Shown here one piece after another: positions 1 through 64,000 of a DNA stretch of 64,000 bases. The notes below the pieces were generated by a model. It ran no database searches. It worked only from the letters and a program-made list of their open reading frames with translations, and was not told where the DNA came from. Both the position numbers and the translations under genes were made by a program. Source of the stretch: Cellulophaga omnivescoria (GTDB taxonomy: Bacteria; Bacteroidota; Bacteroidia; Flavobacteriales; Flavobacteriaceae); NCBI RefSeq assembly GCF_001999725.1, contig NZ_MDDP01000015.1, positions 62,001-126,000 on the forward strand, read 5' to 3'. Positions within the stretch are counted from its first letter, which is position 1. Each line of letters starts with the position of its first letter.

Positions 1-1
1 T

Positions 2-814
2 AGCATTAATGCTAATGCAACAACTATTAAAAATGAGTTAGAGAACTTAGACGGTTATGCATCAATTGGTCAAGATATTTTTTATCATAATGACAATGTA
101 AGAAGCGTGTTAGTACCTTACCAAACAAAGGTTGGTGGTGCATTATACACACCATTTTTAATACCACAATTGGGTATATTTAATACACAAGCAGAAATAG
201 ATGCATATACTAAAGATGGTAACTTAATACAACCTAACGCTAGGCCTGGAGATTTTAAATTTCAGGACACTAATAATGATGGTAAAATAGGCTCCGAAGA
301 CCGTGTGTATTATGATGCTTACCAGCCAAAATTAACTTACAATTTAGGTGCTAATTTGGACTATAAGGGTTTTGATTTTAATGTTATTTTACAAGGAGTT
401 GCAGGTGTAAAAGCTTTTAATGGTTACAAGTTTACAACGTATAACGCTGCATTGTCTGGTTATAATTTAGATAACAGAGTATTAGACGCTTGGTCACCTA
501 CAAATACAAATACAGATATTCCTGTTATTTCTACAAAAGATGATAATAAAAACTTTGGAACTGCATCTAGTTGGTATTTAGAAGATGCATCATACTTACG
601 TATTAAAAACGTAACCTTAGGATACACTTTTAACAACAAGGTAATGGATAAATTATCTAAAGGATCATCATTAAGAATGTATGTGTCCGGAGAAAACTTA
701 GTAACGTTTACTAAATATTCAGGTTTAGATCCAGAAGTAGGTGGTAAAGGACTAGATATTGCTAAATATCCAGTAGCAAAAACATTCACATTAGGATTAT
801 TACTGTCATTATAA
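2..814 (+). CDS. SusC/RagA-type TonB-dependent outer membrane receptor, C-terminal part
   Basis: This frame is open from the left edge of the window, so only about the last 270 residues of a large outer-membrane porin are present. The visible part has the end of a SusC beta-barrel: repeated aromatic strands, a YLRIKNVTLGYTF-like strand that recurs in the other SusC proteins here, and the GLDPEVGGKGLD segment found just before the last strand of SusC proteins. The last residue is Leu, whereas the three complete SusC proteins in the window end in Phe. SusD follows after 21 bases, so the pair is one operon. Family knowledge: SusC forms the TonB-powered channel under the SusD lid. The substrate cannot be read from this fragment; the phosphatase downstream hints at a phosphorylated compound. 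Confidence 0.93.
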   Translation, partial: SINANATTIKNELENLDGYASIGQDIFYHNDNVRSVLVPYQTKVGGALYTPFLIPQLGIFNTQAEIDAYTKDGNLIQPNARPGDFKFQDTNNDGKIGSEDRVYYDAYQPKLTYNLGANLDYKGFDFNVILQGVAGVKAFNGYKFTTYNAALSGYNLDNRVLDAWSPTNTNTDIPVISTKDDNKNFGTASSWYLEDASYLRIKNVTLGYTFNNKVMDKLSKGSSLRMYVSGENLVTFTKYSGLDPEVGGKGLDIAKYPVAKTFTLGLLLSL

Positions 815-835
815 TCTCACTAAAAAAAGAATACA

Positions 836-2422
836 ATGAAAAATACATATAAAAAATTAGGGTTAGTTGCTTTGGGTGTTTTAGGGTTAAATTTAACCTC
901 TTGCTCAGACGATTTTACAAACTTAGAACCATTGGGTAAGGTGTCTAATGAGAGTTTTTGGAAAACAGAAACAGATGCAATACAGGCTGCAAATGGTTTG
1001 TACCAATTAATGGAAGACCAAGAAATGTTTGGTAGAGGTTTTTTCTGGTACATTAACGCCTCTGATGATATGATTACTGGGCGTATTAAAGCCACAGCAG
1101 ACGTAATTAAAGATTTTAATATTGATGGTAGTGAGGGGAGTTATACCTCTACTTGTTACACAAAATCTTACCAAGTTATTAGACGTGCTAATGATATTTT
1201 GTTAAACGTTCCAGAAATGGAAATATCAGATGACATTAAAAATCGTGTTTTAGGTGAAGCATATTTTATGCGTGCCTTTAGCTACTTTTGGGTAGCACAT
1301 ACATATGGTGATGATGTTAATGGTGGTGTACCAATTATTACAGTAGATAATATGTTTGATGAAGGAGGTAGTTATGCAAGACCTGCTTCTGTTGTAGAAA
1401 ACTACAAGCAAATTGAAGAGGATTTAAAAATGGCAGCAGATTTGTTACCGTTGTTTACAGACTATAGTGCAGAAGATTATGGGCGTCCTCATAAAGATGC
1501 TGCCCTAGGTTATTTAGCTAAAACAAACTTATACTGGGCAGCATATGATGCCTCTAGGTATGCAGAGGTCGTAAAGTATGCAGATGCAGTTGCAACATCT
1601 GGTTCTGGAAGAGCTTTAATAGATACAGATAACCCTGCTGTAGATTACAGAGAACTACATAGCCACTTAAATAATTGGACAAGCGAATATATTTGGTCTG
1701 TAAATTCTGGTGTAGATCGTGGTAGTATTTTATCTGGTGTGATGCTAGAAAACAAAGGCTGGGGTAAATACAACGGTTGGGGTTATTACACTCCGTCTGA
1801 AGGGTTGTATAATGAGTACGAAACAGGAGACGTACGTAGAGGTGTTACTATTTTAAATTTTGGTGATGAATTTAAGTACTTTGGGGAAGATAGAAGATAC
1901 CAATCTGAAAACTCAATCTCTGGTTTCCAGTTTAATAAATATATGTATGAGTTTCAGTTTGAAAACCCTATTGGTCAATATTTAAATCCAAACGGAGACA
2001 ATCCAACTACTGTTTACAATGTGCCACTAATGCGCTACGCAGAGGTGTTGTTAATGAAAGCCGAAGCCTTAATTGCAGACGGTAAAAATGGAGATGCACC
2101 ATTAAATATGGTTAGAGATAGAGCTGGTTTAGCACCAATAACTAATGCAACTATAGAGGACCTTAAACACGAGCGTAGAGTAGAGTTGGCTGGTGAGTTT
2201 GCAAACAGGCATTTTGATTTGGTTCGTTGGGGAGATGCAGCTGCTACCTATGCACAACCAATTTACGGCAGAGTTTACACAGATAGGTCTAACCCAGATT
2301 CTCCATACACGTCAGAAATAGTATGGCCTGCCAGAAATTTTGATGCATCTTATATGAATGTGTGGCCAATACCTAACACAGTAATAGAATCATCTGGAAT
2401 ACCACAAAATAAAGGCTGGTAA
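836..2422 (+). CDS. SusD/RagB family nutrient-binding outer membrane lipoprotein
   Basis: This 528-residue protein has a lipoprotein signal peptide ending in LTSC, which places the lipid-bearing Cys at about residue 23. It has the usual SusD pattern: an N-terminal tetratricopeptide-like helical part containing a GEAYFMRAFSYFWVAHTYG segment, a variable ligand-binding middle, and a C-terminal ERRVELAGEFANRHFDLVRWG block. Family knowledge: SusD sits on the outside of the cell and closes over the SusC channel. It follows the SusC end by 21 bases and is followed by a strong terminator, so it ends the operon. The ligand is unknown. Confidence 0.95.
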   Translation: MKNTYKKLGLVALGVLGLNLTSCSDDFTNLEPLGKVSNESFWKTETDAIQAANGLYQLMEDQEMFGRGFFWYINASDDMITGRIKATADVIKDFNIDGSEGSYTSTCYTKSYQVIRRANDILLNVPEMEISDDIKNRVLGEAYFMRAFSYFWVAHTYGDDVNGGVPIITVDNMFDEGGSYARPASVVENYKQIEEDLKMAADLLPLFTDYSAEDYGRPHKDAALGYLAKTNLYWAAYDASRYAEVVKYADAVATSGSGRALIDTDNPAVDYRELHSHLNNWTSEYIWSVNSGVDRGSILSGVMLENKGWGKYNGWGYYTPSEGLYNEYETGDVRRGVTILNFGDEFKYFGEDRRYQSENSISGFQFNKYMYEFQFENPIGQYLNPNGDNPTTVYNVPLMRYAEVLLMKAEALIADGKNGDAPLNMVRDRAGLAPITNATIEDLKHERRVELAGEFANRHFDLVRWGDAAATYAQPIYGRVYTDRSNPDSPYTSEIVWPARNFDASYMNVWPIPNTVIESSGIPQNKGW

Positions 2423-2460
2423 AATAATAAAGTTTCAATTAGTTTTTTTAACAAGGAAAG

Positions 2461-2488
2461 GGTGCTGTAATTGCGCAGCACCTTTTTT
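2461..2488 (+). terminator. Rho-independent terminator after SusD
   Basis: A GC-rich inverted repeat has arms GGTGCTG and CAGCACC separated by 8 bases. A run of six T follows directly. It lies 38 bases after the SusD stop and separates the SusC/D operon from the phosphatase gene. Confidence 0.9.
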
Positions 2489-2501
2489 ATAATACACTCA
2501 T

Positions 2502-4307
2502 ATGTTCACATTTAAGAAAAAATGTATCATTCTTCTCGTTAGCTTTTTTTCAATAATTTCTTTTGCTCAAAAAGAAAATGAAATTCTTATTCATTCTCAT
2601 AATGATTATTTACAAAATGTGCCTTTTTGGAATGCTTTGTCTAGCGGAGCTAATATTATAGAAGCAGATGTTTGGCTTACTAAAAACAATTTATTTGTTG
2701 CACATACAAAAAATGAAATAATACCAAGTAATACGCTGCAAAGCTTGTACTTAAACCCTTTGCAACAGGCGGTAAAAAACAATCAGTTAACAACGTCTAA
2801 TTTAATAGTAATGATAGATGTTAAGTCTGATGCAGAAAAAACAATAAACAAAATTATATCGATCTTAAAAAAGTATACAGATTTAACTACGCACAAAAAT
2901 ATTAAGTTTTTAATATCTGGTAACAGACCTAAACCAAGTACATATTATACGTATCCTAATTATATTTATTTTGATCATCAGGAGCTAAACAATAACCTAA
3001 CTTCTAAAAATTGGGATAAAGTTGGTATGGTTAGCACAAGTTTTAAACAATATAGTGTATGGAATGGTAAAGGTAGATTAACACACACAGATTTTGATGT
3101 GGTAAGCAATGTAATAGCATCTGCTAAAAAATTAAATAAGCCTTTTAGGTTTTGGGCAACACCAGACTCTAAAACAGCATGGAGAACATTTGTAGATTTG
3201 GGTGTAGATGTTATTAATACAGATATGCCATACAAATGTGCTACCTACACAAAAACATTAGATAACCGTACAGTAACAACTCAAACTTTATCAGAAACTT
3301 ATATACCTACTTATGCTTCTGATAATAAAAACAAGCCAATAAAAAACGTTATTTTAATGATTGGTGACGGTATGGGCTTGTCTCAAATAACGGCAGCAAC
3401 AATTGCAAATAAAGGGCAATTAACACTTACGCAGTTAAAATCTGTTGGGTTACTAAAAACCCAATCTGCAGATGATCTAGTTACAGACTCTGCTGCTGCT
3501 GGTACTGCCATTGCTACTGGTCAAAAAACAAATAATAGGGCTATTGGTACAGATATTAATGGTAACCCTTTGCCTACTTTAGTAGAAATATTAGCAAAAG
3601 CTAATTTTTATACAGGTATTATAACTACAGATAAAATAACAGGGGCAACACCTTCTTCATTTTATGCAAAAGCAATAGATAGAGATAATACAGCACAAAT
3701 AGCAAAAGATTTATTAAAAAGCGATCTTCATTTTTTTGCTGGTGGCGGGGCTAGCTTGTATAAAAATTTACCTTTAAATAAGCAATATACTATTGTAGAT
3801 CATATATCTAAAGTAGGAGATAATACCTCTAAAAAACTAGGTGTATTTTTAGCAGATTCAGGAGTGCCATCTGTAATGGATGGTAGAGGTAATTTATTAG
3901 CCGAAACTACCAAACAAGCATTATTATACTTAAACAATAAAAACAAACCATTTTTTTTAATGGTAGAGGCAGCACAAATAGACTCGTTTGGGCACCATAA
4001 TAATACTAAAGGTATTGTAACAGAGACCATAGATTTTGATAAAGCAATTACAGAAGCAATAAAGTTTGCAGATAGTAATGAAGAAACCTTAGTAATTATA
4101 ACTGCAGATCATGAAACATCTGGTTTTGGTATTGCAAGTGGTAACGGTAACCACCAAAAAGTAGAAGGTGACTTTATAACTCATGACCATACCGCTACAA
4201 TGGTTCCTGTTTTTGCTTACGGACCAAAGTCTAACAATTTTACAGGAGTTTTTGAAAACACAGAGGTGTTTTATAAAATATTAGAGGCATTAGAAGTAAA
4301 AAAATAG
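2502..4307 (+). CDS. Secreted two-domain phosphatase: GDPD/AIM6-like domain fused to alkaline phosphatase
   Basis: This 601-residue protein has a signal peptide (residues 1-23, ending SFAQ). Residues about 28-250 resemble the PLC/GDPD-superfamily domain of AIM6-like proteins: HSHNDY at 31-36, an E54-x-D56 pair in IEADVW, and H68, which fit the metal and catalytic residues of that fold. Residues about 280-598 are an alkaline phosphatase (PhoA superfamily). This part shows MIGDGMG with a metal-binding Asp289, the nucleophile Ser330 in TDSAAAGTA, and a late TADHETSG metal-ligand motif. Family knowledge: the C-terminal half hydrolyses phosphomonoesters outside the cytoplasm. Inference: the N-terminal half could cut a phosphodiester and hand the monoester to the second domain. 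The gene sits right after a SusC/D operon but behind a terminator. Confidence 0.88.
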   Translation: MFTFKKKCIILLVSFFSIISFAQKENEILIHSHNDYLQNVPFWNALSSGANIIEADVWLTKNNLFVAHTKNEIIPSNTLQSLYLNPLQQAVKNNQLTTSNLIVMIDVKSDAEKTINKIISILKKYTDLTTHKNIKFLISGNRPKPSTYYTYPNYIYFDHQELNNNLTSKNWDKVGMVSTSFKQYSVWNGKGRLTHTDFDVVSNVIASAKKLNKPFRFWATPDSKTAWRTFVDLGVDVINTDMPYKCATYTKTLDNRTVTTQTLSETYIPTYASDNKNKPIKNVILMIGDGMGLSQITAATIANKGQLTLTQLKSVGLLKTQSADDLVTDSAAAGTAIATGQKTNNRAIGTDINGNPLPTLVEILAKANFYTGIITTDKITGATPSSFYAKAIDRDNTAQIAKDLLKSDLHFFAGGGASLYKNLPLNKQYTIVDHISKVGDNTSKKLGVFLADSGVPSVMDGRGNLLAETTKQALLYLNNKNKPFFLMVEAAQIDSFGHHNNTKGIVTETIDFDKAITEAIKFADSNEETLVIITADHETSGFGIASGNGNHQKVEGDFITHDHTATMVPVFAYGPKSNNFTGVFENTEVFYKILEALEVKK

Positions 4308-4337
4308 TTTTTTAATATTTCGTTTTTTAGTTTATTA

Positions 4338-4367
4338 GGCGTGGCAAAGTTTTTTGTCGCGCCTTTT
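4338..4367 (+). terminator. Terminator after the phosphatase gene
   Basis: An inverted repeat of about 11 pairs (GGCG at the left foot, CGCC at the right, two G-T wobbles inside) has a 4-base loop and is followed by TTTT. It lies between two convergent genes. The T-run overlaps the stop codon of the opposite sigma-factor gene. Confidence 0.75.
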
Positions 4368-4977
4368 AACTTTTAAAAAGTAGTACTCTTTTTAGTTTTA
4401 AGATAGAAAAATATAAAAATAAATTACTGTCTGTTTTATCATTTACTTTAGATCTTAAAATGTAAAAAGCTTTGGTAATTTGGGCTTCTACTGTTTTTAT
4501 AGATATATTTAAATACTCTGCTATTTCTATATTAGTTAAACCTTCTTGTTTACTTAATAAAAATACATTTTTACACTTAGGAGGTAAATTTTGTATTTCT
4601 TGCTTTACCTTTTTAATAAGACTGTCAAAAGATATAACATCTGTTTCTTCTACTAAATCATGTAAAGCATCTAAATATTTTTTCTCTAACGGAAAAACAT
4701 TTTTTTGTTTACGGTAATGGTCTATAAATTCATTATATACAGATTTGTATAAAAAACTCTTTAATGAAAAATAGGCCTTGAGCCTATCTCTTTTGCGCCA
4801 AACTCTCATAAAAACATTTTGCACAATATCTTCTGCCTCACTACGGTCATGTGTAAGGTTAAGGGCATAAACACAAAGCTTTTGGTGGTAATCATTTACA
4901 AGTTTATTGTATGCAGTTGTATCACCGGCCTTGAGTGCATTTATAAAATTAATGTCGCTATTTAATGTGGGACTCAT
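4366..4977 (-). CDS. ECF RNA polymerase sigma factor (FecI/Bacteroidota expansion type)
   Basis: This is a protein of about 203 residues with the two sigma-70 domains of an extracytoplasmic-function factor. Region 2 contains AEDIVQNVFMRVW, and region 4 is a helix-turn-helix with LTNIEIAEYLNISIKTVEAQI. I place the start at the ATG at 4977; an upstream TTG in the same frame (4989) would add four residues and is less likely. Family knowledge: such factors are held by a FecR anti-sigma protein and released when an STN-bearing outer-membrane receptor binds its ligand. The FecR gene lies 110 bases away on the opposite strand, with SusC and SusD behind it. Inference: it drives the 5088-18476 genes. 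Confidence 0.92.
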   Translation of the reverse strand: MSPTLNSDINFINALKAGDTTAYNKLVNDYHQKLCVYALNLTHDRSEAEDIVQNVFMRVWRKRDRLKAYFSLKSFLYKSVYNEFIDHYRKQKNVFPLEKKYLDALHDLVEETDVISFDSLIKKVKQEIQNLPPKCKNVFLLSKQEGLTNIEIAEYLNISIKTVEAQITKAFYILRSKVNDKTDSNLFLYFSILKLKRVLLFKS

Positions 4978-5087
4978 ATAAAAAGACAATAATTGGTTAA
5001 ATATGTTGCCAATATATAAAAAAGTTTAATAAAATGTTAGGGTTATGTAAAATGCTTACGTATTAAAGTATATATGTTAAAAATATA

Positions 5088-6263
5088 ATGAAAAAGAAAA
5101 TAACAAAATTAGATAAGTTAATAGTTAAGTACCTTACTAGAGAGTCTACTAAAAAAGAGCTCGATGGTTTAGAGGAGTTACTTAATAACGACTTAAATAA
5201 TGAAAAGTTTCTAAAGGAATATATAAAAATAAATGTTGTATCAGATTATGTATTACAAAAGTTTAATACAGAAAAAGCAAGGCAACAATTGTTAGATACT
5301 ATTAAAGAAGATAAAAAGAAAGCAAAGCAAGCTAAAATTTTTACCTTAATAAAATATTCTGCAGCTGCAGCTGTAGCGGTACTTGTAATGTCTGGTATAT
5401 TTTTTAAAACATCTTTATTTAATAAAACAGGAGCGGAGCCAGTACAAGTATCACATAATATAAAAGTAGGTTCTAATAAGGCAGTATTATCATTAGAAGA
5501 TGGATCGCTGGTGGTTTTAGAAAATGGTAAAGAGGTTAATGTTGGCAAGGCAAAAAGCAATGGTAAAGAGCTTACTTATAAAAAAGGGAGTAGAAACAGT
5601 AAAATTATTTATAATTCTTTAACTATACCACGCGGAGGTGAGTATTCATTACAATTGTCAGATGGAACTAAGGTTTGGTTAAATTCAGAAACAAAAATAA
5701 AATACCCAGTACATTTTAAAAAAGGAGAATCTAGGACTGTAGAATTGGTTTACGGCGAAGCTTATTTTGATGTTTCACCAAGTACGCACCATAACGGAGA
5801 TGGTTTTAATGTGGTTACCAACCAACAAAATATAGCAGTTTTAGGAACTGAGTTTAATGTGAAAGCATATAAAGATGAAAACTTTATATATTCTACTTTA
5901 GTAGAAGGCCATATAGTACTAGAAAATGGGACATACAAAGCAGATCTGTTGCCAGGACAACAGGCAGTTATAGCAAACGGAATTTCTGAAAAAGTTGAGG
6001 TTTACAACGTAAATGTAGATAATGAAATTGCTTGGAGAAAAGGAGTCTTTAACTTTAAAAATAAATCTTTAAAAGAAATAACAAAAGTATTGTCTAGATG
6101 GTATGATGTAGATGTTGTTATAGAAAATAAAGAATTAGAGAATATTAACTTTAAAGGAGTATTAGGAAAAACTCAAGACATAGAAACAATTTTACAAATA
6201 ATTAAAAACACTAGTAATATAAATGCCTATGAAATAAAAAATAGAACTATTTACATAAAATAA
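5088..6263 (+). CDS. FecR family anti-sigma factor
   Basis: This 391-residue inner-membrane protein has a cytoplasmic N-terminal part of about 80 residues, one membrane helix (about residues 84-106), and a periplasmic FecR domain with PRGGEYSLQLSDGTKVWLNS and GEAYFDV. The C-terminal DUF4974-type domain (from about 320) contains FKNKSLKEITKVLSRWYDV. Family knowledge: the N-terminal part binds the sigma factor and the C-terminal domain contacts the STN domain of the receptor. It is divergent from the sigma gene and 99 bases ahead of the STN-type SusC. That gap shows no clear terminator. Confidence 0.94.
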   Translation: MKKKITKLDKLIVKYLTRESTKKELDGLEELLNNDLNNEKFLKEYIKINVVSDYVLQKFNTEKARQQLLDTIKEDKKKAKQAKIFTLIKYSAAAAVAVLVMSGIFFKTSLFNKTGAEPVQVSHNIKVGSNKAVLSLEDGSLVVLENGKEVNVGKAKSNGKELTYKKGSRNSKIIYNSLTIPRGGEYSLQLSDGTKVWLNSETKIKYPVHFKKGESRTVELVYGEAYFDVSPSTHHNGDGFNVVTNQQNIAVLGTEFNVKAYKDENFIYSTLVEGHIVLENGTYKADLLPGQQAVIANGISEKVEVYNVNVDNEIAWRKGVFNFKNKSLKEITKVLSRWYDVDVVIENKELENINFKGVLGKTQDIETILQIIKNTSNINAYEIKNRTIYIK

Positions 6264-6362
6264 AGGGAACAAAGTTTATGCCGTCCAAAGAATAACACTT
6301 TATCCCCCATTTTATTTGAATCTTGATTAATTAAGTAACTAACCAAAAAAACACTCAAATTT

Positions 6363-9300
6363 ATGAAAATTAAATTAATGAATGTTCTCTTCTGCTATAG
6401 AAGAAAACTAATGATGACGATTATGAAAGCTTTTATCTTTTTATGGTGTACTGCAATTTTTAGTTTTACCACTACAAATTCGTTCTCACAAAATGCTAAA
6501 ATTAGTATCAAAGCAGATGCTATAGTTAGCGTAGATATGGTTTTTGATATTATTATGGAGCAAACAGACTATAAATTTATTTATAGTGAAGGCTTTTTTG
6601 ATGCTTACCCAAAAGTAACACTACATAAAGGAGTTATAAAAGCGAACGCACTGTTAGATAAAACACTAGAAAATAGTGATGTGTCTTATGAATTTTTGCC
6701 AAATAAAACAATAGTTATAGTAAAAAAAACAGATAACCTTACTGCTAATATGCAAATGCAAATTAAAGGTAAAGTGTTAGATGAGGGTAATTTACCATTG
6801 CTAGGAGTAACTATACTTGTAGAGGGTACAGCAAATGGAGTTACTACAGATTTTGATGGTAATTATGCCATAAAAGCGAAACCAGGTGATGTGTTAAGTT
6901 TTTCATATGTAGGTTATCTTACTCAAAAAGTGACTGTTACAGAAAATAAAAGTGTGATTAATGTAGTTTTAAAAGAAAACGTAAATGTTTTAGATGAGGT
7001 TACAGTAATTTCTACAGGATATCAGCAAATATCAGAAGAAAGGTCTACTGGTGCTTTTGAAACAATTAAAAAAAGTCAGTTAGACAAGCCAGCCTCTAGT
7101 ATATCAGAAAGGTTAGTTGGTATGGTTGCTGGTTTACAAAGTACAATTAATGCAGACGGATCGGTAGATTTTCAGATTAGAGGTCAGTCTAGTTTATTTG
7201 CAGACCAACAACCTTTAATTGTATTAGATGGCTTTCCTATAGAAGGTGGTTTTGAAACCATTAACCCTAACGATGTAGAAAGTATTACCGTTTTAAAAGA
7301 TGCTGCTGCTGCTTCTATTTGGGGTGCAAAATCTGCAAATGGTGTAATTGTTGTTACAACAAAAAAAGCAAAACAAGGAAAAACTAATATATCTGTATCT
7401 ACTTTTGTAAAGGTTTCAGACAAATTAGATTTGGATTATTCTATCGCTTCAGCTTCAGCCAGTGATGTGTTAGCTTATGAGCAATCTGCTTTTGATACTA
7501 ACTTTTTTGGAAGTCTTTTTGGAGGTCCTCAAGGCGCTAGTCCGTTTAATTTAAATTCATACTCTTTAGGGTTAACGGCTATGAATGAAGCTCGTTTAGG
7601 AAGAATAACAGCTTCAGAAAGAGACGCTACATTAGCCACCTTATCTGGATTAAATAATAAAAAGCAGATAGAGAAATATTTATTACAATCTCCTATTACA
7701 TCACAATATAATATTAGTGTGTCTGGAGGTAGTGATACCATGAAAAATAACTTATCATTATTATATGAGGATAATAAAACTTTCTTTAAGGGAGATGAGC
7801 AAAGCAAATACCTTATTAATTATACGAGTAAAATAAAGGTTAATGATAGATTAGATTTTGATTTTGCAGGTATGATGCAGTATAGAGATATAAGAAACAA
7901 CTCTGGAGAGCAAAATTTATATGGAGAAGGAGATATGCTTAGTACTATTAGGTCTTTAGCTCCTTGGGATATGTTGGTTAATGAAGATGGTAGTAGAACA
8001 GATTTATCATATTTAAAGTATTATACACCTAACTTAAATGCTTTTGTGCCTACAGATGCATTTCCGTATTCAGATTGGTCTTATAACCCAATAACCGATG
8101 TAGAAAACAGAGATTTTTCTACAAAAAGTTTAAATAGTCGTATACAGGCTGGTTTAAATTTTAAAATTATGGACGGTCTTTCTATTTCATCTAAAATACA
8201 GTATGAAATTTTTAAGACTAACGAAGAAAATTATTACAACGAAAAAACCTTTGATGTACGCCAGTTTGTAAACGAAACTTCTGGTTGGAACCGTGATTTT
8301 AATACTATACCAACACAAAATATACCTTCTGGTGGTATTTTAAAAAAATCTGACGCAACAATAAATTCTTATAATTTTAGAAATCAGCTTAATTTTAATA
8401 GAACATTTGCAGACAAGCATACTATTAACTTTATAGCAGGTACAGAACTGTCTAACAGAGTATATAAGAGTACAGTGCACCCAGATTCTTTTGGTTATAG
8501 TGATGAAACTTTAGCATCATCAGAACTGTTAAACCCTGTGCAATCTGCTACAATGTGGAATGGTTTTCCATTGCGTTTTGCTAGTTTCTATTATCCGTTT
8601 AACTTAACACCAACTAGTACTTACCAAGAAAATACAAACAGATTCTTTTCATTATTTGGTAACCTTGGTTATACTTTTAATAATAAATATACCATAACTG
8701 GTAGTTATAGAACAGATGCATCAAACCTAATAACAGACGATCCATCATTTAGGTACAATCCGTTTTGGTCTGTAGGTGGTAGCTGGAAAGCGCACAAAGA
8801 AGGTTTTTTAAATGATGTAGAATGGTTAAATAGGTTAAACTTAAGGGCAACCTATGGTTTTAATGGTAATGTAGACAGGTCTACTTCGTTTAAACCACTA
8901 ATTGCTTTAGGCTCTTCATTAAATGTTTTTACACAAGAAAACACTGCAACCATATCTAGTTTTGGTAACCCAACACTTAGATGGGAAAAAACCAAAACTT
9001 TAAATTTTGGTGTAGATTTTTCATTATTTAAAAGCAGACTTAACGGTTCTGTAGATGTTTATAATAAGCAAAGTTTTGATTTAATTGTTTCACAGTCTAT
9101 TGCATCTGTAAACGGTACAACTAACCAAAAATTTAATAATGGTGAAATGTATAACAGAGGTATAGAGGTAACACTTGGTACCACTTTACCTATTAGCGGT
9201 AATGATGTAGTTTGGACCGGTTCTGTTAATTATGCTTATAATAACAATAAGGTTACTAATTTCTTTAAAACTAATTATCAAGCCCCAGAATTATATAGCG

Positions 9301-9980
9301 GACCAACAACATCTTACGTAGAGGGGTATAACGCCAATACGTTATGGTCATACCAATATTCAGGTTTAACCAATGTGGGCACAGATGCCAATCCGGTATT
9401 AAAACCATCTGTTGTAGGTGAAGGAGGAACTCCTATAACATTAATTAGTTGGCCACAAGGTAATGCTATAGAATATATGGAGTCTCAAGGTACTTTAGTA
9501 GCACCTACCACAGTAGGTATGAGAAACTCTTTTAAAATTTATGATTTTGATTTATCATTTATAGTAACAGGTAAATTTGGACACGTATTTAGAAGACAAG
9601 GCTTTAACTATAACTCATTAGCAAGCGGTGGTAATACACAAGTTAATGAAAAGTATAGTGAAGTAGCTAACGGAGATCCAAACCAAATATTACCTATACC
9701 TGAAGAAGAAGGACGTTATTTTTTTTATGATCGTTTTCATCCTTATATGGATTATTTAACCGAAGATGCATCACACATAAGATTTCAAGAAATTAGTTTA
9801 TCATATTCTTTACCATCTAAAGTTGTTAGTGATTTGGGTATTAATGCCTTACGTTTTTACGCACAAGCTAATAATGTTGGTACTATTTTATTTAACGATT
9901 TTGGAGAAGACCCAGAGTATCCTAAAGGAGGTTTACGCTTACAAAGCTCATTAACTTTTGGAATGAATTTAAACTTTTAA
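6363..9980 (+). CDS. SusC/RagA TonB-dependent receptor with STN signalling domain
   Basis: This 1205-residue protein has, in order, an extended N-terminal signal peptide (to about residue 43, ending NSFSQ), an STN (secretin/TonB N-terminus) domain at about 48-120, a carboxypeptidase-regulatory-like beta-sandwich at about 132-212 (DFDGNYAIKA, FSYVGY), the TonB box and plug (about 213-350), and a 22-strand-type barrel ending in Phe. Several in-frame ATG codons near the start leave the exact first residue uncertain. Family knowledge: STN-bearing receptors both import the ligand and signal through FecR to the sigma factor. It is followed by SusD after 11 bases and the TlpA-like array, so its ligand is probably linked to the redox proteins encoded downstream (inference). 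Confidence 0.96.
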   Translation: MKIKLMNVLFCYRRKLMMTIMKAFIFLWCTAIFSFTTTNSFSQNAKISIKADAIVSVDMVFDIIMEQTDYKFIYSEGFFDAYPKVTLHKGVIKANALLDKTLENSDVSYEFLPNKTIVIVKKTDNLTANMQMQIKGKVLDEGNLPLLGVTILVEGTANGVTTDFDGNYAIKAKPGDVLSFSYVGYLTQKVTVTENKSVINVVLKENVNVLDEVTVISTGYQQISEERSTGAFETIKKSQLDKPASSISERLVGMVAGLQSTINADGSVDFQIRGQSSLFADQQPLIVLDGFPIEGGFETINPNDVESITVLKDAAAASIWGAKSANGVIVVTTKKAKQGKTNISVSTFVKVSDKLDLDYSIASASASDVLAYEQSAFDTNFFGSLFGGPQGASPFNLNSYSLGLTAMNEARLGRITASERDATLATLSGLNNKKQIEKYLLQSPITSQYNISVSGGSDTMKNNLSLLYEDNKTFFKGDEQSKYLINYTSKIKVNDRLDFDFAGMMQYRDIRNNSGEQNLYGEGDMLSTIRSLAPWDMLVNEDGSRTDLSYLKYYTPNLNAFVPTDAFPYSDWSYNPITDVENRDFSTKSLNSRIQAGLNFKIMDGLSISSKIQYEIFKTNEENYYNEKTFDVRQFVNETSGWNRDFNTIPTQNIPSGGILKKSDATINSYNFRNQLNFNRTFADKHTINFIAGTELSNRVYKSTVHPDSFGYSDETLASSELLNPVQSATMWNGFPLRFASFYYPFNLTPTSTYQENTNRFFSLFGNLGYTFNNKYTITGSYRTDASNLITDDPSFRYNPFWSVGGSWKAHKEGFLNDVEWLNRLNLRATYGFNGNVDRSTSFKPLIALGSSLNVFTQENTATISSFGNPTLRWEKTKTLNFGVDFSLFKSRLNGSVDVYNKQSFDLIVSQSIASVNGTTNQKFNNGEMYNRGIEVTLGTTLPISGNDVVWTGSVNYAYNNNKVTNFFKTNYQAPELYSGPTTSYVEGYNANTLWSYQYSGLTNVGTDANPVLKPSVVGEGGTPITLISWPQGNAIEYMESQGTLVAPTTVGMRNSFKIYDFDLSFIVTGKFGHVFRRQGFNYNSLASGGNTQVNEKYSEVANGDPNQILPIPEEEGRYFFYDRFHPYMDYLTEDASHIRFQEISLSYSLPSKVVSDLGINALRFYAQANNVGTILFNDFGEDPEYPKGGLRLQSSLTFGMNLNF

Positions 9981-9991
9981 AATAAAGAATT

Positions 9992-11518
9992 ATGAAAACA
10001 TACAAACATATATTAGTACTAGTTTTATTGTGTGCAGGTGTTAGTTGTAACGATTTTTTAGAAGAAAATCCTTCTAAAACTACATCTGTAGTGCCAGAAA
10101 CTTTAGATCATTTAGAACAGTTACTTAACAATTATAACAGCTTTGCCAGTGAAGGAGCATCAGAATTAATTTATGGAACAGATGATTTTGCCATACAAAC
10201 AGATTTGTACAATGGTATTTCTAATGTATTTACTTTAGAAACCGTGCAATATGGTACTTGGGATATAGATTATTTGCCAACAACAGGTAGACCGTATTGG
10301 CCAGAGGAATGGAAAAAAATATTTACGGCAAATCTAATTTTACAAAATTTGCCAAATGTAAGCGGAGATCCTACGCAAAAACAAATGATAGAGGCAGAGG
10401 CTCATTTTATTAGAGCTTATAGCTATTTTCAAATGGCAAATATTTACTGCTTACCTTATACCAATGCTAATAAGGCAGAATTAGGTTTACCATTAAAGCA
10501 AACTACTAGTTTTGAAGAAAACATAGAAAGAGCAACCTTAGAGGAAACTTACGCATACATAGATGCAGATTTACAAAAAGCCTTAGAGTTAAATAGAGAT
10601 TTAGAGGTTATAAACGGACAAAACAGAACCTGGAGAGCAAGTACGGTAGCTGTTTTAGGTTTTGCAGCCAGGTATTATTTATCTTTAAATGATTATGCAA
10701 TGGCGCAATCATACGCAGAAGATGCCTTAGATTTACATAGCTATTTAAGAGATTATAATACAGATATGCGTTTTTCTACTAGGCCTAATCCTGTAACTAT
10801 TTTTAATCCAGATCCAGAAACGGTTAATATAGATTACCCGTATACTCATGATTTACAATCTATACCTACAGATAAGTTAGAGTGGGGAGAGTCTTACTAC
10901 TATAGATTTTTAAACAATGGCGCTTGGAACTATTTTCCATCAACAGAGCTATTATCTATTTATGACCAAGATTATGACTTACGTTATAAATTTCATATAG
11001 TAGAAGATTATACTTACGACAGAGGTTCTGTAGATCCGCCATATAGTTACCCAGGATATATTTTCTTCTTTAAGTCAGATATTTTAAGTGGACCGTCTGC
11101 ACCAGAAATGTTATTAATAAAAGCAGAATGTCAAGTTCGTCAAGGAAACTGGGCAGATGGTATACAAACTGCAAACATTTTAAGGCAGTATAGAATAGAC
11201 GCCAGTGCACCTGCTAATATTAGAGATTTAGCTGCAACATCACAAGCAGATGCTTTAACTAAAGTTTTAGAAGAGCGTAGAAGAGAACTACCTTTTGTAC
11301 ATAGATGGTATGATATTAGAAGGTTTAATAATAACGAAGTAGATACAGATGATGTTATTATGAGCAGAACTTTTTATCCATACACAAGTGGTTCTATTTT
11401 AGATGCAGAAACTCCTATAAACTTTACTTTAGAGAAAAACTCAAGAAGGTTTGCTCGTCCAATTCCAGAGACAGACATTATTGCCTCTGGCGGTACTTTA
11501 AAACAAAACGAGTATTAA
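9992..11518 (+). CDS. SusD/RagB family outer membrane lipoprotein
   Basis: This 508-residue lipoprotein has a signal peptide ending GVSC, with the lipidated Cys at about 20. The N-terminal helical part carries EAHFIRAYSYFQMANIYC, and the C-terminal part carries EERRRELPFVHRWYDIRRFN, both standard SusD landmarks. It starts 11 bases after SusC and ends 5 bases before a strong hairpin terminator, so the basic SusC/D transcript can end here and the redox genes may be read by partial readthrough or from their own promoter. The ligand is unknown. Confidence 0.95.
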   Translation: MKTYKHILVLVLLCAGVSCNDFLEENPSKTTSVVPETLDHLEQLLNNYNSFASEGASELIYGTDDFAIQTDLYNGISNVFTLETVQYGTWDIDYLPTTGRPYWPEEWKKIFTANLILQNLPNVSGDPTQKQMIEAEAHFIRAYSYFQMANIYCLPYTNANKAELGLPLKQTTSFEENIERATLEETYAYIDADLQKALELNRDLEVINGQNRTWRASTVAVLGFAARYYLSLNDYAMAQSYAEDALDLHSYLRDYNTDMRFSTRPNPVTIFNPDPETVNIDYPYTHDLQSIPTDKLEWGESYYYRFLNNGAWNYFPSTELLSIYDQDYDLRYKFHIVEDYTYDRGSVDPPYSYPGYIFFFKSDILSGPSAPEMLLIKAECQVRQGNWADGIQTANILRQYRIDASAPANIRDLAATSQADALTKVLEERRRELPFVHRWYDIRRFNNNEVDTDDVIMSRTFYPYTSGSILDAETPINFTLEKNSRRFARPIPETDIIASGGTLKQNEY

Positions 11519-11522
11519 AACT

Positions 11523-11560
11523 AATAAAGGAAGTAACCTTTTAGTTACTTCCTTTATTTT
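11523..11560 (+). terminator. Strong hairpin terminator between SusD and the TlpA array
   Basis: A nearly perfect inverted repeat of about 14 pairs has arms carrying AAAGGAAGTAAC and GTTACTTCCTTT. It closes on a 6-base loop and is followed by ATTTT. It separates the SusC/D pair from the four thioredoxin-like genes that follow. Confidence 0.88.
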
Positions 11561-11655
11561 CTTGATTATACAGCTACTTACGTGTAAAATACATAGTAAG
11601 TACAGAGATGCTATTTTATAATTTTCTTCAAATAAATCATTATTTATACCATATT

Positions 11656-12843
11656 ATGCCTAAACTTTTAAAAAATACAATATACTTATTGTGCGTTTTG
11701 TTGCTTTCATTTTCTAATGAAATTTATGCACAGCAAGCCAACAACACATTTACACTTAAAGGAGAAATTAAAGGATTAAAAGGTAACTTGTATTTTAGAC
11801 ATCCAGATAAAAAATATACAAGAGAAACACTGTCAGATTCTATAATTGTAACAGACGGAAAATTTAATTTTTCTGGTACTATTTCTAATTTATCGCAAAT
11901 TAGAGTGTATCCTGGTTTTGATGGACCAGATGGTAAACTTTTTAAAAAGCCAAAAGGTGGCCGTGGAATGTTTCCTGTAAAATGTGTATACCTAACATTT
12001 TATGCTTTTCCAGGAGCAAATATTACAGTAAGTGGTGAAGCTACAGATTTTATGAACGCTTACCCAAGCGGTGATAAATTTAATAACAGTTTAGCTGCAG
12101 CAAACAGGTTAATGTACCCAATGTATAACAAAATGGGAAACTTAGCTGTTAAAAATACCTACGAGACAGACTCTGTAACTATTAAAGCCAATAATAAACA
12201 ATCAGAATTACTTTTTACTGCATCCATTAAAAAGTTAAAAAATCATATAAAAAACAACCCTAATTCTGTAGCAGCGGCTTGGTATTTAAACGATTTAATT
12301 TTACGCACACAAGTTACTAATGAAGAGGCAGAAGAGTTATTTGCTTCATTATCTACAGATTTAGCAGAATACTCAGATTACCAAAGTGTAGCAGAACGGA
12401 TAAAAGGAATAAAAGCTACTGCAGATGGTTCTCCAGTACCATCAATACAAACTACAGCTACACTATCTGGCAAAGAGTTTAATATTAATTCTTTAAAAGG
12501 AAAGTATGTGTTAATAGATTTTTGGGGTATATGGTGTGGTCCTTGTGTTGCAGAAATGCCACACGTAAAAGAGTTTCAAGAAAAACACAAAGATAATTTA
12601 GTTGTATTAGGAATTAACTCTGGAGATACTAAAGAAAAAATAGAGGCATTTACGGTTAAAAACGGATACAATTGGCAACAACTTTTAAGTGATAAAGCCA
12701 ATACAACAGACAACTTTGTAAACCGATTTAATGTACAAGGTTTTCCAACCAAATTTATTATAGATAGAAGAGGAAAAATAGTGAAACGCTTTGTTGGTGG
12801 AGGAGAAGAAGCTTTTGAAATGTTAGATGAATTATTAAAATAA
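11656..12843 (+). CDS. TlpA-like thiol-disulfide oxidoreductase, type A copy 1
   Basis: This is a secreted protein of about 395 residues. I choose the ATG at 11656 because it gives a clean signal peptide (MPKLLKN... to YAQ) that matches the paralogue at 15292; an in-frame ATG at 11608 would add 16 non-signal residues. The N-terminal part (about 30-130) is DUF4369-like, with GLKGNLYFRHPDK. A helical linker follows, then a TlpA/thioredoxin domain from about 265 to the end. The redox pair is Cys294-Gly-Pro-Cys297 and the cis-proline region is FNVQGFPTKF. Family knowledge: TlpA proteins reduce or isomerise disulfides in the periplasm. It is the first of four such genes in a row; the last one is its close paralogue. 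Confidence 0.92.
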   Translation: MPKLLKNTIYLLCVLLLSFSNEIYAQQANNTFTLKGEIKGLKGNLYFRHPDKKYTRETLSDSIIVTDGKFNFSGTISNLSQIRVYPGFDGPDGKLFKKPKGGRGMFPVKCVYLTFYAFPGANITVSGEATDFMNAYPSGDKFNNSLAAANRLMYPMYNKMGNLAVKNTYETDSVTIKANNKQSELLFTASIKKLKNHIKNNPNSVAAAWYLNDLILRTQVTNEEAEELFASLSTDLAEYSDYQSVAERIKGIKATADGSPVPSIQTTATLSGKEFNINSLKGKYVLIDFWGIWCGPCVAEMPHVKEFQEKHKDNLVVLGINSGDTKEKIEAFTVKNGYNWQQLLSDKANTTDNFVNRFNVQGFPTKFIIDRRGKIVKRFVGGGEEAFEMLDELLK

Positions 12844-12856
12844 AATTTTTAGAGAT

Positions 12857-14056
12857 ATGGGTACAAAATTAAAAGTATTAGTAGCAATTATAAGTTTTAG
12901 TACTGTTTTTTATTCTTGTAAAGATAAAGAGCAGTCTAAAAATAACAAAGGTTTTGTTGTTAACGGAACAGTAAAAGGACTAGACAATTCATATGCAAAA
13001 ATTACAGACTATCAATTTTTTAACTCTAATCCTTATACAGTTATAGATAGTGTTGCAGTGGTAAACGGAAAGTTTGAACTTATAGGAGAAGTTGCTTTTC
13101 CAGATATGGTAACGCTAGAAATAGGAGATTACAAAACAAATTTTTTCTTAGAAAACAGTACAATCAAAATTTCTGTAGATGTTTCAAATGTTAAGAGTCC
13201 AAGAGATCAGGTAAAATTAGATGTAGTTGGGTCTTTAAGCCACAGTAAATATAAGGCCTTAGAAGAACAAACTAGTGCTGTTTTTAGCGATAAAAAGTAC
13301 GATGTTTTTAAGGAGGTAAGAGAAATGTTTGCCAAAGCTAAAGAAGAGGGTAATGAAGAATTACTTAACGAAGCTTTAAAAAAACAAGAAGGTTTACAAG
13401 ATTTAGCAGAAGAAAGAAATGCTAGATATAAAAATATAAAATTTGATTTTGTAAAAGCTAATCCAAGTAATACAATTTCGCCTTATGTTCTTGGTGTACA
13501 GTATACAGAAGGAAGAATGACTAGAGAACAACTAAAAGAATTCTATGCTATTTTTAAAGGAAATGCACGCAAGACTACATTTTTTAAAACCTTTATTACA
13601 AAAATATACAAAGATAATTTTGAAAACTTAGGTGTAGGAAATACAGCTCCCGATTTCACTTTAAACACAAACACGGGAGAAGAGTTAACCTTGTCTAATG
13701 TAAAAGGTAAATACATTTTAGTAGATTTTTGGGCAAGTTGGTGTGCACCTTGTAGAGCTTCTTTTCCGCATTTAAAAGAGTTAAGAAAGCAGTATAAAGA
13801 TAAAGGATTTACAATAGTTGGCGTAGGTACAGCAGATGAAAAAGAAAAGTGGGAGAAAGCAATAGAGGAAGACCAAACACCGTGGAACCACGTTTATGAT
13901 ACTAGTGAAAATCACTCTTATGGCCCAATTGCAAAATCTTACGGCGTACCACATCTACCAACAACACTACTGGTAGATAGCAACAGAAAAATAGTTTTAA
14001 GAAACCCAACTAAGGAAGAACTAGATAGCAAATTAAAAGAGCTACTTGGGCACTAA
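12857..14056 (+). CDS. TlpA-like thioredoxin lipoprotein, type B copy 1
   Basis: This 399-residue protein has a lipoprotein signal peptide with Cys at about residue 21 (VFYSCKDK). It has an N-terminal DUF4369-like beta domain (to about 130), a charged helical linker rich in Glu and Lys (about 145-190), and a C-terminal TlpA domain with the redox pair Cys296-Ala-Pro-Cys299 and a VPHLPTTLLVD cis-proline loop. It starts 13 bases after the previous gene and ends 18 bases before the next. It closely resembles the next gene. Unlike the type A proteins, which have ordinary signal peptides, both B copies look membrane-anchored. The substrate is not known. Confidence 0.92.
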   Translation: MGTKLKVLVAIISFSTVFYSCKDKEQSKNNKGFVVNGTVKGLDNSYAKITDYQFFNSNPYTVIDSVAVVNGKFELIGEVAFPDMVTLEIGDYKTNFFLENSTIKISVDVSNVKSPRDQVKLDVVGSLSHSKYKALEEQTSAVFSDKKYDVFKEVREMFAKAKEEGNEELLNEALKKQEGLQDLAEERNARYKNIKFDFVKANPSNTISPYVLGVQYTEGRMTREQLKEFYAIFKGNARKTTFFKTFITKIYKDNFENLGVGNTAPDFTLNTNTGEELTLSNVKGKYILVDFWASWCAPCRASFPHLKELRKQYKDKGFTIVGVGTADEKEKWEKAIEEDQTPWNHVYDTSENHSYGPIAKSYGVPHLPTTLLVDSNRKIVLRNPTKEELDSKLKELLGH

Positions 14057-14074
14057 TTTATTAAAACCGCAATT

Positions 14075-15277
14075 ATGAAAAATTCTTTTTTAAAATTAAC
14101 AAGAGTACTTCTTATTAGTTGTTTATTCTGCATAGGTTGTAAAACTAACACAGAGCATAATGGGTATACTATTACAGGCATTGTTAAGGGAGCTAAAGAA
14201 GGAGCTTGGGTAAAATTAAAAAATACACCATCGCTTTTTACAGATCCCATAATAACTTTAGATAGTACTAAAATTACTAACGGCACATTTAAATTTACTG
14301 GTAATGTAGCCAATGTAGATATGGTTGGTGTTTATATAGAGCCTAACATTGGCACATACTTTTTTTTAGATAACAATACTATTAACATAGCTATTGATGT
14401 AGCAAAATCTGAAAAAGGAAACGGGTATACACCAGCTAATATAACGGGTTCTAAAACCCAAGCATTGTATGAGTTGCAAAAACAAAAAATGGATAGTATA
14501 CGAAGTCAAGACAAATACAGTGCGTTTATAGGCTTTAGAGAAATGGTTATGGCTGCAAAACAGTCTAAAGATAGTATTTTAATGGAGCAAGTAAAGCAAA
14601 AAATGACAGCTTTAGAGCCATTAGAAAAACAGCAACAAGAAGAACTTAAGGAGTTTAAAATAAACTTTGTTAAAAACAATCCAAATTCACCAATTGGTCC
14701 TAAAATTATGGGCATCACTTTTAGTGAAATTATGATGTCTAGAGAAGAAATGAAAACGGTATATAACCTGTTTAAAGGAGACGCTGTAAAGTCTAGCTCA
14801 TTTGCTTTTATCAAAAAAACGTATCAAGATTATGTAGAAAAATTTGTTCCTGGGGCTACGGCACCAGATTTTACCTTAACAACCAATACAGGAGAACAAC
14901 TAACATTATCTAAGGTAAAAGGAAAATATATTTTAGTAGATTTTTGGGCAAGTTGGTGTATACCTTGTAGAGCTTCATTCCCTAAGTTAAAAAAAGTTTA
15001 TAATACTTATAAAAATGATGGTTTTGAGGTTGTAGGTGTTGCTACTGGCGACAAAGATAAAAATTGGAGAGATGCTATTGTAAAAGACCAAACTCTATGG
15101 TTACACGTTTTTGATGAAAACAAGAAAAGCAAAGGACGTAATGGCGACGTTGCAGATGCTTATGGAGTTCCTTTTTTACCAACTACCTATTTGCTAGATA
15201 GTAACCTTAAAATTATACTTAGAAACCCTACAAAAGAAGAGCTAGATGCTAAACTTATAGAGTTGTTTAGACTTTAG
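14075..15277 (+). CDS. TlpA-like thioredoxin lipoprotein, type B copy 2
   Basis: This 400-residue paralogue of the preceding gene has a lipoprotein signal (FCIGCKT, Cys at about 25), a DUF4369-like N-terminal domain, a helical linker, and a TlpA domain with redox pair Cys295-Ile-Pro-Cys298 in a FWASWCIPCRASFP context. The residue between the cysteines differs from copy 1 (Ile for Ala), which in thioredoxin-fold proteins can shift redox potential. The C-terminal segment NPTKEELDAKLIELF is nearly the same as in copy 1. Only 14 bases separate it from the next gene, so the array is read as one operon. Confidence 0.92.
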   Translation: MKNSFLKLTRVLLISCLFCIGCKTNTEHNGYTITGIVKGAKEGAWVKLKNTPSLFTDPIITLDSTKITNGTFKFTGNVANVDMVGVYIEPNIGTYFFLDNNTINIAIDVAKSEKGNGYTPANITGSKTQALYELQKQKMDSIRSQDKYSAFIGFREMVMAAKQSKDSILMEQVKQKMTALEPLEKQQQEELKEFKINFVKNNPNSPIGPKIMGITFSEIMMSREEMKTVYNLFKGDAVKSSSFAFIKKTYQDYVEKFVPGATAPDFTLTTNTGEQLTLSKVKGKYILVDFWASWCIPCRASFPKLKKVYNTYKNDGFEVVGVATGDKDKNWRDAIVKDQTLWLHVFDENKKSKGRNGDVADAYGVPFLPTTYLLDSNLKIILRNPTKEELDAKLIELFRL

Positions 15278-15291
15278 TAATTAAAATAAAA

Positions 15292-16482
15292 ATGACTATG
15301 AAAAATGTTCACAAACTAGTATTGCTTTGCTTTTTGGCACTTATGAGTTTTAAGCAAAATAACGCACAAAAAACAGACAATACATTTACACTTACTGGAG
15401 AAATAAAAGGATTAAAAGGCAACTTGTATTTTAGACATCCAGATAAGGAATATACTAGGAATACACCATCAGACTCTATTGTGGTTAAAAATGGGAAGTT
15501 TAAATTAACTACGAATGTATCTAAAATGGCTATGATAAGGGTGTTTCCTTCATTTAAAGGGCCAGACAAAAAGCTATCTAAAATTCCTAAAGGTGGTAGA
15601 GGTTATTTTCCTGTAAAATGTGGTGCTATTATGTTATATGTATCGCCGGGGGCAAATATTACAATTAAAGGCGAAGCAAAAGATTTTTTTGATGCTTACC
15701 CAAGCGGCGATGCTTTTAATGATGGTTTAGCTAAAGTTAACAAACTTATGTATCCAATGTATAACAAAATGGGCAACCTAGCCGTAGAAAGCACTTACGC
15801 AGAAGATGAAGCTAAAAAAGAAGAAATTGAAAAAAAATCTGAAATTATCTTTAAAAAATCTATAGATGCTCTAACTAATCATATAAAAAATAATCCTAAC
15901 GATTTGGCTTCGGCTTGGTATTTAAACGATTTAATGTTACGTACCCAAATAACCAATGAACAAGCAGAGGAACTCTTTAATTCTTTATCTACAGATTTAG
16001 CTGAGTATCCAGACTATAAAGATGTTGCAACAAGAGTACAAGGTATTAAAGAGACTGCAGATGGTTCTCCTGTACCAAGTATAAAAACTAACGCTACTTT
16101 AAGTGGGAATTCCTTTAACATTAATGAACTTAAAGGAAAATATGTACTTATAGATTTTTGGGGTATTTGGTGTGGTCCTTGCGTTGCAGAAATGCCAGAA
16201 GTTAAAAAATTTCAAGAAAAACATAAAGATAATTTGGTAGTTGTTGGTATTAACTCTGGGGATACAAAAGAAAAAATACAAGCCTTTGTAGCTAAAAATA
16301 ATTATGGTTGGATACAGTTAATGAGTGACAAAAAAAATACACTAGACAATTTTGTAAACAGATTTAATGTACAAGGGTTTCCAACAAAATTTATTATAGA
16401 TCCTAACGGAAAAATTATTAAAAGATTTGTGGGTAGTGGAGAAGATGCCTTTAAAATGCTAGAAGAATTACTTAAAATTTAA
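15292..16482 (+). CDS. TlpA-like thiol-disulfide oxidoreductase, type A copy 2
   Basis: This 396-residue paralogue of the gene at 11656 matches it along most of its length, including GEIKGLKGNLYFRHPDK, NAYPSGD/DAYPSGD, NRFNVQGFPTKFIID and the ends of both proteins. It has a signal peptide (cut after NNAQ), a DUF4369-like domain and a C-terminal TlpA domain with Cys294-Gly-Pro-Cys297. The start may be the ATG at 15292 or the one two codons later. With the three genes before it, it completes an A-B-B-A order on one strand. The 16-base gap to the DsbD-domain gene supports co-transcription. Confidence 0.92.
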   Translation: MTMKNVHKLVLLCFLALMSFKQNNAQKTDNTFTLTGEIKGLKGNLYFRHPDKEYTRNTPSDSIVVKNGKFKLTTNVSKMAMIRVFPSFKGPDKKLSKIPKGGRGYFPVKCGAIMLYVSPGANITIKGEAKDFFDAYPSGDAFNDGLAKVNKLMYPMYNKMGNLAVESTYAEDEAKKEEIEKKSEIIFKKSIDALTNHIKNNPNDLASAWYLNDLMLRTQITNEQAEELFNSLSTDLAEYPDYKDVATRVQGIKETADGSPVPSIKTNATLSGNSFNINELKGKYVLIDFWGIWCGPCVAEMPEVKKFQEKHKDNLVVVGINSGDTKEKIQAFVAKNNYGWIQLMSDKKNTLDNFVNRFNVQGFPTKFIIDPNGKIIKRFVGSGEDAFKMLEELLKI

Positions 16483-16498
16483 CCTTAAAACATAAAAA

Positions 16499-16987
16499 AT
16501 GCGTTTTTACCGTATTATTGCCATTTTGCTTTTTGTGGGTGCAAACGTTAGTGCTTATGCCCAAGATATAAAAAGTAAGCCAGATACACCTACATCTTTA
16601 GACCCAGTACAGGTTAGTGCTAGTATTGTATCTACAGAAGACCCAACAGTTAAAACTCTAATTTTTAATGTTGCAATTTTAGAAGGATATCATATTTATG
16701 CTTATGTATCTCCGCAAGATCCGTACATCCAATCTAAGTTAAAATTGGAACTTCCAGAAGGTGTTACAAATTTAGGGGAGCTCCAAACACCAACTCCTAC
16801 TGCTTATCCTGGCAAAGGAGAGTTATATGTATACACAGGTAACATTCAGTTTAAGCAGCCTTTAAAAATAGCTGAAGATTATAACAACTTAACTGCTATT
16901 AAATGCGGACTGTTTTACCAAACCTGTAACGCAAATATTTGTTTGCCACCAATACAAAAAGACGTTTTACTAACTTTAAAAAACTAA
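16499..16987 (+). CDS. Free-standing DsbD N-terminal (DsbD-alpha) domain protein
   Basis: This 162-residue secreted protein (signal peptide to about residue 22, AYAQ) has the features of the N-terminal domain of DsbD: an immunoglobulin-like fold of about 120 residues and the motif FYQTCNANICLPP, giving the reactive pair Cys143 and Cys148, plus an extra Cys136. Family knowledge: in full DsbD this domain takes electrons from the membrane part and passes them to periplasmic thioredoxin-like proteins. Here the membrane and C-terminal thioredoxin parts are absent, and none are encoded elsewhere in the window. Placed directly behind four TlpA-like genes, it is probably their redox partner (inference). 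It ends 4 bases before the next start. Confidence 0.83.
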   Translation: MRFYRIIAILLFVGANVSAYAQDIKSKPDTPTSLDPVQVSASIVSTEDPTVKTLIFNVAILEGYHIYAYVSPQDPYIQSKLKLELPEGVTNLGELQTPTPTAYPGKGELYVYTGNIQFKQPLKIAEDYNNLTAIKCGLFYQTCNANICLPPIQKDVLLTLKN

Positions 16988-16991
16988 TTAT

Positions 16992-18476
16992 ATGAAAAAT
17001 TTATTTCAAAAATTATTGCTTTTCATTTTTATGATAGCTTTAGTGCCTACAGGCTATAGTCAAACTAAAAAAAACGATTTAAAAATTCTTTATGTTGGTA
17101 CAAACCCAGATAAGCCTTTAAGTGACAGGGAAAAAAGTATATACACAAACCTAGAACGTAAAGTTGCATTAAGAAAAACAAGGGCTAACGATTTTAAAGA
17201 CTTAATTAGTAAGCACTTTAATTCTGTAACAGTTGTCTATGGCGATGATTTTAAAGAAGAAATGGCTGCTGATTATGATGTAACAATTATAGATACTTAT
17301 TTAACACCTTTTGCAGGCGGATATGAGAAAGACGAAAATGGTAAAATAATTGGGTACAATACCAAAAAATATTTAACGGAGAACTACAATGCAGCAACCA
17401 TAATGATTGGTGAACCTTCTGCATTTATAGGAGAAGGAAGAGACCTTAAAATGGATCATTTGTGCTTGTGTTTAGATGCGCACGCACACGGTATGAAGTT
17501 AGATCATCCAATTTTTAATACACCTAACAAAATAAATGTAACCTATGAAACTAAAGAAACTCCTGCTAACTACAAGGCAAGATATGGCGGTAAACACTTA
17601 GACAAAACAATGCAAATGTGGCGTATACAAACAGAAGGTTATACAGAAGGCAAAGGAATGCCTATAGGTTTAGTATCTACAGGTTATGCTTTTGATAATG
17701 ACATAGATGCAGAGTGGATTTCTGGGGGATATAATTCTAAAGGTGTAGAAGCCACAGCTATTGGTCGTCATGCAAACTTTTTGCATTGGGGTTTTGCTGC
17801 AGCACCAGAGTATTTAACACAAAGCGCTAAACTAGCTTTTATAAATGCAATACACTACATAGCTAAGTATAAAGGCGCTAAACAAGTTACCCGAAAAATA
17901 AAAAGAATACCTTTAAGACAATATTTAAGAGAAAGTCAATGGACTGTTTCTGATGAAGGTTCTGCTGCATGGTTGCATTATATAAATAAAGATACTTTAA
18001 AAATGCGACTAGAAAAAGAAAAAATACAAGCTAAAAAAGATGCAGGTAAGCAACTATCAGAATTAGAAAAAATGCAACTTAGAATGCCAATTAGAAAAGA
18101 AACCAGAATATGGACTATTAGGCATGAACCACAGTATTTAAAAGAAAAATTTGGAGAAAACTGGGCAATGTATGAAAACTATTATAAAGAGAATATGGAT
18201 TATTTTTATCCTATTCCTGATGAAAGATATACATATTGGAGTGCAGTAGATGAAGATGCTAAAGCTTTAGGGATAGCGAATAACAACATTAAAATTTTGG
18301 AAACCGCTATTGCGATGCTTACTAATAATGACCGTACAGAAATGGCTAAGCGTATTTTAAAAAGGTATACTAATGAAACTTTTAGCACTGCAAAAGAATG
18401 GAAAAAATGGTTTAATAAAAATCGTAAAAATCTCTATTTTTCTGAAGGTGATGGTTACAAATACATAATTATCTAA
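16992..18476 (+). CDS. Secreted protein of unknown function, possible ThuA/glutamine-amidotransferase-like N-terminal half
   Basis: I do not recognise this 494-residue protein with certainty. It has a signal peptide (to about residue 24, TGYSQ). The first half (about 28-300) begins with a strand LKILYVGTN and alternates strands and helices in a way that recalls ThuA or class I amidotransferase-like folds; it holds a notable segment DHLCLCLDAHAHGMKLDHPIF near residues 155-175. The second half is rich in Lys/Glu helices and ends with EWKKWFNKNRKNLYFSEGDGY. From memory, a similar ending occurs in some thioredoxin-domain proteins of Planctomycetes and Bacteroidota, which I could not verify. It is the last gene of the redox array, 4 bases after the DsbD-domain gene, and is followed by a terminator. 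Confidence 0.8.
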   Translation: MKNLFQKLLLFIFMIALVPTGYSQTKKNDLKILYVGTNPDKPLSDREKSIYTNLERKVALRKTRANDFKDLISKHFNSVTVVYGDDFKEEMAADYDVTIIDTYLTPFAGGYEKDENGKIIGYNTKKYLTENYNAATIMIGEPSAFIGEGRDLKMDHLCLCLDAHAHGMKLDHPIFNTPNKINVTYETKETPANYKARYGGKHLDKTMQMWRIQTEGYTEGKGMPIGLVSTGYAFDNDIDAEWISGGYNSKGVEATAIGRHANFLHWGFAAAPEYLTQSAKLAFINAIHYIAKYKGAKQVTRKIKRIPLRQYLRESQWTVSDEGSAAWLHYINKDTLKMRLEKEKIQAKKDAGKQLSELEKMQLRMPIRKETRIWTIRHEPQYLKEKFGENWAMYENYYKENMDYFYPIPDERYTYWSAVDEDAKALGIANNNIKILETAIAMLTNNDRTEMAKRILKRYTNETFSTAKEWKKWFNKNRKNLYFSEGDGYKYIII

Positions 18477-18484
18477 AAAAAAAA

Positions 18485-18509
18485 GCCACCGTTACGGTGG
18501 CTTTTTTTT
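18485..18509 (+). terminator. Terminator at the end of the redox array
   Basis: A perfect GC-rich hairpin has arms GCCACCG and CGGTGGC and a 3-base loop. A run of eight T follows. It closes the operon that ends at 18476. Confidence 0.93.
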
Positions 18510-18687
18510 ATAAGGCTAGATTACAACTGTTAATTTACTATCCTTATATCTTATATTTTGACAAAATAATTTTTCTACGTTAGCAATATTTTGAAGTACC
18601 TTTAAGCAATAGGCAGAAACTTCATCATCTTATATATGTGAAAAAAAATTATAGCTATTACTAAAAAAAACTTATATGCGCTACAAT

Positions 18688-19125
18688 TTATTTAGCTTTA
18701 CTGTTATAGTACCATAAATTTACTATAAAGTTTAAGGACATACCAATTAGTAATAAAGGTATAAAAAAGCTTTGTGTACAAACCAGTTCTAAAAATACTT
18801 CTGTATTTGTCCAAGAGTTCCCAAACTCTATTCTATTAGCGTAGGCAATATCAAAAAAAATGTAAGAGATTAGTAATATTGGCATTAGAAGAAATACTAT
18901 AATTCTAAAAATTTTATTTTTAAATATGGGTAAAAACCAGATGCACAATAATATGTATATAATACATAACATAAGTGGCAGTACCAACTCATTATTATAA
19001 GGGTTGTAGTACTCCATTTTGCTTAAAAATAATTTTTGAAAAACCAATACAGGCCCCCAAATAGAGAGTAGGGAAGTAAGTAAAAAAATTATTTTAGATA
19101 TAGGCTTTTTTTTAGCTTTTGGCAT
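18688..19125 (-). CDS. Small multi-pass membrane protein, function unknown
   Basis: This is a protein of about 145 residues starting at the ATG at 19125, with a basic N-terminus (MPKAKKK). An upstream in-frame ATG at 19191 would add 22 polar residues and would lie close to the previous terminator, so I prefer the shorter form. Hydropathy by eye shows four membrane helices, separated by short loops rich in Lys and Asn. I recognise no family. It lies downstream of a SusD gene on the same strand but behind a terminator, so co-transcription is unlikely. The gene could be a species-level accessory gene. Confidence 0.6.
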   Translation of the reverse strand: MPKAKKKPISKIIFLLTSLLSIWGPVLVFQKLFLSKMEYYNPYNNELVLPLMLCIIYILLCIWFLPIFKNKIFRIIVFLLMPILLISYIFFDIAYANRIEFGNSWTNTEVFLELVCTQSFFIPLLLIGMSLNFIVNLWYYNSKAK

Positions 19126-19210
19126 AGTAAACGTATTTATTACATGAACGTTATATACGTGTCTAAATTGTTTATTAATACTTAAAAACATAAAAATACT
19201 ACATAATTAA

Positions 19211-19235
19211 AAAGCCAGGCAAAATGCCTGGCTTT
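19211..19235 (-). terminator. Terminator after the second SusC/D locus
   Basis: A perfect 11-pair inverted repeat (AAAGCCAGGCA / TGCCTGGCTTT) has a 3-base loop. On the minus strand it is followed by a T-rich stretch. It lies 64 bases after the SusD stop. Confidence 0.88.
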
Positions 19236-19298
19236 ATTGCTAATTACTTAACGAGGTAATGAAAAACTAAAAAACTAAAATTAGCAAGTTATTGTTAT

Positions 19299-21065
19299 TT
19301 AGTAACCTGTGTTTTGTATAAAATCTTCGGTTACATCTGTTGTTTCTTGTGGTATAGGAAAAACACGTCTAAAAGGTTCAGTTTGTGGTTTTGCAGTATA
19401 TGCTTCATCAAACTTACCAAAACGTATCATTTGTGGTCTTCTTTTCATTTCCCAATACAACTCAAATCCAATTTCATTATATAGTTGCTCTTCATCTAAA
19501 CTAGTAAGCGCTTGGCCAGGAGCATTACCATATAAAGATTCTCTAGTTCTGCTGGTTCTTAACATATTTATGTCCTCTAAAGCCAATGCAGTTTGCCCAT
19601 TTCTAAAGTAAGCTTCTGCTCTCATCGCATATATTCCGCCTAAACGGTATAAAGGAATATCTACTTTACTTCTTCCATTACCAGATTCAGGATCGTATTC
19701 AAACTTAAAAATACGTGCTCCGCGGTTTATTTGGTCTTGAGCAAAAATTGCTTGTACAGGATTGTCAAAATTTAATTCTGGTGTAAAGTCCATTGGAGTT
19801 GTAGCACTTTTTTCCATTACTAAAGCAGATACTTCTATTCGGTTATCACTAGTCATAATATACCCACCATTACCATCTAAAACAGGGCCAAATTGTTGTC
19901 CAAATAAAAATCCACTATTAAAATGAAACCAAGGTAAATTGTCTGAATTTGGTACAATATCTTCTGCAGGTACGCTAACATCAGAACCATCATTCATAAA
20001 CCAAGTACCATCTGAGTATTGGTATTTTCTAGAAAATCTTGGGTCGTCTTGGTTATCATTCCAGGTTGCAAAAAACTCTGGAGTAGTACAGGCCGCATTA
20101 GTACCTCTGTTTGCAGGTGATGGTCTTTGGTTACGAGCTACGCAAACATACCCAAAGTCATTATCTCCAGATCTTACAGCTTCAATTTCCTGTATTACAG
20201 CAAATATCATTTCTGAACTTTGATTGTTGTTTATAGAAAAATTAGAGAAGTAATTAGACTCTAAATTAAACGTACCAGAATTAATTATTAAAGAAGTATA
20301 TTTTATTACTTGTTCCATATCGGTTTTACCAGCCTCTAAAGATGCTTCAGTAAAATTGAAGGAAGATGCACTATTATATCTATCTTTAAAAACAGCTCTG
20401 TTTAAATACATTGTTGCCAATAAGCCATATGCAGCTTCTTTAGTAAATCTACCATTAAATGTATTTTGTTCCCCTATAGATGCTAAGTTAGGCAGTATGC
20501 TTTCTACCTCTAATATTAAATCATCTATTGCATCTTCTGCTTTTAAAATTTGTATAGTTTGGTCTCCTCCATAAGGGTCTCTGTAAGGGGCTTGTCCAAA
20601 TAGATCTAAGGTAGTGTAAGTATAAAAAGCAACTAGACCTCTGGCCTCTGCCAAAAATAATTCTTTATCACTAAACTCTGCTTGGTTTATACTCTCTACG
20701 GCAGTTAACGCTCTGGTAATACCGTTTGTTAAGTTGTTCCAGTTACCAGTTACTATACTGTTATCTGGTGTCCAAGTAAACTCATGCATAGAACGCCATT
20801 TACCGCCATCTCCCCAGTCACTACCTCTTGTTGCAAGCATTGCAATGTCTGTAGAGTATTCTTGTAAAGCAAATACACCTCCGTGATCTACAAAAGTTTT
20901 ATCGCCTAAACGGTCATATGCAGCAGCTAATACACCTTCTGGGTCTGCAACTTCTTCTCCTAATTCTTCATCTAAAACAACTTCTTCTAGATCTGTACAA
21001 CTTGTAATTAAAAAGTTTAGTAATAGAAAAGCTATACCTGCTATTTTTATTTTTTTATGCATCAT
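19299..21065 (-). CDS. SusD/RagB family outer membrane lipoprotein
   Basis: This 588-residue protein has a lipoprotein signal (FLITSCTD, Cys at about 23). It is longer than the other SusD proteins here because of an enlarged middle region. The helical SusD core is visible (EARGLVAFYTYTTLDLFGQAP near residue 140) and the C-terminal end holds GFELYWEMKRRPQMIRFGKF and FPIPQ. It starts 9 bases after the STN-type SusC and ends the sigma/FecR/SusC/SusD transcription unit. The metallophosphoesterase upstream of the sigma factor suggests a phosphorylated ligand, but this is inference only. Confidence 0.94.
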   Translation of the reverse strand: MMHKKIKIAGIAFLLLNFLITSCTDLEEVVLDEELGEEVADPEGVLAAAYDRLGDKTFVDHGGVFALQEYSTDIAMLATRGSDWGDGGKWRSMHEFTWTPDNSIVTGNWNNLTNGITRALTAVESINQAEFSDKELFLAEARGLVAFYTYTTLDLFGQAPYRDPYGGDQTIQILKAEDAIDDLILEVESILPNLASIGEQNTFNGRFTKEAAYGLLATMYLNRAVFKDRYNSASSFNFTEASLEAGKTDMEQVIKYTSLIINSGTFNLESNYFSNFSINNNQSSEMIFAVIQEIEAVRSGDNDFGYVCVARNQRPSPANRGTNAACTTPEFFATWNDNQDDPRFSRKYQYSDGTWFMNDGSDVSVPAEDIVPNSDNLPWFHFNSGFLFGQQFGPVLDGNGGYIMTSDNRIEVSALVMEKSATTPMDFTPELNFDNPVQAIFAQDQINRGARIFKFEYDPESGNGRSKVDIPLYRLGGIYAMRAEAYFRNGQTALALEDINMLRTSRTRESLYGNAPGQALTSLDEEQLYNEIGFELYWEMKRRPQMIRFGKFDEAYTAKPQTEPFRRVFPIPQETTDVTEDFIQNTGY

Positions 21066-21074
21066 TATTATATT

Positions 21075-24000
21075 TTAAAATTTTAAAATTGCTCCTAATA
21101 TAAATGTCTTAGAACCTGGGTAACTAGAGTAATCTATACCTAATGATTGATTACCACCATCTGCTTTAGGACTGTTTATTAATGGATCATAACCAGAGTA
21201 GTTGGTAATGGTTAATAAGTTCTGCCCAGTAACATAAAAATTAATACCATTTAACCAGTTTACGTTGTTTAATTTTAAATTGTATCCTAAACGTGCAGTG
21301 TTAAGTCTTATAAAATCTGACTTTTCTAGGTACAAAGTTGATAATTGAGGTGAGTTTTCTTGATTAGCTCCAGACTCATAATACTTTTTAGATACGTTAC
21401 GGTCTGATGCTAAATTGTTTATATTTAAAGCATTTAACCCTGTATTATTCACCAAATATCCACCAGCTTGACCAATAATTGAAAATGAGAAATCAAAATT
21501 TTTGTAATTCATTTGACTATTAAATCCGTAAGAGAATTTAGGTAAAGCACCTTCAATTATAATTCTATCATCACCAGTTATATTACCATCATTATTTACG
21601 TCTCTGTAAATATCTTCGCCATTTTCATTAAAACCTATATGGTCTAACAAGTAAAAAGAACCAGCAGCATAGCCGCTTTTGTAAATGTTGGCAAGTACTC
21701 CAGATTGTCCTGGACCAGATATGGTTCCTGATAAAATTTCTGATACAGGTAAATTTTTAATTTCATTATTCAATGTTGCACCATTTATATCTACATCCCA
21801 ATTAAAATTTTCTGTAGCTATTAGGTTAGATCCTAACATAAATTCTAGGCCTGTATTTACAATTTCGCCATCTATATTTACCCAAATATTGTTGGTTGGG
21901 CTAAGCACTTGTGACGGTATATTTAAAATAGCATCTGTAGTTGTTTTTTTAAAATAATCTAGAGAACCATACAGTTTTCTGTTCCATAAACTAAAATCTG
22001 CACCAATATTATACTGTGTTACTACTTCCCACTTTAAATCTGGATTTGGAGTTCTTAAAACAGAAACACCGTTAGTTAGTGTTTGGTCATCATACAAATA
22101 ATAACCATCTGCACCAGATATAGCGTAACTAGCTTGTGTTATTTTATTTTGCACCTCCTGGTTACCTGTTTGCCCCCAACTTGCTCTTAGCTTTAAATTA
22201 TCTACATTACTATTAATTAAAAATTCTTCATTAGAGATATTCCAACCCAATGCAAAAGAAGGGAAATAACCGTACTTATTGTTTTTACCAAAACGAGTAG
22301 AACCATCTGCACGCATAGATGCCGTTAAAAGGTATTTACTATCATAAGAATAGTTTAATCTACCAAAATACGACTGCAATTCGTTTTCTTGCGCAAAACC
22401 GTTAATACCTATTTGTGAGTTATTAGATGTAGGGTTGTGTACAGGTTTAACCCCAGTTCCTTTTTCAGATAAATTATCGTAACTAAAGTTGGTACCAGAG
22501 CGCTCAAACTTTTGATAAGAGAAACCTCCTAAAATTTCTAACTTATGCTTGTCTGCTATGGTTGTATTAAATGTTAAGTAATGCTCTAACAAAGAACTTT
22601 GAGACTCTAAGTTATTTTGCACATACATTCCCGTAGGATTTAAATCTGTTAAGTTTGGATATACTGTGGTGTTACGCTCTGCAACAGACCTGTCTACTCC
22701 ATAATTTAACTTATACTCTAAACCGTTAAATACACGTAATGAAGCCTCTATGTTACCCAAAACACGTAATGTTCTTGTTTCATCTTCATAAATGCTTAAC
22801 AAGTATGCAGGGTTGTAATGTGCATTCATATTAAAGTTTGTATATGCTCCGTTTTCATCAAAAACAGGCCTTGTAGGATTAGCCATTAAGGTGTGTATAA
22901 TTAGCTGGCCGTTAGATCCTCCATCATCACTAGTTGGTACCCCTTTGTCTTTAGTTTCACTTGCAGTAAGATTTACTTTTATTTTTAAACGTTTGTTATC
23001 TAAAAAGCTTTCTTCTACATTTACTCTACCAGATGTACGAGAAAATTCACTATTATTTACAATACCTTCTTGATCTATATTACCTAAAGAAACATAGTAG
23101 TTACCACTTTCTGAGGCTTTTGAATAAGACAAAACATTATTTTTTGTAATTGCTGTTCTGTAAACAACATCTTGCCAATCTGTAGTGCTGCCGTGGTCAA
23201 AAGTAGGGTCTTTTAAGGCATTTCTGTATTCATTTGCATTTAGCAAATCTATTTTATTTGCAACGTTAGAAATACCAATGTAAGAGTCTAAAGATAAAGA
23301 GCCTATACCAGCTTTTCCTTTTTTAGTAGTAATTATTACTACACCGTTAGAACCCCTAGCTCCGTATATAGCAGATGCAGAAGCGTCTTTAAGTACATTA
23401 ATAGATTCTATATCACTAGTATTTAAAAAGTTTAATGGGTTTTTAGCACTAGAATCCCCAAAACCAACATTACTGCCCGTTGGGCTAACATTATCGTTAG
23501 TTAACGGCACACCATCTACAACAAATAAAGGGCTACTACCACTTCTAATAGAACCTACACCACGTATTGTAACATTAATACCTGCACCTGGTTCTCCGCT
23601 AGCATTAACAACTCTAACACCAGCAACTTTACCTTGTAAAAGAGCATCTGGAGATGTGTTAATACCTTGTCTAAAACTACTTTCTTTTAGTTGTGTTACG
23701 GCACCAGTAACATCTGCTTTTGTTTGGCTACCGTAGCCTACAACAACAACTTCATTTAACTCAGCAGCATCTAGTTCTAATTGTACGTTTACTACATTTT
23801 GTGTAACCTTTATTTCTTTACTCTTATACCCCATGTAAGAGAATTTTAAAACGCTTCCGGTTGTAGCAGTTATAGTGTATTCTCCATCAAAATTTGTTGT
23901 AACACCATTAGATGTTCCTACTTCATGAATGGTAGCACCTGGTAAAGGATCTCCGTTTTCATCTACAACAGTACCTGTTATTTCTTTTTGGACATTACTG

Positions 24001-24350
24001 GTAGTTATAGTTGTAGATTTCTTTTTTATTAAAACAATTTTATTTGTTATTTTATAACTAAAGTTTGCCTTTTTACTCAGGTCTTTTAAGGCAGACTCTA
24101 AGCTGATGTTTAGGTAAGATACTGTGTATTTATTTTTGTCTTTTATAATATCTTCACCGTAGCTAAAGTTATATGATGTTTGGTTACTTACCTCTTTTAA
24201 AAGGGTTACTAAATTTGTGTTTTTATAGTTTACAGTTATATTTTGTTTTTTGTAAACACCATTATTAGGTTGCACTGTCTGACAAAAAATTGCAGATAAT
24301 ACAAAAAAAAGTATGGTTTTTAATTTAAAAGGAATATTTTTAAAATACAT
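21075..24350 (-). CDS. SusC/RagA TonB-dependent receptor with STN domain
   Basis: This 1091-residue protein has a signal peptide (to about 28), an STN domain (about 38-112), a carboxypeptidase-regulatory-like domain (about 122-205; ITGTVVDENGDPLPGATI, FSYMGYKSKEI), a TonB-box/plug region (about 205-335; VVVGYGSQTKADVTGAV), and a large beta-barrel ending LGAILKF. The STN domain fits the neighbouring FecR and ECF sigma genes, so ligand binding should switch on its own locus. The FecR stop lies 69 bases upstream, with an inverted repeat in between (24386-24414). Confidence 0.96.
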   Translation of the reverse strand: MYFKNIPFKLKTILFFVLSAIFCQTVQPNNGVYKKQNITVNYKNTNLVTLLKEVSNQTSYNFSYGEDIIKDKNKYTVSYLNISLESALKDLSKKANFSYKITNKIVLIKKKSTTITTSNVQKEITGTVVDENGDPLPGATIHEVGTSNGVTTNFDGEYTITATTGSVLKFSYMGYKSKEIKVTQNVVNVQLELDAAELNEVVVVGYGSQTKADVTGAVTQLKESSFRQGINTSPDALLQGKVAGVRVVNASGEPGAGINVTIRGVGSIRSGSSPLFVVDGVPLTNDNVSPTGSNVGFGDSSAKNPLNFLNTSDIESINVLKDASASAIYGARGSNGVVIITTKKGKAGIGSLSLDSYIGISNVANKIDLLNANEYRNALKDPTFDHGSTTDWQDVVYRTAITKNNVLSYSKASESGNYYVSLGNIDQEGIVNNSEFSRTSGRVNVEESFLDNKRLKIKVNLTASETKDKGVPTSDDGGSNGQLIIHTLMANPTRPVFDENGAYTNFNMNAHYNPAYLLSIYEDETRTLRVLGNIEASLRVFNGLEYKLNYGVDRSVAERNTTVYPNLTDLNPTGMYVQNNLESQSSLLEHYLTFNTTIADKHKLEILGGFSYQKFERSGTNFSYDNLSEKGTGVKPVHNPTSNNSQIGINGFAQENELQSYFGRLNYSYDSKYLLTASMRADGSTRFGKNNKYGYFPSFALGWNISNEEFLINSNVDNLKLRASWGQTGNQEVQNKITQASYAISGADGYYLYDDQTLTNGVSVLRTPNPDLKWEVVTQYNIGADFSLWNRKLYGSLDYFKKTTTDAILNIPSQVLSPTNNIWVNIDGEIVNTGLEFMLGSNLIATENFNWDVDINGATLNNEIKNLPVSEILSGTISGPGQSGVLANIYKSGYAAGSFYLLDHIGFNENGEDIYRDVNNDGNITGDDRIIIEGALPKFSYGFNSQMNYKNFDFSFSIIGQAGGYLVNNTGLNALNINNLASDRNVSKKYYESGANQENSPQLSTLYLEKSDFIRLNTARLGYNLKLNNVNWLNGINFYVTGQNLLTITNYSGYDPLINSPKADGGNQSLGIDYSSYPGSKTFILGAILKF

Positions 24351-24385
24351 TAATTTAAGTGTTAGTTAATAATACTTGAAAATTT

Positions 24386-24414
24386 AACCGTAGTTGTTGG
24401 TAGCAGCTGCGGTT
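24386..24414 (-). promoter_or_regulatory. Inverted repeat between FecR and SusC, possible attenuator
   Basis: Two 11-base arms (AACCGTAGTTG and CAGCTGCGGTT on the plus strand, with three G-T pairs) are separated by 7 bases. On the minus strand the hairpin falls just after the FecR stop and 36 bases before the SusC start, followed by AAATTTTC. It could weaken readthrough from sigma/FecR into SusC, or be an mRNA-processing site. Confidence 0.5.
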
Positions 24415-24419
24415 TTTCT

Positions 24420-25346
24420 TTAATTAGTTTTAAGTGTAATTATTTCATTCTCATATAGTAATTTTAAATTGGTTATATAATTTAGTTGTTCAATAATCTC
24501 ATTTAGTGTAGCGTTTTGCTTTATAAATAGTGTTATTTTAAGAGCCAATACATCTTCATTTTTTATAGCGCTTTTTACATTGTATTTAATCTCTAATAAG
24601 TCTAAGGTTTCTTTTAATGATACCTCTGCTAAGTTTAAATCTTTAGTATACCAGTTAGAAGTCATTAAAACTGATGATTTTTGTTTGCGTAAAGAGTTGT
24701 TTGTAGCTACGGCTTCTTGCCCAGATACTAATTGTTGTTGGTTGTTTTTGTAATTTACCTGTACTTTTCCAGTAACTACAGATACTTTGCTTTCCTTTTT
24801 TTGTAACCCTATATGAAAAGAAGTACCTAATACCTTTGTTACCAAGTCACCAGAGTTTATAATAAATGGTTTGTTTGGGTTTTTAGCAATGTTAAAAAAT
24901 GCATTACCCTTTATTAGGTTAACCTCTCTTGTAGTGTTGGTAAATGTATTAGGGTAACTAAAATTAGATCCTGGAGCTAGGTAAATAGTAGAACCATCTG
25001 CTAAAAAAACAGAATCTATTGCAGCACCAGTATTTACCGTAACAAAACTTGGCTGGTTAGTTTTGTAAGTAGATAATAATATACCACCAAGCGTAAGTAT
25101 TGTAACTGCTATGGCAGCATATTTATATATATTAGTTTTTGTGCTTTTAGTTTCTTTAAGTACAATTTTAGAACGGATATCATCTTTTATAAAAGTTGCA
25201 TTACCCATTTTATTTGTATCCCAGCCAGACTTATCATACATTTTTTTAAAAAATGTATGTAATAACTTTTCTTCTTTAGCACTAGTTTTTTGTTTGGTGC
25301 TTTTTGCAATAAGCTTTTTTAATACAGTGCTTTTTTTCTGTTGCAT
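24420..25346 (-). CDS. FecR family anti-sigma factor
   Basis: This 308-residue protein has a basic cytoplasmic N-terminus of about 75 residues and one membrane helix (about 76-96). The periplasmic FecR domain contains DSVFLADGSTIYLAPGS, GNAFFNIA and VLGTSFHIG. A DUF4974-like C-terminal domain (from about 235) contains EVSLKETLDLLEIKYNV. It lies 96 bases after the sigma factor stop and 69 bases before the STN-type SusC. Family knowledge: it holds the sigma factor at the membrane until the receptor signals. At 308 residues it is shorter than the FecR of the first locus. Confidence 0.93.
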   Translation of the reverse strand: MQQKKSTVLKKLIAKSTKQKTSAKEEKLLHTFFKKMYDKSGWDTNKMGNATFIKDDIRSKIVLKETKSTKTNIYKYAAIAVTILTLGGILLSTYKTNQPSFVTVNTGAAIDSVFLADGSTIYLAPGSNFSYPNTFTNTTREVNLIKGNAFFNIAKNPNKPFIINSGDLVTKVLGTSFHIGLQKKESKVSVVTGKVQVNYKNNQQQLVSGQEAVATNNSLRKQKSSVLMTSNWYTKDLNLAEVSLKETLDLLEIKYNVKSAIKNEDVLALKITLFIKQNATLNEIIEQLNYITNLKLLYENEIITLKTN

Positions 25347-25442
25347 AAACTTGTTTTATATAGGTAAGTACCCAAAACAAGTAATTAGTACTATTGGCAA
25401 ATGTTACCAAAAGTTTAAGCAAACATTAAGTGAAATATTTTT

Positions 25443-25955
25443 TTAAAAAAAGAACGGAAATAGTAACCAACTAAGTTGTTTAAGCTCTAGTCTAAGCTGT
25501 TTAATTGCAGATGATAATTGATTTTTAACCGTTTGTTTTGATAGCTTTAGCTCCTCTGCAATTTGTTCTACATTCATTTCCTGTAGCTTGTTCATTAAAA
25601 AAATTTCTTTTCGCTTAGCAGGTAACTTATCTACAATATGAAAAACGGTTTTAGATAGGTCAGATTCAGAAATAGATGGAGATTCCATAATAAAATTATC
25701 AAACTCATTATCTATAGAAGTAGTGTTAAAAGTGTTTTGATTGTAATGCTTTAAAATTTGATTTTTTACTGCTCTAAATAAAAAATGCTCAACAGAGTTT
25801 ATGTTTAAGCTATTTTTACGCTCCCATAAATTGGTAAATACGTCTTGTATAATGTTTTTAGATAAGTTGCTGTCTTTTGTAACTTTAAATGAAAAAGCAT
25901 ATAATTTTTCCCAGTGTTTAGAATAGATATCTTCAAATTCTTGGGAGGTTTTCAT
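25443..25955 (-). CDS. ECF RNA polymerase sigma factor
   Basis: This 170-residue protein has sigma-70 region 2 (about 10-75; NIIQDVFTNLWERKNSL, FLFRAVKNQILKHYNQ) and region 4 (about 110-160; LPAKRKEIFLMNKLQEMNVEQIAEEL as two parts of the helix-turn-helix). It heads a co-directional sigma-FecR-SusC-SusD unit, unlike the first locus where the sigma gene is divergent. A metallophosphoesterase gene lies 116 bases upstream on the same strand. Confidence 0.93.
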   Translation of the reverse strand: MKTSQEFEDIYSKHWEKLYAFSFKVTKDSNLSKNIIQDVFTNLWERKNSLNINSVEHFLFRAVKNQILKHYNQNTFNTTSIDNEFDNFIMESPSISESDLSKTVFHIVDKLPAKRKEIFLMNKLQEMNVEQIAEELKLSKQTVKNQLSSAIKQLRLELKQLSWLLFPFFF

Positions 25956-26071
25956 AGGGACTAAAAAATTCTGGAATTAGTTAGTGTAAATAAAAGACCC
26001 TAAAGTTTAAAATTGATTATGCCAACGTTATCTTTAAATTAACTTTTTAAAACAGACTGTAAACTTATAAG

Positions 26072-27973
26072 CTAATTATTGTTTTTACTTAGGTCTGTTA
26101 TAGTATTGTTTTCTAAATTAATACTAAAGTGGTTGGACGGTTCACTGTTTAAAAAAGAATTAAAAATTTTAAAGAATAAAAGTAATTGTTTGGCTGTAGT
26201 ATCTTCTTTATTAATATACTTGGTTTGTGAAGTAATTGTGTTGTAAATAAATTTATACTGCTTTATTTTTTCTGTGGTAATATCTTCTAAAGCCAATTCA
26301 TCTGCATTTCTAAGTCTATAAAAATCAAAAACTAAATCTAAGCCTTTCCACTTTCTAAAATCTTTAGCTTTTAAATTGTTTTTAGCTAAAGGAGTGGCAA
26401 TAATTTTTAACTGATTTTTTCTTGCTTTAGTATTGTTACGTATTTCTTTTAATGCTTTAGAAAAATCTAGTTCACTATTTTTTGTAGCAAGTAATAACAA
26501 CTCTTCACCAGTAACATTACTTAAAAATATATTTAAATCTATAGGAAAATCATTTGGTAAAAAGCGCAAACGTATAAGTTCTTTTAAATGCCAAGCTGTA
26601 AAATCTTTATAGGTGTTAACCTCTAGTATTTTTTTGTTCCAAACATTGTTATTGTGCTCTAGTTTTAGTTTGTTGTATTCTACTTTATACAAATCAAATA
26701 ACAATTTAAAATTTTCTGTATCGGGTATAGTAACAGTTTTTACCTCTATGTTACTACTGTTATTAATTTTTAAAATTTTATAACCTGGTATGTAAGCAGC
26801 TAAGGAAGGTGTTTGTATGTTAACCAGTAAGTTTCCTTTTTTAGACCTGTGTACTCCAGTGTCATTAATATGCATATGTCCTGCTATGTGTATTTTTAAA
26901 CCACTATCTGCAAATGCTTCTGCTACTTCTTTTACAGGTACACGTTGCAATTGCCATTTGTTATTCCCCATTAATTTTTTAATGTTGCTAGTGGCATTAT
27001 CATTAAAGTCTACCATAGGAAAATGACTAAAAGCAATTAATGTTTTATTGTTTTTTTTAGCTTCTGTAACTATATCTTTCACCCATTTAATTAAGTAATT
27101 TTTATGTATTATAGTGTTGTTATAGCCTACGCTAGCACTAGAAAAGCTACCATCCTTTTTTTGCAAAAAGGTGTCACCATCTATAGCTAGTAACCAAATA
27201 CCGTTTACGGGCTCTACTAAATAACTAGTATCTACCATTTGTAAACTGTCTATAGCAGTATAGGTTCTTAGTTTTAAGTTAGATGCAATTTGTGCCTTTT
27301 TAAAAGAGTAATTGTTGTAGTTATAGGTAGCAAACGGAGTGGTCCAATATTTATAATTTGGTTGTGCATTAAAACCGTACTCACCTAAAATATTAAGTAC
27401 ACCCGTATATCCCATTTTAGCAATATCAGTACTAATTAATACAGGATGCTCATTTTTTTTAGATGCATACATTCCTTTTTTACTATATACAGGTTGATTT
27501 TTACCTTCTGCACCTAAAAAATCACTTTTTCCAGATTCCTGTTTGTATGGTCCTGCAGGATCATGGTTACCAGTTGTTATAAAAAATTGTAGTCCGTGTT
27601 TATTTTTGTAATCGTTTAGTATTTTTTGCAGTCCTCTTAAGTGTATAGGTTGTCCGTCATCTGTATAATCACCAGGTAAAGCAACATAAGTAATGCCTCT
27701 ACTAACAATGTCATCTAGAGCTGTTTTAAATGCAAAATAGTTCTCATTAAAAATTCTAGTAGAGTTTAATTGAGATTGCATTGTTCGTAATACTGTATGC
27801 TTATTGTTATGCGGATTTTTAATACCCTTGTAATTAATATCGTTAAAAGAACCATACAAATCCTGAAAATGAATATCTGCTAAAAAAGCTATTTCTATTT
27901 TTTTTGTTTGTGCAGTTATTTTAAAACATATGAATACAATTAAAAAAGGTATTATTATTTTGGTTGATGACAT
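26072..27973 (-). CDS. Secreted calcineurin-like metallophosphoesterase
   Basis: This is a protein of about 633 residues. I choose the ATG at 27973; a TTG four codons earlier is less likely. It has a signal peptide (about 1-22, ITAQ) and the five metal-binding motifs of calcineurin-like phosphoesterases in order: LADIHFQD, LPGDYTDDG, TTGNHDPAG, AFSHFPMVD and AGHMHINDTG, all within residues 25-370. The remaining 260 residues are helical, Lys/Asn-rich and unrecognised. Family knowledge: it should hydrolyse a phosphoester outside the cytoplasm; the substrate is unknown. It lies directly upstream of the sigma/FecR/SusC/SusD unit on the same strand and probably belongs to that locus. Confidence 0.9.
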   Translation of the reverse strand: MSSTKIIIPFLIVFICFKITAQTKKIEIAFLADIHFQDLYGSFNDINYKGIKNPHNNKHTVLRTMQSQLNSTRIFNENYFAFKTALDDIVSRGITYVALPGDYTDDGQPIHLRGLQKILNDYKNKHGLQFFITTGNHDPAGPYKQESGKSDFLGAEGKNQPVYSKKGMYASKKNEHPVLISTDIAKMGYTGVLNILGEYGFNAQPNYKYWTTPFATYNYNNYSFKKAQIASNLKLRTYTAIDSLQMVDTSYLVEPVNGIWLLAIDGDTFLQKKDGSFSSASVGYNNTIIHKNYLIKWVKDIVTEAKKNNKTLIAFSHFPMVDFNDNATSNIKKLMGNNKWQLQRVPVKEVAEAFADSGLKIHIAGHMHINDTGVHRSKKGNLLVNIQTPSLAAYIPGYKILKINNSSNIEVKTVTIPDTENFKLLFDLYKVEYNKLKLEHNNNVWNKKILEVNTYKDFTAWHLKELIRLRFLPNDFPIDLNIFLSNVTGEELLLLATKNSELDFSKALKEIRNNTKARKNQLKIIATPLAKNNLKAKDFRKWKGLDLVFDFYRLRNADELALEDITTEKIKQYKFIYNTITSQTKYINKEDTTAKQLLLFFKIFNSFLNSEPSNHFSINLENNTITDLSKNNN

Positions 27974-28096
27974 TTGATTCCTCAATATTAAAAAAATTAC
28001 TGCTAGATTACATATTTAAAATTCCTTTTAAATTAAATTAAGGTTAAGAAGAAAATTTAAAAATATTTCTTTTGTATATTATAGAAAAAGTGAAGA

Positions 28097-28894
28097 ATGA
28101 AAAAGGTATTACAAATTACAAACGGTATAGCTTTTATATCTACTGTATTTATAAACTACTTGTCTAATACAGGTAAAATGAACGGTACAACTATAGGGGA
28201 GGTTTCTAGAGGTTTAAAAACTTTATTTACACCCGCGGGTTATGCGTTTTCTATATGGGGATTGATTTATTTTTTGGTATTTGGTTTTGTTATTTATCAA
28301 GGCAGAAGTCTATTTACAAAAGTACGTAACAATGATTTTGTATTAAAAATAGGCTGGTGGTTTGTAGTATCTTGTTTAGCCAATTGCTGCTGGATAGTAT
28401 GCTGGATTTATGGATACACAGGTTTATCTTGTATATGTATAATTGTACTATTATTATCACTACTAAAAATTGTTTTTAATAATAAAATGGAACTTTGGGA
28501 TGCACCAATTTCTGTAATTGTTTTTTTATGGTGGCCTTTTGTAATTTACACTGGCTGGATAACTGTTGCTAGTATTGCTAACATATCTGCATATTTAGTA
28601 AAAATTAATTGGAACGGTTTTGGCGTAGCTCCTTTAATATGGACCATTGTAATGATTGTAGTGGCAGTTATAGTTAATTTAATTGTAACCTGGACCCGTA
28701 ATATGCGAGAATTTGGGCTTGTTGGTGCCTGGGCACTTATAGCAATTGCAGTAGCTAATAAAGGAGTAGAGGAGGTATTAGTTTATACAGCTTATATAGG
28801 AGCCGCATTAATTATATTTAGCAGTAGTATGCACGCATTTAAAAACCGAAAAACAGCACCCTTTGTAAAGCTAAAAGAGTATTTTAATAAATAA
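28097..28894 (+). CDS. TspO/MBR-like tryptophan-rich membrane protein
   Basis: This 265-residue integral membrane protein has about seven or eight hydrophobic segments. The segment FTPAGYAFSIWGLIYFLVFG (about residues 37-56) matches the proline- and tryptophan-containing start of TspO-like proteins, and Trp is frequent later (WWFVVSCLANCCWIVCW). It is longer than classical TspO (about 160 residues, five helices), so it belongs to the extended group often annotated as tryptophan-rich sensory protein. Family knowledge: TspO proteins bind porphyrins or other hydrophobic ligands; the role of the long form is not established. It is divergent from the phosphoesterase gene. Confidence 0.75.
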   Translation: MKKVLQITNGIAFISTVFINYLSNTGKMNGTTIGEVSRGLKTLFTPAGYAFSIWGLIYFLVFGFVIYQGRSLFTKVRNNDFVLKIGWWFVVSCLANCCWIVCWIYGYTGLSCICIIVLLLSLLKIVFNNKMELWDAPISVIVFLWWPFVIYTGWITVASIANISAYLVKINWNGFGVAPLIWTIVMIVVAVIVNLIVTWTRNMREFGLVGAWALIAIAVANKGVEEVLVYTAYIGAALIIFSSSMHAFKNRKTAPFVKLKEYFNK

Positions 28895-29244
28895 ATGCGT
28901 TGGGTTTAAACCAAAAAACCTTGCTATTAAAATAATAAGCAAGGTTTATCTGTTGGGGAACAGAACACTATCAATATTAGTAAACAAACAAATACTATAC
29001 CAGCTTTTTGTGTGTCTATAAAAATTTTTTAAAATAATGGGTAACAAAAATACTTAGTGTAGGCTACACTGTACTTATAATTTAGATATTTTAAGTTTAG
29101 TTATGCACCATAAAGATTACAACACTACTATTATCTTTGTTTTATGTGTTTTTGAGTACATTCTACTAAATATTAAAAATGTTTTAATTGTTTATTGGTA
29201 ACATTTTTAAATTTATAATGTTTCAAAATATAACAATAGCCTTA
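28895..29244. other. Gene-free stretch between convergent tspO-like and hybrid-kinase genes
   Basis: About 350 AT-rich bases contain no open frame I would call a gene. They hold a hairpin near the left end (28916-28947) and a 15-base palindrome (29056-29070, AGTGTAG-G-CTACACT). The rest shows nothing. Confidence 0.6.
28916..28947 (+). terminator. Probable terminator after the TspO-like gene
   Basis: Arms AAACCTTGCT and AGCAAGGTTT can pair, with a further AT-rich inner stem. The following T-run is weak (TTTATCTGTT). It lies 21 bases after the stop codon. Confidence 0.6.
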
Positions 29245-32025
29245 TTAGTGTTTATTACTAGTTGCGCTATTGTCTAAATTATTTCTGTACTCTTTGGGTG
29301 TTTTATTAAACTTAGCTTTAAAATTTGTAGAAAAATAATTTGGAGAGGAAAATCCAACAGCGTATGCTATTTGCGAAATGGACATATTAGAGTTTTTAAG
29401 CAAATTTTTAGCTTTAGTTAATCTAAAATTTAAAATGTAATCACTTATACTTATGCCAATTATAGCTTTAGTTTTTCTGTATAATTGTACTCTAGATATA
29501 TTTAGAGTTTCTGCCATACTTTCTACAGAAAAGTCAGAGTTGTCTATATTTTCTTCAACAATAGAATTCATTTTTAAAATAAATTCCTGGTCAGTTACAT
29601 CAAATTTTTCGTGAGGGTTTATTTTATGAATGTTGTTTAGATAGTAATACCTGAGCTTTTCTCTATTGTATAGTAATGATTTTATAGATTGAGATAATAC
29701 TGGAAAGCTAAATGGTTTTGTAAGGTATGAGTCTGCACCACATTTTAACCCTTTAACGTAAGATTCATTATTATCTAAAGCAGTTAGCATAATAATTGGT
29801 ATGTGTGATGTTCTTAAATCATTTTTTAAAACTTCACAAATTACAAATCCATCTTTGTCTGGTAAATTTACATCGCATATTATTATATCAGGTATAATAT
29901 CTAATGCTTTTTCTATACCATCTATACCATTAGATAAGTGTACCTTATATGTTTCTATAAGTTTATTTTTAAGTATTTTTATAAGTTCATCATTATCCTC
30001 AATAATTAATACGTCGTACTTGTTTTCATTATTATTTACTATGGTTTGCTTGTATATGTTTTCTTCAATTTCCTCTGTTAAAATAATTTCTTGGTTGGTG
30101 TAAATACTTGGTTCTATTATAACTTCATTTGGCAGTAAATGTTTTTTGTCTTTATAAATTTTAAGGGTAAAAATTGTGTTTTGCTCACTGCTAACAGTTA
30201 TTTCTCCTTTGTGCAGTTCTACAAATTGTTTTGTAAGGTGCAAACCAATACCAGAGCTTGCTTTATTGTTATTACTTCCAACCTCAAAGGGTTTAAAAAT
30301 ATTTTCTAGATCATCACTAGGAATACCAATTCCACTATCTTTAAAAGATATATTAATAAAGTTTTTGTTTTTATAATCGTCAATAGAGATAACAATCTCT
30401 CCATTATCTGGTGTAAACTTTAATGCATTAGATAAAAGATTAAAGTATACTTTATCCATTAAATTTCTATCTATATAAATTTCTAAGTCTTTATTATTTG
30501 TTTTTAGATCAAAAACAATATCTCTATTTTTTGCTTCAATTTTAAAATCATTAATTATTTTGGTAGAAAATTGAAAAATGTTGGTTTTAGAAGCTTTTAA
30601 GGTCAATTTTTTCTCATCTGTTTTTCTAAAATCTAAAAGCTGATTTATTAGGCGTAGCAAACGTTTAGAGTTGTTGGAGATTAGAGTTACTTCGGTGGTT
30701 AAGTTATTTTTAGTAAAATTGTTTTTTTCGGTAATAGATTCTATGGCAGATAATATAAGAGTTATTGGGGTTTTAAATTCATGAGACAGACCAGTAAAAA
30801 AGTTAGCCTTAGCTTCATTACTTAATTCTGCTTCTTTTGCAATTTCTTTAATCTCTAAAGATTGTCTTATAATTTTTGCATTGTATAGCTCTAAATCGTG
30901 CTTCTTTTTTCTAATATTAATGCCAGAATAGATGCTAAACGCCCCCAATAATATACTAAGTACAAATAGGGCAAAAAGTATTTTTAGCATATTGCCTTGT
31001 GATGCATAGGTTTCTTCTTGTTCTTTAATTTTGTTTTGTTGCGCAAGTAAACTCTCTTGATGTTGATTTATTTTATCAAACTGATGTTTCATTATATCAG
31101 CATTTCTGCTATCTATAACAGTAGTTTCTAGTATGTTGTTTTTATTAATTTTTTTTCCATCAATAATATCAATAGCATATGTAATAGCTTCATTTCCTCC
31201 AGTGGGGTAATAAACAGTAGCTTTTAGTATGCCATCTTTTACATACTGTATACCACCGTTAGGTCCGTTTAAACCATCTACACCAATAATATTTACTTTT
31301 TGTTCTAAATTGTGGTGTTTTAAAATTTCCCAAGCACCAAGCGCCATACGGTCGTTATGGCAAAAAATAAAATCTATACTGTTATTGTTATTTAAAAAGT
31401 TATTTAGAGGTTCTTTAATAGAGCTCGCTTCCCAATTACCTTGTATAGTATGTGTTATTTGTAAATTAGGTATAGTTTTAAGAGTAGAAATAAACCCTAA
31501 GTGGCGTTCTGCAGCAGGCGATGAACCTTCTAGGCCTTTTATTTCTAGTATCTTTTTATCTTCATTGGAGCTTAAACTAGCTATGTAATTTGCAGCATTT
31601 ACACCTACTTGATAGTTATCACCTCCTATATACGAAGTGTAATTTGGTCCGTCTATTTTGCGGTCTACAATTAAAACAGGAATATCTTGTTGTAATGCTT
31701 TGTTAACTAAAGGAGTAATTGGTTTAGATTGTACGGGAGATATTATTAATACATCTACTTTTTCATCAATAAATTGGTTTATATCTTCTATTTGTTTTTT
31801 TACATCATCATTACCATCTAAAATTTTTAGTTCTATTTCTGGATAAAAGTCTGCTTGTAGTTGCATAGACTTGTTCATAGATTTTCTCCATTGGTCATTA
31901 ACACCAGTTTGCGAAAAGCCAATAATTGTTTTCTTTTCTTTTTTTGTTGAATTACAGCTGCATAGACTAAGTAAAGTTGTTATAACAAGTAAAAAGCCAA
32001 GTTTAGAAAATTTAAAATACCGCAT
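29245..32025 (-). CDS. Hybrid two-component regulator with sugar-binding-protein sensor and AraC output
   Basis: This 926-residue one-protein signalling system has, in order, a signal/lipoprotein-like N-terminus (LCSCNS), a periplasmic LacI/ribose-binding-type domain (about 33-310; IIGFSQTG, FIFCHNDRMALGAW, IIGVDGLNG), a membrane helix (about 345-368), a histidine-kinase dimerisation domain with the phospho-His in GLSHEFKTP (about 410-475), a kinase ATPase domain (about 515-630; DSGIGIP, SSGIGLHL), a receiver (about 672-785; IICDVNLPDKDG, MLTA, TKPF), and an AraC helix-turn-helix (about 825-915). Family knowledge: such hybrids sense a mono- or oligosaccharide and activate a nearby utilisation locus. 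None lies adjacent here, so its target is unclear. Confidence 0.93.
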   Translation of the reverse strand: MRYFKFSKLGFLLVITTLLSLCSCNSTKKEKKTIIGFSQTGVNDQWRKSMNKSMQLQADFYPEIELKILDGNDDVKKQIEDINQFIDEKVDVLIISPVQSKPITPLVNKALQQDIPVLIVDRKIDGPNYTSYIGGDNYQVGVNAANYIASLSSNEDKKILEIKGLEGSSPAAERHLGFISTLKTIPNLQITHTIQGNWEASSIKEPLNNFLNNNNSIDFIFCHNDRMALGAWEILKHHNLEQKVNIIGVDGLNGPNGGIQYVKDGILKATVYYPTGGNEAITYAIDIIDGKKINKNNILETTVIDSRNADIMKHQFDKINQHQESLLAQQNKIKEQEETYASQGNMLKILFALFVLSILLGAFSIYSGINIRKKKHDLELYNAKIIRQSLEIKEIAKEAELSNEAKANFFTGLSHEFKTPITLILSAIESITEKNNFTKNNLTTEVTLISNNSKRLLRLINQLLDFRKTDEKKLTLKASKTNIFQFSTKIINDFKIEAKNRDIVFDLKTNNKDLEIYIDRNLMDKVYFNLLSNALKFTPDNGEIVISIDDYKNKNFINISFKDSGIGIPSDDLENIFKPFEVGSNNNKASSGIGLHLTKQFVELHKGEITVSSEQNTIFTLKIYKDKKHLLPNEVIIEPSIYTNQEIILTEEIEENIYKQTIVNNNENKYDVLIIEDNDELIKILKNKLIETYKVHLSNGIDGIEKALDIIPDIIICDVNLPDKDGFVICEVLKNDLRTSHIPIIMLTALDNNESYVKGLKCGADSYLTKPFSFPVLSQSIKSLLYNREKLRYYYLNNIHKINPHEKFDVTDQEFILKMNSIVEENIDNSDFSVESMAETLNISRVQLYRKTKAIIGISISDYILNFRLTKAKNLLKNSNMSISQIAYAVGFSSPNYFSTNFKAKFNKTPKEYRNNLDNSATSNKH

Positions 32026-32251
32026 TACTTTAATTTTTATTAGTTGCCCAAAGGCTATAAAATTCTTTGGTTAACTATATAAGTATAATTAAGTAAGAAA
32101 ATTAACTGTATAATTAATTTATTATGTGTTTACACATTAAACTTTTACGTCTTAAAATTAAACAAATAATAAATAATTATTACTAAAAATGTAAGAATTA
32201 AACAATTATGTTTGTTTTTAGGGGAAGAGGTACATTTAAATATATATTGAA

Positions 32252-32287
32252 AACAAAAAAGCCCTCAGTAAAACTGAAGGCTTTTTG
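32252..32287 (-). terminator. Terminator of the tRNA-Arg gene
   Basis: An inverted repeat has arms at 32260-32269 and 32273-32282 with one mismatch. On the minus strand it follows the tRNA 3' end directly and runs into GGGCTTTTTTGTTTT. Confidence 0.85.
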
Positions 32288-32361
32288 TGATCGCGAAAGG
32301 ATTCGAACCTTTGACCGTCTGCTTAGAAGGCAGATGCTCTATCCAGCTGAGCTACGCGACC
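32288..32361 (-). tRNA. tRNA-Arg (anticodon TCT)
   Basis: The 74-base minus-strand sequence folds into a cloverleaf. The acceptor stem is GGTCGCG with CGCGATC (one G-T pair), the D arm contains AGCTCAGCTGGATAGAGC, the anticodon loop is CTTCTAA, and the T arm has GGTTCGAATCC. The CCA end is not encoded. It stands alone, with its own promoter and terminator. Confidence 0.97.
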
Positions 32362-32395
32362 ATTGAAATGACAAATGTTTTTGTCTTTCGGGCTG

Positions 32396-32427
32396 CAAAT
32401 ATACAATAATCTATTTTTAATATGCAA
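32396..32427 (-). promoter_or_regulatory. Promoter of tRNA-Arg
   Basis: On the minus strand TTG (32427-32425) is followed after 21 bases by TATATTTG (32403-32396), which fits the Bacteroidota sigma-A consensus TTG-N19 to 21-TAnnTTTG. It lies 34 bases before the tRNA 5' end. Confidence 0.8.
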
Positions 32428-32662
32428 GTTAATTTTACATTTATTTTTACTTTTTTTATTTTTAGTAAAATGAAGATAAATTGAAAGTATTATACTAAAT
32501 AAGAGTTACCATTTTCTTGTAATTAAACCATAAAATTATGCTTAATGTTTGCTAATTAAATGTAAAGTGGAATTAATGTAAAAAAAGTTTTTTTGAAATG
32601 TTCTTAAAATGAATAGGTTACAAAAAAGATTGAAAAAAAAGATAAAAAAAGTTTAAAATAGC

Positions 32663-32693
32663 TTGGTAGCTACGCTTAATCGTTATATATTTG
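32663..32693 (+). promoter_or_regulatory. Promoter of tRNA-Ser and tRNA-Pro
   Basis: TTGG at 32663-32666, 19 bases, then TATATTTG at 32686-32693. This matches the Bacteroidota consensus and ends 40 bases before tRNA-Ser. Confidence 0.82.
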
Positions 32694-32733
32694 CACTCGC
32701 AATTGAAAACTGCACAAGTTCATTAAAGATTTT

Positions 32734-32822
32734 GGAGAGGTGCCTGAGTGGCCGAAAGGAGCGGTTTGCTAAATCGTCGTAGGTGGAAACATTTACCCAG
32801 GGTTCGAATCCCTGTCTCTCCG
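32734..32822 (+). tRNA. tRNA-Ser (anticodon GCT)
   Basis: This 89-base cloverleaf has acceptor GGAGAGG with TCTCTCC, discriminator G, anticodon loop TTGCTAA, a long variable arm as expected for serine tRNAs, and T arm GGTTCGAATCC. CCA is not encoded. Confidence 0.97.
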
Positions 32823-32891
32823 CAAGAGCTGCCAAAGCATATTGCGAGGGCAGAAAATTTCTCTAAGTATTGAAAGTATTAGATAACCTAT

Positions 32892-32966
32892 CGGGGTGTA
32901 GCGTAGCCCGGTTATCGCGCCGCGTTTGGGACGCGGAGGTCGCAGGTTCGAATCCTGCCACCCCGA
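32892..32966 (+). tRNA. tRNA-Pro (anticodon TGG)
   Basis: This 75-base cloverleaf has acceptor CGGGGTG with CACCCCG, anticodon stem CCGCG/CGCGG and loop TTTGGGA, T arm GGTTCGAATCC and discriminator A. It lies 69 bases after tRNA-Ser on the same strand and probably shares its promoter. Confidence 0.97.
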
Positions 32967-32996
32967 CAAATGAGTAGAAAGACTCATAATAAATTA

Positions 32997-33025
32997 AACC
33001 AGTAATTTTTATTACTGGTTTTTTT
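32997..33025 (+). terminator. Terminator after the tRNA-Ser/tRNA-Pro unit
   Basis: Perfect 10-base arms AACCAGTAAT and ATTACTGGTT enclose a 4-base loop. A T-run follows. Confidence 0.92.
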
Positions 33026-33181
33026 ATGCTTAATTTTTAGAGAAACATACTCCTTTTAGGGTTAATAATAATTTTAATAGGGTTAAGTTGTTTTTTGAAA
33101 TTAGTAGATTTTTGGGTTGTTAGTTGTGGTTTTTAATTTTTTACTGCAATACTAATAAATAACCTAAAAACACACTAATAC

Positions 33182-34705
33182 ATGGCTATAATTGGGAACA
33201 TCATAAAAGGAATAATACACGCGTCTGATATTATTTCTGGAGAATACAATGCAGCAGAAGAACAACGTGCAGTACTTAAAAATTTACTGCGTACAGCAGA
33301 GCACACTAAGTTTGGTAAACATTATAGTTTTACAGGAATATTAAATTCTAATAATCTAGAGAAAACTTTTAGTGCTAAAGTTCCTTTTTCAGATTACAAC
33401 CAAATAACTAATAATTGGTGGCAGCACGTACAAAATGGAGAAGAAAATATAACTTGGCCCAATAGTCCAGACTATTTTGCTCTTAGTTCTGGTACTACAG
33501 GTAAAACTAGTAAGCGTATACCAGTTACAGATGATATGGTTAAGGCCATAAGAAATGCAGGAATACAACAAGTTTTAGCACTTAAAAATTTTAATTTACC
33601 TGCAGATTTTTTTGAAAAAGAAATAATGATGCTTGGGAGTTCTACAGATTTAGAGGAACATAACAATGCATTAGAAGGTGAAATAAGTGGAATAAGTGCT
33701 AGTAATATACCGTTTTGGTTTCAAAACTATTACAAGCCAGGAAAACAAATTGCTAAAATTGATGATTGGGATAAACGCGTACAGCGTATAGCAGAAAAAG
33801 CATCAGATTGGGATATTGGAGCCTTAAGCGGAATACCATCATGGATAGAACTTATGCTACAAAAAGTAATAGAATATAATAATATAAAAAACATACACGA
33901 AATATGGCCTAATTTACAAGTATATACCTCTGGTGGTGTTGCTTTTGGTCCATATAAAAAAAGTTTTAATGCTCTTTTAGGTAAACCAATAACTGTAATA
34001 GATACCTATTTGGCATCAGAAGGTTTTATTGCTTTTCAGCAAAGACCAGAAACTGATGCTATGAAATTGGTAACGGATAACGGTATTTATTTTGAGTTTG
34101 TGCCTTTTAATCCAGATTATATTAAGCCTGATGGATCTCTAAAACAAAATGCACCAGCACTTACAATTTCGGAAGTAGAGTTAAATCAAGATTATGTTTT
34201 AATATTAAGTAGCGTAGCTGGCGCCTGGCGTTATATTATTGGAGATACTATAGAATTTACTGATATTGAACGGGCAGAAATAAAAATTACAGGTCGTACA
34301 AAATTCTTTTTAAATACTGTAGGTTCACAATTATCTGTAAATAAACTTAATGATGCTGTGCAACATTTAGAAAAACATTTTGATATAGAAATACAAGAAT
34401 ATACATTATGTGCAAATCGTATTAATGATGATTTTTACCACTGCTGGTACCTAGGTACTAATGCTAAACTTAGCAATAGTAAGTTAGCAAGTGAATTAGA
34501 TGACTTTTTAATGAATGCAAATAAAAATTATAAGGTGGCAAGGTCTAAGGCATTGGAAGGGGTTAAAGTTACCACTGTTTTGCCTTCTGTATTTTATGAA
34601 TGGAGTGGTAGTAATAAAAAGAAAGGCGGACAAGTAAAAATGGAGAGGGTTATGGGACAAGAGCGTTTTGCAGAATGGGAAGATTTTGTAATAGCAAATT
34701 CTTAA
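33182..34705 (+). CDS. GH3-like acyl-adenylate-forming family protein
   Basis: This 507-residue cytoplasmic protein belongs to the family named after plant GH3 auxin-responsive proteins. The ATP-binding motif is seen at FALSSGTTGKTSKRIP (about residues 99-114), with further conserved blocks at YTSGGVAFGPYKK (about 256) and VAGAWRYIIGDTIEF (about 345). Family knowledge: plant members adenylate carboxylic acids and join them to amino acids; bacterial members are common in Flavobacteriia but their substrate is not established. It is a single-gene unit between the tRNA terminator and a convergent terminator. Confidence 0.85.
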   Translation: MAIIGNIIKGIIHASDIISGEYNAAEEQRAVLKNLLRTAEHTKFGKHYSFTGILNSNNLEKTFSAKVPFSDYNQITNNWWQHVQNGEENITWPNSPDYFALSSGTTGKTSKRIPVTDDMVKAIRNAGIQQVLALKNFNLPADFFEKEIMMLGSSTDLEEHNNALEGEISGISASNIPFWFQNYYKPGKQIAKIDDWDKRVQRIAEKASDWDIGALSGIPSWIELMLQKVIEYNNIKNIHEIWPNLQVYTSGGVAFGPYKKSFNALLGKPITVIDTYLASEGFIAFQQRPETDAMKLVTDNGIYFEFVPFNPDYIKPDGSLKQNAPALTISEVELNQDYVLILSSVAGAWRYIIGDTIEFTDIERAEIKITGRTKFFLNTVGSQLSVNKLNDAVQHLEKHFDIEIQEYTLCANRINDDFYHCWYLGTNAKLSNSKLASELDDFLMNANKNYKVARSKALEGVKVTTVLPSVFYEWSGSNKKKGGQVKMERVMGQERFAEWEDFVIANS

Positions 34706-34710
34706 AAAAT

Positions 34711-34742
34711 AAAAAGGAGCAATTATAATTGCTCCTTTTTTT
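34711..34742. terminator. Bidirectional terminator between convergent genes
   Basis: A perfect 30-base palindrome (left half AAAAAGGAGCAATTA) has T-runs on both strands. The last codons and the stop of the minus-strand gene lie inside it. Confidence 0.9.
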
Positions 34743-35328
34743 CTTGTTGTTTAACTAGTTGCATAATTTCTTCCGGGGATAAGTAGTATTTTATAATCCT
34801 TGCCTTATAACTAGGTTCTATTTCAGCATTGTTTAATATAAAGTGTTTTGTTTTTAATATGTATGTTCCCATACCAGATGTTACGGCATAGGAGTCTGCA
34901 GCGCGTTCTGCTTCCTTTATATAATTGTCAGACAACGAATATTTTATGCCAAACCAAAGTAAATTAAAACTACTACGATTTTGATAATCTAAAATATGAC
35001 CAAGTTCATGGCCTAGCCAACCAATAAGTATATCACTATCTACATCTGTAGTTTTAAATTCTTTTCCAGAAATTTTAAATTTTTTACTCATTAAAATAAG
35101 GTAACGTCTTTTTTTCTTAGATTTTAAAAGACTACCAAAAACTGGCTGCGCAAGCATTGTAGATTTTTTAATATTATCTTTAAATCTAAATTCAATTTCT
35201 GTGTTTTTTAGTTGTGGATAATAAGATAAGGCTGTAGTTGCTTCTTTTTCAATAATTTTAGGTATAATGTGTTGTGCATTTAAGTATTTTACACTCATAA
35301 ATAATAGTATATAAATTATATTTTTCAT
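34723..35328 (-). CDS. Secreted zinc-metallopeptidase-like protein
   Basis: This 201-residue protein has a signal peptide (to about residue 19, LNAQ). It carries HELGH at residues 107-111 and ERAAD at 141-145, together giving the HExxH...ExxxD zinc site of gluzincin peptidases such as the M48 type. The protein is short, with no membrane helices, so it is not a full HtpX- or Ste24-like enzyme. Inference: a small secreted or periplasmic protease; substrate unknown. It is read after cardiolipin synthase (21-base gap) and so probably shares its transcript. Confidence 0.72.
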   Translation of the reverse strand: MKNIIYILLFMSVKYLNAQHIIPKIIEKEATTALSYYPQLKNTEIEFRFKDNIKKSTMLAQPVFGSLLKSKKKRRYLILMSKKFKISGKEFKTTDVDSDILIGWLGHELGHILDYQNRSSFNLLWFGIKYSLSDNYIKEAERAADSYAVTSGMGTYILKTKHFILNNAEIEPSYKARIIKYYLSPEEIMQLVKQQEKKEQL

Positions 35329-35349
35329 TAATTTTTAATTGTTTTACTT

Positions 35350-36771
35350 TTATAATAATGGACTAAAAAATTTAGCAATACCTTCTAATAATTTTTTCCA
35401 TAAGGCTCTGTTTTTAAAGGTTTCGTACTTTAAAATAGTATCTTCATTACATATAATATTAAATTTTTCTTGTATGCTTTTTGTTATTTTTTGATCGTAT
35501 ATCACGGCATTGGTTTCAAAATTGTGCTCAAAACTTCTATAATCAAAATTTCCAGAGCCTACAGATAGTATTTCACCATCTATTAATATCATTTTGCTAT
35601 GAGAAAAATCTGGTCGTAAATAAATTTTTATTCCAACTTCTAAAAGTTCTTCTAACCTAGAGAACATACTGTACTTTGCCATTAAAGAATCGGATACTTT
35701 AGGAATTAATATAGTAATTGAAACTCCGCTTAATGCTGCAATTTTTAAAGCTTGTAGTACAGATGTACTTGGTATAAAATAAGGATTAGCTATGCAAATA
35801 TTGTTTTCGGCAATATTTATCATTTGTATGTATTGTTGCATTATTGCAGGTTGTTTAGAGTCTGGACCTGCTGCTACAATTTGTGCTGTATGTTCCCCCT
35901 TTTTATCCGTATTAAAAATGTATTTTTTATGTAATAAAACCTCATCATTACTAGCAAAATAAAAGTCTTTAATAAATACTCTATGTAAACTGTTTACTAT
36001 GGGCCCTTCCAGTTTTAAATGTATGTCTTTCCAAATTCCTACGTTAGAAATAGGTTTAATGTATTTGTCTGTTACATTAACACCTCCTGTAAAACCAACT
36101 TTACCATCAATTACAATAATTTTTCTGTGGTTTCTGTAGTTAAGTGTGTATAATAAATTGCCAAATTTTATTGGCATCATTGGAAACGCCTTTACACCAA
36201 TACTTTTAAATTTTTTTATAGTTTTATTTTTAAAGGAATAGCTACCAAATGCATCATAAATTAAGCGTACTTCTACACCTTGGTTAATTTTGTCTTTTAA
36301 AATTGAATAAAAGCGCTCTGTTAAGTCACCTTTCGAAAAAATATAGTACTGTAAATGAATATACTTTTCTGCTTTTTGCATAGCATTAAAAATGCTATTA
36401 AAAGTTTGTTCCCCGTTATTAAGTACAGTTACTTTATTATTGTTGTATGCTTTTAATAAGGTGCTGCTTTCAATTAGTTTAGATAATTTTTGTTGTTTAG
36501 ATGTTTTAAAAGTTACTGTGTTATCTAAGGCATGTAAGTTTTTGTATTTTTCATCAAATTGTTTCTTTTTTTCTTCTTGCTTGTCTCTAAAAAAATTAAA
36601 CTTTCTTCGGTTTACACCAAACATATAATAGAGTAAGGCGCCAGCAAAAGGCAACAGAAGAACCGCTAAAAACCAACTTAATGATTTTGTAGGTCTGCTA
36701 CCATGAAATATAATACTACTAATACTCCTTAGTGTTACCAAAGCGTACAATATCCATAAAAAAGTACTCAT
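35350..36771 (-). CDS. cls: Cardiolipin synthase (phospholipase D family)
   Basis: This 473-residue membrane protein has two N-terminal membrane helices (about 3-22 and 32-52, PLDc_N type). It has two phospholipase D HKD motifs: His215 in HRKIIVIDG with a following GGVN, and His391 in HSKMILIDG with GSGNFDYRS. Family knowledge: it condenses two phosphatidylglycerol molecules, or phosphatidylglycerol with phosphatidylethanolamine, to cardiolipin at the inner membrane. Its length fits bacterial ClsA-like enzymes. It is divergent from dps and followed by a secreted peptidase-like gene. Confidence 0.92.
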   Translation of the reverse strand: MSTFLWILYALVTLRSISSIIFHGSRPTKSLSWFLAVLLLPFAGALLYYMFGVNRRKFNFFRDKQEEKKKQFDEKYKNLHALDNTVTFKTSKQQKLSKLIESSTLLKAYNNNKVTVLNNGEQTFNSIFNAMQKAEKYIHLQYYIFSKGDLTERFYSILKDKINQGVEVRLIYDAFGSYSFKNKTIKKFKSIGVKAFPMMPIKFGNLLYTLNYRNHRKIIVIDGKVGFTGGVNVTDKYIKPISNVGIWKDIHLKLEGPIVNSLHRVFIKDFYFASNDEVLLHKKYIFNTDKKGEHTAQIVAAGPDSKQPAIMQQYIQMINIAENNICIANPYFIPSTSVLQALKIAALSGVSITILIPKVSDSLMAKYSMFSRLEELLEVGIKIYLRPDFSHSKMILIDGEILSVGSGNFDYRSFEHNFETNAVIYDQKITKSIQEKFNIICNEDTILKYETFKNRALWKKLLEGIAKFFSPLL

Positions 36772-36848
36772 AGTTCTTTGTTTTATACCTACAATATAAT
36801 CAACATGTTTTTGTTAACCGTTAAGTTATTTGTTTAGAGCTACAAAAG

Positions 36849-36965
36849 AATTTAATAACGTTAATTATAGGCTTTTTTTGGTAGTTAAGTAGTTTAATTG
36901 TAGTTATTTATGTAGTTGTTTTTTAGTCAAATTTTTAGAGGTAATTTATAATTTAATAACGTTAA
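36849..36965. repeat. Two 16-base direct repeats in the cls-dps intergenic region
   Basis: AATTTAATAACGTTAA occurs exactly at 36849-36864 and 36950-36965, and its core TAACGTTA is itself a palindrome. A related site TTAACCGTTAA lies at 36814-36824. Between the two 16-mers, GTAGTT occurs four times (36881, 36889, 36900, 36912). The right copy ends 20 bases before the candidate dps -7 element. These are probably binding sites for a regulator. Confidence 0.6.
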
Positions 36966-36993
36966 AAAGGACTAATGCTTACTTGTATCTTTA
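36961..36993 (+). promoter_or_regulatory. Candidate dps promoter
   Basis: TATCTTTA at 36986-36993 fits the -7 consensus TAnnTTTG at all but the last base. It lies 25 bases before the dps start. No clear TTG is found at -33; instead the right-hand 16-base repeat occupies that place, which would fit an activator-dependent promoter. Confidence 0.45.
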
Positions 36994-37018
36994 TACTATA
37001 ATCTTAAAAAAAATAAAA

Positions 37019-37510
37019 ATGGAAGCAACAGAAACAGCTATTGGAATAAAAAAAGACAACAGGAAAGCTGTAGTAAAAATGTTAAAACAATTATTGGCAG
37101 ATGAGTATGTAATGTATACAAAATACAGAAACGCTCACTGGAATGTAGAAGGTTTAGATTTTCATAGCAAACACGTATTTTTTGAAGAAGAATATGGAAA
37201 ACTAGAAAATACTATTGATGAAGTAGCAGAGCGTATACGTATGTTAGGTTTTTATTCACCAGGTAGTATGCAGCAATTTTTAGAATTGTCTGAGCTAAAA
37301 GAAAACGGTCCAGACCAAAATGACAGTGCTAGTTTTATGGAGGTTTTATTAGAAGATCACCAAACAATAATTAAATTTATTAGAGAGAGCATTGGAGAAA
37401 ATGCTGAAGCACATAATGATGAAGGTACAGCAGATTTTATTACAGCAATATTACAAATGCATGAACAAATGGCTTGGATGCTACGTTCATCTTTAAAAAC
37501 ATTTAAATAA
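37019..37510 (+). CDS. dps: Dps-like ferritin family DNA-protection protein
   Basis: This is a 163-residue protein from the ATG at 37019 (an in-frame TTG 36 bases upstream is unlikely). It has the four-helix ferritin-like fold. The ferroxidase signature is visible: YRNAHWNVEG, then FHSKHVFFEEEYGKLENTIDEVAERI. Family knowledge: Dps oxidises and stores iron in a twelve-subunit shell and protects DNA during oxidative stress and starvation. It is monocistronic, with a possible regulated promoter containing direct repeats and a strong terminator. Confidence 0.93.
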   Translation: MEATETAIGIKKDNRKAVVKMLKQLLADEYVMYTKYRNAHWNVEGLDFHSKHVFFEEEYGKLENTIDEVAERIRMLGFYSPGSMQQFLELSELKENGPDQNDSASFMEVLLEDHQTIIKFIRESIGENAEAHNDEGTADFITAILQMHEQMAWMLRSSLKTFK

Positions 37511-37528
37511 TATAGTTATTTAATATAA

Positions 37529-37562
37529 AAGGCGGTAAGGTTTTAATCTTACCGCCTTTTTT
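37529..37562 (+). terminator. Terminator of dps
   Basis: Arms GGCGGTAAG and CTTACCGCC enclose an 8-base loop. A run of six T follows. Confidence 0.92.
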
Positions 37563-37641
37563 ATGTACTTGCTATAGTTTATAAGTTTTAATTATTATCT
37601 AATGCCTATATAACTGTATTTTTAAAATATTGGATCATTTT

Positions 37642-37682
37642 AAAACTAAAAACTCCGCTTAAAAAGCGGAGTTTTTAGTTTT
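37642..37682. terminator. Bidirectional hairpin terminator before the AraC regulator stop
   Basis: Perfect 19-base arms contain AACTCCGCTT and AAGCGGAGTT and have a 3-base loop. AT-rich flanks on both sides allow termination in either direction. It mainly serves the minus-strand gene ending at 37699. Confidence 0.9.
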
Positions 37683-37698
37683 ATATATTTTTACAGTA

Positions 37699-38730
37699 CT
37701 AAGCAGTAAGTGGTGTAGAAAATTGATTTTCTTGATAGTATTTTGGACTACAATTATACTTTTCTTTAAATATTTTAGAAAAATAACTTCTACTTGTTAA
37801 ACCAACTGTATACACAATTTCAGAAATATTAAGGTCTGTAGTTTTTAGTAAATTCTCTGCTTTTTCTACTCTTGTATTTCTAATAAAATCAGACACGGTA
37901 CGGTTGTGTAGCAGTTTAAAACCTTCTTGTAATTTTGCAGGAGACATACCAGATTTTTTACTTAAATATACCAGTGTATACTTAATTTCTGGATAATTTC
38001 TAATAAAATTAGATAATTCCTTAACAGTGTCCATTTCATTTCTTGTTAAAGAACCAAAATTTGTAGCGCCGTGTTTTTTATCTTGGTTGTGTTGCTCTAT
38101 TTCTAACGCTAAAACAGTGTGTACAATTCCCTTTACTAATAGTTGTCTAACAATACCTTTTTGTTTAATAGCCTCTAATTGTTGCATTTTTTCTGCAATT
38201 TTAAGGTTGTAAGAACCTACATATGCAAATATTTCTTTTTCTTTAGAGGGCATAAATGTTTTTAATAGCTGGGTTTGTAACAAATCATCAGCCTCTTCAT
38301 CAGCATTTTCGGTATAGGTATTTATACTAATATTAGAGAAAGTTACAGCTTGCCCTTTTCTAAAGTAAAAACAAGCGTCTTTACTAGGGTCACTAGCAAA
38401 TATCCCTGTCTGAAACTGGTTTAATGATCTTTGTTTTCCATTTAAACCAAAACTGTGACTCATTTGTCCTTCTGCACAATATAAAAAGTAAATTGGGTTG
38501 GTAACTGGTGTGTTTCTTACTATAATAGTGTCTTGTGCAAACTTTAAATTATACTCTATAAAAGATATGTTTTTGTTTACAGATACACCTTTAATGTCTC
38601 CTGTAGCAAAATTATTATCTAATTCTAAAGAGTACTCTTTATGCGTATACTCTAAACTTCCGCCTAGATCTGCTTTAAATTGATTAAAGTCTTGTTCTAT
38701 ATTGTTTGTTTTAAGATTTATAACTTTCAT
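37699..38730 (-). CDS. AraC family transcriptional regulator
   Basis: This 343-residue cytoplasmic protein has a C-terminal AraC double helix-turn-helix (about 240-335; LVYLSKKSGMSPAKLQEGFKLL and SEIVYTVGLTSRSYFSKIFKEKY). The N-terminal 200 residues form a beta-rich sensing region without a recognised family; the segment SHSFGLNGKQRSL recalls the cupin-like arm of AraC proteins. It is a single gene. The small membrane protein at 38758 lies 27 bases upstream on the same strand and could be co-transcribed. Confidence 0.88.
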   Translation of the reverse strand: MKVINLKTNNIEQDFNQFKADLGGSLEYTHKEYSLELDNNFATGDIKGVSVNKNISFIEYNLKFAQDTIIVRNTPVTNPIYFLYCAEGQMSHSFGLNGKQRSLNQFQTGIFASDPSKDACFYFRKGQAVTFSNISINTYTENADEEADDLLQTQLLKTFMPSKEKEIFAYVGSYNLKIAEKMQQLEAIKQKGIVRQLLVKGIVHTVLALEIEQHNQDKKHGATNFGSLTRNEMDTVKELSNFIRNYPEIKYTLVYLSKKSGMSPAKLQEGFKLLHNRTVSDFIRNTRVEKAENLLKTTDLNISEIVYTVGLTSRSYFSKIFKEKYNCSPKYYQENQFSTPLTA

Positions 38731-38757
38731 AACGTTTCTTGTTTAGGAGATTCTTAC

Positions 38758-38904
38758 TTATTTTTCTTGTAATACTTTTATAATAAAAAGTATTGTGGCT
38801 GCTACTAAAAAAATATGTGCTATGTAACCTAAAGCGTATATAAAAAAGGCAAGTGCCCAAATTATTATCAAAATTATTGCCAGTGGTAGTAATAGCTTTT
38901 TCAT
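38758..38904 (-). CDS. Very small membrane protein, lmo0937/DUF5670-like
   Basis: This is a 48-residue open frame from ATG at 38904 to TAA at 38758. The protein starts MKKLLLPLAIILIIIWALAF and continues with a second hydrophobic helix after a short turn (ALGYIAHIFLV), ending in KVLQEK. The two-helix hairpin and the IHxFLV pattern match the small lmo0937-family membrane proteins as I remember them. Family knowledge: these are linked to stress but have no defined activity. It lies in a stretch rich in stress genes. Confidence 0.65.
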   Translation of the reverse strand: MKKLLLPLAIILIIIWALAFFIYALGYIAHIFLVAATILFIIKVLQEK

Positions 38905-38956
38905 ATTATTTTTAATGATTGTTTGTTTTTTATTAAATAGACTTTAAGAGTTACTC

Positions 38957-39097
38957 TTATTCCTTATTTAAATTTTTAAAACGATCAGTAGTTTTTTTAG
39001 TAGATTCTTGTTTGTTTTTTTTTGGACGCAATGATTCTTTAACCCAACTACGTCCAACTCTAGAGTTTGTAATGCACGCTTGTTTTATATGTATCAT
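38957..39097 (-). CDS. Very small basic protein, hypothetical
   Basis: This is a 46-residue open frame (ATG at 39097, TAA at 38957) beginning MIHIKQACITNSRVGRSWVK and ending in a Lys-rich tail. There is no membrane helix, signal peptide or recognised family. Support is the position in a gap of about 220 bases upstream of the small membrane protein, the same strand, and an AACTTTG element resembling a -7 box about 30 bases upstream. It may be spurious. Confidence 0.35.
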   Translation of the reverse strand: MIHIKQACITNSRVGRSWVKESLRPKKNKQESTKKTTDRFKNLNKE

Positions 39098-39319
39098 ATT
39101 GTTATTGTTTTTTGTTTGATACAAAGTTGGTGAAGAGTGCGTCTTTTTTTGTTATATAATTTTTGTTTTATGTTATATAATTATTAGAAAAGCCCGGTTT
39201 TTGGACGTTAAGCCATTATTTATTGATGCTTTTAAGTAATATTGCTGCTTTTTGATACTATTTTTTATAATTTTATGGAGACATATTAAACTATAACATT
39301 ACACTACAAACCATTACCT

Positions 39320-40117
39320 ATGTTAGAAATTTTTTCTAGTGCAGATGCTTGGATAGCATTGCTTACTTTAACTTTTTTAGAAATTATATTGGGGATAGAT
39401 AATATTGTATTTATATCTATAGCGGCAGGTAAACTACCAAAAGAACAGCAAAAAAAGGCCACTAATTTAGGATTGTTGTTGGCAATGCTTCAACGTATTA
39501 TATTGTTATTAGGAGTATCTTTTTTAGTTGGACTAAAAAAACCGTTTTATACCATTAATACATCATGGCTAGAGGTTGGTATTAGCTGGCAAGGTTTAAT
39601 ATTATTTTTTGGTGGTCTTTTTTTGTTATACAAAAGTACATCTGAAATACATGAGAAAATAGATGAACCTGGTGAAGAGGAAGAAGAATTAATGGCGAAA
39701 AAAATTACCACACTACCAAAAGCTATTGTACAAATAGTACTTATAGATTTTATATTCTCTATAGATTCTATTTTAACTGCAGTGGGGATGACAAACGGTA
39801 TTGGTACTCAGGAAAACCACTCTTTAATATTAATGATAATAGCAGTTGTAATATCTATTTGTGTAATGATGCTTTTTGCCAATACTATAAGAGAGTTTAT
39901 AAGTAAACACCCATCTATGCAACTATTGGCATTATCTTTTTTAATATTAATAGGTTTTATGCTAATTACAGAAGCAGCTCACTTATCTGGTACCGTATTG
40001 TTTGGTAAAAGTATTGGCGCAATACCAAAAGGATATTTGTATTTTGCTATTGCATTTTCATTATTGGTAGAGTTTTTAAATATGAAACTAAAGAAAAACT
40101 CTGCCAAACGTAAATAA
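39320..40117 (+). CDS. TerC family integral membrane protein
   Basis: This 265-residue protein has about seven membrane helices. The two TerC signature acidic motifs are present: ILGIDNIVFISI (about 22-33) and FIFSIDSILTAVG (about 145-157), which together form a conserved metal-binding pair in this family. Family knowledge: TerC/Alx-type proteins are tied to tellurite resistance, manganese export or metal loading of secreted proteins. Its stop is only 2 bases from the stop of the convergent histidine kinase, with no terminator between, so the two transcripts must overlap. Confidence 0.9.
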   Translation: MLEIFSSADAWIALLTLTFLEIILGIDNIVFISIAAGKLPKEQQKKATNLGLLLAMLQRIILLLGVSFLVGLKKPFYTINTSWLEVGISWQGLILFFGGLFLLYKSTSEIHEKIDEPGEEEEELMAKKITTLPKAIVQIVLIDFIFSIDSILTAVGMTNGIGTQENHSLILMIIAVVISICVMMLFANTIREFISKHPSMQLLALSFLILIGFMLITEAAHLSGTVLFGKSIGAIPKGYLYFAIAFSLLVEFLNMKLKKNSAKRK

Positions 40118-40119
40118 TA

Positions 40120-42699
40120 TTAAACTGGTAAATAGATACAAAATGTAGATCCTTCACCTTGTTTACTCTTAGCAGTTATATGCCCTCTATGGTTAACCAC
40201 AATTTTTTTACAAATGGCTAAACCTATGCCAGTACCAGAGTACTGTTCTTTTTGGTGTAGACGTTCAAAAAGACCAAATATTTTTTTAGCATTTTCTTGA
40301 TCAAAACCAATACCATTATCTTTTACAGTTATTTGGTAATAATTTTTTCTTCTTTTATCAAAAGTTTCTTTAATTTTTGTGCGCGGTATTTTTTTACAGT
40401 CTATTGCTATTGTTGGGCTTTCTGTAGTAGATTTGTATTTTATAGCGTTATTTACCAAATTATTAAATAACTGTTCCATTTGAAAAGGAATGGCTTTTAC
40501 TGCAGGTAAGTTAGCAACAGTAATAGCAACACCAGATTCATTAACCAGTTCTTCTAAATCATCTAATACTTTATTTAATGTATTATTAAGCTCAACTTTT
40601 ACAAAATCTTTTTTAGTTCTATTAATTCTAGAGTAAGCTAATAGGTATTTAATTAATGTTTGCATTCTGTTTGCAGAACTATCAATTTTACTAAAGTACA
40701 TTTTTCCTCTGTCTGATAGTTTTTCTAATTCTCCCTCAGACAATCTAGAAATAAACATTTGTATTTTACGCATAGGTTCTTGCAAGTCATGGCTTGCTAC
40801 ACGATTAAAAGATTCTAGTTCTGCATTAGAACGCTTTAGCTCTTCATTTTTAGCCTTTAATTTTTCTTCGGTTTTTACACTATCTGTAATATCTTGTACA
40901 ACACCAACAGAAGTGTTTCTGCCATCTTTAATAATGTTTTGGCCGTTTACATAAATATGTTTAATTGTACCAGATTTGGTAATTATACGGTATGTGTGTA
41001 TGTTAGAGCTTCCTTTTTCTACCATCTCTTTGCCAAACTTGTCATACCTTTTTAAATCATCTGGGTGAACAAACCTACGGTAATTATCAAAAGTAACTTC
41101 AAAAGCATTTGGCTCATATCCTAAAATACGGTAAAAGTTATCAGATATTACCGCAGCACCAGTATCTAAATACCAAACATAACTACCAATATCTGCAACT
41201 TCTTCGGCATCTTTAAAAATAGAGTTTTGTATTTCAATCTCTGTATATAATGCGTTTAGTTTTTCTGCTCTTGTTTTTTCTAAGGTTATGTCTCTAGAAG
41301 TAACCGTTACACCATCATTTAATTTTATAGCTGTATCATGTAACCAAATCTCTTTACCGTTTCTGTTAATTTTAGTTTCATATTCTATTTGGCGAGACTC
41401 TTCAATACAGCTAACCATTTTTTCAAAAACTCCATTTTTAAAAATATTTGGATAAATTTCTGTAGCTCTTTTGTATTTTAGCTCAGACGGAATGTTGTTT
41501 TTAATTCCTTCATTTAAAGCATCATTTATAAATAAAATTTCAAAATCTATTATGTAACCCTTATCATTTCTAATAGATTTAAAATGTGTAACTATGTTAG
41601 ATGTGCTTTTAAAAACATTACTTAAAAAAGCTCTATTGTCTAGCAATAATAAATTTTGAGCTTCTAGTTGGTCTTTGGTTACTGTTAAGTTTTTCTTTAT
41701 AATATGTTCTTCTGTAATGTCACTAGCAGTTGCTAAAACACCTTTGTTAAGTTTTACAACATTTGTTTTAAATCTGTAATCTGTACCATTAAAGATATGG
41801 TTTCTTTTAAATTTTTGATTTTTGCCAGTTTCATAACAATCTACCAAAATCTCAAAAACGCCATTTTTAAACTGTATGGGTAATATGGCAGATAGCAATT
41901 TACCCTTCATCTCATTAACCTTTGTACCTAATACATTTTCTATATTGTGGTTTATATAGTCAATTTTAAAATCTATTATTTTATTAGCCTCATTTTTTAC
42001 AGGTGTGTAATAACTAACTATGTTTTCGGTGTTTTTTAAAACGCTTTCCAAAAAAGCGGTGGTACGGTTGTTTTTTTTACGTTGCTTATTAATTTGCCAA
42101 AACGACACAAGAAAAATAACCAAAGCAGACATTCCTAAAAATAAAGTAGTTATAGGAGTTATAAGTCTAGAGGTAGAAAATTGCTCTTGTTGTTCTGCTA
42201 AATAATGTTCTGCATTGGCAAGCATAGTAGTTTTAATAGCTTCAATTTCATCCATTAAAACAGAAGCATTATGTAACAAAATAGCATCGTTTTTTTCTTC
42301 TAAGGTAGTATCTGTTTTATATGCATTTAATTGATCTAGCGCCTTGTAAAAAGAGTTTTGTATAGTGCTTAATTCTTGTAATTTTTTTTGCTGGTTTGGT
42401 TTGTCTTTAGTTAAAATTTTAAGCCTATTAAATGTAGTTAAAGCACTATCTTTTTGTCTGTTTAATAATATGGTATGGTTTACCTTGTCTTGAAGTTTAT
42501 TTTTTAAAACCTGAGACTGCATCATTGCATATCTAGAAAAAAGGGTGTTTATTTCTGTTTCTACACGAAGAGTAAAAACAACCAATTCTGCAGTTTTTTC
42601 TTGTTCTCTAATTTGTTTGTAACTGTTACTTCCTAAAAAGGTTAATAACGCAATAGATAAAATTAGAAGTACAATAAATATTTTAGAAGATTTAACCAC
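40120..42699 (-). CDS. Multi-PAS sensor histidine kinase
   Basis: This 859-residue protein starts at a GTG codon; an in-frame stop lies two codons upstream and the next Met is about 58 residues in, so GTG is the only start that keeps the first membrane helix. It has two membrane helices (about 7-24 and 180-203) around a four-helix extracellular sensor resembling CHASE3, then about three PAS domains (about 215-330, 350-465, 490-610), a His-kinase dimerisation domain with NRVASHDLQEPMRK (about 630-700), and an ATPase domain with NNAIKY, DNGIGFDQ and GTGIGLAICKK. The last gene of an AraC-receiver-kinase group, it should phosphorylate the receiver encoded at 42859. Confidence 0.92.
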   Translation of the reverse strand: MVKSSKIFIVLLILSIALLTFLGSNSYKQIREQEKTAELVVFTLRVETEINTLFSRYAMMQSQVLKNKLQDKVNHTILLNRQKDSALTTFNRLKILTKDKPNQQKKLQELSTIQNSFYKALDQLNAYKTDTTLEEKNDAILLHNASVLMDEIEAIKTTMLANAEHYLAEQQEQFSTSRLITPITTLFLGMSALVIFLVSFWQINKQRKKNNRTTAFLESVLKNTENIVSYYTPVKNEANKIIDFKIDYINHNIENVLGTKVNEMKGKLLSAILPIQFKNGVFEILVDCYETGKNQKFKRNHIFNGTDYRFKTNVVKLNKGVLATASDITEEHIIKKNLTVTKDQLEAQNLLLLDNRAFLSNVFKSTSNIVTHFKSIRNDKGYIIDFEILFINDALNEGIKNNIPSELKYKRATEIYPNIFKNGVFEKMVSCIEESRQIEYETKINRNGKEIWLHDTAIKLNDGVTVTSRDITLEKTRAEKLNALYTEIEIQNSIFKDAEEVADIGSYVWYLDTGAAVISDNFYRILGYEPNAFEVTFDNYRRFVHPDDLKRYDKFGKEMVEKGSSNIHTYRIITKSGTIKHIYVNGQNIIKDGRNTSVGVVQDITDSVKTEEKLKAKNEELKRSNAELESFNRVASHDLQEPMRKIQMFISRLSEGELEKLSDRGKMYFSKIDSSANRMQTLIKYLLAYSRINRTKKDFVKVELNNTLNKVLDDLEELVNESGVAITVANLPAVKAIPFQMEQLFNNLVNNAIKYKSTTESPTIAIDCKKIPRTKIKETFDKRRKNYYQITVKDNGIGFDQENAKKIFGLFERLHQKEQYSGTGIGLAICKKIVVNHRGHITAKSKQGEGSTFCIYLPV

Positions 42700-42858
42700 T
42701 TGCTATATTATTTTTAGTGTTTGGTTTGATAGACAAGCTAAAGTAAGAAAACAATTTTTTATACAACCTCCTTTAAGAGTTGCTTAATGTATAGAGTTAA
42801 AAATAAAACGGATAGAGCACATAAGAGAGTAAAAAATTTTGTGCTCTATTTTAATGCA

Positions 42859-43305
42859 TTACAAACGCAGTAAAAAATTATCTCTGTTAAGTGCAGAGGT
42901 ATGGTACTGCCAATTTATTTTTACTATTTTGTCTATAACCTTTTTTAAAGCCGAAAAACTATTGGGCTTGTTAATGTAAATGTTTGCGCCATGTACAAAA
43001 GTCTCTTCTATATCTTGTTCTGATGAGGAAGTAGAATAAATTGCTACACACAATTCTTTAAGAGCATCTGTATTACGTATTTCCTTTAAACATTGCATAC
43101 CGTTTTTAATTGGCATATTTAAATCTAGAAAAACAATCTCGGGCAAAATGGTGTCCGGTAACAGTAAATAATCTAATAGTTCCTTACCATCTTTAAATAA
43201 AGATAGGTTTGTTTTTACATCAATTTCTTCAATAGCCTCCTCAAACAATAAGCGATCGTCAGAGTCATCATCGGCTAAAACTATATTCATAATATCTACC
43301 GCCAT
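42859..43305 (-). CDS. Single-domain response regulator (Rcp1-like receiver)
   Basis: This 148-residue protein consists of a receiver domain only: acidic pocket ADDDSDD (about 11-17), phospho-acceptor Asp61 in FLDLNMPIKNG, a conserved Ser/Thr region YSTSSSE, and a Lys in NKPNS. The start may be the ATG at 43305 or the one five codons later. Family knowledge: such receivers accept phosphate from PAS kinases and act through protein contact. It starts 15 bases after the AraC-type regulator stop; the PAS kinase begins 159 bases downstream. Confidence 0.92.
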   Translation of the reverse strand: MAVDIMNIVLADDDSDDRLLFEEAIEEIDVKTNLSLFKDGKELLDYLLLPDTILPEIVFLDLNMPIKNGMQCLKEIRNTDALKELCVAIYSTSSSEQDIEETFVHGANIYINKPNSFSALKKVIDKIVKINWQYHTSALNRDNFLLRL

Positions 43306-43320
43306 TAGTTTAGGGTTTTA

Positions 43321-43872
43321 CTATTCATTTTCCTTTCTTTTATTAATTATCCTCTGAAATGCAGAAGGTGTTAAGCCCGTTGTTTTTTTAAATTGGGCAG
43401 ATAAATGTGCTACACTACTGTAATTAAGTTCATGAGCTATTTCTGTAAGCGTATAATTTTTATGAATAATAAGTTCTTTAGCTAAGTCTATTTTCTTAAG
43501 AATTATAAAGTTTTCTATAGATGAATACGTAGTTTCTGAAAACACAGAGGACAAGTGCGCGTAAGAGTAATTTAGTTGTTCTGCTAGATAGTCTGATGCA
43601 TTGTATTTGCTAGACTTTTCAGTATCGTTTATAAGTTCTGTAATTAGTTCTTTTATGCGTTGCACTAAAGCACTTTGTTGGTCTACTATAATGCTTATGC
43701 CATAATGTTTTAAGGCTTTTGTTACTTGCAGCAACTGTTTTTCTGTTGGTTTTCTTTTAAACTCAACCTCGCTTAAACTATTAATTTTATACTCTAAATT
43801 TAACGCACCTAACTGTTCTTGCAAAATGGTTTTACAAATAAAGTTATAATCAAATTTAAGATTCATTTTCAT
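43321..43872 (-). CDS. Short AraC family regulator with small N-terminal domain
   Basis: This 183-residue protein has an N-terminal alpha/beta part of about 70 residues (ICKTILQEQLGALNLEY, VEFKRKPTEKQL) of a type found ahead of AraC domains in Bacteroidota. A C-terminal AraC helix-turn-helix follows (about 90-180; YAHLSSVFSETTYSS, LTEIAHELNYSSVAHLSAQF, GLTPSAFQ). It heads an AraC-receiver-kinase operon. Inference: the receiver and kinase control the activity of this regulator, though it has no receiver of its own. Confidence 0.87.
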   Translation of the reverse strand: MKMNLKFDYNFICKTILQEQLGALNLEYKINSLSEVEFKRKPTEKQLLQVTKALKHYGISIIVDQQSALVQRIKELITELINDTEKSSKYNASDYLAEQLNYSYAHLSSVFSETTYSSIENFIILKKIDLAKELIIHKNYTLTEIAHELNYSSVAHLSAQFKKTTGLTPSAFQRIINKRKENE

Positions 43873-44081
43873 AAAATGACACTAAAATTGTACTCTGTTT
43901 TTTTACAGAAATAAACGTTTTATTACTACAATAATTAATTTGCTAAATATAGGCTTTTTATTAATATGCACTCCTTTTTTTAGGCTGTGCACTATATTTT
44001 TTAATAAGATAAAACTTAGCTTATTAATTATTAATAAGTTAGTATTTACTTTTTAAGTGTGCTTTGGTAACCTATTAAAAT

Positions 44082-44112
44082 AAAAAAAGGATGCTTTTAG
44101 CATCCTTTTTTT
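44082..44112. terminator. Bidirectional terminator near the DUF2383 gene
   Basis: GGATGC and GCATCC are flanked by A7 and T7 and enclose a 5-base loop. It serves the minus-strand gene ending at 44131. Confidence 0.9.
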
Positions 44113-44130
44113 ATTTAGTAAATGTATATA

Positions 44131-44580
44131 CTAGCTTATGTCTTCTAAAAACTTAATAGTGTTTAAATCAGACTTAATATTGTTCATTTGCTTTAACAGC
44201 ACTGTTGCTGTGCTAGATGGTAGTGTGGTATCTTTTAGTACATTCTCGTATTCTTCTACGGCAGCTTTTTCTCCTCTAATAGATTCTTCTAACATAGACT
44301 CTGCATCATCTGCAGCAAAAAAGGCTTTAGTGTCCATCCAAGCTCTGTGCATTGTACCTGTTAAACTTCCTCCTTTTTCTGGTTCTTCTCCAAATTTAGC
44401 AATCTCTGTTTTTAATTCATGTCCAAAATCATAACGTTCTTTACTACGTTTGTTAAAGTATGTTTTTAGTGCACCGTGATCTGTATTTTCTGCTGCTTTT
44501 TTATATCCTTTTTCAGCATCGTATGTTTTTTCTAGTAAATTGTTTAGTTTTGTTCCTACTTGTTCAGTGTATGTTGTCAT
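44131..44580 (-). CDS. PA2169/DUF2383 family four-helix-bundle protein
   Basis: This 149-residue soluble all-helical protein matches the ferritin-like PA2169 family: LNNLLEKTYDAEKGYKKAAE at the N-terminus, a central ERYDFGHELKTEI, and a late EESIRGEKAAVEEYENVL. Conserved Glu and His residues resemble a di-metal site, but no enzyme activity is established for the family. It is monocistronic, with its own probable promoter and terminator, among stress-related genes. Confidence 0.85.
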   Translation of the reverse strand: MTTYTEQVGTKLNNLLEKTYDAEKGYKKAAENTDHGALKTYFNKRSKERYDFGHELKTEIAKFGEEPEKGGSLTGTMHRAWMDTKAFFAADDAESMLEESIRGEKAAVEEYENVLKDTTLPSSTATVLLKQMNNIKSDLNTIKFLEDIS

Positions 44581-44644
44581 ATTTAAAAAAAATTATGTTA
44601 CGGGACTTATTTGTTTAATGATATAGTCCGTTTAATATCATACT

Positions 44645-44670
44645 CAAATTTACAAGTATTAAATAGCTAA
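44645..44670 (-). promoter_or_regulatory. Candidate promoter of the DUF2383 gene
   Basis: On the minus strand TAAATTTG (44652-44645) matches the -7 consensus TAnnTTTG. It lies 64 bases upstream of the start. A TTAAAC about 18 bases before it is a weak candidate for the upstream element. Confidence 0.5.
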
Positions 44671-44732
44671 GTTTAACGCTATTAATTAACTTTTTTGCTC
44701 AATTAATAAAGTGTTTTTTTAGCATAAGTGTT

Positions 44733-44772
44733 GTAAAAATAAAACGCTAAGTCTTTATAAGTCTTAGCGTTT
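44733..44772 (-). terminator. Terminator after the aldehyde dehydrogenase gene
   Basis: Arms AAACGCTAAG and CTTAGCGTTT enclose 11 bases. On the minus strand they are followed by TATTTTTAC. Confidence 0.85.
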
Positions 44773-44796
44773 ATTTTATTTGTATATTTTTATTTT

Positions 44797-46182
44797 TTAA
44801 GCTTGTGTAATTGCTTTTGCGTTTACAAATTCTTTTACTCCAAAACCTCCGTGTTCTCTTCCGTAGCCAGAGTTTTTAACGCCACCAAATGGCATATTTG
44901 GATACGCCAATCCATAGGAGTTTATATGTATCATACCTGTGTCAAAATAATTTTTAGCTAGGTCCATTGCCTTATCAACATCTTCACTAAAAATTCCTCC
45001 ACCTAAGCCAAACTTGCTATCGTTGGCTATACGCATAGCGTCTGTATTGTCTTTAGCTTTAATTAATGATGCAACAGGCCCAAATAACTCTTCATTGTAA
45101 GCAGGTTGTCCAGGTGTTACATTTCCTAAAACGGTAGAAGGGTAGTAGTAGCCTTTTGTATTTGGTATTTTTCCTCCACATAAAATTTCTGCTCCTTTTT
45201 CAACGCTTTTTTCAACTTTCTCATGTAGTTGTTCTCGTAGATCTTTACGTGCAATAGGCCCTAAATCAAAATCATCATTTGTAGGATCTCCATAACTCAT
45301 TCTTTCTAAAATATTTACAAATTGTTTTTTAAACTCATCATAAACACTATCTACCACAATAAAACGTTTGGCAGCAATACAAGTTTGCCCATTATTGTAA
45401 ATTCTTGCATCGGCACAAATTTTAGCGGCTTTGTTAATATCTGCATCATCTAGTACAATATAAGCATCATTACTACCAAGTTCTAAAACTGTTTTCTTTA
45501 TTACTTCTGCAGATTTTACGGCAACGTGTTTACCTGCTGGTGTACTACCTGTTAAAGTAATACCTTTTACATATTTGTTTGCAATAATATCATCAGAAAC
45601 ATCGTGATTTATGACTAACACCTGAAACAAGTTTTTAGGCAAGCCAGCTTCTTCATATATTTCTTTTAATTTTAAGGCACAACCAGTTACATTTTTAGCA
45701 TGTTTTAGTAACACACCATTACCGGCCATTAAGCTAGCAATAGAATAACGTATAGGTTGGTATAACGGAAAATTCCAGGGTTGTATACCATAAACTACAC
45801 CAATTGGCGAGTAGTGTATTGTTCCTTTACCACCATCATAAAGGGGTCTTTCTTCATCTTGTAATTGTTTTATTCCTTCTGTAGCTGTGTAGTTACAAAT
45901 AGCAATACATAAATCTATTTCTTGGTAACTTTGGCTAAGTAACTTACCCATTTCTTTAGTCATTAATTGGGCATAACTTTCTTTATGTTTCTCTAGGGTT
46001 TTACCAATAGATTTTATGATATTTGCTCTCTCATCTAAAGATTTTAGTTTCCAGTTTAAAAAAGCTTTGTGGCAATCCTCTACTTTATTAGTTGCCTCAT
46101 CGCCACTTAAATATGTGTATTCTGCTATGGTTTCTTCGGTAGCAGGATTTATTGTTTTAAATTTGTTTTTGTCTGTGCTCAT
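44797..46182 (-). CDS. NAD(P)-dependent aldehyde dehydrogenase, succinate-semialdehyde dehydrogenase-like
   Basis: This 461-residue cytoplasmic enzyme has all aldehyde dehydrogenase landmarks: the cofactor-site TGSTPAGKHVA, catalytic Glu234 in LELGSNDAYIV, and nucleophile Cys268 in GQTCIAAKR, plus a late FGGVKNSGYGREHG. Sequence style (short form, NGQTCIAAKR, SGYGREHG) points to the succinate-semialdehyde dehydrogenase branch. Family knowledge: it oxidises succinate semialdehyde or related aldehydes to the acid. It is the last of four co-directional genes from 47598 with gaps of 37 to 49 bases. Confidence 0.9.
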   Translation of the reverse strand: MSTDKNKFKTINPATEETIAEYTYLSGDEATNKVEDCHKAFLNWKLKSLDERANIIKSIGKTLEKHKESYAQLMTKEMGKLLSQSYQEIDLCIAICNYTATEGIKQLQDEERPLYDGGKGTIHYSPIGVVYGIQPWNFPLYQPIRYSIASLMAGNGVLLKHAKNVTGCALKLKEIYEEAGLPKNLFQVLVINHDVSDDIIANKYVKGITLTGSTPAGKHVAVKSAEVIKKTVLELGSNDAYIVLDDADINKAAKICADARIYNNGQTCIAAKRFIVVDSVYDEFKKQFVNILERMSYGDPTNDDFDLGPIARKDLREQLHEKVEKSVEKGAEILCGGKIPNTKGYYYPSTVLGNVTPGQPAYNEELFGPVASLIKAKDNTDAMRIANDSKFGLGGGIFSEDVDKAMDLAKNYFDTGMIHINSYGLAYPNMPFGGVKNSGYGREHGGFGVKEFVNAKAITQA

Positions 46183-46222
46183 TGTGTGTTCTTTTAATTT
46201 ATTCTTCTTCTAATTCCTACTA

Positions 46223-46570
46223 CTATAAATTATCTTTATTTGTATTAGCCCTCTCTGGCTCTTCTAAATTTTCTTTAGACTCACCACCTTGACCAAACAG
46301 ACTGTTTTCTTCATCTATTAAGTTATTTTTGGTATAAATTTTACTTTCATTTCTGCCAGGTATGTCTAAGTCTTTACCTTGAAAATCTATAATTTCTTTT
46401 CTGTTTTGCAATAATTCATCATCACCCGTATCTAAACGTAAGCCTCTTTTGCCAATAGCTTGTAAGTCCTCTTCAGTAATATTAGAATTATAAGTTTCTG
46501 TTTCTGTATTAACTTTATTTTTTTTATCTGTGTTCATTGTAATTTTTTTATGTGATGTTTCTTTCTTCAT
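46223..46570 (-). CDS. Small acidic hydrophilic protein, hypothetical
   Basis: This 115-residue protein has no signal peptide or hydrophobic stretch and is very rich in Glu, Asp, Asn and Lys, so it is probably largely disordered. A conserved-looking core reads ITEEDLQAIGKRGLRLDTGDDELL, followed by DLDIPGRNE. I recall similar small proteins in other Flavobacteriia, but no function is known. A second in-frame ATG at 46537 could be the true start. It lies between the hibernation factor and the aldehyde dehydrogenase on the same strand, with gaps of 37 and 40 bases. Confidence 0.72.
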   Translation of the reverse strand: MKKETSHKKITMNTDKKNKVNTETETYNSNITEEDLQAIGKRGLRLDTGDDELLQNRKEIIDFQGKDLDIPGRNESKIYTKNNLIDEENSLFGQGGESKENLEEPERANTNKDNL

Positions 46571-46607
46571 TCTTCCCTAAAAAAGCAATTGCTATTCTAA
46601 ATTTATA

Positions 46608-46907
46608 CTACCTAACACCCATTTTATCTTTTGTTTTTTGTAATTGATTATCCAAATCTCTTACGGTTTCAGCAATGGCAGATTCAAAATTATCTGCATT
46701 TGTAGATGCAAAAATTCTAGGACCAGGCATACTTAAGCGTATATCGCAAATTTGCTCTTGGTCATCGGACCTGTTTTGTACTTTAAAAAATACATCTGCC
46801 CTGTGTACAAAGTTGAACTTCTTGTGTAAATGTTCTAATTTTTCTTTTGCTATGTTTTCTAGTCTGCTACTTGCTGTAACATCGTGGTATTCAAATATAA
46901 TTTGCAT
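46608..46907 (-). CDS. hpf: Ribosome hibernation-promoting factor, HPF/RaiA family, short form
   Basis: This 99-residue protein matches the short HPF/RaiA family: a beta-alpha-beta-beta-beta-alpha order starting MQIIFEYHDVTASSRLENIAKEKLEHLHKK in two halves (residues 1-15 and 16-30), then ADVFFKV and DIRLSMPGPRIFA, ending with a long helix. Family knowledge: it binds the small ribosomal subunit during stress or starvation and shuts down translation. It is likely co-transcribed with its neighbours. Confidence 0.9.
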   Translation of the reverse strand: MQIIFEYHDVTASSRLENIAKEKLEHLHKKFNFVHRADVFFKVQNRSDDQEQICDIRLSMPGPRIFASTNADNFESAIAETVRDLDNQLQKTKDKMGVR

Positions 46908-46956
46908 ATAATTTTTTTTTAGTTTGTAAATTATTTTAAGTAGTACTATTTGTTAC

Positions 46957-47598
46957 TTAAAATGATTTTTGTGAATTTATAGTTTCTAGTAAATCTGATT
47001 TAGAGGTGCTTAAACCATAAATTTTTTGATCTGGATCCATAATTTTAGTGTCGCTTAAATTACCAACATAAACTGCATCAAAACCAATATCTTCTATTAA
47101 TTCTTTTACGACAGATTTACTTTCTTGATCTTGTGCTGCAAATGGTATAGATAATTTATCTGTGTCTTCAAAAGCACGGTTCTTTAAATCTGAAGCCTTA
47201 ATGGTGTTAAACGCCTTTGCCGTTTTAGCAGAGCTAAATTTCATTGCAGTGTACTCTGATGCGTTGTAATTTGCATCTCTAACATCTTGTGCCATTTCTC
47301 CATCTCTTTCTGGATATGGGTTTGTAGCATCTAGTATTACGCTATTGGCGTATTCACCAGCATAAAGCTCAGATATTTGGTCTATAGCTTTGTATGGCAT
47401 TGCTAATACATAAACATCTGCTTTAGCTTCAAAAGTATCTGTAATACTCATTGCTTTTGCGTTAGGACCAGCTTCTTTAACCAAGCTACCTAATTCTTCT
47501 GGGTGTCTAGAACTAAACATAACATTATGTCCTGCTTTTGCCCAATGTTTTCCTAAATTTCCTCCAATATTTCCGCTTCCTATAATTCCTATTTTCAT
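46957..47598 (-). CDS. NADP oxidoreductase, coenzyme F420-dependent family
   Basis: This 213-residue protein has a single Rossmann fold. The nucleotide-binding loop is IGIIGSGNIGGNLGKHW, followed by SSRHPE, which includes an Arg typical of NADP binding. Later blocks are VLAMPYKAID and VILDATNPYPERDG, and DAVYVGNLSDTKIMDP. Family knowledge: relatives include F420H2:NADP oxidoreductase; Bacteroidota lack classical F420, so the true partner is unclear. It is the first of four co-directional genes, with an 18-base inverted repeat just upstream of its start. Confidence 0.85.
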   Translation of the reverse strand: MKIGIIGSGNIGGNLGKHWAKAGHNVMFSSRHPEELGSLVKEAGPNAKAMSITDTFEAKADVYVLAMPYKAIDQISELYAGEYANSVILDATNPYPERDGEMAQDVRDANYNASEYTAMKFSSAKTAKAFNTIKASDLKNRAFEDTDKLSIPFAAQDQESKSVVKELIEDIGFDAVYVGNLSDTKIMDPDQKIYGLSTSKSDLLETINSQKSF

Positions 47599-47614
47599 AT
47601 GATATTAATTTTAT

Positions 47615-47632
47615 ATTCTGACGCATCAGAAT
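47615..47632 (-). promoter_or_regulatory. Inverted repeat upstream of the NADP oxidoreductase gene
   Basis: ATTCTGA and TCAGAAT are perfect 7-base arms separated by CGCA. They end 17 bases before the start codon. No T-run follows, so an operator is more likely than a terminator. Confidence 0.5.
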
Positions 47633-47832
47633 GTTATACTTTAATTTCTATATCAAAATTACAATCTACTTATAGTTGGGGTTAACTGGTATCCGTTCTT
47701 TTTTGATGCTATCAATAAAATGAAGCTATTTTGAGTGTTTTTTGTTTAAAAAGGATTGTTTTTTAGGTGTTTTTGCTTTAAAAATGCAAAAATTAGTAAA
47801 AATAAGGAGTGTGGTGTTAAGTGCTTTTTTAA

Positions 47833-48852
47833 TTAAATACTGTTGCCAGATTCTCCATATTGATTTTTATAAATGCGGACAACAACAAGAAAAAGACTAA
47901 CCAATAATGGGCCAAAAATTAAACCTATAAAACCAAATAAAGGGACACCAACCAATACACCAACAAGTGTAATTAAAGGGTGTACATCATCTAATCTTTT
48001 TAAAATATATAATCTAAATATATTGTCTGTAGCTCCTATTGCCACTAAACCGTAGATTAAAATTCCCCAGGCCTGAAAAGTATCGCCATTAGATAAGGCC
48101 AATAAAAATACAGGTATTGTACCTAATGCACTTCCTACAAAAGGAATCATAGAACCAATAGTAACTATAGCTGCCCAAAAAAACGGATCGTTAATACCAA
48201 AAATATAAAAACCAATTAACGCAACTAAACCTTGACCTATTGCTACTAGTGGTATGCCCAAAGCATTTGCTTTTACGTTAGCAGTAATTTCTTTTCCTAT
48301 AGTTTTTAAATTGCTGTCTTTAATGGGTATATACTCAAATAAAGACTCTCTTAATTTTTTTCTGTTAGTTAACATAAAATACAGAATAAAATACATTATG
48401 GTTATAGATATTACCATAGTAAAAGTACTACCTGCAAAATTCTGTAATTTACCAGACAACCAGTTTGTTATGGAGCTGGTATCTATCTCTGTTCCTAAAT
48501 CTATGTTCAAAAAAGATTCTATCTTTTCTAGTTGAGTTTTTCCGGCATTAATTACTTTTTGTGAATTATCTACGGCATATTTAATTTTGGACCCCATCAT
48601 AAAACCTAATCCAGTTATGGGTACCATTATGCACAAGAAAGATAATATCATTAAAAAAATAGCCGCAATATTGGCTTGCCAACCTTTTTTAGCAAGTTTT
48701 TGCATTGGTTTTTTTAAGATTACATACATAGTTATGGCTCCTAAAACACCACTTAAGTAAGGTAGTATTTCTTTAAATATAAGTCCGCCCATTAATACTA
48801 TTAGTAACAGAACAAAAATTTGTCTAATAATATGTGGGCTAATATATTTCAT
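47833..48852 (-). CDS. AI-2E family transporter (PerM-like)
   Basis: This 339-residue membrane protein has about seven or eight helices: two at the N-terminus, one near 65-88, a long extramembrane helical part (about 90-150), then paired helices around 210-330. The family-typical IPFVGSALGTIPVFLLAL near residue 240 and GLIFGPLLVSLFLVV at the end are present. Family knowledge: members export or transport small molecules, including autoinducer-2 in some bacteria, but most are uncharacterised. It lies on the same strand as the YihY gene, with a gap of about 110 bases. Confidence 0.9.
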   Translation of the reverse strand: MKYISPHIIRQIFVLLLIVLMGGLIFKEILPYLSGVLGAITMYVILKKPMQKLAKKGWQANIAAIFLMILSFLCIMVPITGLGFMMGSKIKYAVDNSQKVINAGKTQLEKIESFLNIDLGTEIDTSSITNWLSGKLQNFAGSTFTMVISITIMYFILYFMLTNRKKLRESLFEYIPIKDSNLKTIGKEITANVKANALGIPLVAIGQGLVALIGFYIFGINDPFFWAAIVTIGSMIPFVGSALGTIPVFLLALSNGDTFQAWGILIYGLVAIGATDNIFRLYILKRLDDVHPLITLVGVLVGVPLFGFIGLIFGPLLVSLFLVVVRIYKNQYGESGNSI

Positions 48853-48961
48853 AATTTATGGTTTTAAACTTGTATGTAATTAGTGTGTCAAAGTTGTATT
48901 ATTAGGCTGTATTGTATTACTCTTATTGGTTAAATAATTAACTCTTATAGGGTTTTATTCA

Positions 48962-49867
48962 TTATTCCTTTTTTATACTTATTGCTGTTGGCTCTATGCC
49001 TTTACCGTATCTTTTTGCATATACATATGTAAATTCTGCTCCAAAAAATAAAATTAGAGAAGAGTAACTAACCCAAAGAAGAATTAGAATAATGCTACCA
49101 GCAGCGCCATAGGTAGAGCCAGGATCTGCCTGACCAAAATAAATGCCTAACAAAAGTTTACCAATAACAAAAAGTAACGCTGTTAAAATTGCACCAATCC
49201 ATACTGTTTTCCACTTAATTTTAGCATCTGGTAAATACTTAAACATTAGTGCAAAAAGTATAGAAATAATACCAACAGATAATAAAAAGTCTAAAATATA
49301 AGCTAGATATAGTAAAACGTCTGGTAGTACCTCTCGGATGTAATTATTTAGTGCACTAATGGCGGTAGTAACAATAAAACTAACCAACAATAAAAACCCA
49401 ATAACCAAAATAAAAGCAAAGCTTATGGCACGGTCTGTAACTATTTTCCAAATTTTAGCTTTCGGGTTAGGTTTAATTTTCCAAATTTCATTTAAAGATA
49501 TTTTTAACTGGTAAAACACACCTGTAGCACCAAAAAGCAATGTGCCAATACCAATAATTGTAGAGGTTAAGTTTTTATTAGAGTTTTGTGTTTCTCCAAT
49601 AATATTCTCAATAGCTTTGGCTGCATCGCTACCCAAGGCAGAAGAAATTTCGTTTGTTAAATTTCCTTGTACAATATCTATTCCCCAAATAGCGCCTACA
49701 ACGTTAATAATTATAACTAACAAAGCTGGTAAGGCTAAAACGGTGTAATATGCTACAATAGCACTTAACCTAAAGGGATCGTCTGCCATCCAAGAGGTGT
49801 ACGTTTCCTTTAATAAAGACGGTAAGTCTTTGCTTGTAAATGTATCTGAGTTTCTATCCTGTGTCAT
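48962..49867 (-). CDS. YihY/virulence factor BrkB family membrane protein
   Basis: This 301-residue inner-membrane protein has six hydrophobic segments. The N-terminal DPFRLSAIVAYYTVLALPALL and the C-terminal STYGAAGSIILILLWVSYSSLILFFGAE region (in two parts) match this family. Family knowledge: once thought to be RNase BN, members are now treated as membrane proteins of unclear transport function. Gene order with the AI-2E-type permease suggests a small membrane-protein operon. Confidence 0.9.
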   Translation of the reverse strand: MTQDRNSDTFTSKDLPSLLKETYTSWMADDPFRLSAIVAYYTVLALPALLVIIINVVGAIWGIDIVQGNLTNEISSALGSDAAKAIENIIGETQNSNKNLTSTIIGIGTLLFGATGVFYQLKISLNEIWKIKPNPKAKIWKIVTDRAISFAFILVIGFLLLVSFIVTTAISALNNYIREVLPDVLLYLAYILDFLLSVGIISILFALMFKYLPDAKIKWKTVWIGAILTALLFVIGKLLLGIYFGQADPGSTYGAAGSIILILLWVSYSSLILFFGAEFTYVYAKRYGKGIEPTAISIKKE

Positions 49868-50004
49868 TGGTAATTTGCATTAAAAGTCAAGCATATATAG
49901 CTTAGCTTGCTATAAAACCACTTTTGTACTCAAAATTGGCTTTATTTTTTTAAAGCAATTAATCCAAATGCATTTATTGTTAATGCAAATCCTTTTTAAT
50001 AATC

Positions 50005-50841
50005 TTACTTTTTATGTTTTTTTCTGTAACTAGCAGGAGATAATTTGTGTAGTTGTTTAAATTTTTTAAAAAAGAAGGGGAGCGATTCATAACCACAGGC
50101 ATAACCAATTTCTGACACAGATTTGTTGGTGTGTAGTAACATTCTAATAGCTATATTAACTCGATATTCATTTAAAAAAACAAAAAAAGTTCTTCCCATA
50201 ATTTTAAAAAAAAACCTAGCGAATGATTGCTCTGACATGTTTACCTGCTTGCTTACTTCTTTTAAGTAAATTTTACGATTGTAATTTTTGGCTACATACA
50301 AGTGTATTTTAGATATTTTACTTGTATAATCATCAGATATATTTTTTGTAAAACTACTGTTAGATAGTGTTTTGTAATCTGTATTAGTAAGTTTTAGTAA
50401 CAAACTTAGTAGACTTATGTATAGCTTGCTGCCCTCTTTATGCGTCATTTTTTTAAGTTCAGGAATAAGTATTTTACTTTGCTCTTTATTAAAAATTATT
50501 CCTTTAGAAGCAGCTACAAATAAATTGTGTAATGGTTTTAACTCAGGTATGTTAGTATAAATATCTTTGTTCCATTGTACTACAAATGAGCTAGATTTTA
50601 CCGTGTCACTCTTATTATTTGTCCAGCAATGTGGTACATTAGACTGTATTAAAACTAGCTCTCCTGGCTCATAAGCACCAACATAGTCGCCAATAAATTT
50701 GGTGCCGTAACTTTCTTCAATATACGTAAGCTCTAGTTGTGGGTGAAAATGCCACGGAGTTTCAAAATCTCTACTAGTATAATTAAAAGCTACTATACTT
50801 TTTTCTATTCCTAACGGAATTGTTTCTAAAATAGGCTTCAT
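50005..50841 (-). CDS. AraC family regulator with cupin sensing domain
   Basis: This 278-residue protein has an N-terminal cupin-like ligand domain (about 10-90; PWHFHPQLELTYIE, GELVLIQSNVPHCW) and a C-terminal AraC helix-turn-helix (about 185-275; LKEVSKQVNMSEQSFARFF, SEIGYACGYESLPFFFKKF). It is divergent from the P450 gene with 183 bases between, and tandem 10-base repeats lie just ahead of its own start. Inference: it controls the P450-ferredoxin-reductase operon and itself, probably in response to a sugar. Confidence 0.92.
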   Translation of the reverse strand: MKPILETIPLGIEKSIVAFNYTSRDFETPWHFHPQLELTYIEESYGTKFIGDYVGAYEPGELVLIQSNVPHCWTNNKSDTVKSSSFVVQWNKDIYTNIPELKPLHNLFVAASKGIIFNKEQSKILIPELKKMTHKEGSKLYISLLSLLLKLTNTDYKTLSNSSFTKNISDDYTSKISKIHLYVAKNYNRKIYLKEVSKQVNMSEQSFARFFFKIMGRTFFVFLNEYRVNIAIRMLLHTNKSVSEIGYACGYESLPFFFKKFKQLHKLSPASYRKKHKK

Positions 50842-50864
50842 TTTAGGCTAAATGTTGGTTATAG

Positions 50865-50884
50865 AATACATATCAATACATATA
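50865..50884. promoter_or_regulatory. Tandem 10-base repeat, candidate AraC operator
   Basis: AATACATATC (50865-50874) is followed at once by AATACATATA, identical at 9 of 10 positions. Direct half-sites one helical turn apart are typical of AraC-type binding. The site lies 24 bases upstream of the AraC start and between the divergent genes. Confidence 0.5.
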
Positions 50885-50966
50885 TAAATATAGCTTATTT
50901 AATTGATTTTTTATTTGTTTAAAATTTATAATGATAAAATAGTTTATTTTTTTGATGAAATAGAGA

Positions 50967-50976
50967 ATGAATTCAT
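50967..50976. promoter_or_regulatory. 10-base palindrome upstream of the P450 gene
   Basis: ATGAATTCAT is a perfect palindrome 49 bases before the P450 start. It could be an operator, but it is short and may be chance. Confidence 0.3.
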
Positions 50977-51024
50977 CTAACTAAAAACAGATATTTGTTT
51001 AGCTTAATAACTAAAACATTACGT

Positions 51025-52182
51025 ATGGCTAAATGTAAATTTGCAGATGCTTTTAAAGAAGAAAGAGAAAAGTCTGGAATTGGTAAAATGGATGACCAAG
51101 GAGATCCGGTAGTTATGTTATTAAATCATAAAGATGTACGTAAGGCTGCTCATAATTACAAAGTATTTTCATCTGAAGCAGTTCCTGGGCGTATTGTTGT
51201 GCCGTCTGAGGTAAATATACGTACCACGCGCCAAATACCTTTTGAGGTAGACCCGCCAATGCATAAAGAATACAGATCCTTATTAGAAGCTTGGTTTAAA
51301 AGGCCTTTGCAAGATACTTATGAAGAGAAATTAACTACTATAATTAGTACTGTTTTAGATGATGTTTTGTCTAAAGATAAAGTAGATGTGGTGTCAGATT
51401 TAGCACTAGTAATACAGTCTAGAGCGTTAACTCTTTTATTAAATGTTCCGTTTGATAAATCTGTAAAATGGATTTCATGGGGAACTCACGTATTTAGGAG
51501 TGAAGGTGAAGCCTTAGACGGTGATAAAGCAGCTATTCTTTACAATTATATAGATGAAGAAATAGATAATGCCATTGCTAACCCAGCAGACAATTTGTAC
51601 AGTACATTGCTAGCTGCTGAAGTTAATGGTAAAAAGCTAACAAAAGAGGAAGTTAAAGGAGTACTAATATTAACTTTTGCAGGCGGTAGAGATACTGTAA
51701 TTAACGCTTTAACTAATATGATGAGCTACTTTTCTGCAAATAAAAAGGCTTTAGATTACATACGTTCTAAGCCAGAGATTATTAAAACTGCTGTAGAGGA
51801 GTTTATAAGATATTTTTCTCCACTAACACATATGGGTCGTGTAGTAACAGAAGACACTACTGTTTGTGAACATGCTGTTAAAGCAGATAGTAGAATATCT
51901 TTATGTTGGGCATCTGCCAATAGAGATGAAAAGGTTTTTGAAAATCCAGATGAGGTTATTTTGGAGCGTAAAGTAAATCCGCATGTGGGCTTTGGCTTTA
52001 GTCATCACAATTGTTTAGGAGCAACGCACGCCAGACAAATTATGAGAATTACATTAAAATTACTAGCAGAAAAAGTAAGTGATATTACTGTTTTAGAAGC
52101 AGAAGAAAATATAGAAAATTTAGGAGAGTTTACCCGTAAAGTTGGTTACAACTCTTTAAAAGCAACATTTAAGAAAAGATAA
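51025..52182 (+). CDS. Cytochrome P450 monooxygenase (class I, bacterial type)
   Basis: This is a 385-residue soluble protein from the ATG at 51025; an in-frame TTG 30 bases earlier is unlikely. P450 landmarks are the I-helix oxygen-binding motif AGGRDT (219-224), the K-helix ExxR (Glu269-Arg272), and the heme loop FGFSHHNCLG with heme-ligand Cys330. The I-helix has an Arg where many P450s have a small residue. Family knowledge: it inserts oxygen into C-H bonds using electrons from a ferredoxin. Ferredoxin and reductase genes follow at once. Inference from context (sugar isomerase-like gene, SusC/D operon, AraC regulator): it may demethylate a methylated sugar, as reported for flavobacterial P450s acting on 6-O-methyl-D-galactose. 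Confidence 0.95.
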   Translation: MAKCKFADAFKEEREKSGIGKMDDQGDPVVMLLNHKDVRKAAHNYKVFSSEAVPGRIVVPSEVNIRTTRQIPFEVDPPMHKEYRSLLEAWFKRPLQDTYEEKLTTIISTVLDDVLSKDKVDVVSDLALVIQSRALTLLLNVPFDKSVKWISWGTHVFRSEGEALDGDKAAILYNYIDEEIDNAIANPADNLYSTLLAAEVNGKKLTKEEVKGVLILTFAGGRDTVINALTNMMSYFSANKKALDYIRSKPEIIKTAVEEFIRYFSPLTHMGRVVTEDTTVCEHAVKADSRISLCWASANRDEKVFENPDEVILERKVNPHVGFGFSHHNCLGATHARQIMRITLKLLAEKVSDITVLEAEENIENLGEFTRKVGYNSLKATFKKR

Positions 52183-52183
52183 G

Positions 52184-52492
52184 ATGGCAAAAATTACATT
52201 TATAACAAGTAGTAATGAAAAAATAACTGTAGCGGCAACAGAGGGCTCTGTAATGGAGTTAGCTGTAAATAACAATGTACAAGGTATAGATGGCGATTGT
52301 GGTGGTGTTTGTTCTTGTGCTACATGTCACGTATTTGTTGCTCCAGAAGATGTAGATAAGGTGGGTGTAGCTAGTGAAATTGAAACAGATATGTTAGAGT
52401 TAGCAGATGATGCAAATGAATACAGTAGACTTTGTTGTCAAATTCCTGTAACAGATGCTATAGATAATGTTGTTTTTACTGTAGCTAAATAA
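52184..52492 (+). CDS. 2Fe-2S ferredoxin, putidaredoxin/adrenodoxin type
   Basis: This 102-residue protein has the Cys39-x5-Cys45-x2-Cys48 ... Cys85 pattern for one 2Fe-2S cluster, the spacing of vertebrate-type ferredoxins such as putidaredoxin; Cys84 next to the last ligand is extra. Family knowledge: it carries electrons from the FAD reductase to the P450. The start lies 1 base after the P450 stop and its stop is 5 bases before the reductase start, so all three are one operon. Confidence 0.95.
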   Translation: MAKITFITSSNEKITVAATEGSVMELAVNNNVQGIDGDCGGVCSCATCHVFVAPEDVDKVGVASEIETDMLELADDANEYSRLCCQIPVTDAIDNVVFTVAK

Positions 52493-52497
52493 ATAGG

Positions 52498-53754
52498 ATG
52501 TGTACTTCTAAAGATATTTGTGTAATTATAGGTGCAAGTCACGCTGGGGTAAACACAGCATTTAATTTGCGAAAAGAAAAATGGTTAGGAAAAATTATTT
52601 TAATTGATGCAGACCCAGAATTGCCATATCACAGGCCACCTTTGTCTAAAACATACTTAACAGCAAACACGTCTACCACAAACTTATTAAAACCTGTAGA
52701 AAGTTATAAAAAAGATAATATAACCTTGTTGTTGGGTAAAAAAGTTACCCGTTTAGATGCTGTAAACAGATGTTTGTTTTTAGATAATGAAACCAAAATA
52801 TATTATACAAAATTAGTACTTGCTACAGGAGCAAAACCTATTATACCTACTATAGAGGGCTTAAAAGAAACTGCCTCTTATTTTTGCTTGCGAACAGCAG
52901 CAGATATTGTTGCTATAAAAGAGAGCTACAACGCAAGCAAAACAAAAAAAGTAGTAATTATTGGTGGCGGTTATATTGGGTTAGAAACTGCTGCATCTTT
53001 AAAAAAGATAGGAGCAGAGGTAGTGGTTTTAGAACGTGAGTCTAGAATTTTAAAGCGTGTAGCTACAGCAGTAATATCAGATTTTTTTAGAGATTTACAC
53101 ACTCAAAATGGAGTTCAGATATTAGAAAATAAAGAAGTAAGTAAAGTTGAAAATACTCTAGAAAATGGTGTTAAGGTAACTAAAGTTCACTGTACAGATG
53201 CATCATACTTTACAGCAGAAGTTCTTATTTTAGGAGTAGGTGTAGTGCCAAATAAAAAACTTGCCAAGCAAGCGGGTTTAAAATTAAAAAATGGTATATC
53301 TGTAGCCAATACAGGAGAAACTAGCAATCTAAATATATATGCTGTTGGTGATTGTGCTTATCATTATAATTTGCATTATAAAACATATGTAAGATTAGAG
53401 TCTGTACAAAATGCGGTTGACCAGTCTAAAATTATAGCAGCTAATATTTGTGGTAATCCTTTAATGTATAATACTATTCCTTGGTTTTGGTCTGACCAAT
53501 ACAATGTAAAACTCCAAATAGTTGGCTTAGCAGAAAACTACACAGATTATATTGTTAGAGAAGAGCAAGATAAAGAAAATGTAATTTCTGTATGGTATTT
53601 TAATAATGATGAGTTGCTAGCTGTAAATGCCATAAACCATACAAAGGCTTATGTTATAGGAACAAAATTTATAAAAGAAAGCAAAAAAATAGCTAAAGAA
53701 AAATTAGCAGATACTAGTATTCCTTTATCAAAAGATATTGCTGTAGTTAACTAA
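52498..53754 (+). CDS. FAD-dependent ferredoxin reductase
   Basis: This 418-residue flavoprotein has two Rossmann folds: an FAD-binding VIIGASHAGVNTAFNLR (about 9-25) followed by the family block ELPYHRPPLSKTYL, and an NADH-binding VVIIGGGYIGLETAASL (about 150-166). A second FAD motif NIYAVGDCAYHYN is near 280. The layout and length match putidaredoxin reductase-type enzymes. Family knowledge: it passes electrons from NADH to the ferredoxin encoded just upstream. Its stop faces that of the epimerase-like gene, 9 bases away. Confidence 0.95.
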   Translation: MCTSKDICVIIGASHAGVNTAFNLRKEKWLGKIILIDADPELPYHRPPLSKTYLTANTSTTNLLKPVESYKKDNITLLLGKKVTRLDAVNRCLFLDNETKIYYTKLVLATGAKPIIPTIEGLKETASYFCLRTAADIVAIKESYNASKTKKVVIIGGGYIGLETAASLKKIGAEVVVLERESRILKRVATAVISDFFRDLHTQNGVQILENKEVSKVENTLENGVKVTKVHCTDASYFTAEVLILGVGVVPNKKLAKQAGLKLKNGISVANTGETSNLNIYAVGDCAYHYNLHYKTYVRLESVQNAVDQSKIIAANICGNPLMYNTIPWFWSDQYNVKLQIVGLAENYTDYIVREEQDKENVISVWYFNNDELLAVNAINHTKAYVIGTKFIKESKKIAKEKLADTSIPLSKDIAVVN

Positions 53755-53763
53755 GCTAAAAGG

Positions 53764-54588
53764 TTATTTAACCACAAGGTTTTGTTGCTTTAAATACTGC
53801 ATCATTTTTACATTTAAATCCCACTGACTTACCAAATGTTTTGTAGTGTTAGGCTGATAAGGCATATATGGGTATGGACCAAACTCTGGACAAATGTAAA
53901 AAGTATTTTTGCCAAGCGTTTGTGCATTGGTAATAACTTGTTGCCACCAGTTGGTAAAGGTTTTTAAAAATATATAGTTTTCTTTAGAAAATGGATAATT
54001 TACTTGAGACCTTTGTGTATCTGCAACTCTAGCGTGCAAATACTGGGTGTTATTTATTGCTTTTTTTAAAGATTGCATTTGGTCTTCTAGCAAGCTTTCA
54101 GATACTACAGTCCAATGAGAAAAATCTGCAGTAAGCTTTAATTTAGGAAACTTATCTATAAAATTTTCAGTTGTTTGTGCACTGTAATTAAACCTACCTC
54201 TGTGTGTTTCATGGTAAACATTAATTCCTGTTTTTTCTTCAAACTTAAAAACAGTTTCTAATACACGACAATTTTCTTCAAACTTAAAAAAATCTCTACC
54301 TGTATGCGAGTTAATAAAAATTGGGTTAAACTCTGCTAACTTATATAAACGCTCTTCTAATCGTTTACTATATTCAGTTACAGACTCATTTAAGGGGTGT
54401 AACCATTGCTGACCAATAAGCTCTAGTTCTGAGTTGTTTAACGCAGATTTTAATTCGGTCTCAAAAGTTTTCTCAGCAGGTATGTTTACTTCAACAGCAT
54501 TGTAACCAGCACTTGTAACTTTACTAATAAATTCTTTTGCTGTAACACCTTCTTGGCCCCAAAATGGGCACACATATTTTAGTTTCAT
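53764..54588 (-). CDS. Sugar phosphate isomerase/epimerase-like TIM-barrel protein
   Basis: This is a protein of about 274 residues starting at the ATG at 54588 (an in-frame TTG 30 bases earlier gives an unlikely extension). The pattern KLKYVCPFWGQEG at the start, VEVNIPAEK, INSHTGRDFF, VYHETHRGR and LTADFSHW with metal-binding candidates Glu, Asp and His in successive strands fits the xylose-isomerase-like TIM-barrel (AP endonuclease 2) superfamily. There is no signal peptide, so it is cytoplasmic. Its exact sugar is unknown. It lies downstream of the SusC/D/surface protein operon, with a hairpin in between, and converges on the P450 operon. Confidence 0.82.
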   Translation of the reverse strand: MKLKYVCPFWGQEGVTAKEFISKVTSAGYNAVEVNIPAEKTFETELKSALNNSELELIGQQWLHPLNESVTEYSKRLEERLYKLAEFNPIFINSHTGRDFFKFEENCRVLETVFKFEEKTGINVYHETHRGRFNYSAQTTENFIDKFPKLKLTADFSHWTVVSESLLEDQMQSLKKAINNTQYLHARVADTQRSQVNYPFSKENYIFLKTFTNWWQQVITNAQTLGKNTFYICPEFGPYPYMPYQPNTTKHLVSQWDLNVKMMQYLKQQNLVVK

Positions 54589-54604
54589 TTTAAAAAAGTA
54601 TGAG

Positions 54605-54658
54605 TTATAAAAATACAAAACTTGCTCCTGTTTAACGTACTAAACTAGAGCAAGTTTT
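54605..54658 (-). terminator. Long hairpin between the surface-protein gene and the epimerase-like gene
   Basis: Arms GAGCAAGTTTT and AAAACTTGCTC (54617-54627 with 54648-54658) enclose an inner GTTTA/TAAAC stem. On the minus strand T-rich sequence follows (GTATTTTTA). The epimerase-like gene starts only 28 bases after the hairpin, so the structure may be an attenuator as well as a terminator. Confidence 0.8.
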
Positions 54659-54678
54659 TAAAAAACTAACAGTATTTT

Positions 54679-56244
54679 TTATGGTCTAAGCGAAGCTTCA
54701 GAAACGCTTAAATTATCTATATAAAAACTTATAATTTCTGCATTATCTTGGTTGTAACCTCTTATCTGAAAAGTTTTATCACCAGATTGACTAAACTCTA
54801 CAAAAGTAGAACTGTAAACCCACTCACCAACTGCAAAGTCTGAAGTAAATGTAGGGTTGCCACCAACGGCCCAGTCTGTGTCTGGAAACCAAAAGAAACG
54901 TAAATCAGGATCAAAACCAGCAGCATTATTATTGCCTAAACTAGTTACGTAAACCCATAGACCAATTTCATAAGTTTTACCTGCTTCTACAGGAAAGGTT
55001 ATTTCGTCTCCAGAAGTTGTTTTGTGACCAATAATCATTCCGCCAGCAGCATCCATTTCTATATAAGCGCTTTTAGCGCCATCTAGTGCTTGGTCACTAG
55101 AAATTTCTAAGTTGTAAGCATCCCAAGGAGCACCCCAATTCATATATGGCCAGTTAGCTACTGTAGAATTTTCAAAACTATAATCATAATTAGATGCTTC
55201 TTTTAAAATATTTACCTTGTTAAAAATTAGCTGACTATCTGCAAAGGTTTCAGCTTCTACGCCATCTAAAGTTTTTAAACTTCCTTTGGTGTAGTTAACA
55301 GTAACAATATCATCATTATAGATAGTAGTGCCCTCCAATGAAATCAGTAAAATATTACCTTCATCGCTATCTATAGAAACCGAACCAATTGTAGTTGGTA
55401 TAGCTACATCATTATTAGTTACCGTTACGCTAAAATCTGCAGCATTTATAGATGATGCATCCATTTCTCTGCTAAATTCAAGTGCTATAGCACCGTTTTT
55501 ATCTGTAACTTTTTCTAAGTCTACAGGGTCTGTAGAAGGTATTACTTTTATTAAGTTTTTAAAAGAAATTGTATCACCACCAAAAGGGCGTTGTCTGGTT
55601 GCAGCAAAACTTAAATTATAAACGCCTTGTCTTTTGTATTTAACATTAATTTCTGGATCTGCGCCATCAAAAGTTTCTGGGTCACCACCATCAATAGTCC
55701 ATATAAAGTTTTCTGGTTCACCATCTACTACATAAGCAAATTGTACAGATCTACTAGCAACAACCTCATTCTCTGCGTTTTCACTAATATCTAAGGCAGC
55801 ACCTAAAGTACCATCAGGATTTATATGATTAGCTTTTATAGAAGCCTTTACGGGGTTTAAAACTGTTACTACAATAGTGGTATCTAACTCTTTACCTTTT
55901 AAACTTGTACCAACGTAAGCGTTGTTTTTAAATGTTTGATTAAGAGTAACGTTGTGTATACCTGCTTTATTAAAAACAGCTTTTACGTTTTGATCTTTAG
56001 ATGTAGAAACATTAGCAACGCCTTCAGGAAAATTCCATTCTCTAGATACTACACCTGGTGATGCATCACCAAATGTAATACTGCCATTAATTTCTACTTT
56101 ATTTTCAAAATCCATCTCAGAGGTGAAAATTACTCTATGACTAGGTTCTGTTAAATTTTCAGTATCATCTTCACTACAAGAAGCAACAAAGATTAAAGAC
56201 ATAAAAGCCAACCCTATTAATTTAGGTCTTAATATATGTTTCAT
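54679..56244 (-). CDS. Surface glycan-binding lipoprotein with PKD-like and carbohydrate-binding-like domains
   Basis: This 521-residue protein has a lipoprotein signal (IFVASCSED, Cys at about 23). Residues about 30-130 and 130-240 look like PKD/immunoglobulin-type repeats (FNKAGIHNVTLNQTF, YKRQGVYNLSFAATR). Residues about 245-345 resemble a bacterial Ig-like domain (EFSREMDASSINAADFSVTV). The last 165 residues have the jelly-roll pattern of a carbohydrate-binding module (NWPYMNWGAPWDAYNLEIS, EAGKTYEIGLWVYVTS, FYIDNLSV). In third position behind SusC and SusD (10-base gap) it plays the SusE/F role: it binds glycan at the cell surface. Glycan unknown. Confidence 0.85.
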   Translation of the reverse strand: MKHILRPKLIGLAFMSLIFVASCSEDDTENLTEPSHRVIFTSEMDFENKVEINGSITFGDASPGVVSREWNFPEGVANVSTSKDQNVKAVFNKAGIHNVTLNQTFKNNAYVGTSLKGKELDTTIVVTVLNPVKASIKANHINPDGTLGAALDISENAENEVVASRSVQFAYVVDGEPENFIWTIDGGDPETFDGADPEINVKYKRQGVYNLSFAATRQRPFGGDTISFKNLIKVIPSTDPVDLEKVTDKNGAIALEFSREMDASSINAADFSVTVTNNDVAIPTTIGSVSIDSDEGNILLISLEGTTIYNDDIVTVNYTKGSLKTLDGVEAETFADSQLIFNKVNILKEASNYDYSFENSTVANWPYMNWGAPWDAYNLEISSDQALDGAKSAYIEMDAAGGMIIGHKTTSGDEITFPVEAGKTYEIGLWVYVTSLGNNNAAGFDPDLRFFWFPDTDWAVGGNPTFTSDFAVGEWVYSSTFVEFSQSGDKTFQIRGYNQDNAEIISFYIDNLSVSEASLRP

Positions 56245-56254
56245 GTTGTGTTAT

Positions 56255-57985
56255 TTAGTCGTTAAAATTATCGTTTGTTTGTAATTCTTGCGCAGGAATA
56301 GGCAAGTAGTCATGTGTAGCAGAATCATAGTTATCTGTTGCTAAAAAGAAATCTGGTCTTACACGTTCTTTTATAAATAAAGGAGCAATACCGTTATCTT
56401 CTATTTCTAATTCTGCTAAGTGCTCTGTTCTCCATATTTCATCTGCTCTAAGCTCTGTAAATACTTCTTTAACAATACCCCACCTAACTAAATCTTTCCA
56501 ACGGTGACCTTCATAACACAGCTCCAATGGTCTTTCTACTCTTTGTATGTGTGTCATTACTGTGTTAGCAGAGGCGGCAACCATTGGCTGTGAGCCATGT
56601 ACTTGTTTGCTAATGTGTAATTGCGGAAACATACCTCCGTTTTCATCCATATATTGTTGTAGTGTTTTTACACCAGCTCTACTTCTAACAAGGTCTATGT
56701 AGGTAATAGCAGTGCTAAAATCGTTACTATTGTTAATTACAGCCTCTGCATACATTAAATATACATCTGCAAGTCTAATGTGTCTAAAGTTAATACCAGA
56801 TCTACTTCTGCTATCTTCAGCTTTTAGACTATACCAATTGGTAAACTTTTTTATGTATGCACTTTGGCCAAAGGCCCAACCACCTTTTTCTCCTATTTCT
56901 AATCCGTAATACAAGCCTTCTCCATTAATAGGAACAATGCTAGAATTCATTCTTTTAGACCAAGTATTACCATCATTTATAGGGTTTGTAGGGTCTACTT
57001 CATCATTTGTAAAAAGTTCATGCAAATAATAAGTAGGTAATAAAGTATTGTATGCTCCAAAGCTTAATTGCCCTAATGCTGTAGCCATTGTAGATGCTTC
57101 TGCACCTGTAGTTGCCGGTGTATCATCTACATTACCTCCTGGAACACCTGGGTTAAGATCTGCAGAGTAAGCAACTTCAAAAATAGATTCACTATTAAAT
57201 TCATTTTCATCTGTATAATTATCCATTATGTTAGGAGTTAATTGGTACAAATCAGAATCAATTACGTTTTTAAATTGTGTAACTGCATTTGGCCAATCTT
57301 CTGCAAATAAATAAACTTTACCTAGTAATGCTGTTGCTGCGCCCCAAGTTGCTCTACCTGTATCATCTGGACCCCAAGTGGTAGGTAAATTATTTTGTGC
57401 GTATATTAAATCTGGAATTATTACTGTAGTGTTTACGTCAGTAATAGAAGATAAAGGTTTGTTTAATTCTTCATCTGTTTTAGGAATACCAGTATGTAAA
57501 ATTGCGCCACCATATGTATTAGCAACCTGAAAATAGAAAAATGCTCTTAAAAATCGTGCTTGTGCTTCAATTTCTGCTTTGCCGTTTCCTATAAAGTTTG
57601 CATCATCAGCTTGTGCTAAAAATTCTATTATTTGGTTGGTTCTAAATATACCAATGTAAAGTTCGTTCCACTTATCTGTTACGTAGTATGTAGCGTCTGT
57701 ATACGTTAAATTTCTAAACGCAGTTGGTCTGTACCAAGATTCTGAACCCGCAATGTCTCCCAATGCCATTTCATATTGTAATTCTCCGCCACTAATACTC
57801 TGAAACTGAAGCGTACCGTAAGCAGCAGTTAAACCACTATTAAATTGCTGTTGTGTTTCCCAAAAAGTTTCTGATGTAATAGCGTTTGGGTTTTCTTGAT
57901 CAAAAAACCTGTCTTCATTACAGCTAGTAAATATAAATATAGAAACTAGTGTTGCTATAGTTAAATGTATTTTTGATATTTTCAT
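56255..57985 (-). CDS. SusD/RagB family outer membrane lipoprotein
   Basis: This 576-residue lipoprotein has a signal peptide (IFTSCNED, Cys at about 22). The helical SusD core (AQARFLRAFFYFQVANTYGG) lies near 140-160. The C-terminal block has VERPLELCYEGHRWKDLVRWG and a final YLPIPAQE. It lies 20 bases after SusC and 10 bases before the surface protein. Together with SusC it should import the glycan product handled by this locus. Confidence 0.95.
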   Translation of the reverse strand: MKISKIHLTIATLVSIFIFTSCNEDRFFDQENPNAITSETFWETQQQFNSGLTAAYGTLQFQSISGGELQYEMALGDIAGSESWYRPTAFRNLTYTDATYYVTDKWNELYIGIFRTNQIIEFLAQADDANFIGNGKAEIEAQARFLRAFFYFQVANTYGGAILHTGIPKTDEELNKPLSSITDVNTTVIIPDLIYAQNNLPTTWGPDDTGRATWGAATALLGKVYLFAEDWPNAVTQFKNVIDSDLYQLTPNIMDNYTDENEFNSESIFEVAYSADLNPGVPGGNVDDTPATTGAEASTMATALGQLSFGAYNTLLPTYYLHELFTNDEVDPTNPINDGNTWSKRMNSSIVPINGEGLYYGLEIGEKGGWAFGQSAYIKKFTNWYSLKAEDSRSRSGINFRHIRLADVYLMYAEAVINNSNDFSTAITYIDLVRSRAGVKTLQQYMDENGGMFPQLHISKQVHGSQPMVAASANTVMTHIQRVERPLELCYEGHRWKDLVRWGIVKEVFTELRADEIWRTEHLAELEIEDNGIAPLFIKERVRPDFFLATDNYDSATHDYLPIPAQELQTNDNFND

Positions 57986-58005
57986 AATTGTAAATTAATC
58001 AGTTA

Positions 58006-61000
58006 TTAAAAGTGCAATTGCACTCCAAGTAAAAATTGTCTTGCAACTGGGTAGTTACCTTTATCAATTCCTCTAGTAAATATACCGTCACCACCAACCT
58101 CAGGGTCATATCCTGTGTACTCTGTAAACGTAAATGGGTTAGTAGCAGAGATATAAACTCTAGCAGAGTTTAACCCAAGCTCTGGTATGTCTTTAAGTGT
58201 GTATCCTAGACTAATGTTTCTTATTCTAAAGTAAGAGCCATCTTCTAAAAAATAATCAGATCTAGACCTTACATTATTGTGTATAGCGTTTTGCCTATTT
58301 GTAGGGATGTCAGAATTAGGGTTTTGTGGACTCCACATATAAAACTGCTCTAAGTGTCTGCCTTGTGTGTATGCGTAATACCTGGCGCCATTATATATTT
58401 CGGCACCTTGTGAGTAGTAGGATTGAACGTAGAAATCAAAATTTTTATAATCTAAGTTTACACTTAAACCAGCTTCAAAATCTGCTTGTCCAGAGCCAGC
58501 ATACACACGGTCGTTATCATCTATAACATTATTGCCATCTATATCTTTGTACATCATATCTCCTAGCTGAGCACTTTTGTTTATAACCTTGTAAGCATCT
58601 AACTGTTCTTGTGTTTTAATAACACCATCATGCTGTACTAAGAAAAAGGCGCCGGCCTCATAACCTTCTGCTAAAAAAGTAGTAAAATCTATATCATTTG
58701 CTAAAACGGTAGAAGGAGCTCCGTTACCATAGCCTCTTGTTGTACCATTAAGGCTAGTTACTTCATTGTCATTTTTGGTAAATGTAGCGCTAATAGTGTA
58801 GCCAAAATCTCCTTTTTTAGATCTGTTTTTAAAACTAGCAGCTAACTCTATACCTTTGTTAACCATATTACCAGCGTTAATAACTTTTGTATCGTACAGA
58901 TTAGTGTTAGGGTGGTAAGTACCCGCAGATGCTGGTAAACGCTCTTCTAAAAGCATATCTTTTTTGTCGTTTTGATAGACGTCTGCAGTAATATTAAGCT
59001 TATTATCTAATAAAGTAAGGTCTATACCAATGTTTTTAGATATAGTAGTTTCCCATTTAATATTAGGATCTACAAATCTTCTTTGAGTTAGCCCAAAACT
59101 TAAAGACTCATTACTGCCAAAAGGGTAATTAACACCACTTTCTATGGCTGGTATGTAGGAGTAAGATGGTATGTTTTGATTTCCTAACTCTGCATAACTA
59201 AGCCTAAGTTTAAATTGGTTTACAAAAGATACATTTTGAAAAAAGTTTTCTTCATGAATGTTCCAGCCAGTAGAAAAACCAAAAAAGTCTCCATACCTAT
59301 TTTTTTCAGAAAAACGAGAAGACCCGTCTCTTCTGTAACTAGCAGAAAACAAGTATTTTTCATCAAAATTATATTGTACTCTTCCTAATTTACCAGCTAA
59401 TTTTCTTTCGTCTATGTATGATGTAGGAGCTATAGGGTCACTACCAGCACCTAAAGTTTTAGAGCTATTACCAGATTCTTCACTAAAGTTTACACCTAAA
59501 CCTAATGTTTTAGATTTAAACTCTTCATAAGATAAAACAGCTAAAAAGTTTAAGTTATGTTTTCCAAAAGATTTTTTATAGGTAAACATATTTTCAATAA
59601 CGTTTCTTTCAGTAGAAATATAGTTTTCTTCTAATTTTGCATTTTCTCTAGATGCGGTAGGGTTTAAACCATCTTTGTCATACACTAAATATTGTGGTTG
59701 AAAAAAAGATCGACTGTAATCATACGTATTTCTACCTAGGTTTATTTTATAGGTAAATCCATCAAAAAACTCATACTGCAAATTGGCAGCAATATTTACA
59801 CTTGTAGTTTTACGGTCGTCTTCGTTATTAAGTTGTTGAGAAAGGTAACTGTATAATATAGCGTTACGCACAGGTATTTCTACCCCGTTACCACCAACAC
59901 TGTTTAAGCCAGTTAAAGGTGGCTGCCAAGGTTTTTGAGCTATAGAATATTCATATAACCCCCAAGGTTCTTGCTCTCTATTTTCATTTGTATAACCAAT
60001 GGTTGCAAACGCTTTAAATCTGTTTTTTCTAAACTCACCTGTAAAACGAGTTGCTAACCTGTCAAAACCAGAATTAACTAAAATACCATCTTGGTTAAAG
60101 TAATTTGTATTAAAGCTAAGTGTTAAGTTTTCACTACCACCAGAAACACCTAAACTGTAGTTTCTTATTATAGCCCTATCATTTTGCACATCACCCACAA
60201 AATCTGAGTCATAATCTAATGCATCAGGATTAAAAAAGAAAATTAAAGGATCGCGCCCTAGTGCTTTAAGCATAACATCTTCTGCGTATATCTGCTGTTG
60301 CGTATTCATTAGTGGTGTACCAGATGTAATATCTTGTATACTAGTGTAAGTGTTAAAATCTACTTTTATACTACCAGACTTTCCTTTTTTTGTAGTAATT
60401 AAAATAACACCGTTAGATGCTCTTGTACCGTATATTGATGCTGCTGCACCATCTTTTAAAATATCTACAGAGGAAATGAGTTCTGGAGATATATTTGGGT
60501 TATCTTCATAAGGAATACCATCTACAACATATAAAGGTCCAAGGGCATTAGGACTAACAGAACCAAGCCCCCTAATTTGTACATTTGCAGCTTCACCAGG
60601 TCTACCACTACTTGCTTGTATGTTTACACCAGCAACTTGGCCTTGTAAAGCAGTACCAAGATCAGATGTAGCTGTTTTATCAATTACATCATTACTAACA
60701 CTAACTACTGCTCCGGTTACTTCCTTTTTCTTTTGTGTACCATAACCAATTACTATAACTTCTTGCAATGCAGCAGCATCTGGCTCTAGCGTAATGTTAA
60801 TATTTTTTTGGTCTGCTATTATTACCTCTTTAGTTTTATAACCAACATAGCTGTAAACAAGTGTGTTTCCTTTTTCTACTTTAATAGTGTAGTTACCATC
60901 AAAATCTGTGTATGTGCCATTAATTGTTCCCTTAATTATTACATTTACGCCTCCAATAGGAAAACCCTCTGCAATAACGGTACCTTTAATTTCAGTAGTT

Positions 61001-61089
61001 TGTGCATACCCAAAGGTAAAACTGAAGAACAATGCCCAAACGAGTAATTTGGGTTTTAGTCTTCTTGTTAAATTAAGTTTAATTTTCAT
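58006..61089 (-). CDS. SusC/RagA TonB-dependent receptor without STN domain
   Basis: This 1027-residue protein has a signal peptide (to about 30, GYAQ), a carboxypeptidase-regulatory-like domain (about 32-115; DFDGNYTIKV, YSYVGYKTKEV), a TonB box/plug (about 115-245; VIVIGYGTQKKKEVTGAV, AAASIYGTRASNGVILITT) and a long beta-barrel ending LGVQLHF. It lacks the STN domain that the two FecR-linked receptors have, so it is not self-signalling. It is instead preceded on the same strand by a TPR-LuxR regulator gene, and its promoter region carries paired direct repeats. Confidence 0.96.
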   Translation of the reverse strand: MKIKLNLTRRLKPKLLVWALFFSFTFGYAQTTEIKGTVIAEGFPIGGVNVIIKGTINGTYTDFDGNYTIKVEKGNTLVYSYVGYKTKEVIIADQKNINITLEPDAAALQEVIVIGYGTQKKKEVTGAVVSVSNDVIDKTATSDLGTALQGQVAGVNIQASSGRPGEAANVQIRGLGSVSPNALGPLYVVDGIPYEDNPNISPELISSVDILKDGAAASIYGTRASNGVILITTKKGKSGSIKVDFNTYTSIQDITSGTPLMNTQQQIYAEDVMLKALGRDPLIFFFNPDALDYDSDFVGDVQNDRAIIRNYSLGVSGGSENLTLSFNTNYFNQDGILVNSGFDRLATRFTGEFRKNRFKAFATIGYTNENREQEPWGLYEYSIAQKPWQPPLTGLNSVGGNGVEIPVRNAILYSYLSQQLNNEDDRKTTSVNIAANLQYEFFDGFTYKINLGRNTYDYSRSFFQPQYLVYDKDGLNPTASRENAKLEENYISTERNVIENMFTYKKSFGKHNLNFLAVLSYEEFKSKTLGLGVNFSEESGNSSKTLGAGSDPIAPTSYIDERKLAGKLGRVQYNFDEKYLFSASYRRDGSSRFSEKNRYGDFFGFSTGWNIHEENFFQNVSFVNQFKLRLSYAELGNQNIPSYSYIPAIESGVNYPFGSNESLSFGLTQRRFVDPNIKWETTISKNIGIDLTLLDNKLNITADVYQNDKKDMLLEERLPASAGTYHPNTNLYDTKVINAGNMVNKGIELAASFKNRSKKGDFGYTISATFTKNDNEVTSLNGTTRGYGNGAPSTVLANDIDFTTFLAEGYEAGAFFLVQHDGVIKTQEQLDAYKVINKSAQLGDMMYKDIDGNNVIDDNDRVYAGSGQADFEAGLSVNLDYKNFDFYVQSYYSQGAEIYNGARYYAYTQGRHLEQFYMWSPQNPNSDIPTNRQNAIHNNVRSRSDYFLEDGSYFRIRNISLGYTLKDIPELGLNSARVYISATNPFTFTEYTGYDPEVGGDGIFTRGIDKGNYPVARQFLLGVQLHF

Positions 61090-61150
61090 AAATAGTTTGT
61101 TTAAGTTAATTGATTACAAATGTTGTTTATATTAACCTATGTGTGTGGTA

Positions 61151-61205
61151 TTTTAACTAGACTAGAACTAAACAAAACGGGGTAATAGTCAATTTTAACT
61201 AGACT
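61151..61205 (-). repeat. Paired 13-base direct repeats in the SusC promoter region
   Basis: TTTTAACTAGACT occurs exactly at 61151-61163 and 61193-61205, 42 bases apart, that is about four helical turns on the same face of the DNA. The core AACTAGAC reads GTCTAGTT on the SusC strand. The nearer copy lies 62 bases upstream of the SusC start. Probable activator sites (inference). Confidence 0.65.
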
Positions 61206-61330
61206 TATTATGAACAATTTACATTTGTTTATAATTATTAAATGCTTAACATCAGTGTGTTATGTTTTTTATTTTGATGATTAAACTCTTAATTATCTGA
61301 ACTTTTGATATTTGTTTTAACATACAGACT

Positions 61331-62962
61331 TTAAAACCTACTTATAAAATCTTCTAAGTTATCTTCTCTTTTTAAGCCTAATTTTTTCCTTAGCCTGTAC
61401 CTAGATGTATGTACACTTTCTACAGATATGCCTAATAGTTTAGACATATCTTTACTTGGGAAATTTAACCGCACTAAAGCGCATATTTTTTGATCTGTTT
61501 GACTAAGTTTTGGGTATTTATTTCTTAAATTTTCGTAAAAACTCTGATTAATTGTGGTAAAACGAGCTTCAAACTCTGTCCAGTTTTTGCTGGGTGTGCC
61601 CTGAAAAGTTTTAAGAGCTCTTAAAATTACTTTCTTGTTTACGTTGTCTCCTGCAGTCTCAATTTTTTTATGTAATCCTGCTATAAATTCATCTTTTTCT
61701 ATTAAACGTAATGCAGCTTGGGTAAGTTCTTTATTTTTAAGCTCTAAGACCTCATTAGTTTTTTGGGTTTTTAGCTTTTGCTTTTCTGCAATAATTTGTT
61801 TTTCGTTTTTGTGCTTGTTTTTAATTTGCTTAACCAAAACAAAACCGTAAAACAGTAATGAAATAATGAGTATTATTAATATTATAGATTTTAAAAGCCA
61901 AATTTTATCTTCTTGTTCATAGTTTGCAATTAACTGTTCTTGCAAAGCATCTTCTTGTTTTTCTTTTTCTAATCTATAATTATCTTTAATCTCTAATAGA
62001 TGTTTGCTGTTCTCACTAGTAATACCAAAAATTTTATTATTTAATGTATTCTCTTTATTTAGGTAGTAGTAAGCTTCTTTGTAATTTTTTAATCCTACAT
62101 ATATATCTTTAAGTCCTTCATAGTTTTTTAGCTTGTAGTTTAAGTGACTTTTGTTGTTTTCAGAAAGTTGTATAGATATTTTATAGTTTGCGATACTTTT
62201 ATCGTATTCTTTCTTCATTTTATAAACATCTGCAGTAAGACTGTGTATTACACTTAAGTAAGTTTTGTCTTTGTTTTTAAAATGTTCTTTACACTGGTTT
62301 AGTTTGTCTATAGCAATATTATAATTGCCACTAACAGCATCTAAATAGGCTTCCTCCGCAATTATGTAATAACTAACAATTCTTGGTTTTAATTTAGATT
62401 GATATAACTTGCAGGAATCTAAAAACTGAGCAGCTTTTTTATAATCTTTATTACCTCTGTGTAAGTTTACAATAGAAAAATAATCACTAGCTATAAAGTG
62501 GGCATTAGATTCGTTTTTTGTAAATTGTTTTTTTCTTAGTTTTATACTTTTATTAAAGTACTCTAAAGCTTTATCGTCTCGTTTATAAAAACTATAAAGC
62601 CAGCCTATTTCTTGGTAAATATCTGCTATTAATTTGTTGTTTTTAATTTTATCGGCAAGCAATAAAGCCTTCCAATACCCATCATAAGACTTACTGTAAT
62701 TTAAATTGTGAGAGTATAAAATTGATACTTCATTTAAAGTTTGAATAGCAGAAATGGTGTCTTTGCTTTTAAGATCTATTTCTATTTTTTTATTAAAATA
62801 GAAAGCAGAGCTGTCAGGATTTTTATGAGCTAATTCTCTTGCTATTTTTAAATAATCATTACTTTGTCTATTGTCTTGGCAATATGTTTTTGTGGTGTTC
62901 AATAAAACTAGTCCTAAAATTGCTAGTTTAATTCCTTGTTTTAGTTTAAGTATTGTAAACAT
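61331..62962 (-). CDS. TPR-LuxR family transcriptional regulator, membrane-bound
   Basis: This 543-residue protein has a signal-like N-terminus (to about 28), a periplasmic stretch of about five or six tetratricopeptide-like repeats (about 35-320), a membrane helix (about 350-374), a coiled coil (about 380-430), and a C-terminal LuxR-type helix-turn-helix (about 485-535; LSQTDQKICALVRLNF, MSKLLGISVESVHTSRYRLRKK). Family knowledge: proteins with this layout regulate SusC/D loci in Flavobacteriia. It is 241 bases upstream of SusC on the same strand. GTCTAGTT motifs in both flanking regions suggest its own binding sites (inference). Confidence 0.9.
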   Translation of the reverse strand: MFTILKLKQGIKLAILGLVLLNTTKTYCQDNRQSNDYLKIARELAHKNPDSSAFYFNKKIEIDLKSKDTISAIQTLNEVSILYSHNLNYSKSYDGYWKALLLADKIKNNKLIADIYQEIGWLYSFYKRDDKALEYFNKSIKLRKKQFTKNESNAHFIASDYFSIVNLHRGNKDYKKAAQFLDSCKLYQSKLKPRIVSYYIIAEEAYLDAVSGNYNIAIDKLNQCKEHFKNKDKTYLSVIHSLTADVYKMKKEYDKSIANYKISIQLSENNKSHLNYKLKNYEGLKDIYVGLKNYKEAYYYLNKENTLNNKIFGITSENSKHLLEIKDNYRLEKEKQEDALQEQLIANYEQEDKIWLLKSIILIILIISLLFYGFVLVKQIKNKHKNEKQIIAEKQKLKTQKTNEVLELKNKELTQAALRLIEKDEFIAGLHKKIETAGDNVNKKVILRALKTFQGTPSKNWTEFEARFTTINQSFYENLRNKYPKLSQTDQKICALVRLNFPSKDMSKLLGISVESVHTSRYRLRKKLGLKREDNLEDFISRF

Positions 62963-63420
62963 TGTAAAATGTGAATTTGCTATTTTAAGTAACTAATTTT
63001 AATTTTTTACTATTTATTAATGTTGTAAAATGAATAATTAAAAAAGTTTATAGCGTATTATTTTAATTTTAGTTTGGTGATAAAAAGCTGGTTGGTTTGG
63101 TTATTTGTAAAAATTACAGGAAATAAAAGTAATTAAAAATAAAACTAAGTCTAGTTGTATTTTGTTGCTATTATGTGTTTGTCTAGTTTTTGTCTAGTTG
63201 TTTTTGTTAGTTTTTGGTGCTTGTTTTTTTTAGGTTGAGTTATTTTAAGAGCAAAGGAGTAGTTTTTAATTGTAGTTGTATATACAAAGGTTATAATTAT
63301 GTTACCCAGGTTTTATAAGTAACAATTTTAGTTCTTTACTGTATAAAAAGAATAAGGTTACTAGTAAGTGACTACTTTATTTTAATATATTTATATGGCA
63401 TATATTAATTTTTAGATATA
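62963..63420. other. Gene-free divergent region with repeated GTCTAGTT motif
   Basis: This region of about 460 bases lies between the TPR-LuxR gene (minus) and the DUF6134-like gene (plus). It holds three exact GTCTAGTT copies at 63149-63156, 63181-63188 and 63192-63199, and no open frame I would support. A TAGTTTTTGG stretch near 63208 resembles a promoter -7 box just after the last copy. Confidence 0.6.
63149..63199 (+). repeat. Three GTCTAGTT motif copies
   Basis: The exact 8-mer begins at 63149, 63181 and 63192; spacings are 32 and 11 bases, close to three turns and one turn. The same 8-mer occurs twice on the other strand in front of SusC (61155-61162 and 61197-61204). Confidence 0.65.
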
Positions 63421-64000
63421 ATGATAAAAAACATAGTATTACTAGTGTTTTTAGGCACGTTAATTGCAAAAAATAATACTGTTGAAACGGTTTTACATTT
63501 TAATATACTTCATAAAAATAAAATTGTAGGAAGTTTAGTAACAACAAAAACAATAGATGATAACGTTATAAATTACCATAGTTTTACAAACATACAAGCT
63601 AAAATTATAACAACTATAAATGTAAAATATACGTATAACGTAGCTTTTAAAAATAAGGAACTAAACAAGGCAGATGTTAGTATTATGCTAAATAATAAAG
63701 TTTATGCAGAAACAAATACAGAACGTAATAACAAAGAGTATAAGATAACCAAAAACAAAAAGATTAGCACATTTAATGAGCCTATAACATTTACTACTGT
63801 ACAATTATATTTTACGGAGCCTTTGCATATAACAACGTGTTACTCTGAGCAAGATGCAGTTATGAATACTTTAGTTTATTTAGGAAATCATAAATACAAA
63901 AAAGTAAACGCCAAGGGCAACGAGAATATTTATACCTATAAAAATGGTGTTTTATATGAGGCGAGTATAGATGGTGGGCTCATCAATTTTACAATGAAAA
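63421..64000 (+). CDS. DUF6134-like secreted protein, truncated by window edge
   Basis: An open frame begins at the ATG at 63421 and stays open to the right edge (193 residues seen). The N-terminus looks like a short signal peptide (MIKNIVLLVFLGTLIAKN). The body matches DUF6134 as I remember it: HFNILHKNKIVGSLVTTK, VKYTYNVAFKN, a late YFTEPLHITTCYSEQD, YLGNHKYKKVNAKGNENIY and ASIDGG. No function is known for that family; it is a periplasmic beta-rich protein. The GTCTAGTT motifs lie about 220 bases upstream in its own reading direction. Confidence 0.7.
   Translation, partial: MIKNIVLLVFLGTLIAKNNTVETVLHFNILHKNKIVGSLVTTKTIDDNVINYHSFTNIQAKIITTINVKYTYNVAFKNKELNKADVSIMLNNKVYAETNTERNNKEYKITKNKKISTFNEPITFTTVQLYFTEPLHITTCYSEQDAVMNTLVYLGNHKYKKVNAKGNENIYTYKNGVLYEASIDGGLINFTMK

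Follow-up and report, generated by a model that had tools for sequence, protein, structure and literature searches.

A SusCD receptor locus of Cellulophaga omnivescoria with a predicted thiol-redox module built around the unnamed P494 family

The window, a 64,000-nucleotide stretch of the Cellulophaga omnivescoria genome, contains a SusC/SusD receptor gene pair followed by an array of thiol-redox genes, and comparison across genomes indicates that this linkage is real. The main point of interest is an unnamed protein family, P494, and its fusion to the N-terminal domain of DsbD (nDsbD), rather than the array of TlpA genes: by gene neighborhood and fusion, P494 and nDsbD are shown to be partners, they share a stretch in all contigs found and form a single polypeptide in nine. 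Our tentative reading, to which we give somewhat less than an even chance, is that SusCD takes up a ligand in a TonB-dependent manner and that a thiol-disulfide exchange module would act on this ligand in the periplasm.

Layout and expression control of the locus

The locus starts with a gene for an ECF sigma factor of the TIGR02985 family (4366..4989, minus strand; 137.5 bits against a cut-off of 126.4) that is divergent to the gene for a FecR-type anti-sigma factor (5088..6263, plus strand; FecR and FecR_C over the Pfam cut-off). The genes that follow on the plus strand encode a SusC/RagA TonB-dependent receptor (6363..9980; SusC/RagA model match), a SusD lid lipoprotein with a clade-specific cysteine pair, C153/C380 (9992..11518), and four TlpA proteins, each with a DUF4369 and a TlpA domain: TlpA1 (11608..12843, site WGIWCGPC), TlpA2 (12857..14056, WASWCAPC), TlpA3 (14075..15277, WASWCIPC) and TlpA4 (15292..16482, WGIWCGPC). 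WCxPC is kept in all four; TlpA1 and TlpA4 are 71% identical and TlpA2 and TlpA3 are 42% identical, forming two paralogue pairs nested as ABBA, and the starts of TlpA2 and TlpA3 are lipoprotein-like by eye. These are followed, also on the plus strand, by a lone nDsbD of 162 residues (16499..16987; PF11412, E-value 8e-12; C-x4-C-LPP site) and by P494 (16992..18476), a protein of 494 residues that is predicted to be exported and to consist of a ThuA-like N-terminal domain, a CxC motif (C158/C160) and a C-terminal helical region. A terminator-like hairpin (18477..18510, plus strand; −19 kcal/mol in a fold of 18470-18520) lies at the end of the array.

The sequence-only reading had described a sigma/FecR/STN-SusC/SusD unit followed by four TlpA proteins, a DsbD N-terminal domain and a secreted protein. 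The families and their order stand, and so do the gaps of 4-18 bases within the array (13, 18, 14, 16 and 4 bp from TlpA1 through P494); however, the sigma gene is on the minus strand and divergent, and the STN match is weak (SusC residues 70-122, 14.4 bits against a Pfam cut-off of 28.4, E-value 0.035).

The SusC/SusD pair is a feature of polysaccharide utilization loci; the carbohydrate-active enzymes of such loci are missing here, with no CAZyme family among ten window proteins scanned against Pfam. A second SusC/SusD unit lies directly downstream on the minus strand (18688-25955), with SusD at 19299-21065, SusC at 21075-24350 and, by eye, FecR-like (24420-25346) and sigma-like (25443-25955) genes; redox genes are absent from it. 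On the other side of the locus, a single ORF (window 2502-4307) that encodes a GDPD-like phosphodiesterase region and an alkaline phosphatase domain lies downstream of yet another SusC/SusD pair.

From gene arrangement, shared control of SusCD and the array is plausible, because the sigma and FecR genes are divergent in several relatives as well as in the window (L018, L029, the first unit of L032, L033 and L034; they share a strand in L031 and L037) and because the P494 gene starts just 6, 6 and 11 bp after SusD in L036, L040 and L044, respectively. The divergent gap in the window (4990..5087) holds a promoter-like motif, AGGGT..TAAAA, that recurs in relatives; by eye only, it is present in five of the six divergent gaps viewed, the exception being L034. 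A single transcript from SusD into the array is, however, not a given, because the 89-bp gap between SusD and TlpA1 contains a terminator-like hairpin (11523..11558; 15 pairs, −18.1 kcal/mol, z −5.9, in a stretch chosen for folding, like the others, after the hairpin had been noticed by eye). The gaps downstream of SusD were folded for seven relatives; six (L027, L032, L034, L037, L038 and L042) have strong hairpins, and that of L033 is weaker (−9 kcal/mol). Between 4250 and 18750, promoters and terminators are no more numerous than in shuffles; single hairpins alone stand out. The array might be expressed at a lower level behind a leaky terminator, or it might have separate promoters.

Conservation of the receptor-redox linkage

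P494 is rare: it was matched in at least eight of 299 genomes of the family, the genome of the window included, and in that genome only in both a 395-genome phylum sample and a 395-genome class sample, where the counts are likewise lower bounds. Three of the eight matching genomes were left out of the P494 family (G297, broken; G139, chimeric, with N; G072, 59 residues). A scan of public genome contigs provided 19 P494 loci from taxa that include Flavobacteriaceae, Marinifilaceae, Marinilabiliaceae, Odoribacteraceae, Prevotellaceae and unclassified Bacteroidales; the nearest relative of the window protein is from Seonamhaeicola algicola (87% identical). The stretches around these genes contain DsbD_N in 19/19 cases, TlpA in 18/19 (none at L037), SusC in 15/19, SusD in 16/19, FecR in 8/19, a sigma factor in 6/19, an M16 peptidase in 4/19 and an S9 peptidase in 2/19; many stretches stop at a contig or flank end, and two of the loci (L036 and L040) are near-identical and not independent. 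The number of TlpA copies per stretch ranges from zero to nine and their position varies (upstream of the cluster at L032, behind a second SusCD pair at L040); nDsbD and P494 constitute the constant core. A genome found separately (G248) has FecR, SusC, SusD, TlpA, P494, nDsbD, a short thioredoxin and M16.

A link between the receptor and the redox genes had been claimed from the window alone, with the proviso that the redox genes might prove not to be conserved beside SusC/D. The link is borne out in some marine and gut Bacteroidota, across genera and orders: SusC or SusD accompanies P494 in 17/19 contigs (the stretches read for L028 and L030 contain neither). It had also been stated that no described system with exactly this set was known. 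We found no receptor plus thiol-redox system of this kind in the open-access literature, the scope of our search (subscription papers lay outside it), and passages of PMC4936053 hold nothing relevant; however, the exact set is itself not conserved among the relatives, as the varying number of TlpA genes demonstrates.

The same comparison bears on the trivial explanation that these genes are neighbors by chance, SusCD and TlpA genes being abundant in the genome. The genome does contain at least 25 SusD-like and at least 21 Redoxin-family matches, and three of the 20 SusD-like matches listed (of the 25) are within 6 kb of a Redoxin-family match. However, among P494 loci that have SusD upstream, 13 of 16 have a same-strand TlpA gene that starts within 4.5 kb after SusD, against one of 40 control SusD loci (L121, from the same genome as the window); Fisher's test gives p 4e-9, which overstates independence given the kinship among loci. 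With TlpA starts within 1.5 kb after SusD, the counts are 8/16 and 0/40, and DsbD_N is near none of the 40 controls. The controls are the first 40 minus-strand SusD rows with downstream room, all from Flavobacteriaceae, with at least 5.2 kb read past each; two rows too close to a contig end were excluded. An earlier control (0/29 SusD loci with TlpA) was set aside because its stretches ended ~0.6 kb past SusD. Given this contrast, conservation in 18/19 contigs over two orders and the fusions, chance neighborhood is hardly credible.

Some loci depart from the single-copy arrangement of the window. L031, L032 and L041 each contain two copies of P494, one of which is fused to nDsbD in L031 and L041 and truncated in L032. 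The gap between SusD and P494 in L032 (9293-9979) apparently contains a decayed TlpA gene, by eye only.

P494, its partner and the cysteines of the locus

P494 has a signal-peptide-like start and is not assigned over cut-off to any family in Pfam, NCBIfam or PHROGs: the window protein has no Pfam match up to an E-value of 5, its two NCBIfam matches (E-values 0.035-0.036) are far under their cut-offs, and the P494 profile finds nothing better than an E-value of 0.5 among PDB sequences. ThuA (presumably PF06283) is absent from the 16 Pfam families matched by 23 P494 relatives up to an E-value of 1. In structure models, the N-terminal domain appears ThuA-like by VIA-align. A Foldseek search with the window model provides no match below an E-value of 0.001 (the best is 4jqs_A, 0.029) and is weak on its own; the ThuA assignment therefore depends on VIA-align and on an nDsbD-fused relative. 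Beyond this domain is the helical region of ~200 residues. The CxC is invariant in the P494 alignment (23/23 rows) and provides the only cysteines of the window protein; the window model places its loop at a pLDDT of less than 50, too low to fix the geometry of the loop. The alignment retains the truncated copy from L032 (953-2146), so invariant columns past approximately residue 390 are undercounted.

By model comparison, the levan-binding domain of the SGBP BT1761, a known SusCD partner, also has a ThuA-like fold. This likeness favors a ligand that is a glycan or another molecule without a thiol, with P494 serving as a binding protein in the manner of the levan SGBP and the redox genes there only to guard it against oxidation; a GH88 gene and a hybrid two-component regulator located upstream of SusCD in L036 would fit as well. 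However, the cluster in the window is devoid of CAZyme families, P494 is fused to nDsbD in other loci, and 12/23 P494 rows, including that of the window, have no cysteine before residue 60, so these proteins are not lipoproteins like the SGBPs (cysteine positions were used because a lipobox pattern was too strict, missing the SusD and TlpA2 of the window itself). We consider a non-thiol ligand decidedly improbable.

The nDsbD ORF in the window encodes DsbD_N alone; its C-x4-C pair is kept, the transmembrane and C-terminal thioredoxin domains are missing, and it has no match among PDB sequences below an E-value of 0.69. Cysteines are conserved in the nDsbDs and in nearly all TlpAs of the P494 loci. 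Within L039 (12813-16183), a P494 locus, two DUF4369 proteins are without a thioredoxin domain by Pfam and have weak NHL-repeat matches. The genome of the window contains one DsbD transmembrane match over cut-off, within a full DsbD; whole-genome counts are lower bounds, and the PF11412 search of this genome missed the nDsbD of the window itself. The gene for this full DsbD is at L049 (contig C4, 908-7799), in a row with genes for an M16 peptidase, a TlpA and a DsbD_N-like protein; SusCD and P494 are absent from the 14 kb read there. Two class-V aminotransferases (L022:4562-6106 and L055:2138-3625) are 53% identical, perhaps by coincidence; one adjoins a full DsbD beside a P494 locus, and the other is located ~11 kb upstream of the sigma gene of the window.

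In a tree of 53 SusD sequences (quick method), 10 of the 17 P494-linked SusDs, including that of the window, form one clade (SH-aLRT 99) in which Flavobacteriaceae are interspersed with Odoribacteraceae and Prevotellaceae; four others (L034, L038, L039 and L043) are in a second clade (SH-aLRT 97), and those of L031, L044 and L045 are outside both. The module thus accompanies at least two receptor types. The cysteines at YCLPY and KAEC are both present in 9/10 SusDs of the main clade (not L033) and in none of the 43 other aligned SusDs. This conservation is what would be expected if the redox genes formed or repaired disulfides in the exported proteins of the locus itself, e.g., SusD C153/C380, instead of in the ligand. 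We regard such housekeeping as rather improbable: the SusC of the window is without cysteines after residue 29 and no cysteine follows residue 60 in the SusDs of L034, L038 and L043, where the module is nevertheless kept, so receptor maturation is not the sole purpose of the redox genes, and the P494-nDsbD fusions would be unexplained. The narrower possibility that SusC cysteines are the target of the redox genes was rejected on the same cysteine positions.

Proposed mechanism, ligand and comparison with known systems

SusCD receptors import their ligands through TonB, and FecR-type proteins relay the state of the receptor to ECF sigma factors; nDsbD hands electrons between thioredoxin-fold domains. 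In the reading that we favor, TlpA, nDsbD and P494 most likely carry out thiol-disulfide exchange on the imported ligand. The ligand would enter via SusCD, and occupancy of SusC would be signaled through FecR to the sigma factor, as the families suggest; TlpA and nDsbD would relay reducing equivalents from the full DsbD of the cell, encoded elsewhere, to the CxC of P494, the ThuA-like domain of which may bind the incoming ligand. The ligand would be a disulfide- or thiol-bearing molecule, as the sequence-only reading had reasonably proposed, that is reduced and then, if it is a peptide, degraded by peptidases such as M16. P494 is not a thioredoxin-fold protein, so direct transfer from nDsbD to its CxC would be new. 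In Neisseria PilB, nDsbD reduces a TlpA-fold domain (PMC6210582).

A peptide is our best guess for the ligand, because M16, M1 and S9 family peptidases are encoded near P494 in some relatives and because RagAB is a known peptide importer (PMC11817032). Peptidases are, however, a minority feature of P494 loci and are absent from the cluster in the window; a pair of M16 genes is also found beside one of the 40 control SusD genes (L092). The SusC of the window matches RagA with an E-value of 3e-49, with better scores for 8ypu_C (2e-69) and SusC homologues; RagB is not among the matches of its SusD.

A metal or metallophore could be handled instead, with the P494 CxC and the SusD cysteine pair binding a soft metal or its complex and TlpA and nDsbD keeping these cysteines reduced. 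TlpA reduces ScoI and CoxB during copper delivery, the CxC and cysteine pairs are conserved, and control by FecR and sigma is akin to ferric-citrate signaling (the E. coli FecR model scores 51.3 bits, under its cut-off of 385). Also, in genome G169 (L022 6501-11144), a heavy-metal P-type ATPase, a CusB/HlyD-like protein and HMA proteins are encoded a few kb past P494. We nevertheless consider this alternative unlikely: metal genes were recognized at that one locus only, on the opposite strand (in a Pfam scan that covered a minority of neighbor ORFs), and peptidases occur in more relatives than metal genes. In PMC10434189, the iron-regulated genes of Prevotella intermedia include a TlpA gene, and a DUF4369 gene of B. 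thetaiotaomicron is also listed.

Within the thiol-exchange reading, a more specific proposal, possible but doubtful, is that P494-nDsbD is a new periplasmic thiol enzyme: a ThuA-fold protein whose CxC is the active site, charged directly by the DsbD alpha domain, and that reduces a disulfide ligand as it leaves SusCD with its cysteine-pair lid, allowing reductive import of disulfide-rich peptides or thiol-conjugated molecules. Work on SusCD importers has centered on the transport of glycans and peptides; a receptor with a redox relay of its own, and with a CxC protein that is naturally fused to the DsbD alpha domain, suggests that import is coupled to sulfur redox chemistry. It also provides a functional lead for the TlpA/DUF4369 proteins found in Bacteroidota, and nDsbD would gain clients other than thioredoxin-fold proteins.

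Compared with DsbD/ScsB relays and their TlpA-like clients (CcmG and the PilB N-terminal domain), the nDsbD fold and cysteine pair are alike, but here nDsbD occurs either alone or joined to a ThuA-like CxC protein, in a chain that lacks the membrane and C-terminal thioredoxin domains. P494 resembles ThuA-like proteins and BT1761 in the modeled fold of its N-terminal domain; it differs in having an invariant CxC and the extra helical region and in lacking a Pfam ThuA match and, for the protein of the window, a cysteine for lipidation. The L049 cluster shares the M16 peptidase, TlpA and DsbD types with the P494 loci but not SusCD or P494. As in FecI/FecR/FecA-type signaling, the window has sigma and FecR matches over cut-off, whereas the STN match of SusC is under it. 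With SusCD/RagAB loci controlled by ECF sigma and FecR, the locus has sigma, FecR, SusC and SusD in common; it differs in that a thiol-redox module with P494 and nDsbD takes the place of glycan-active enzymes.
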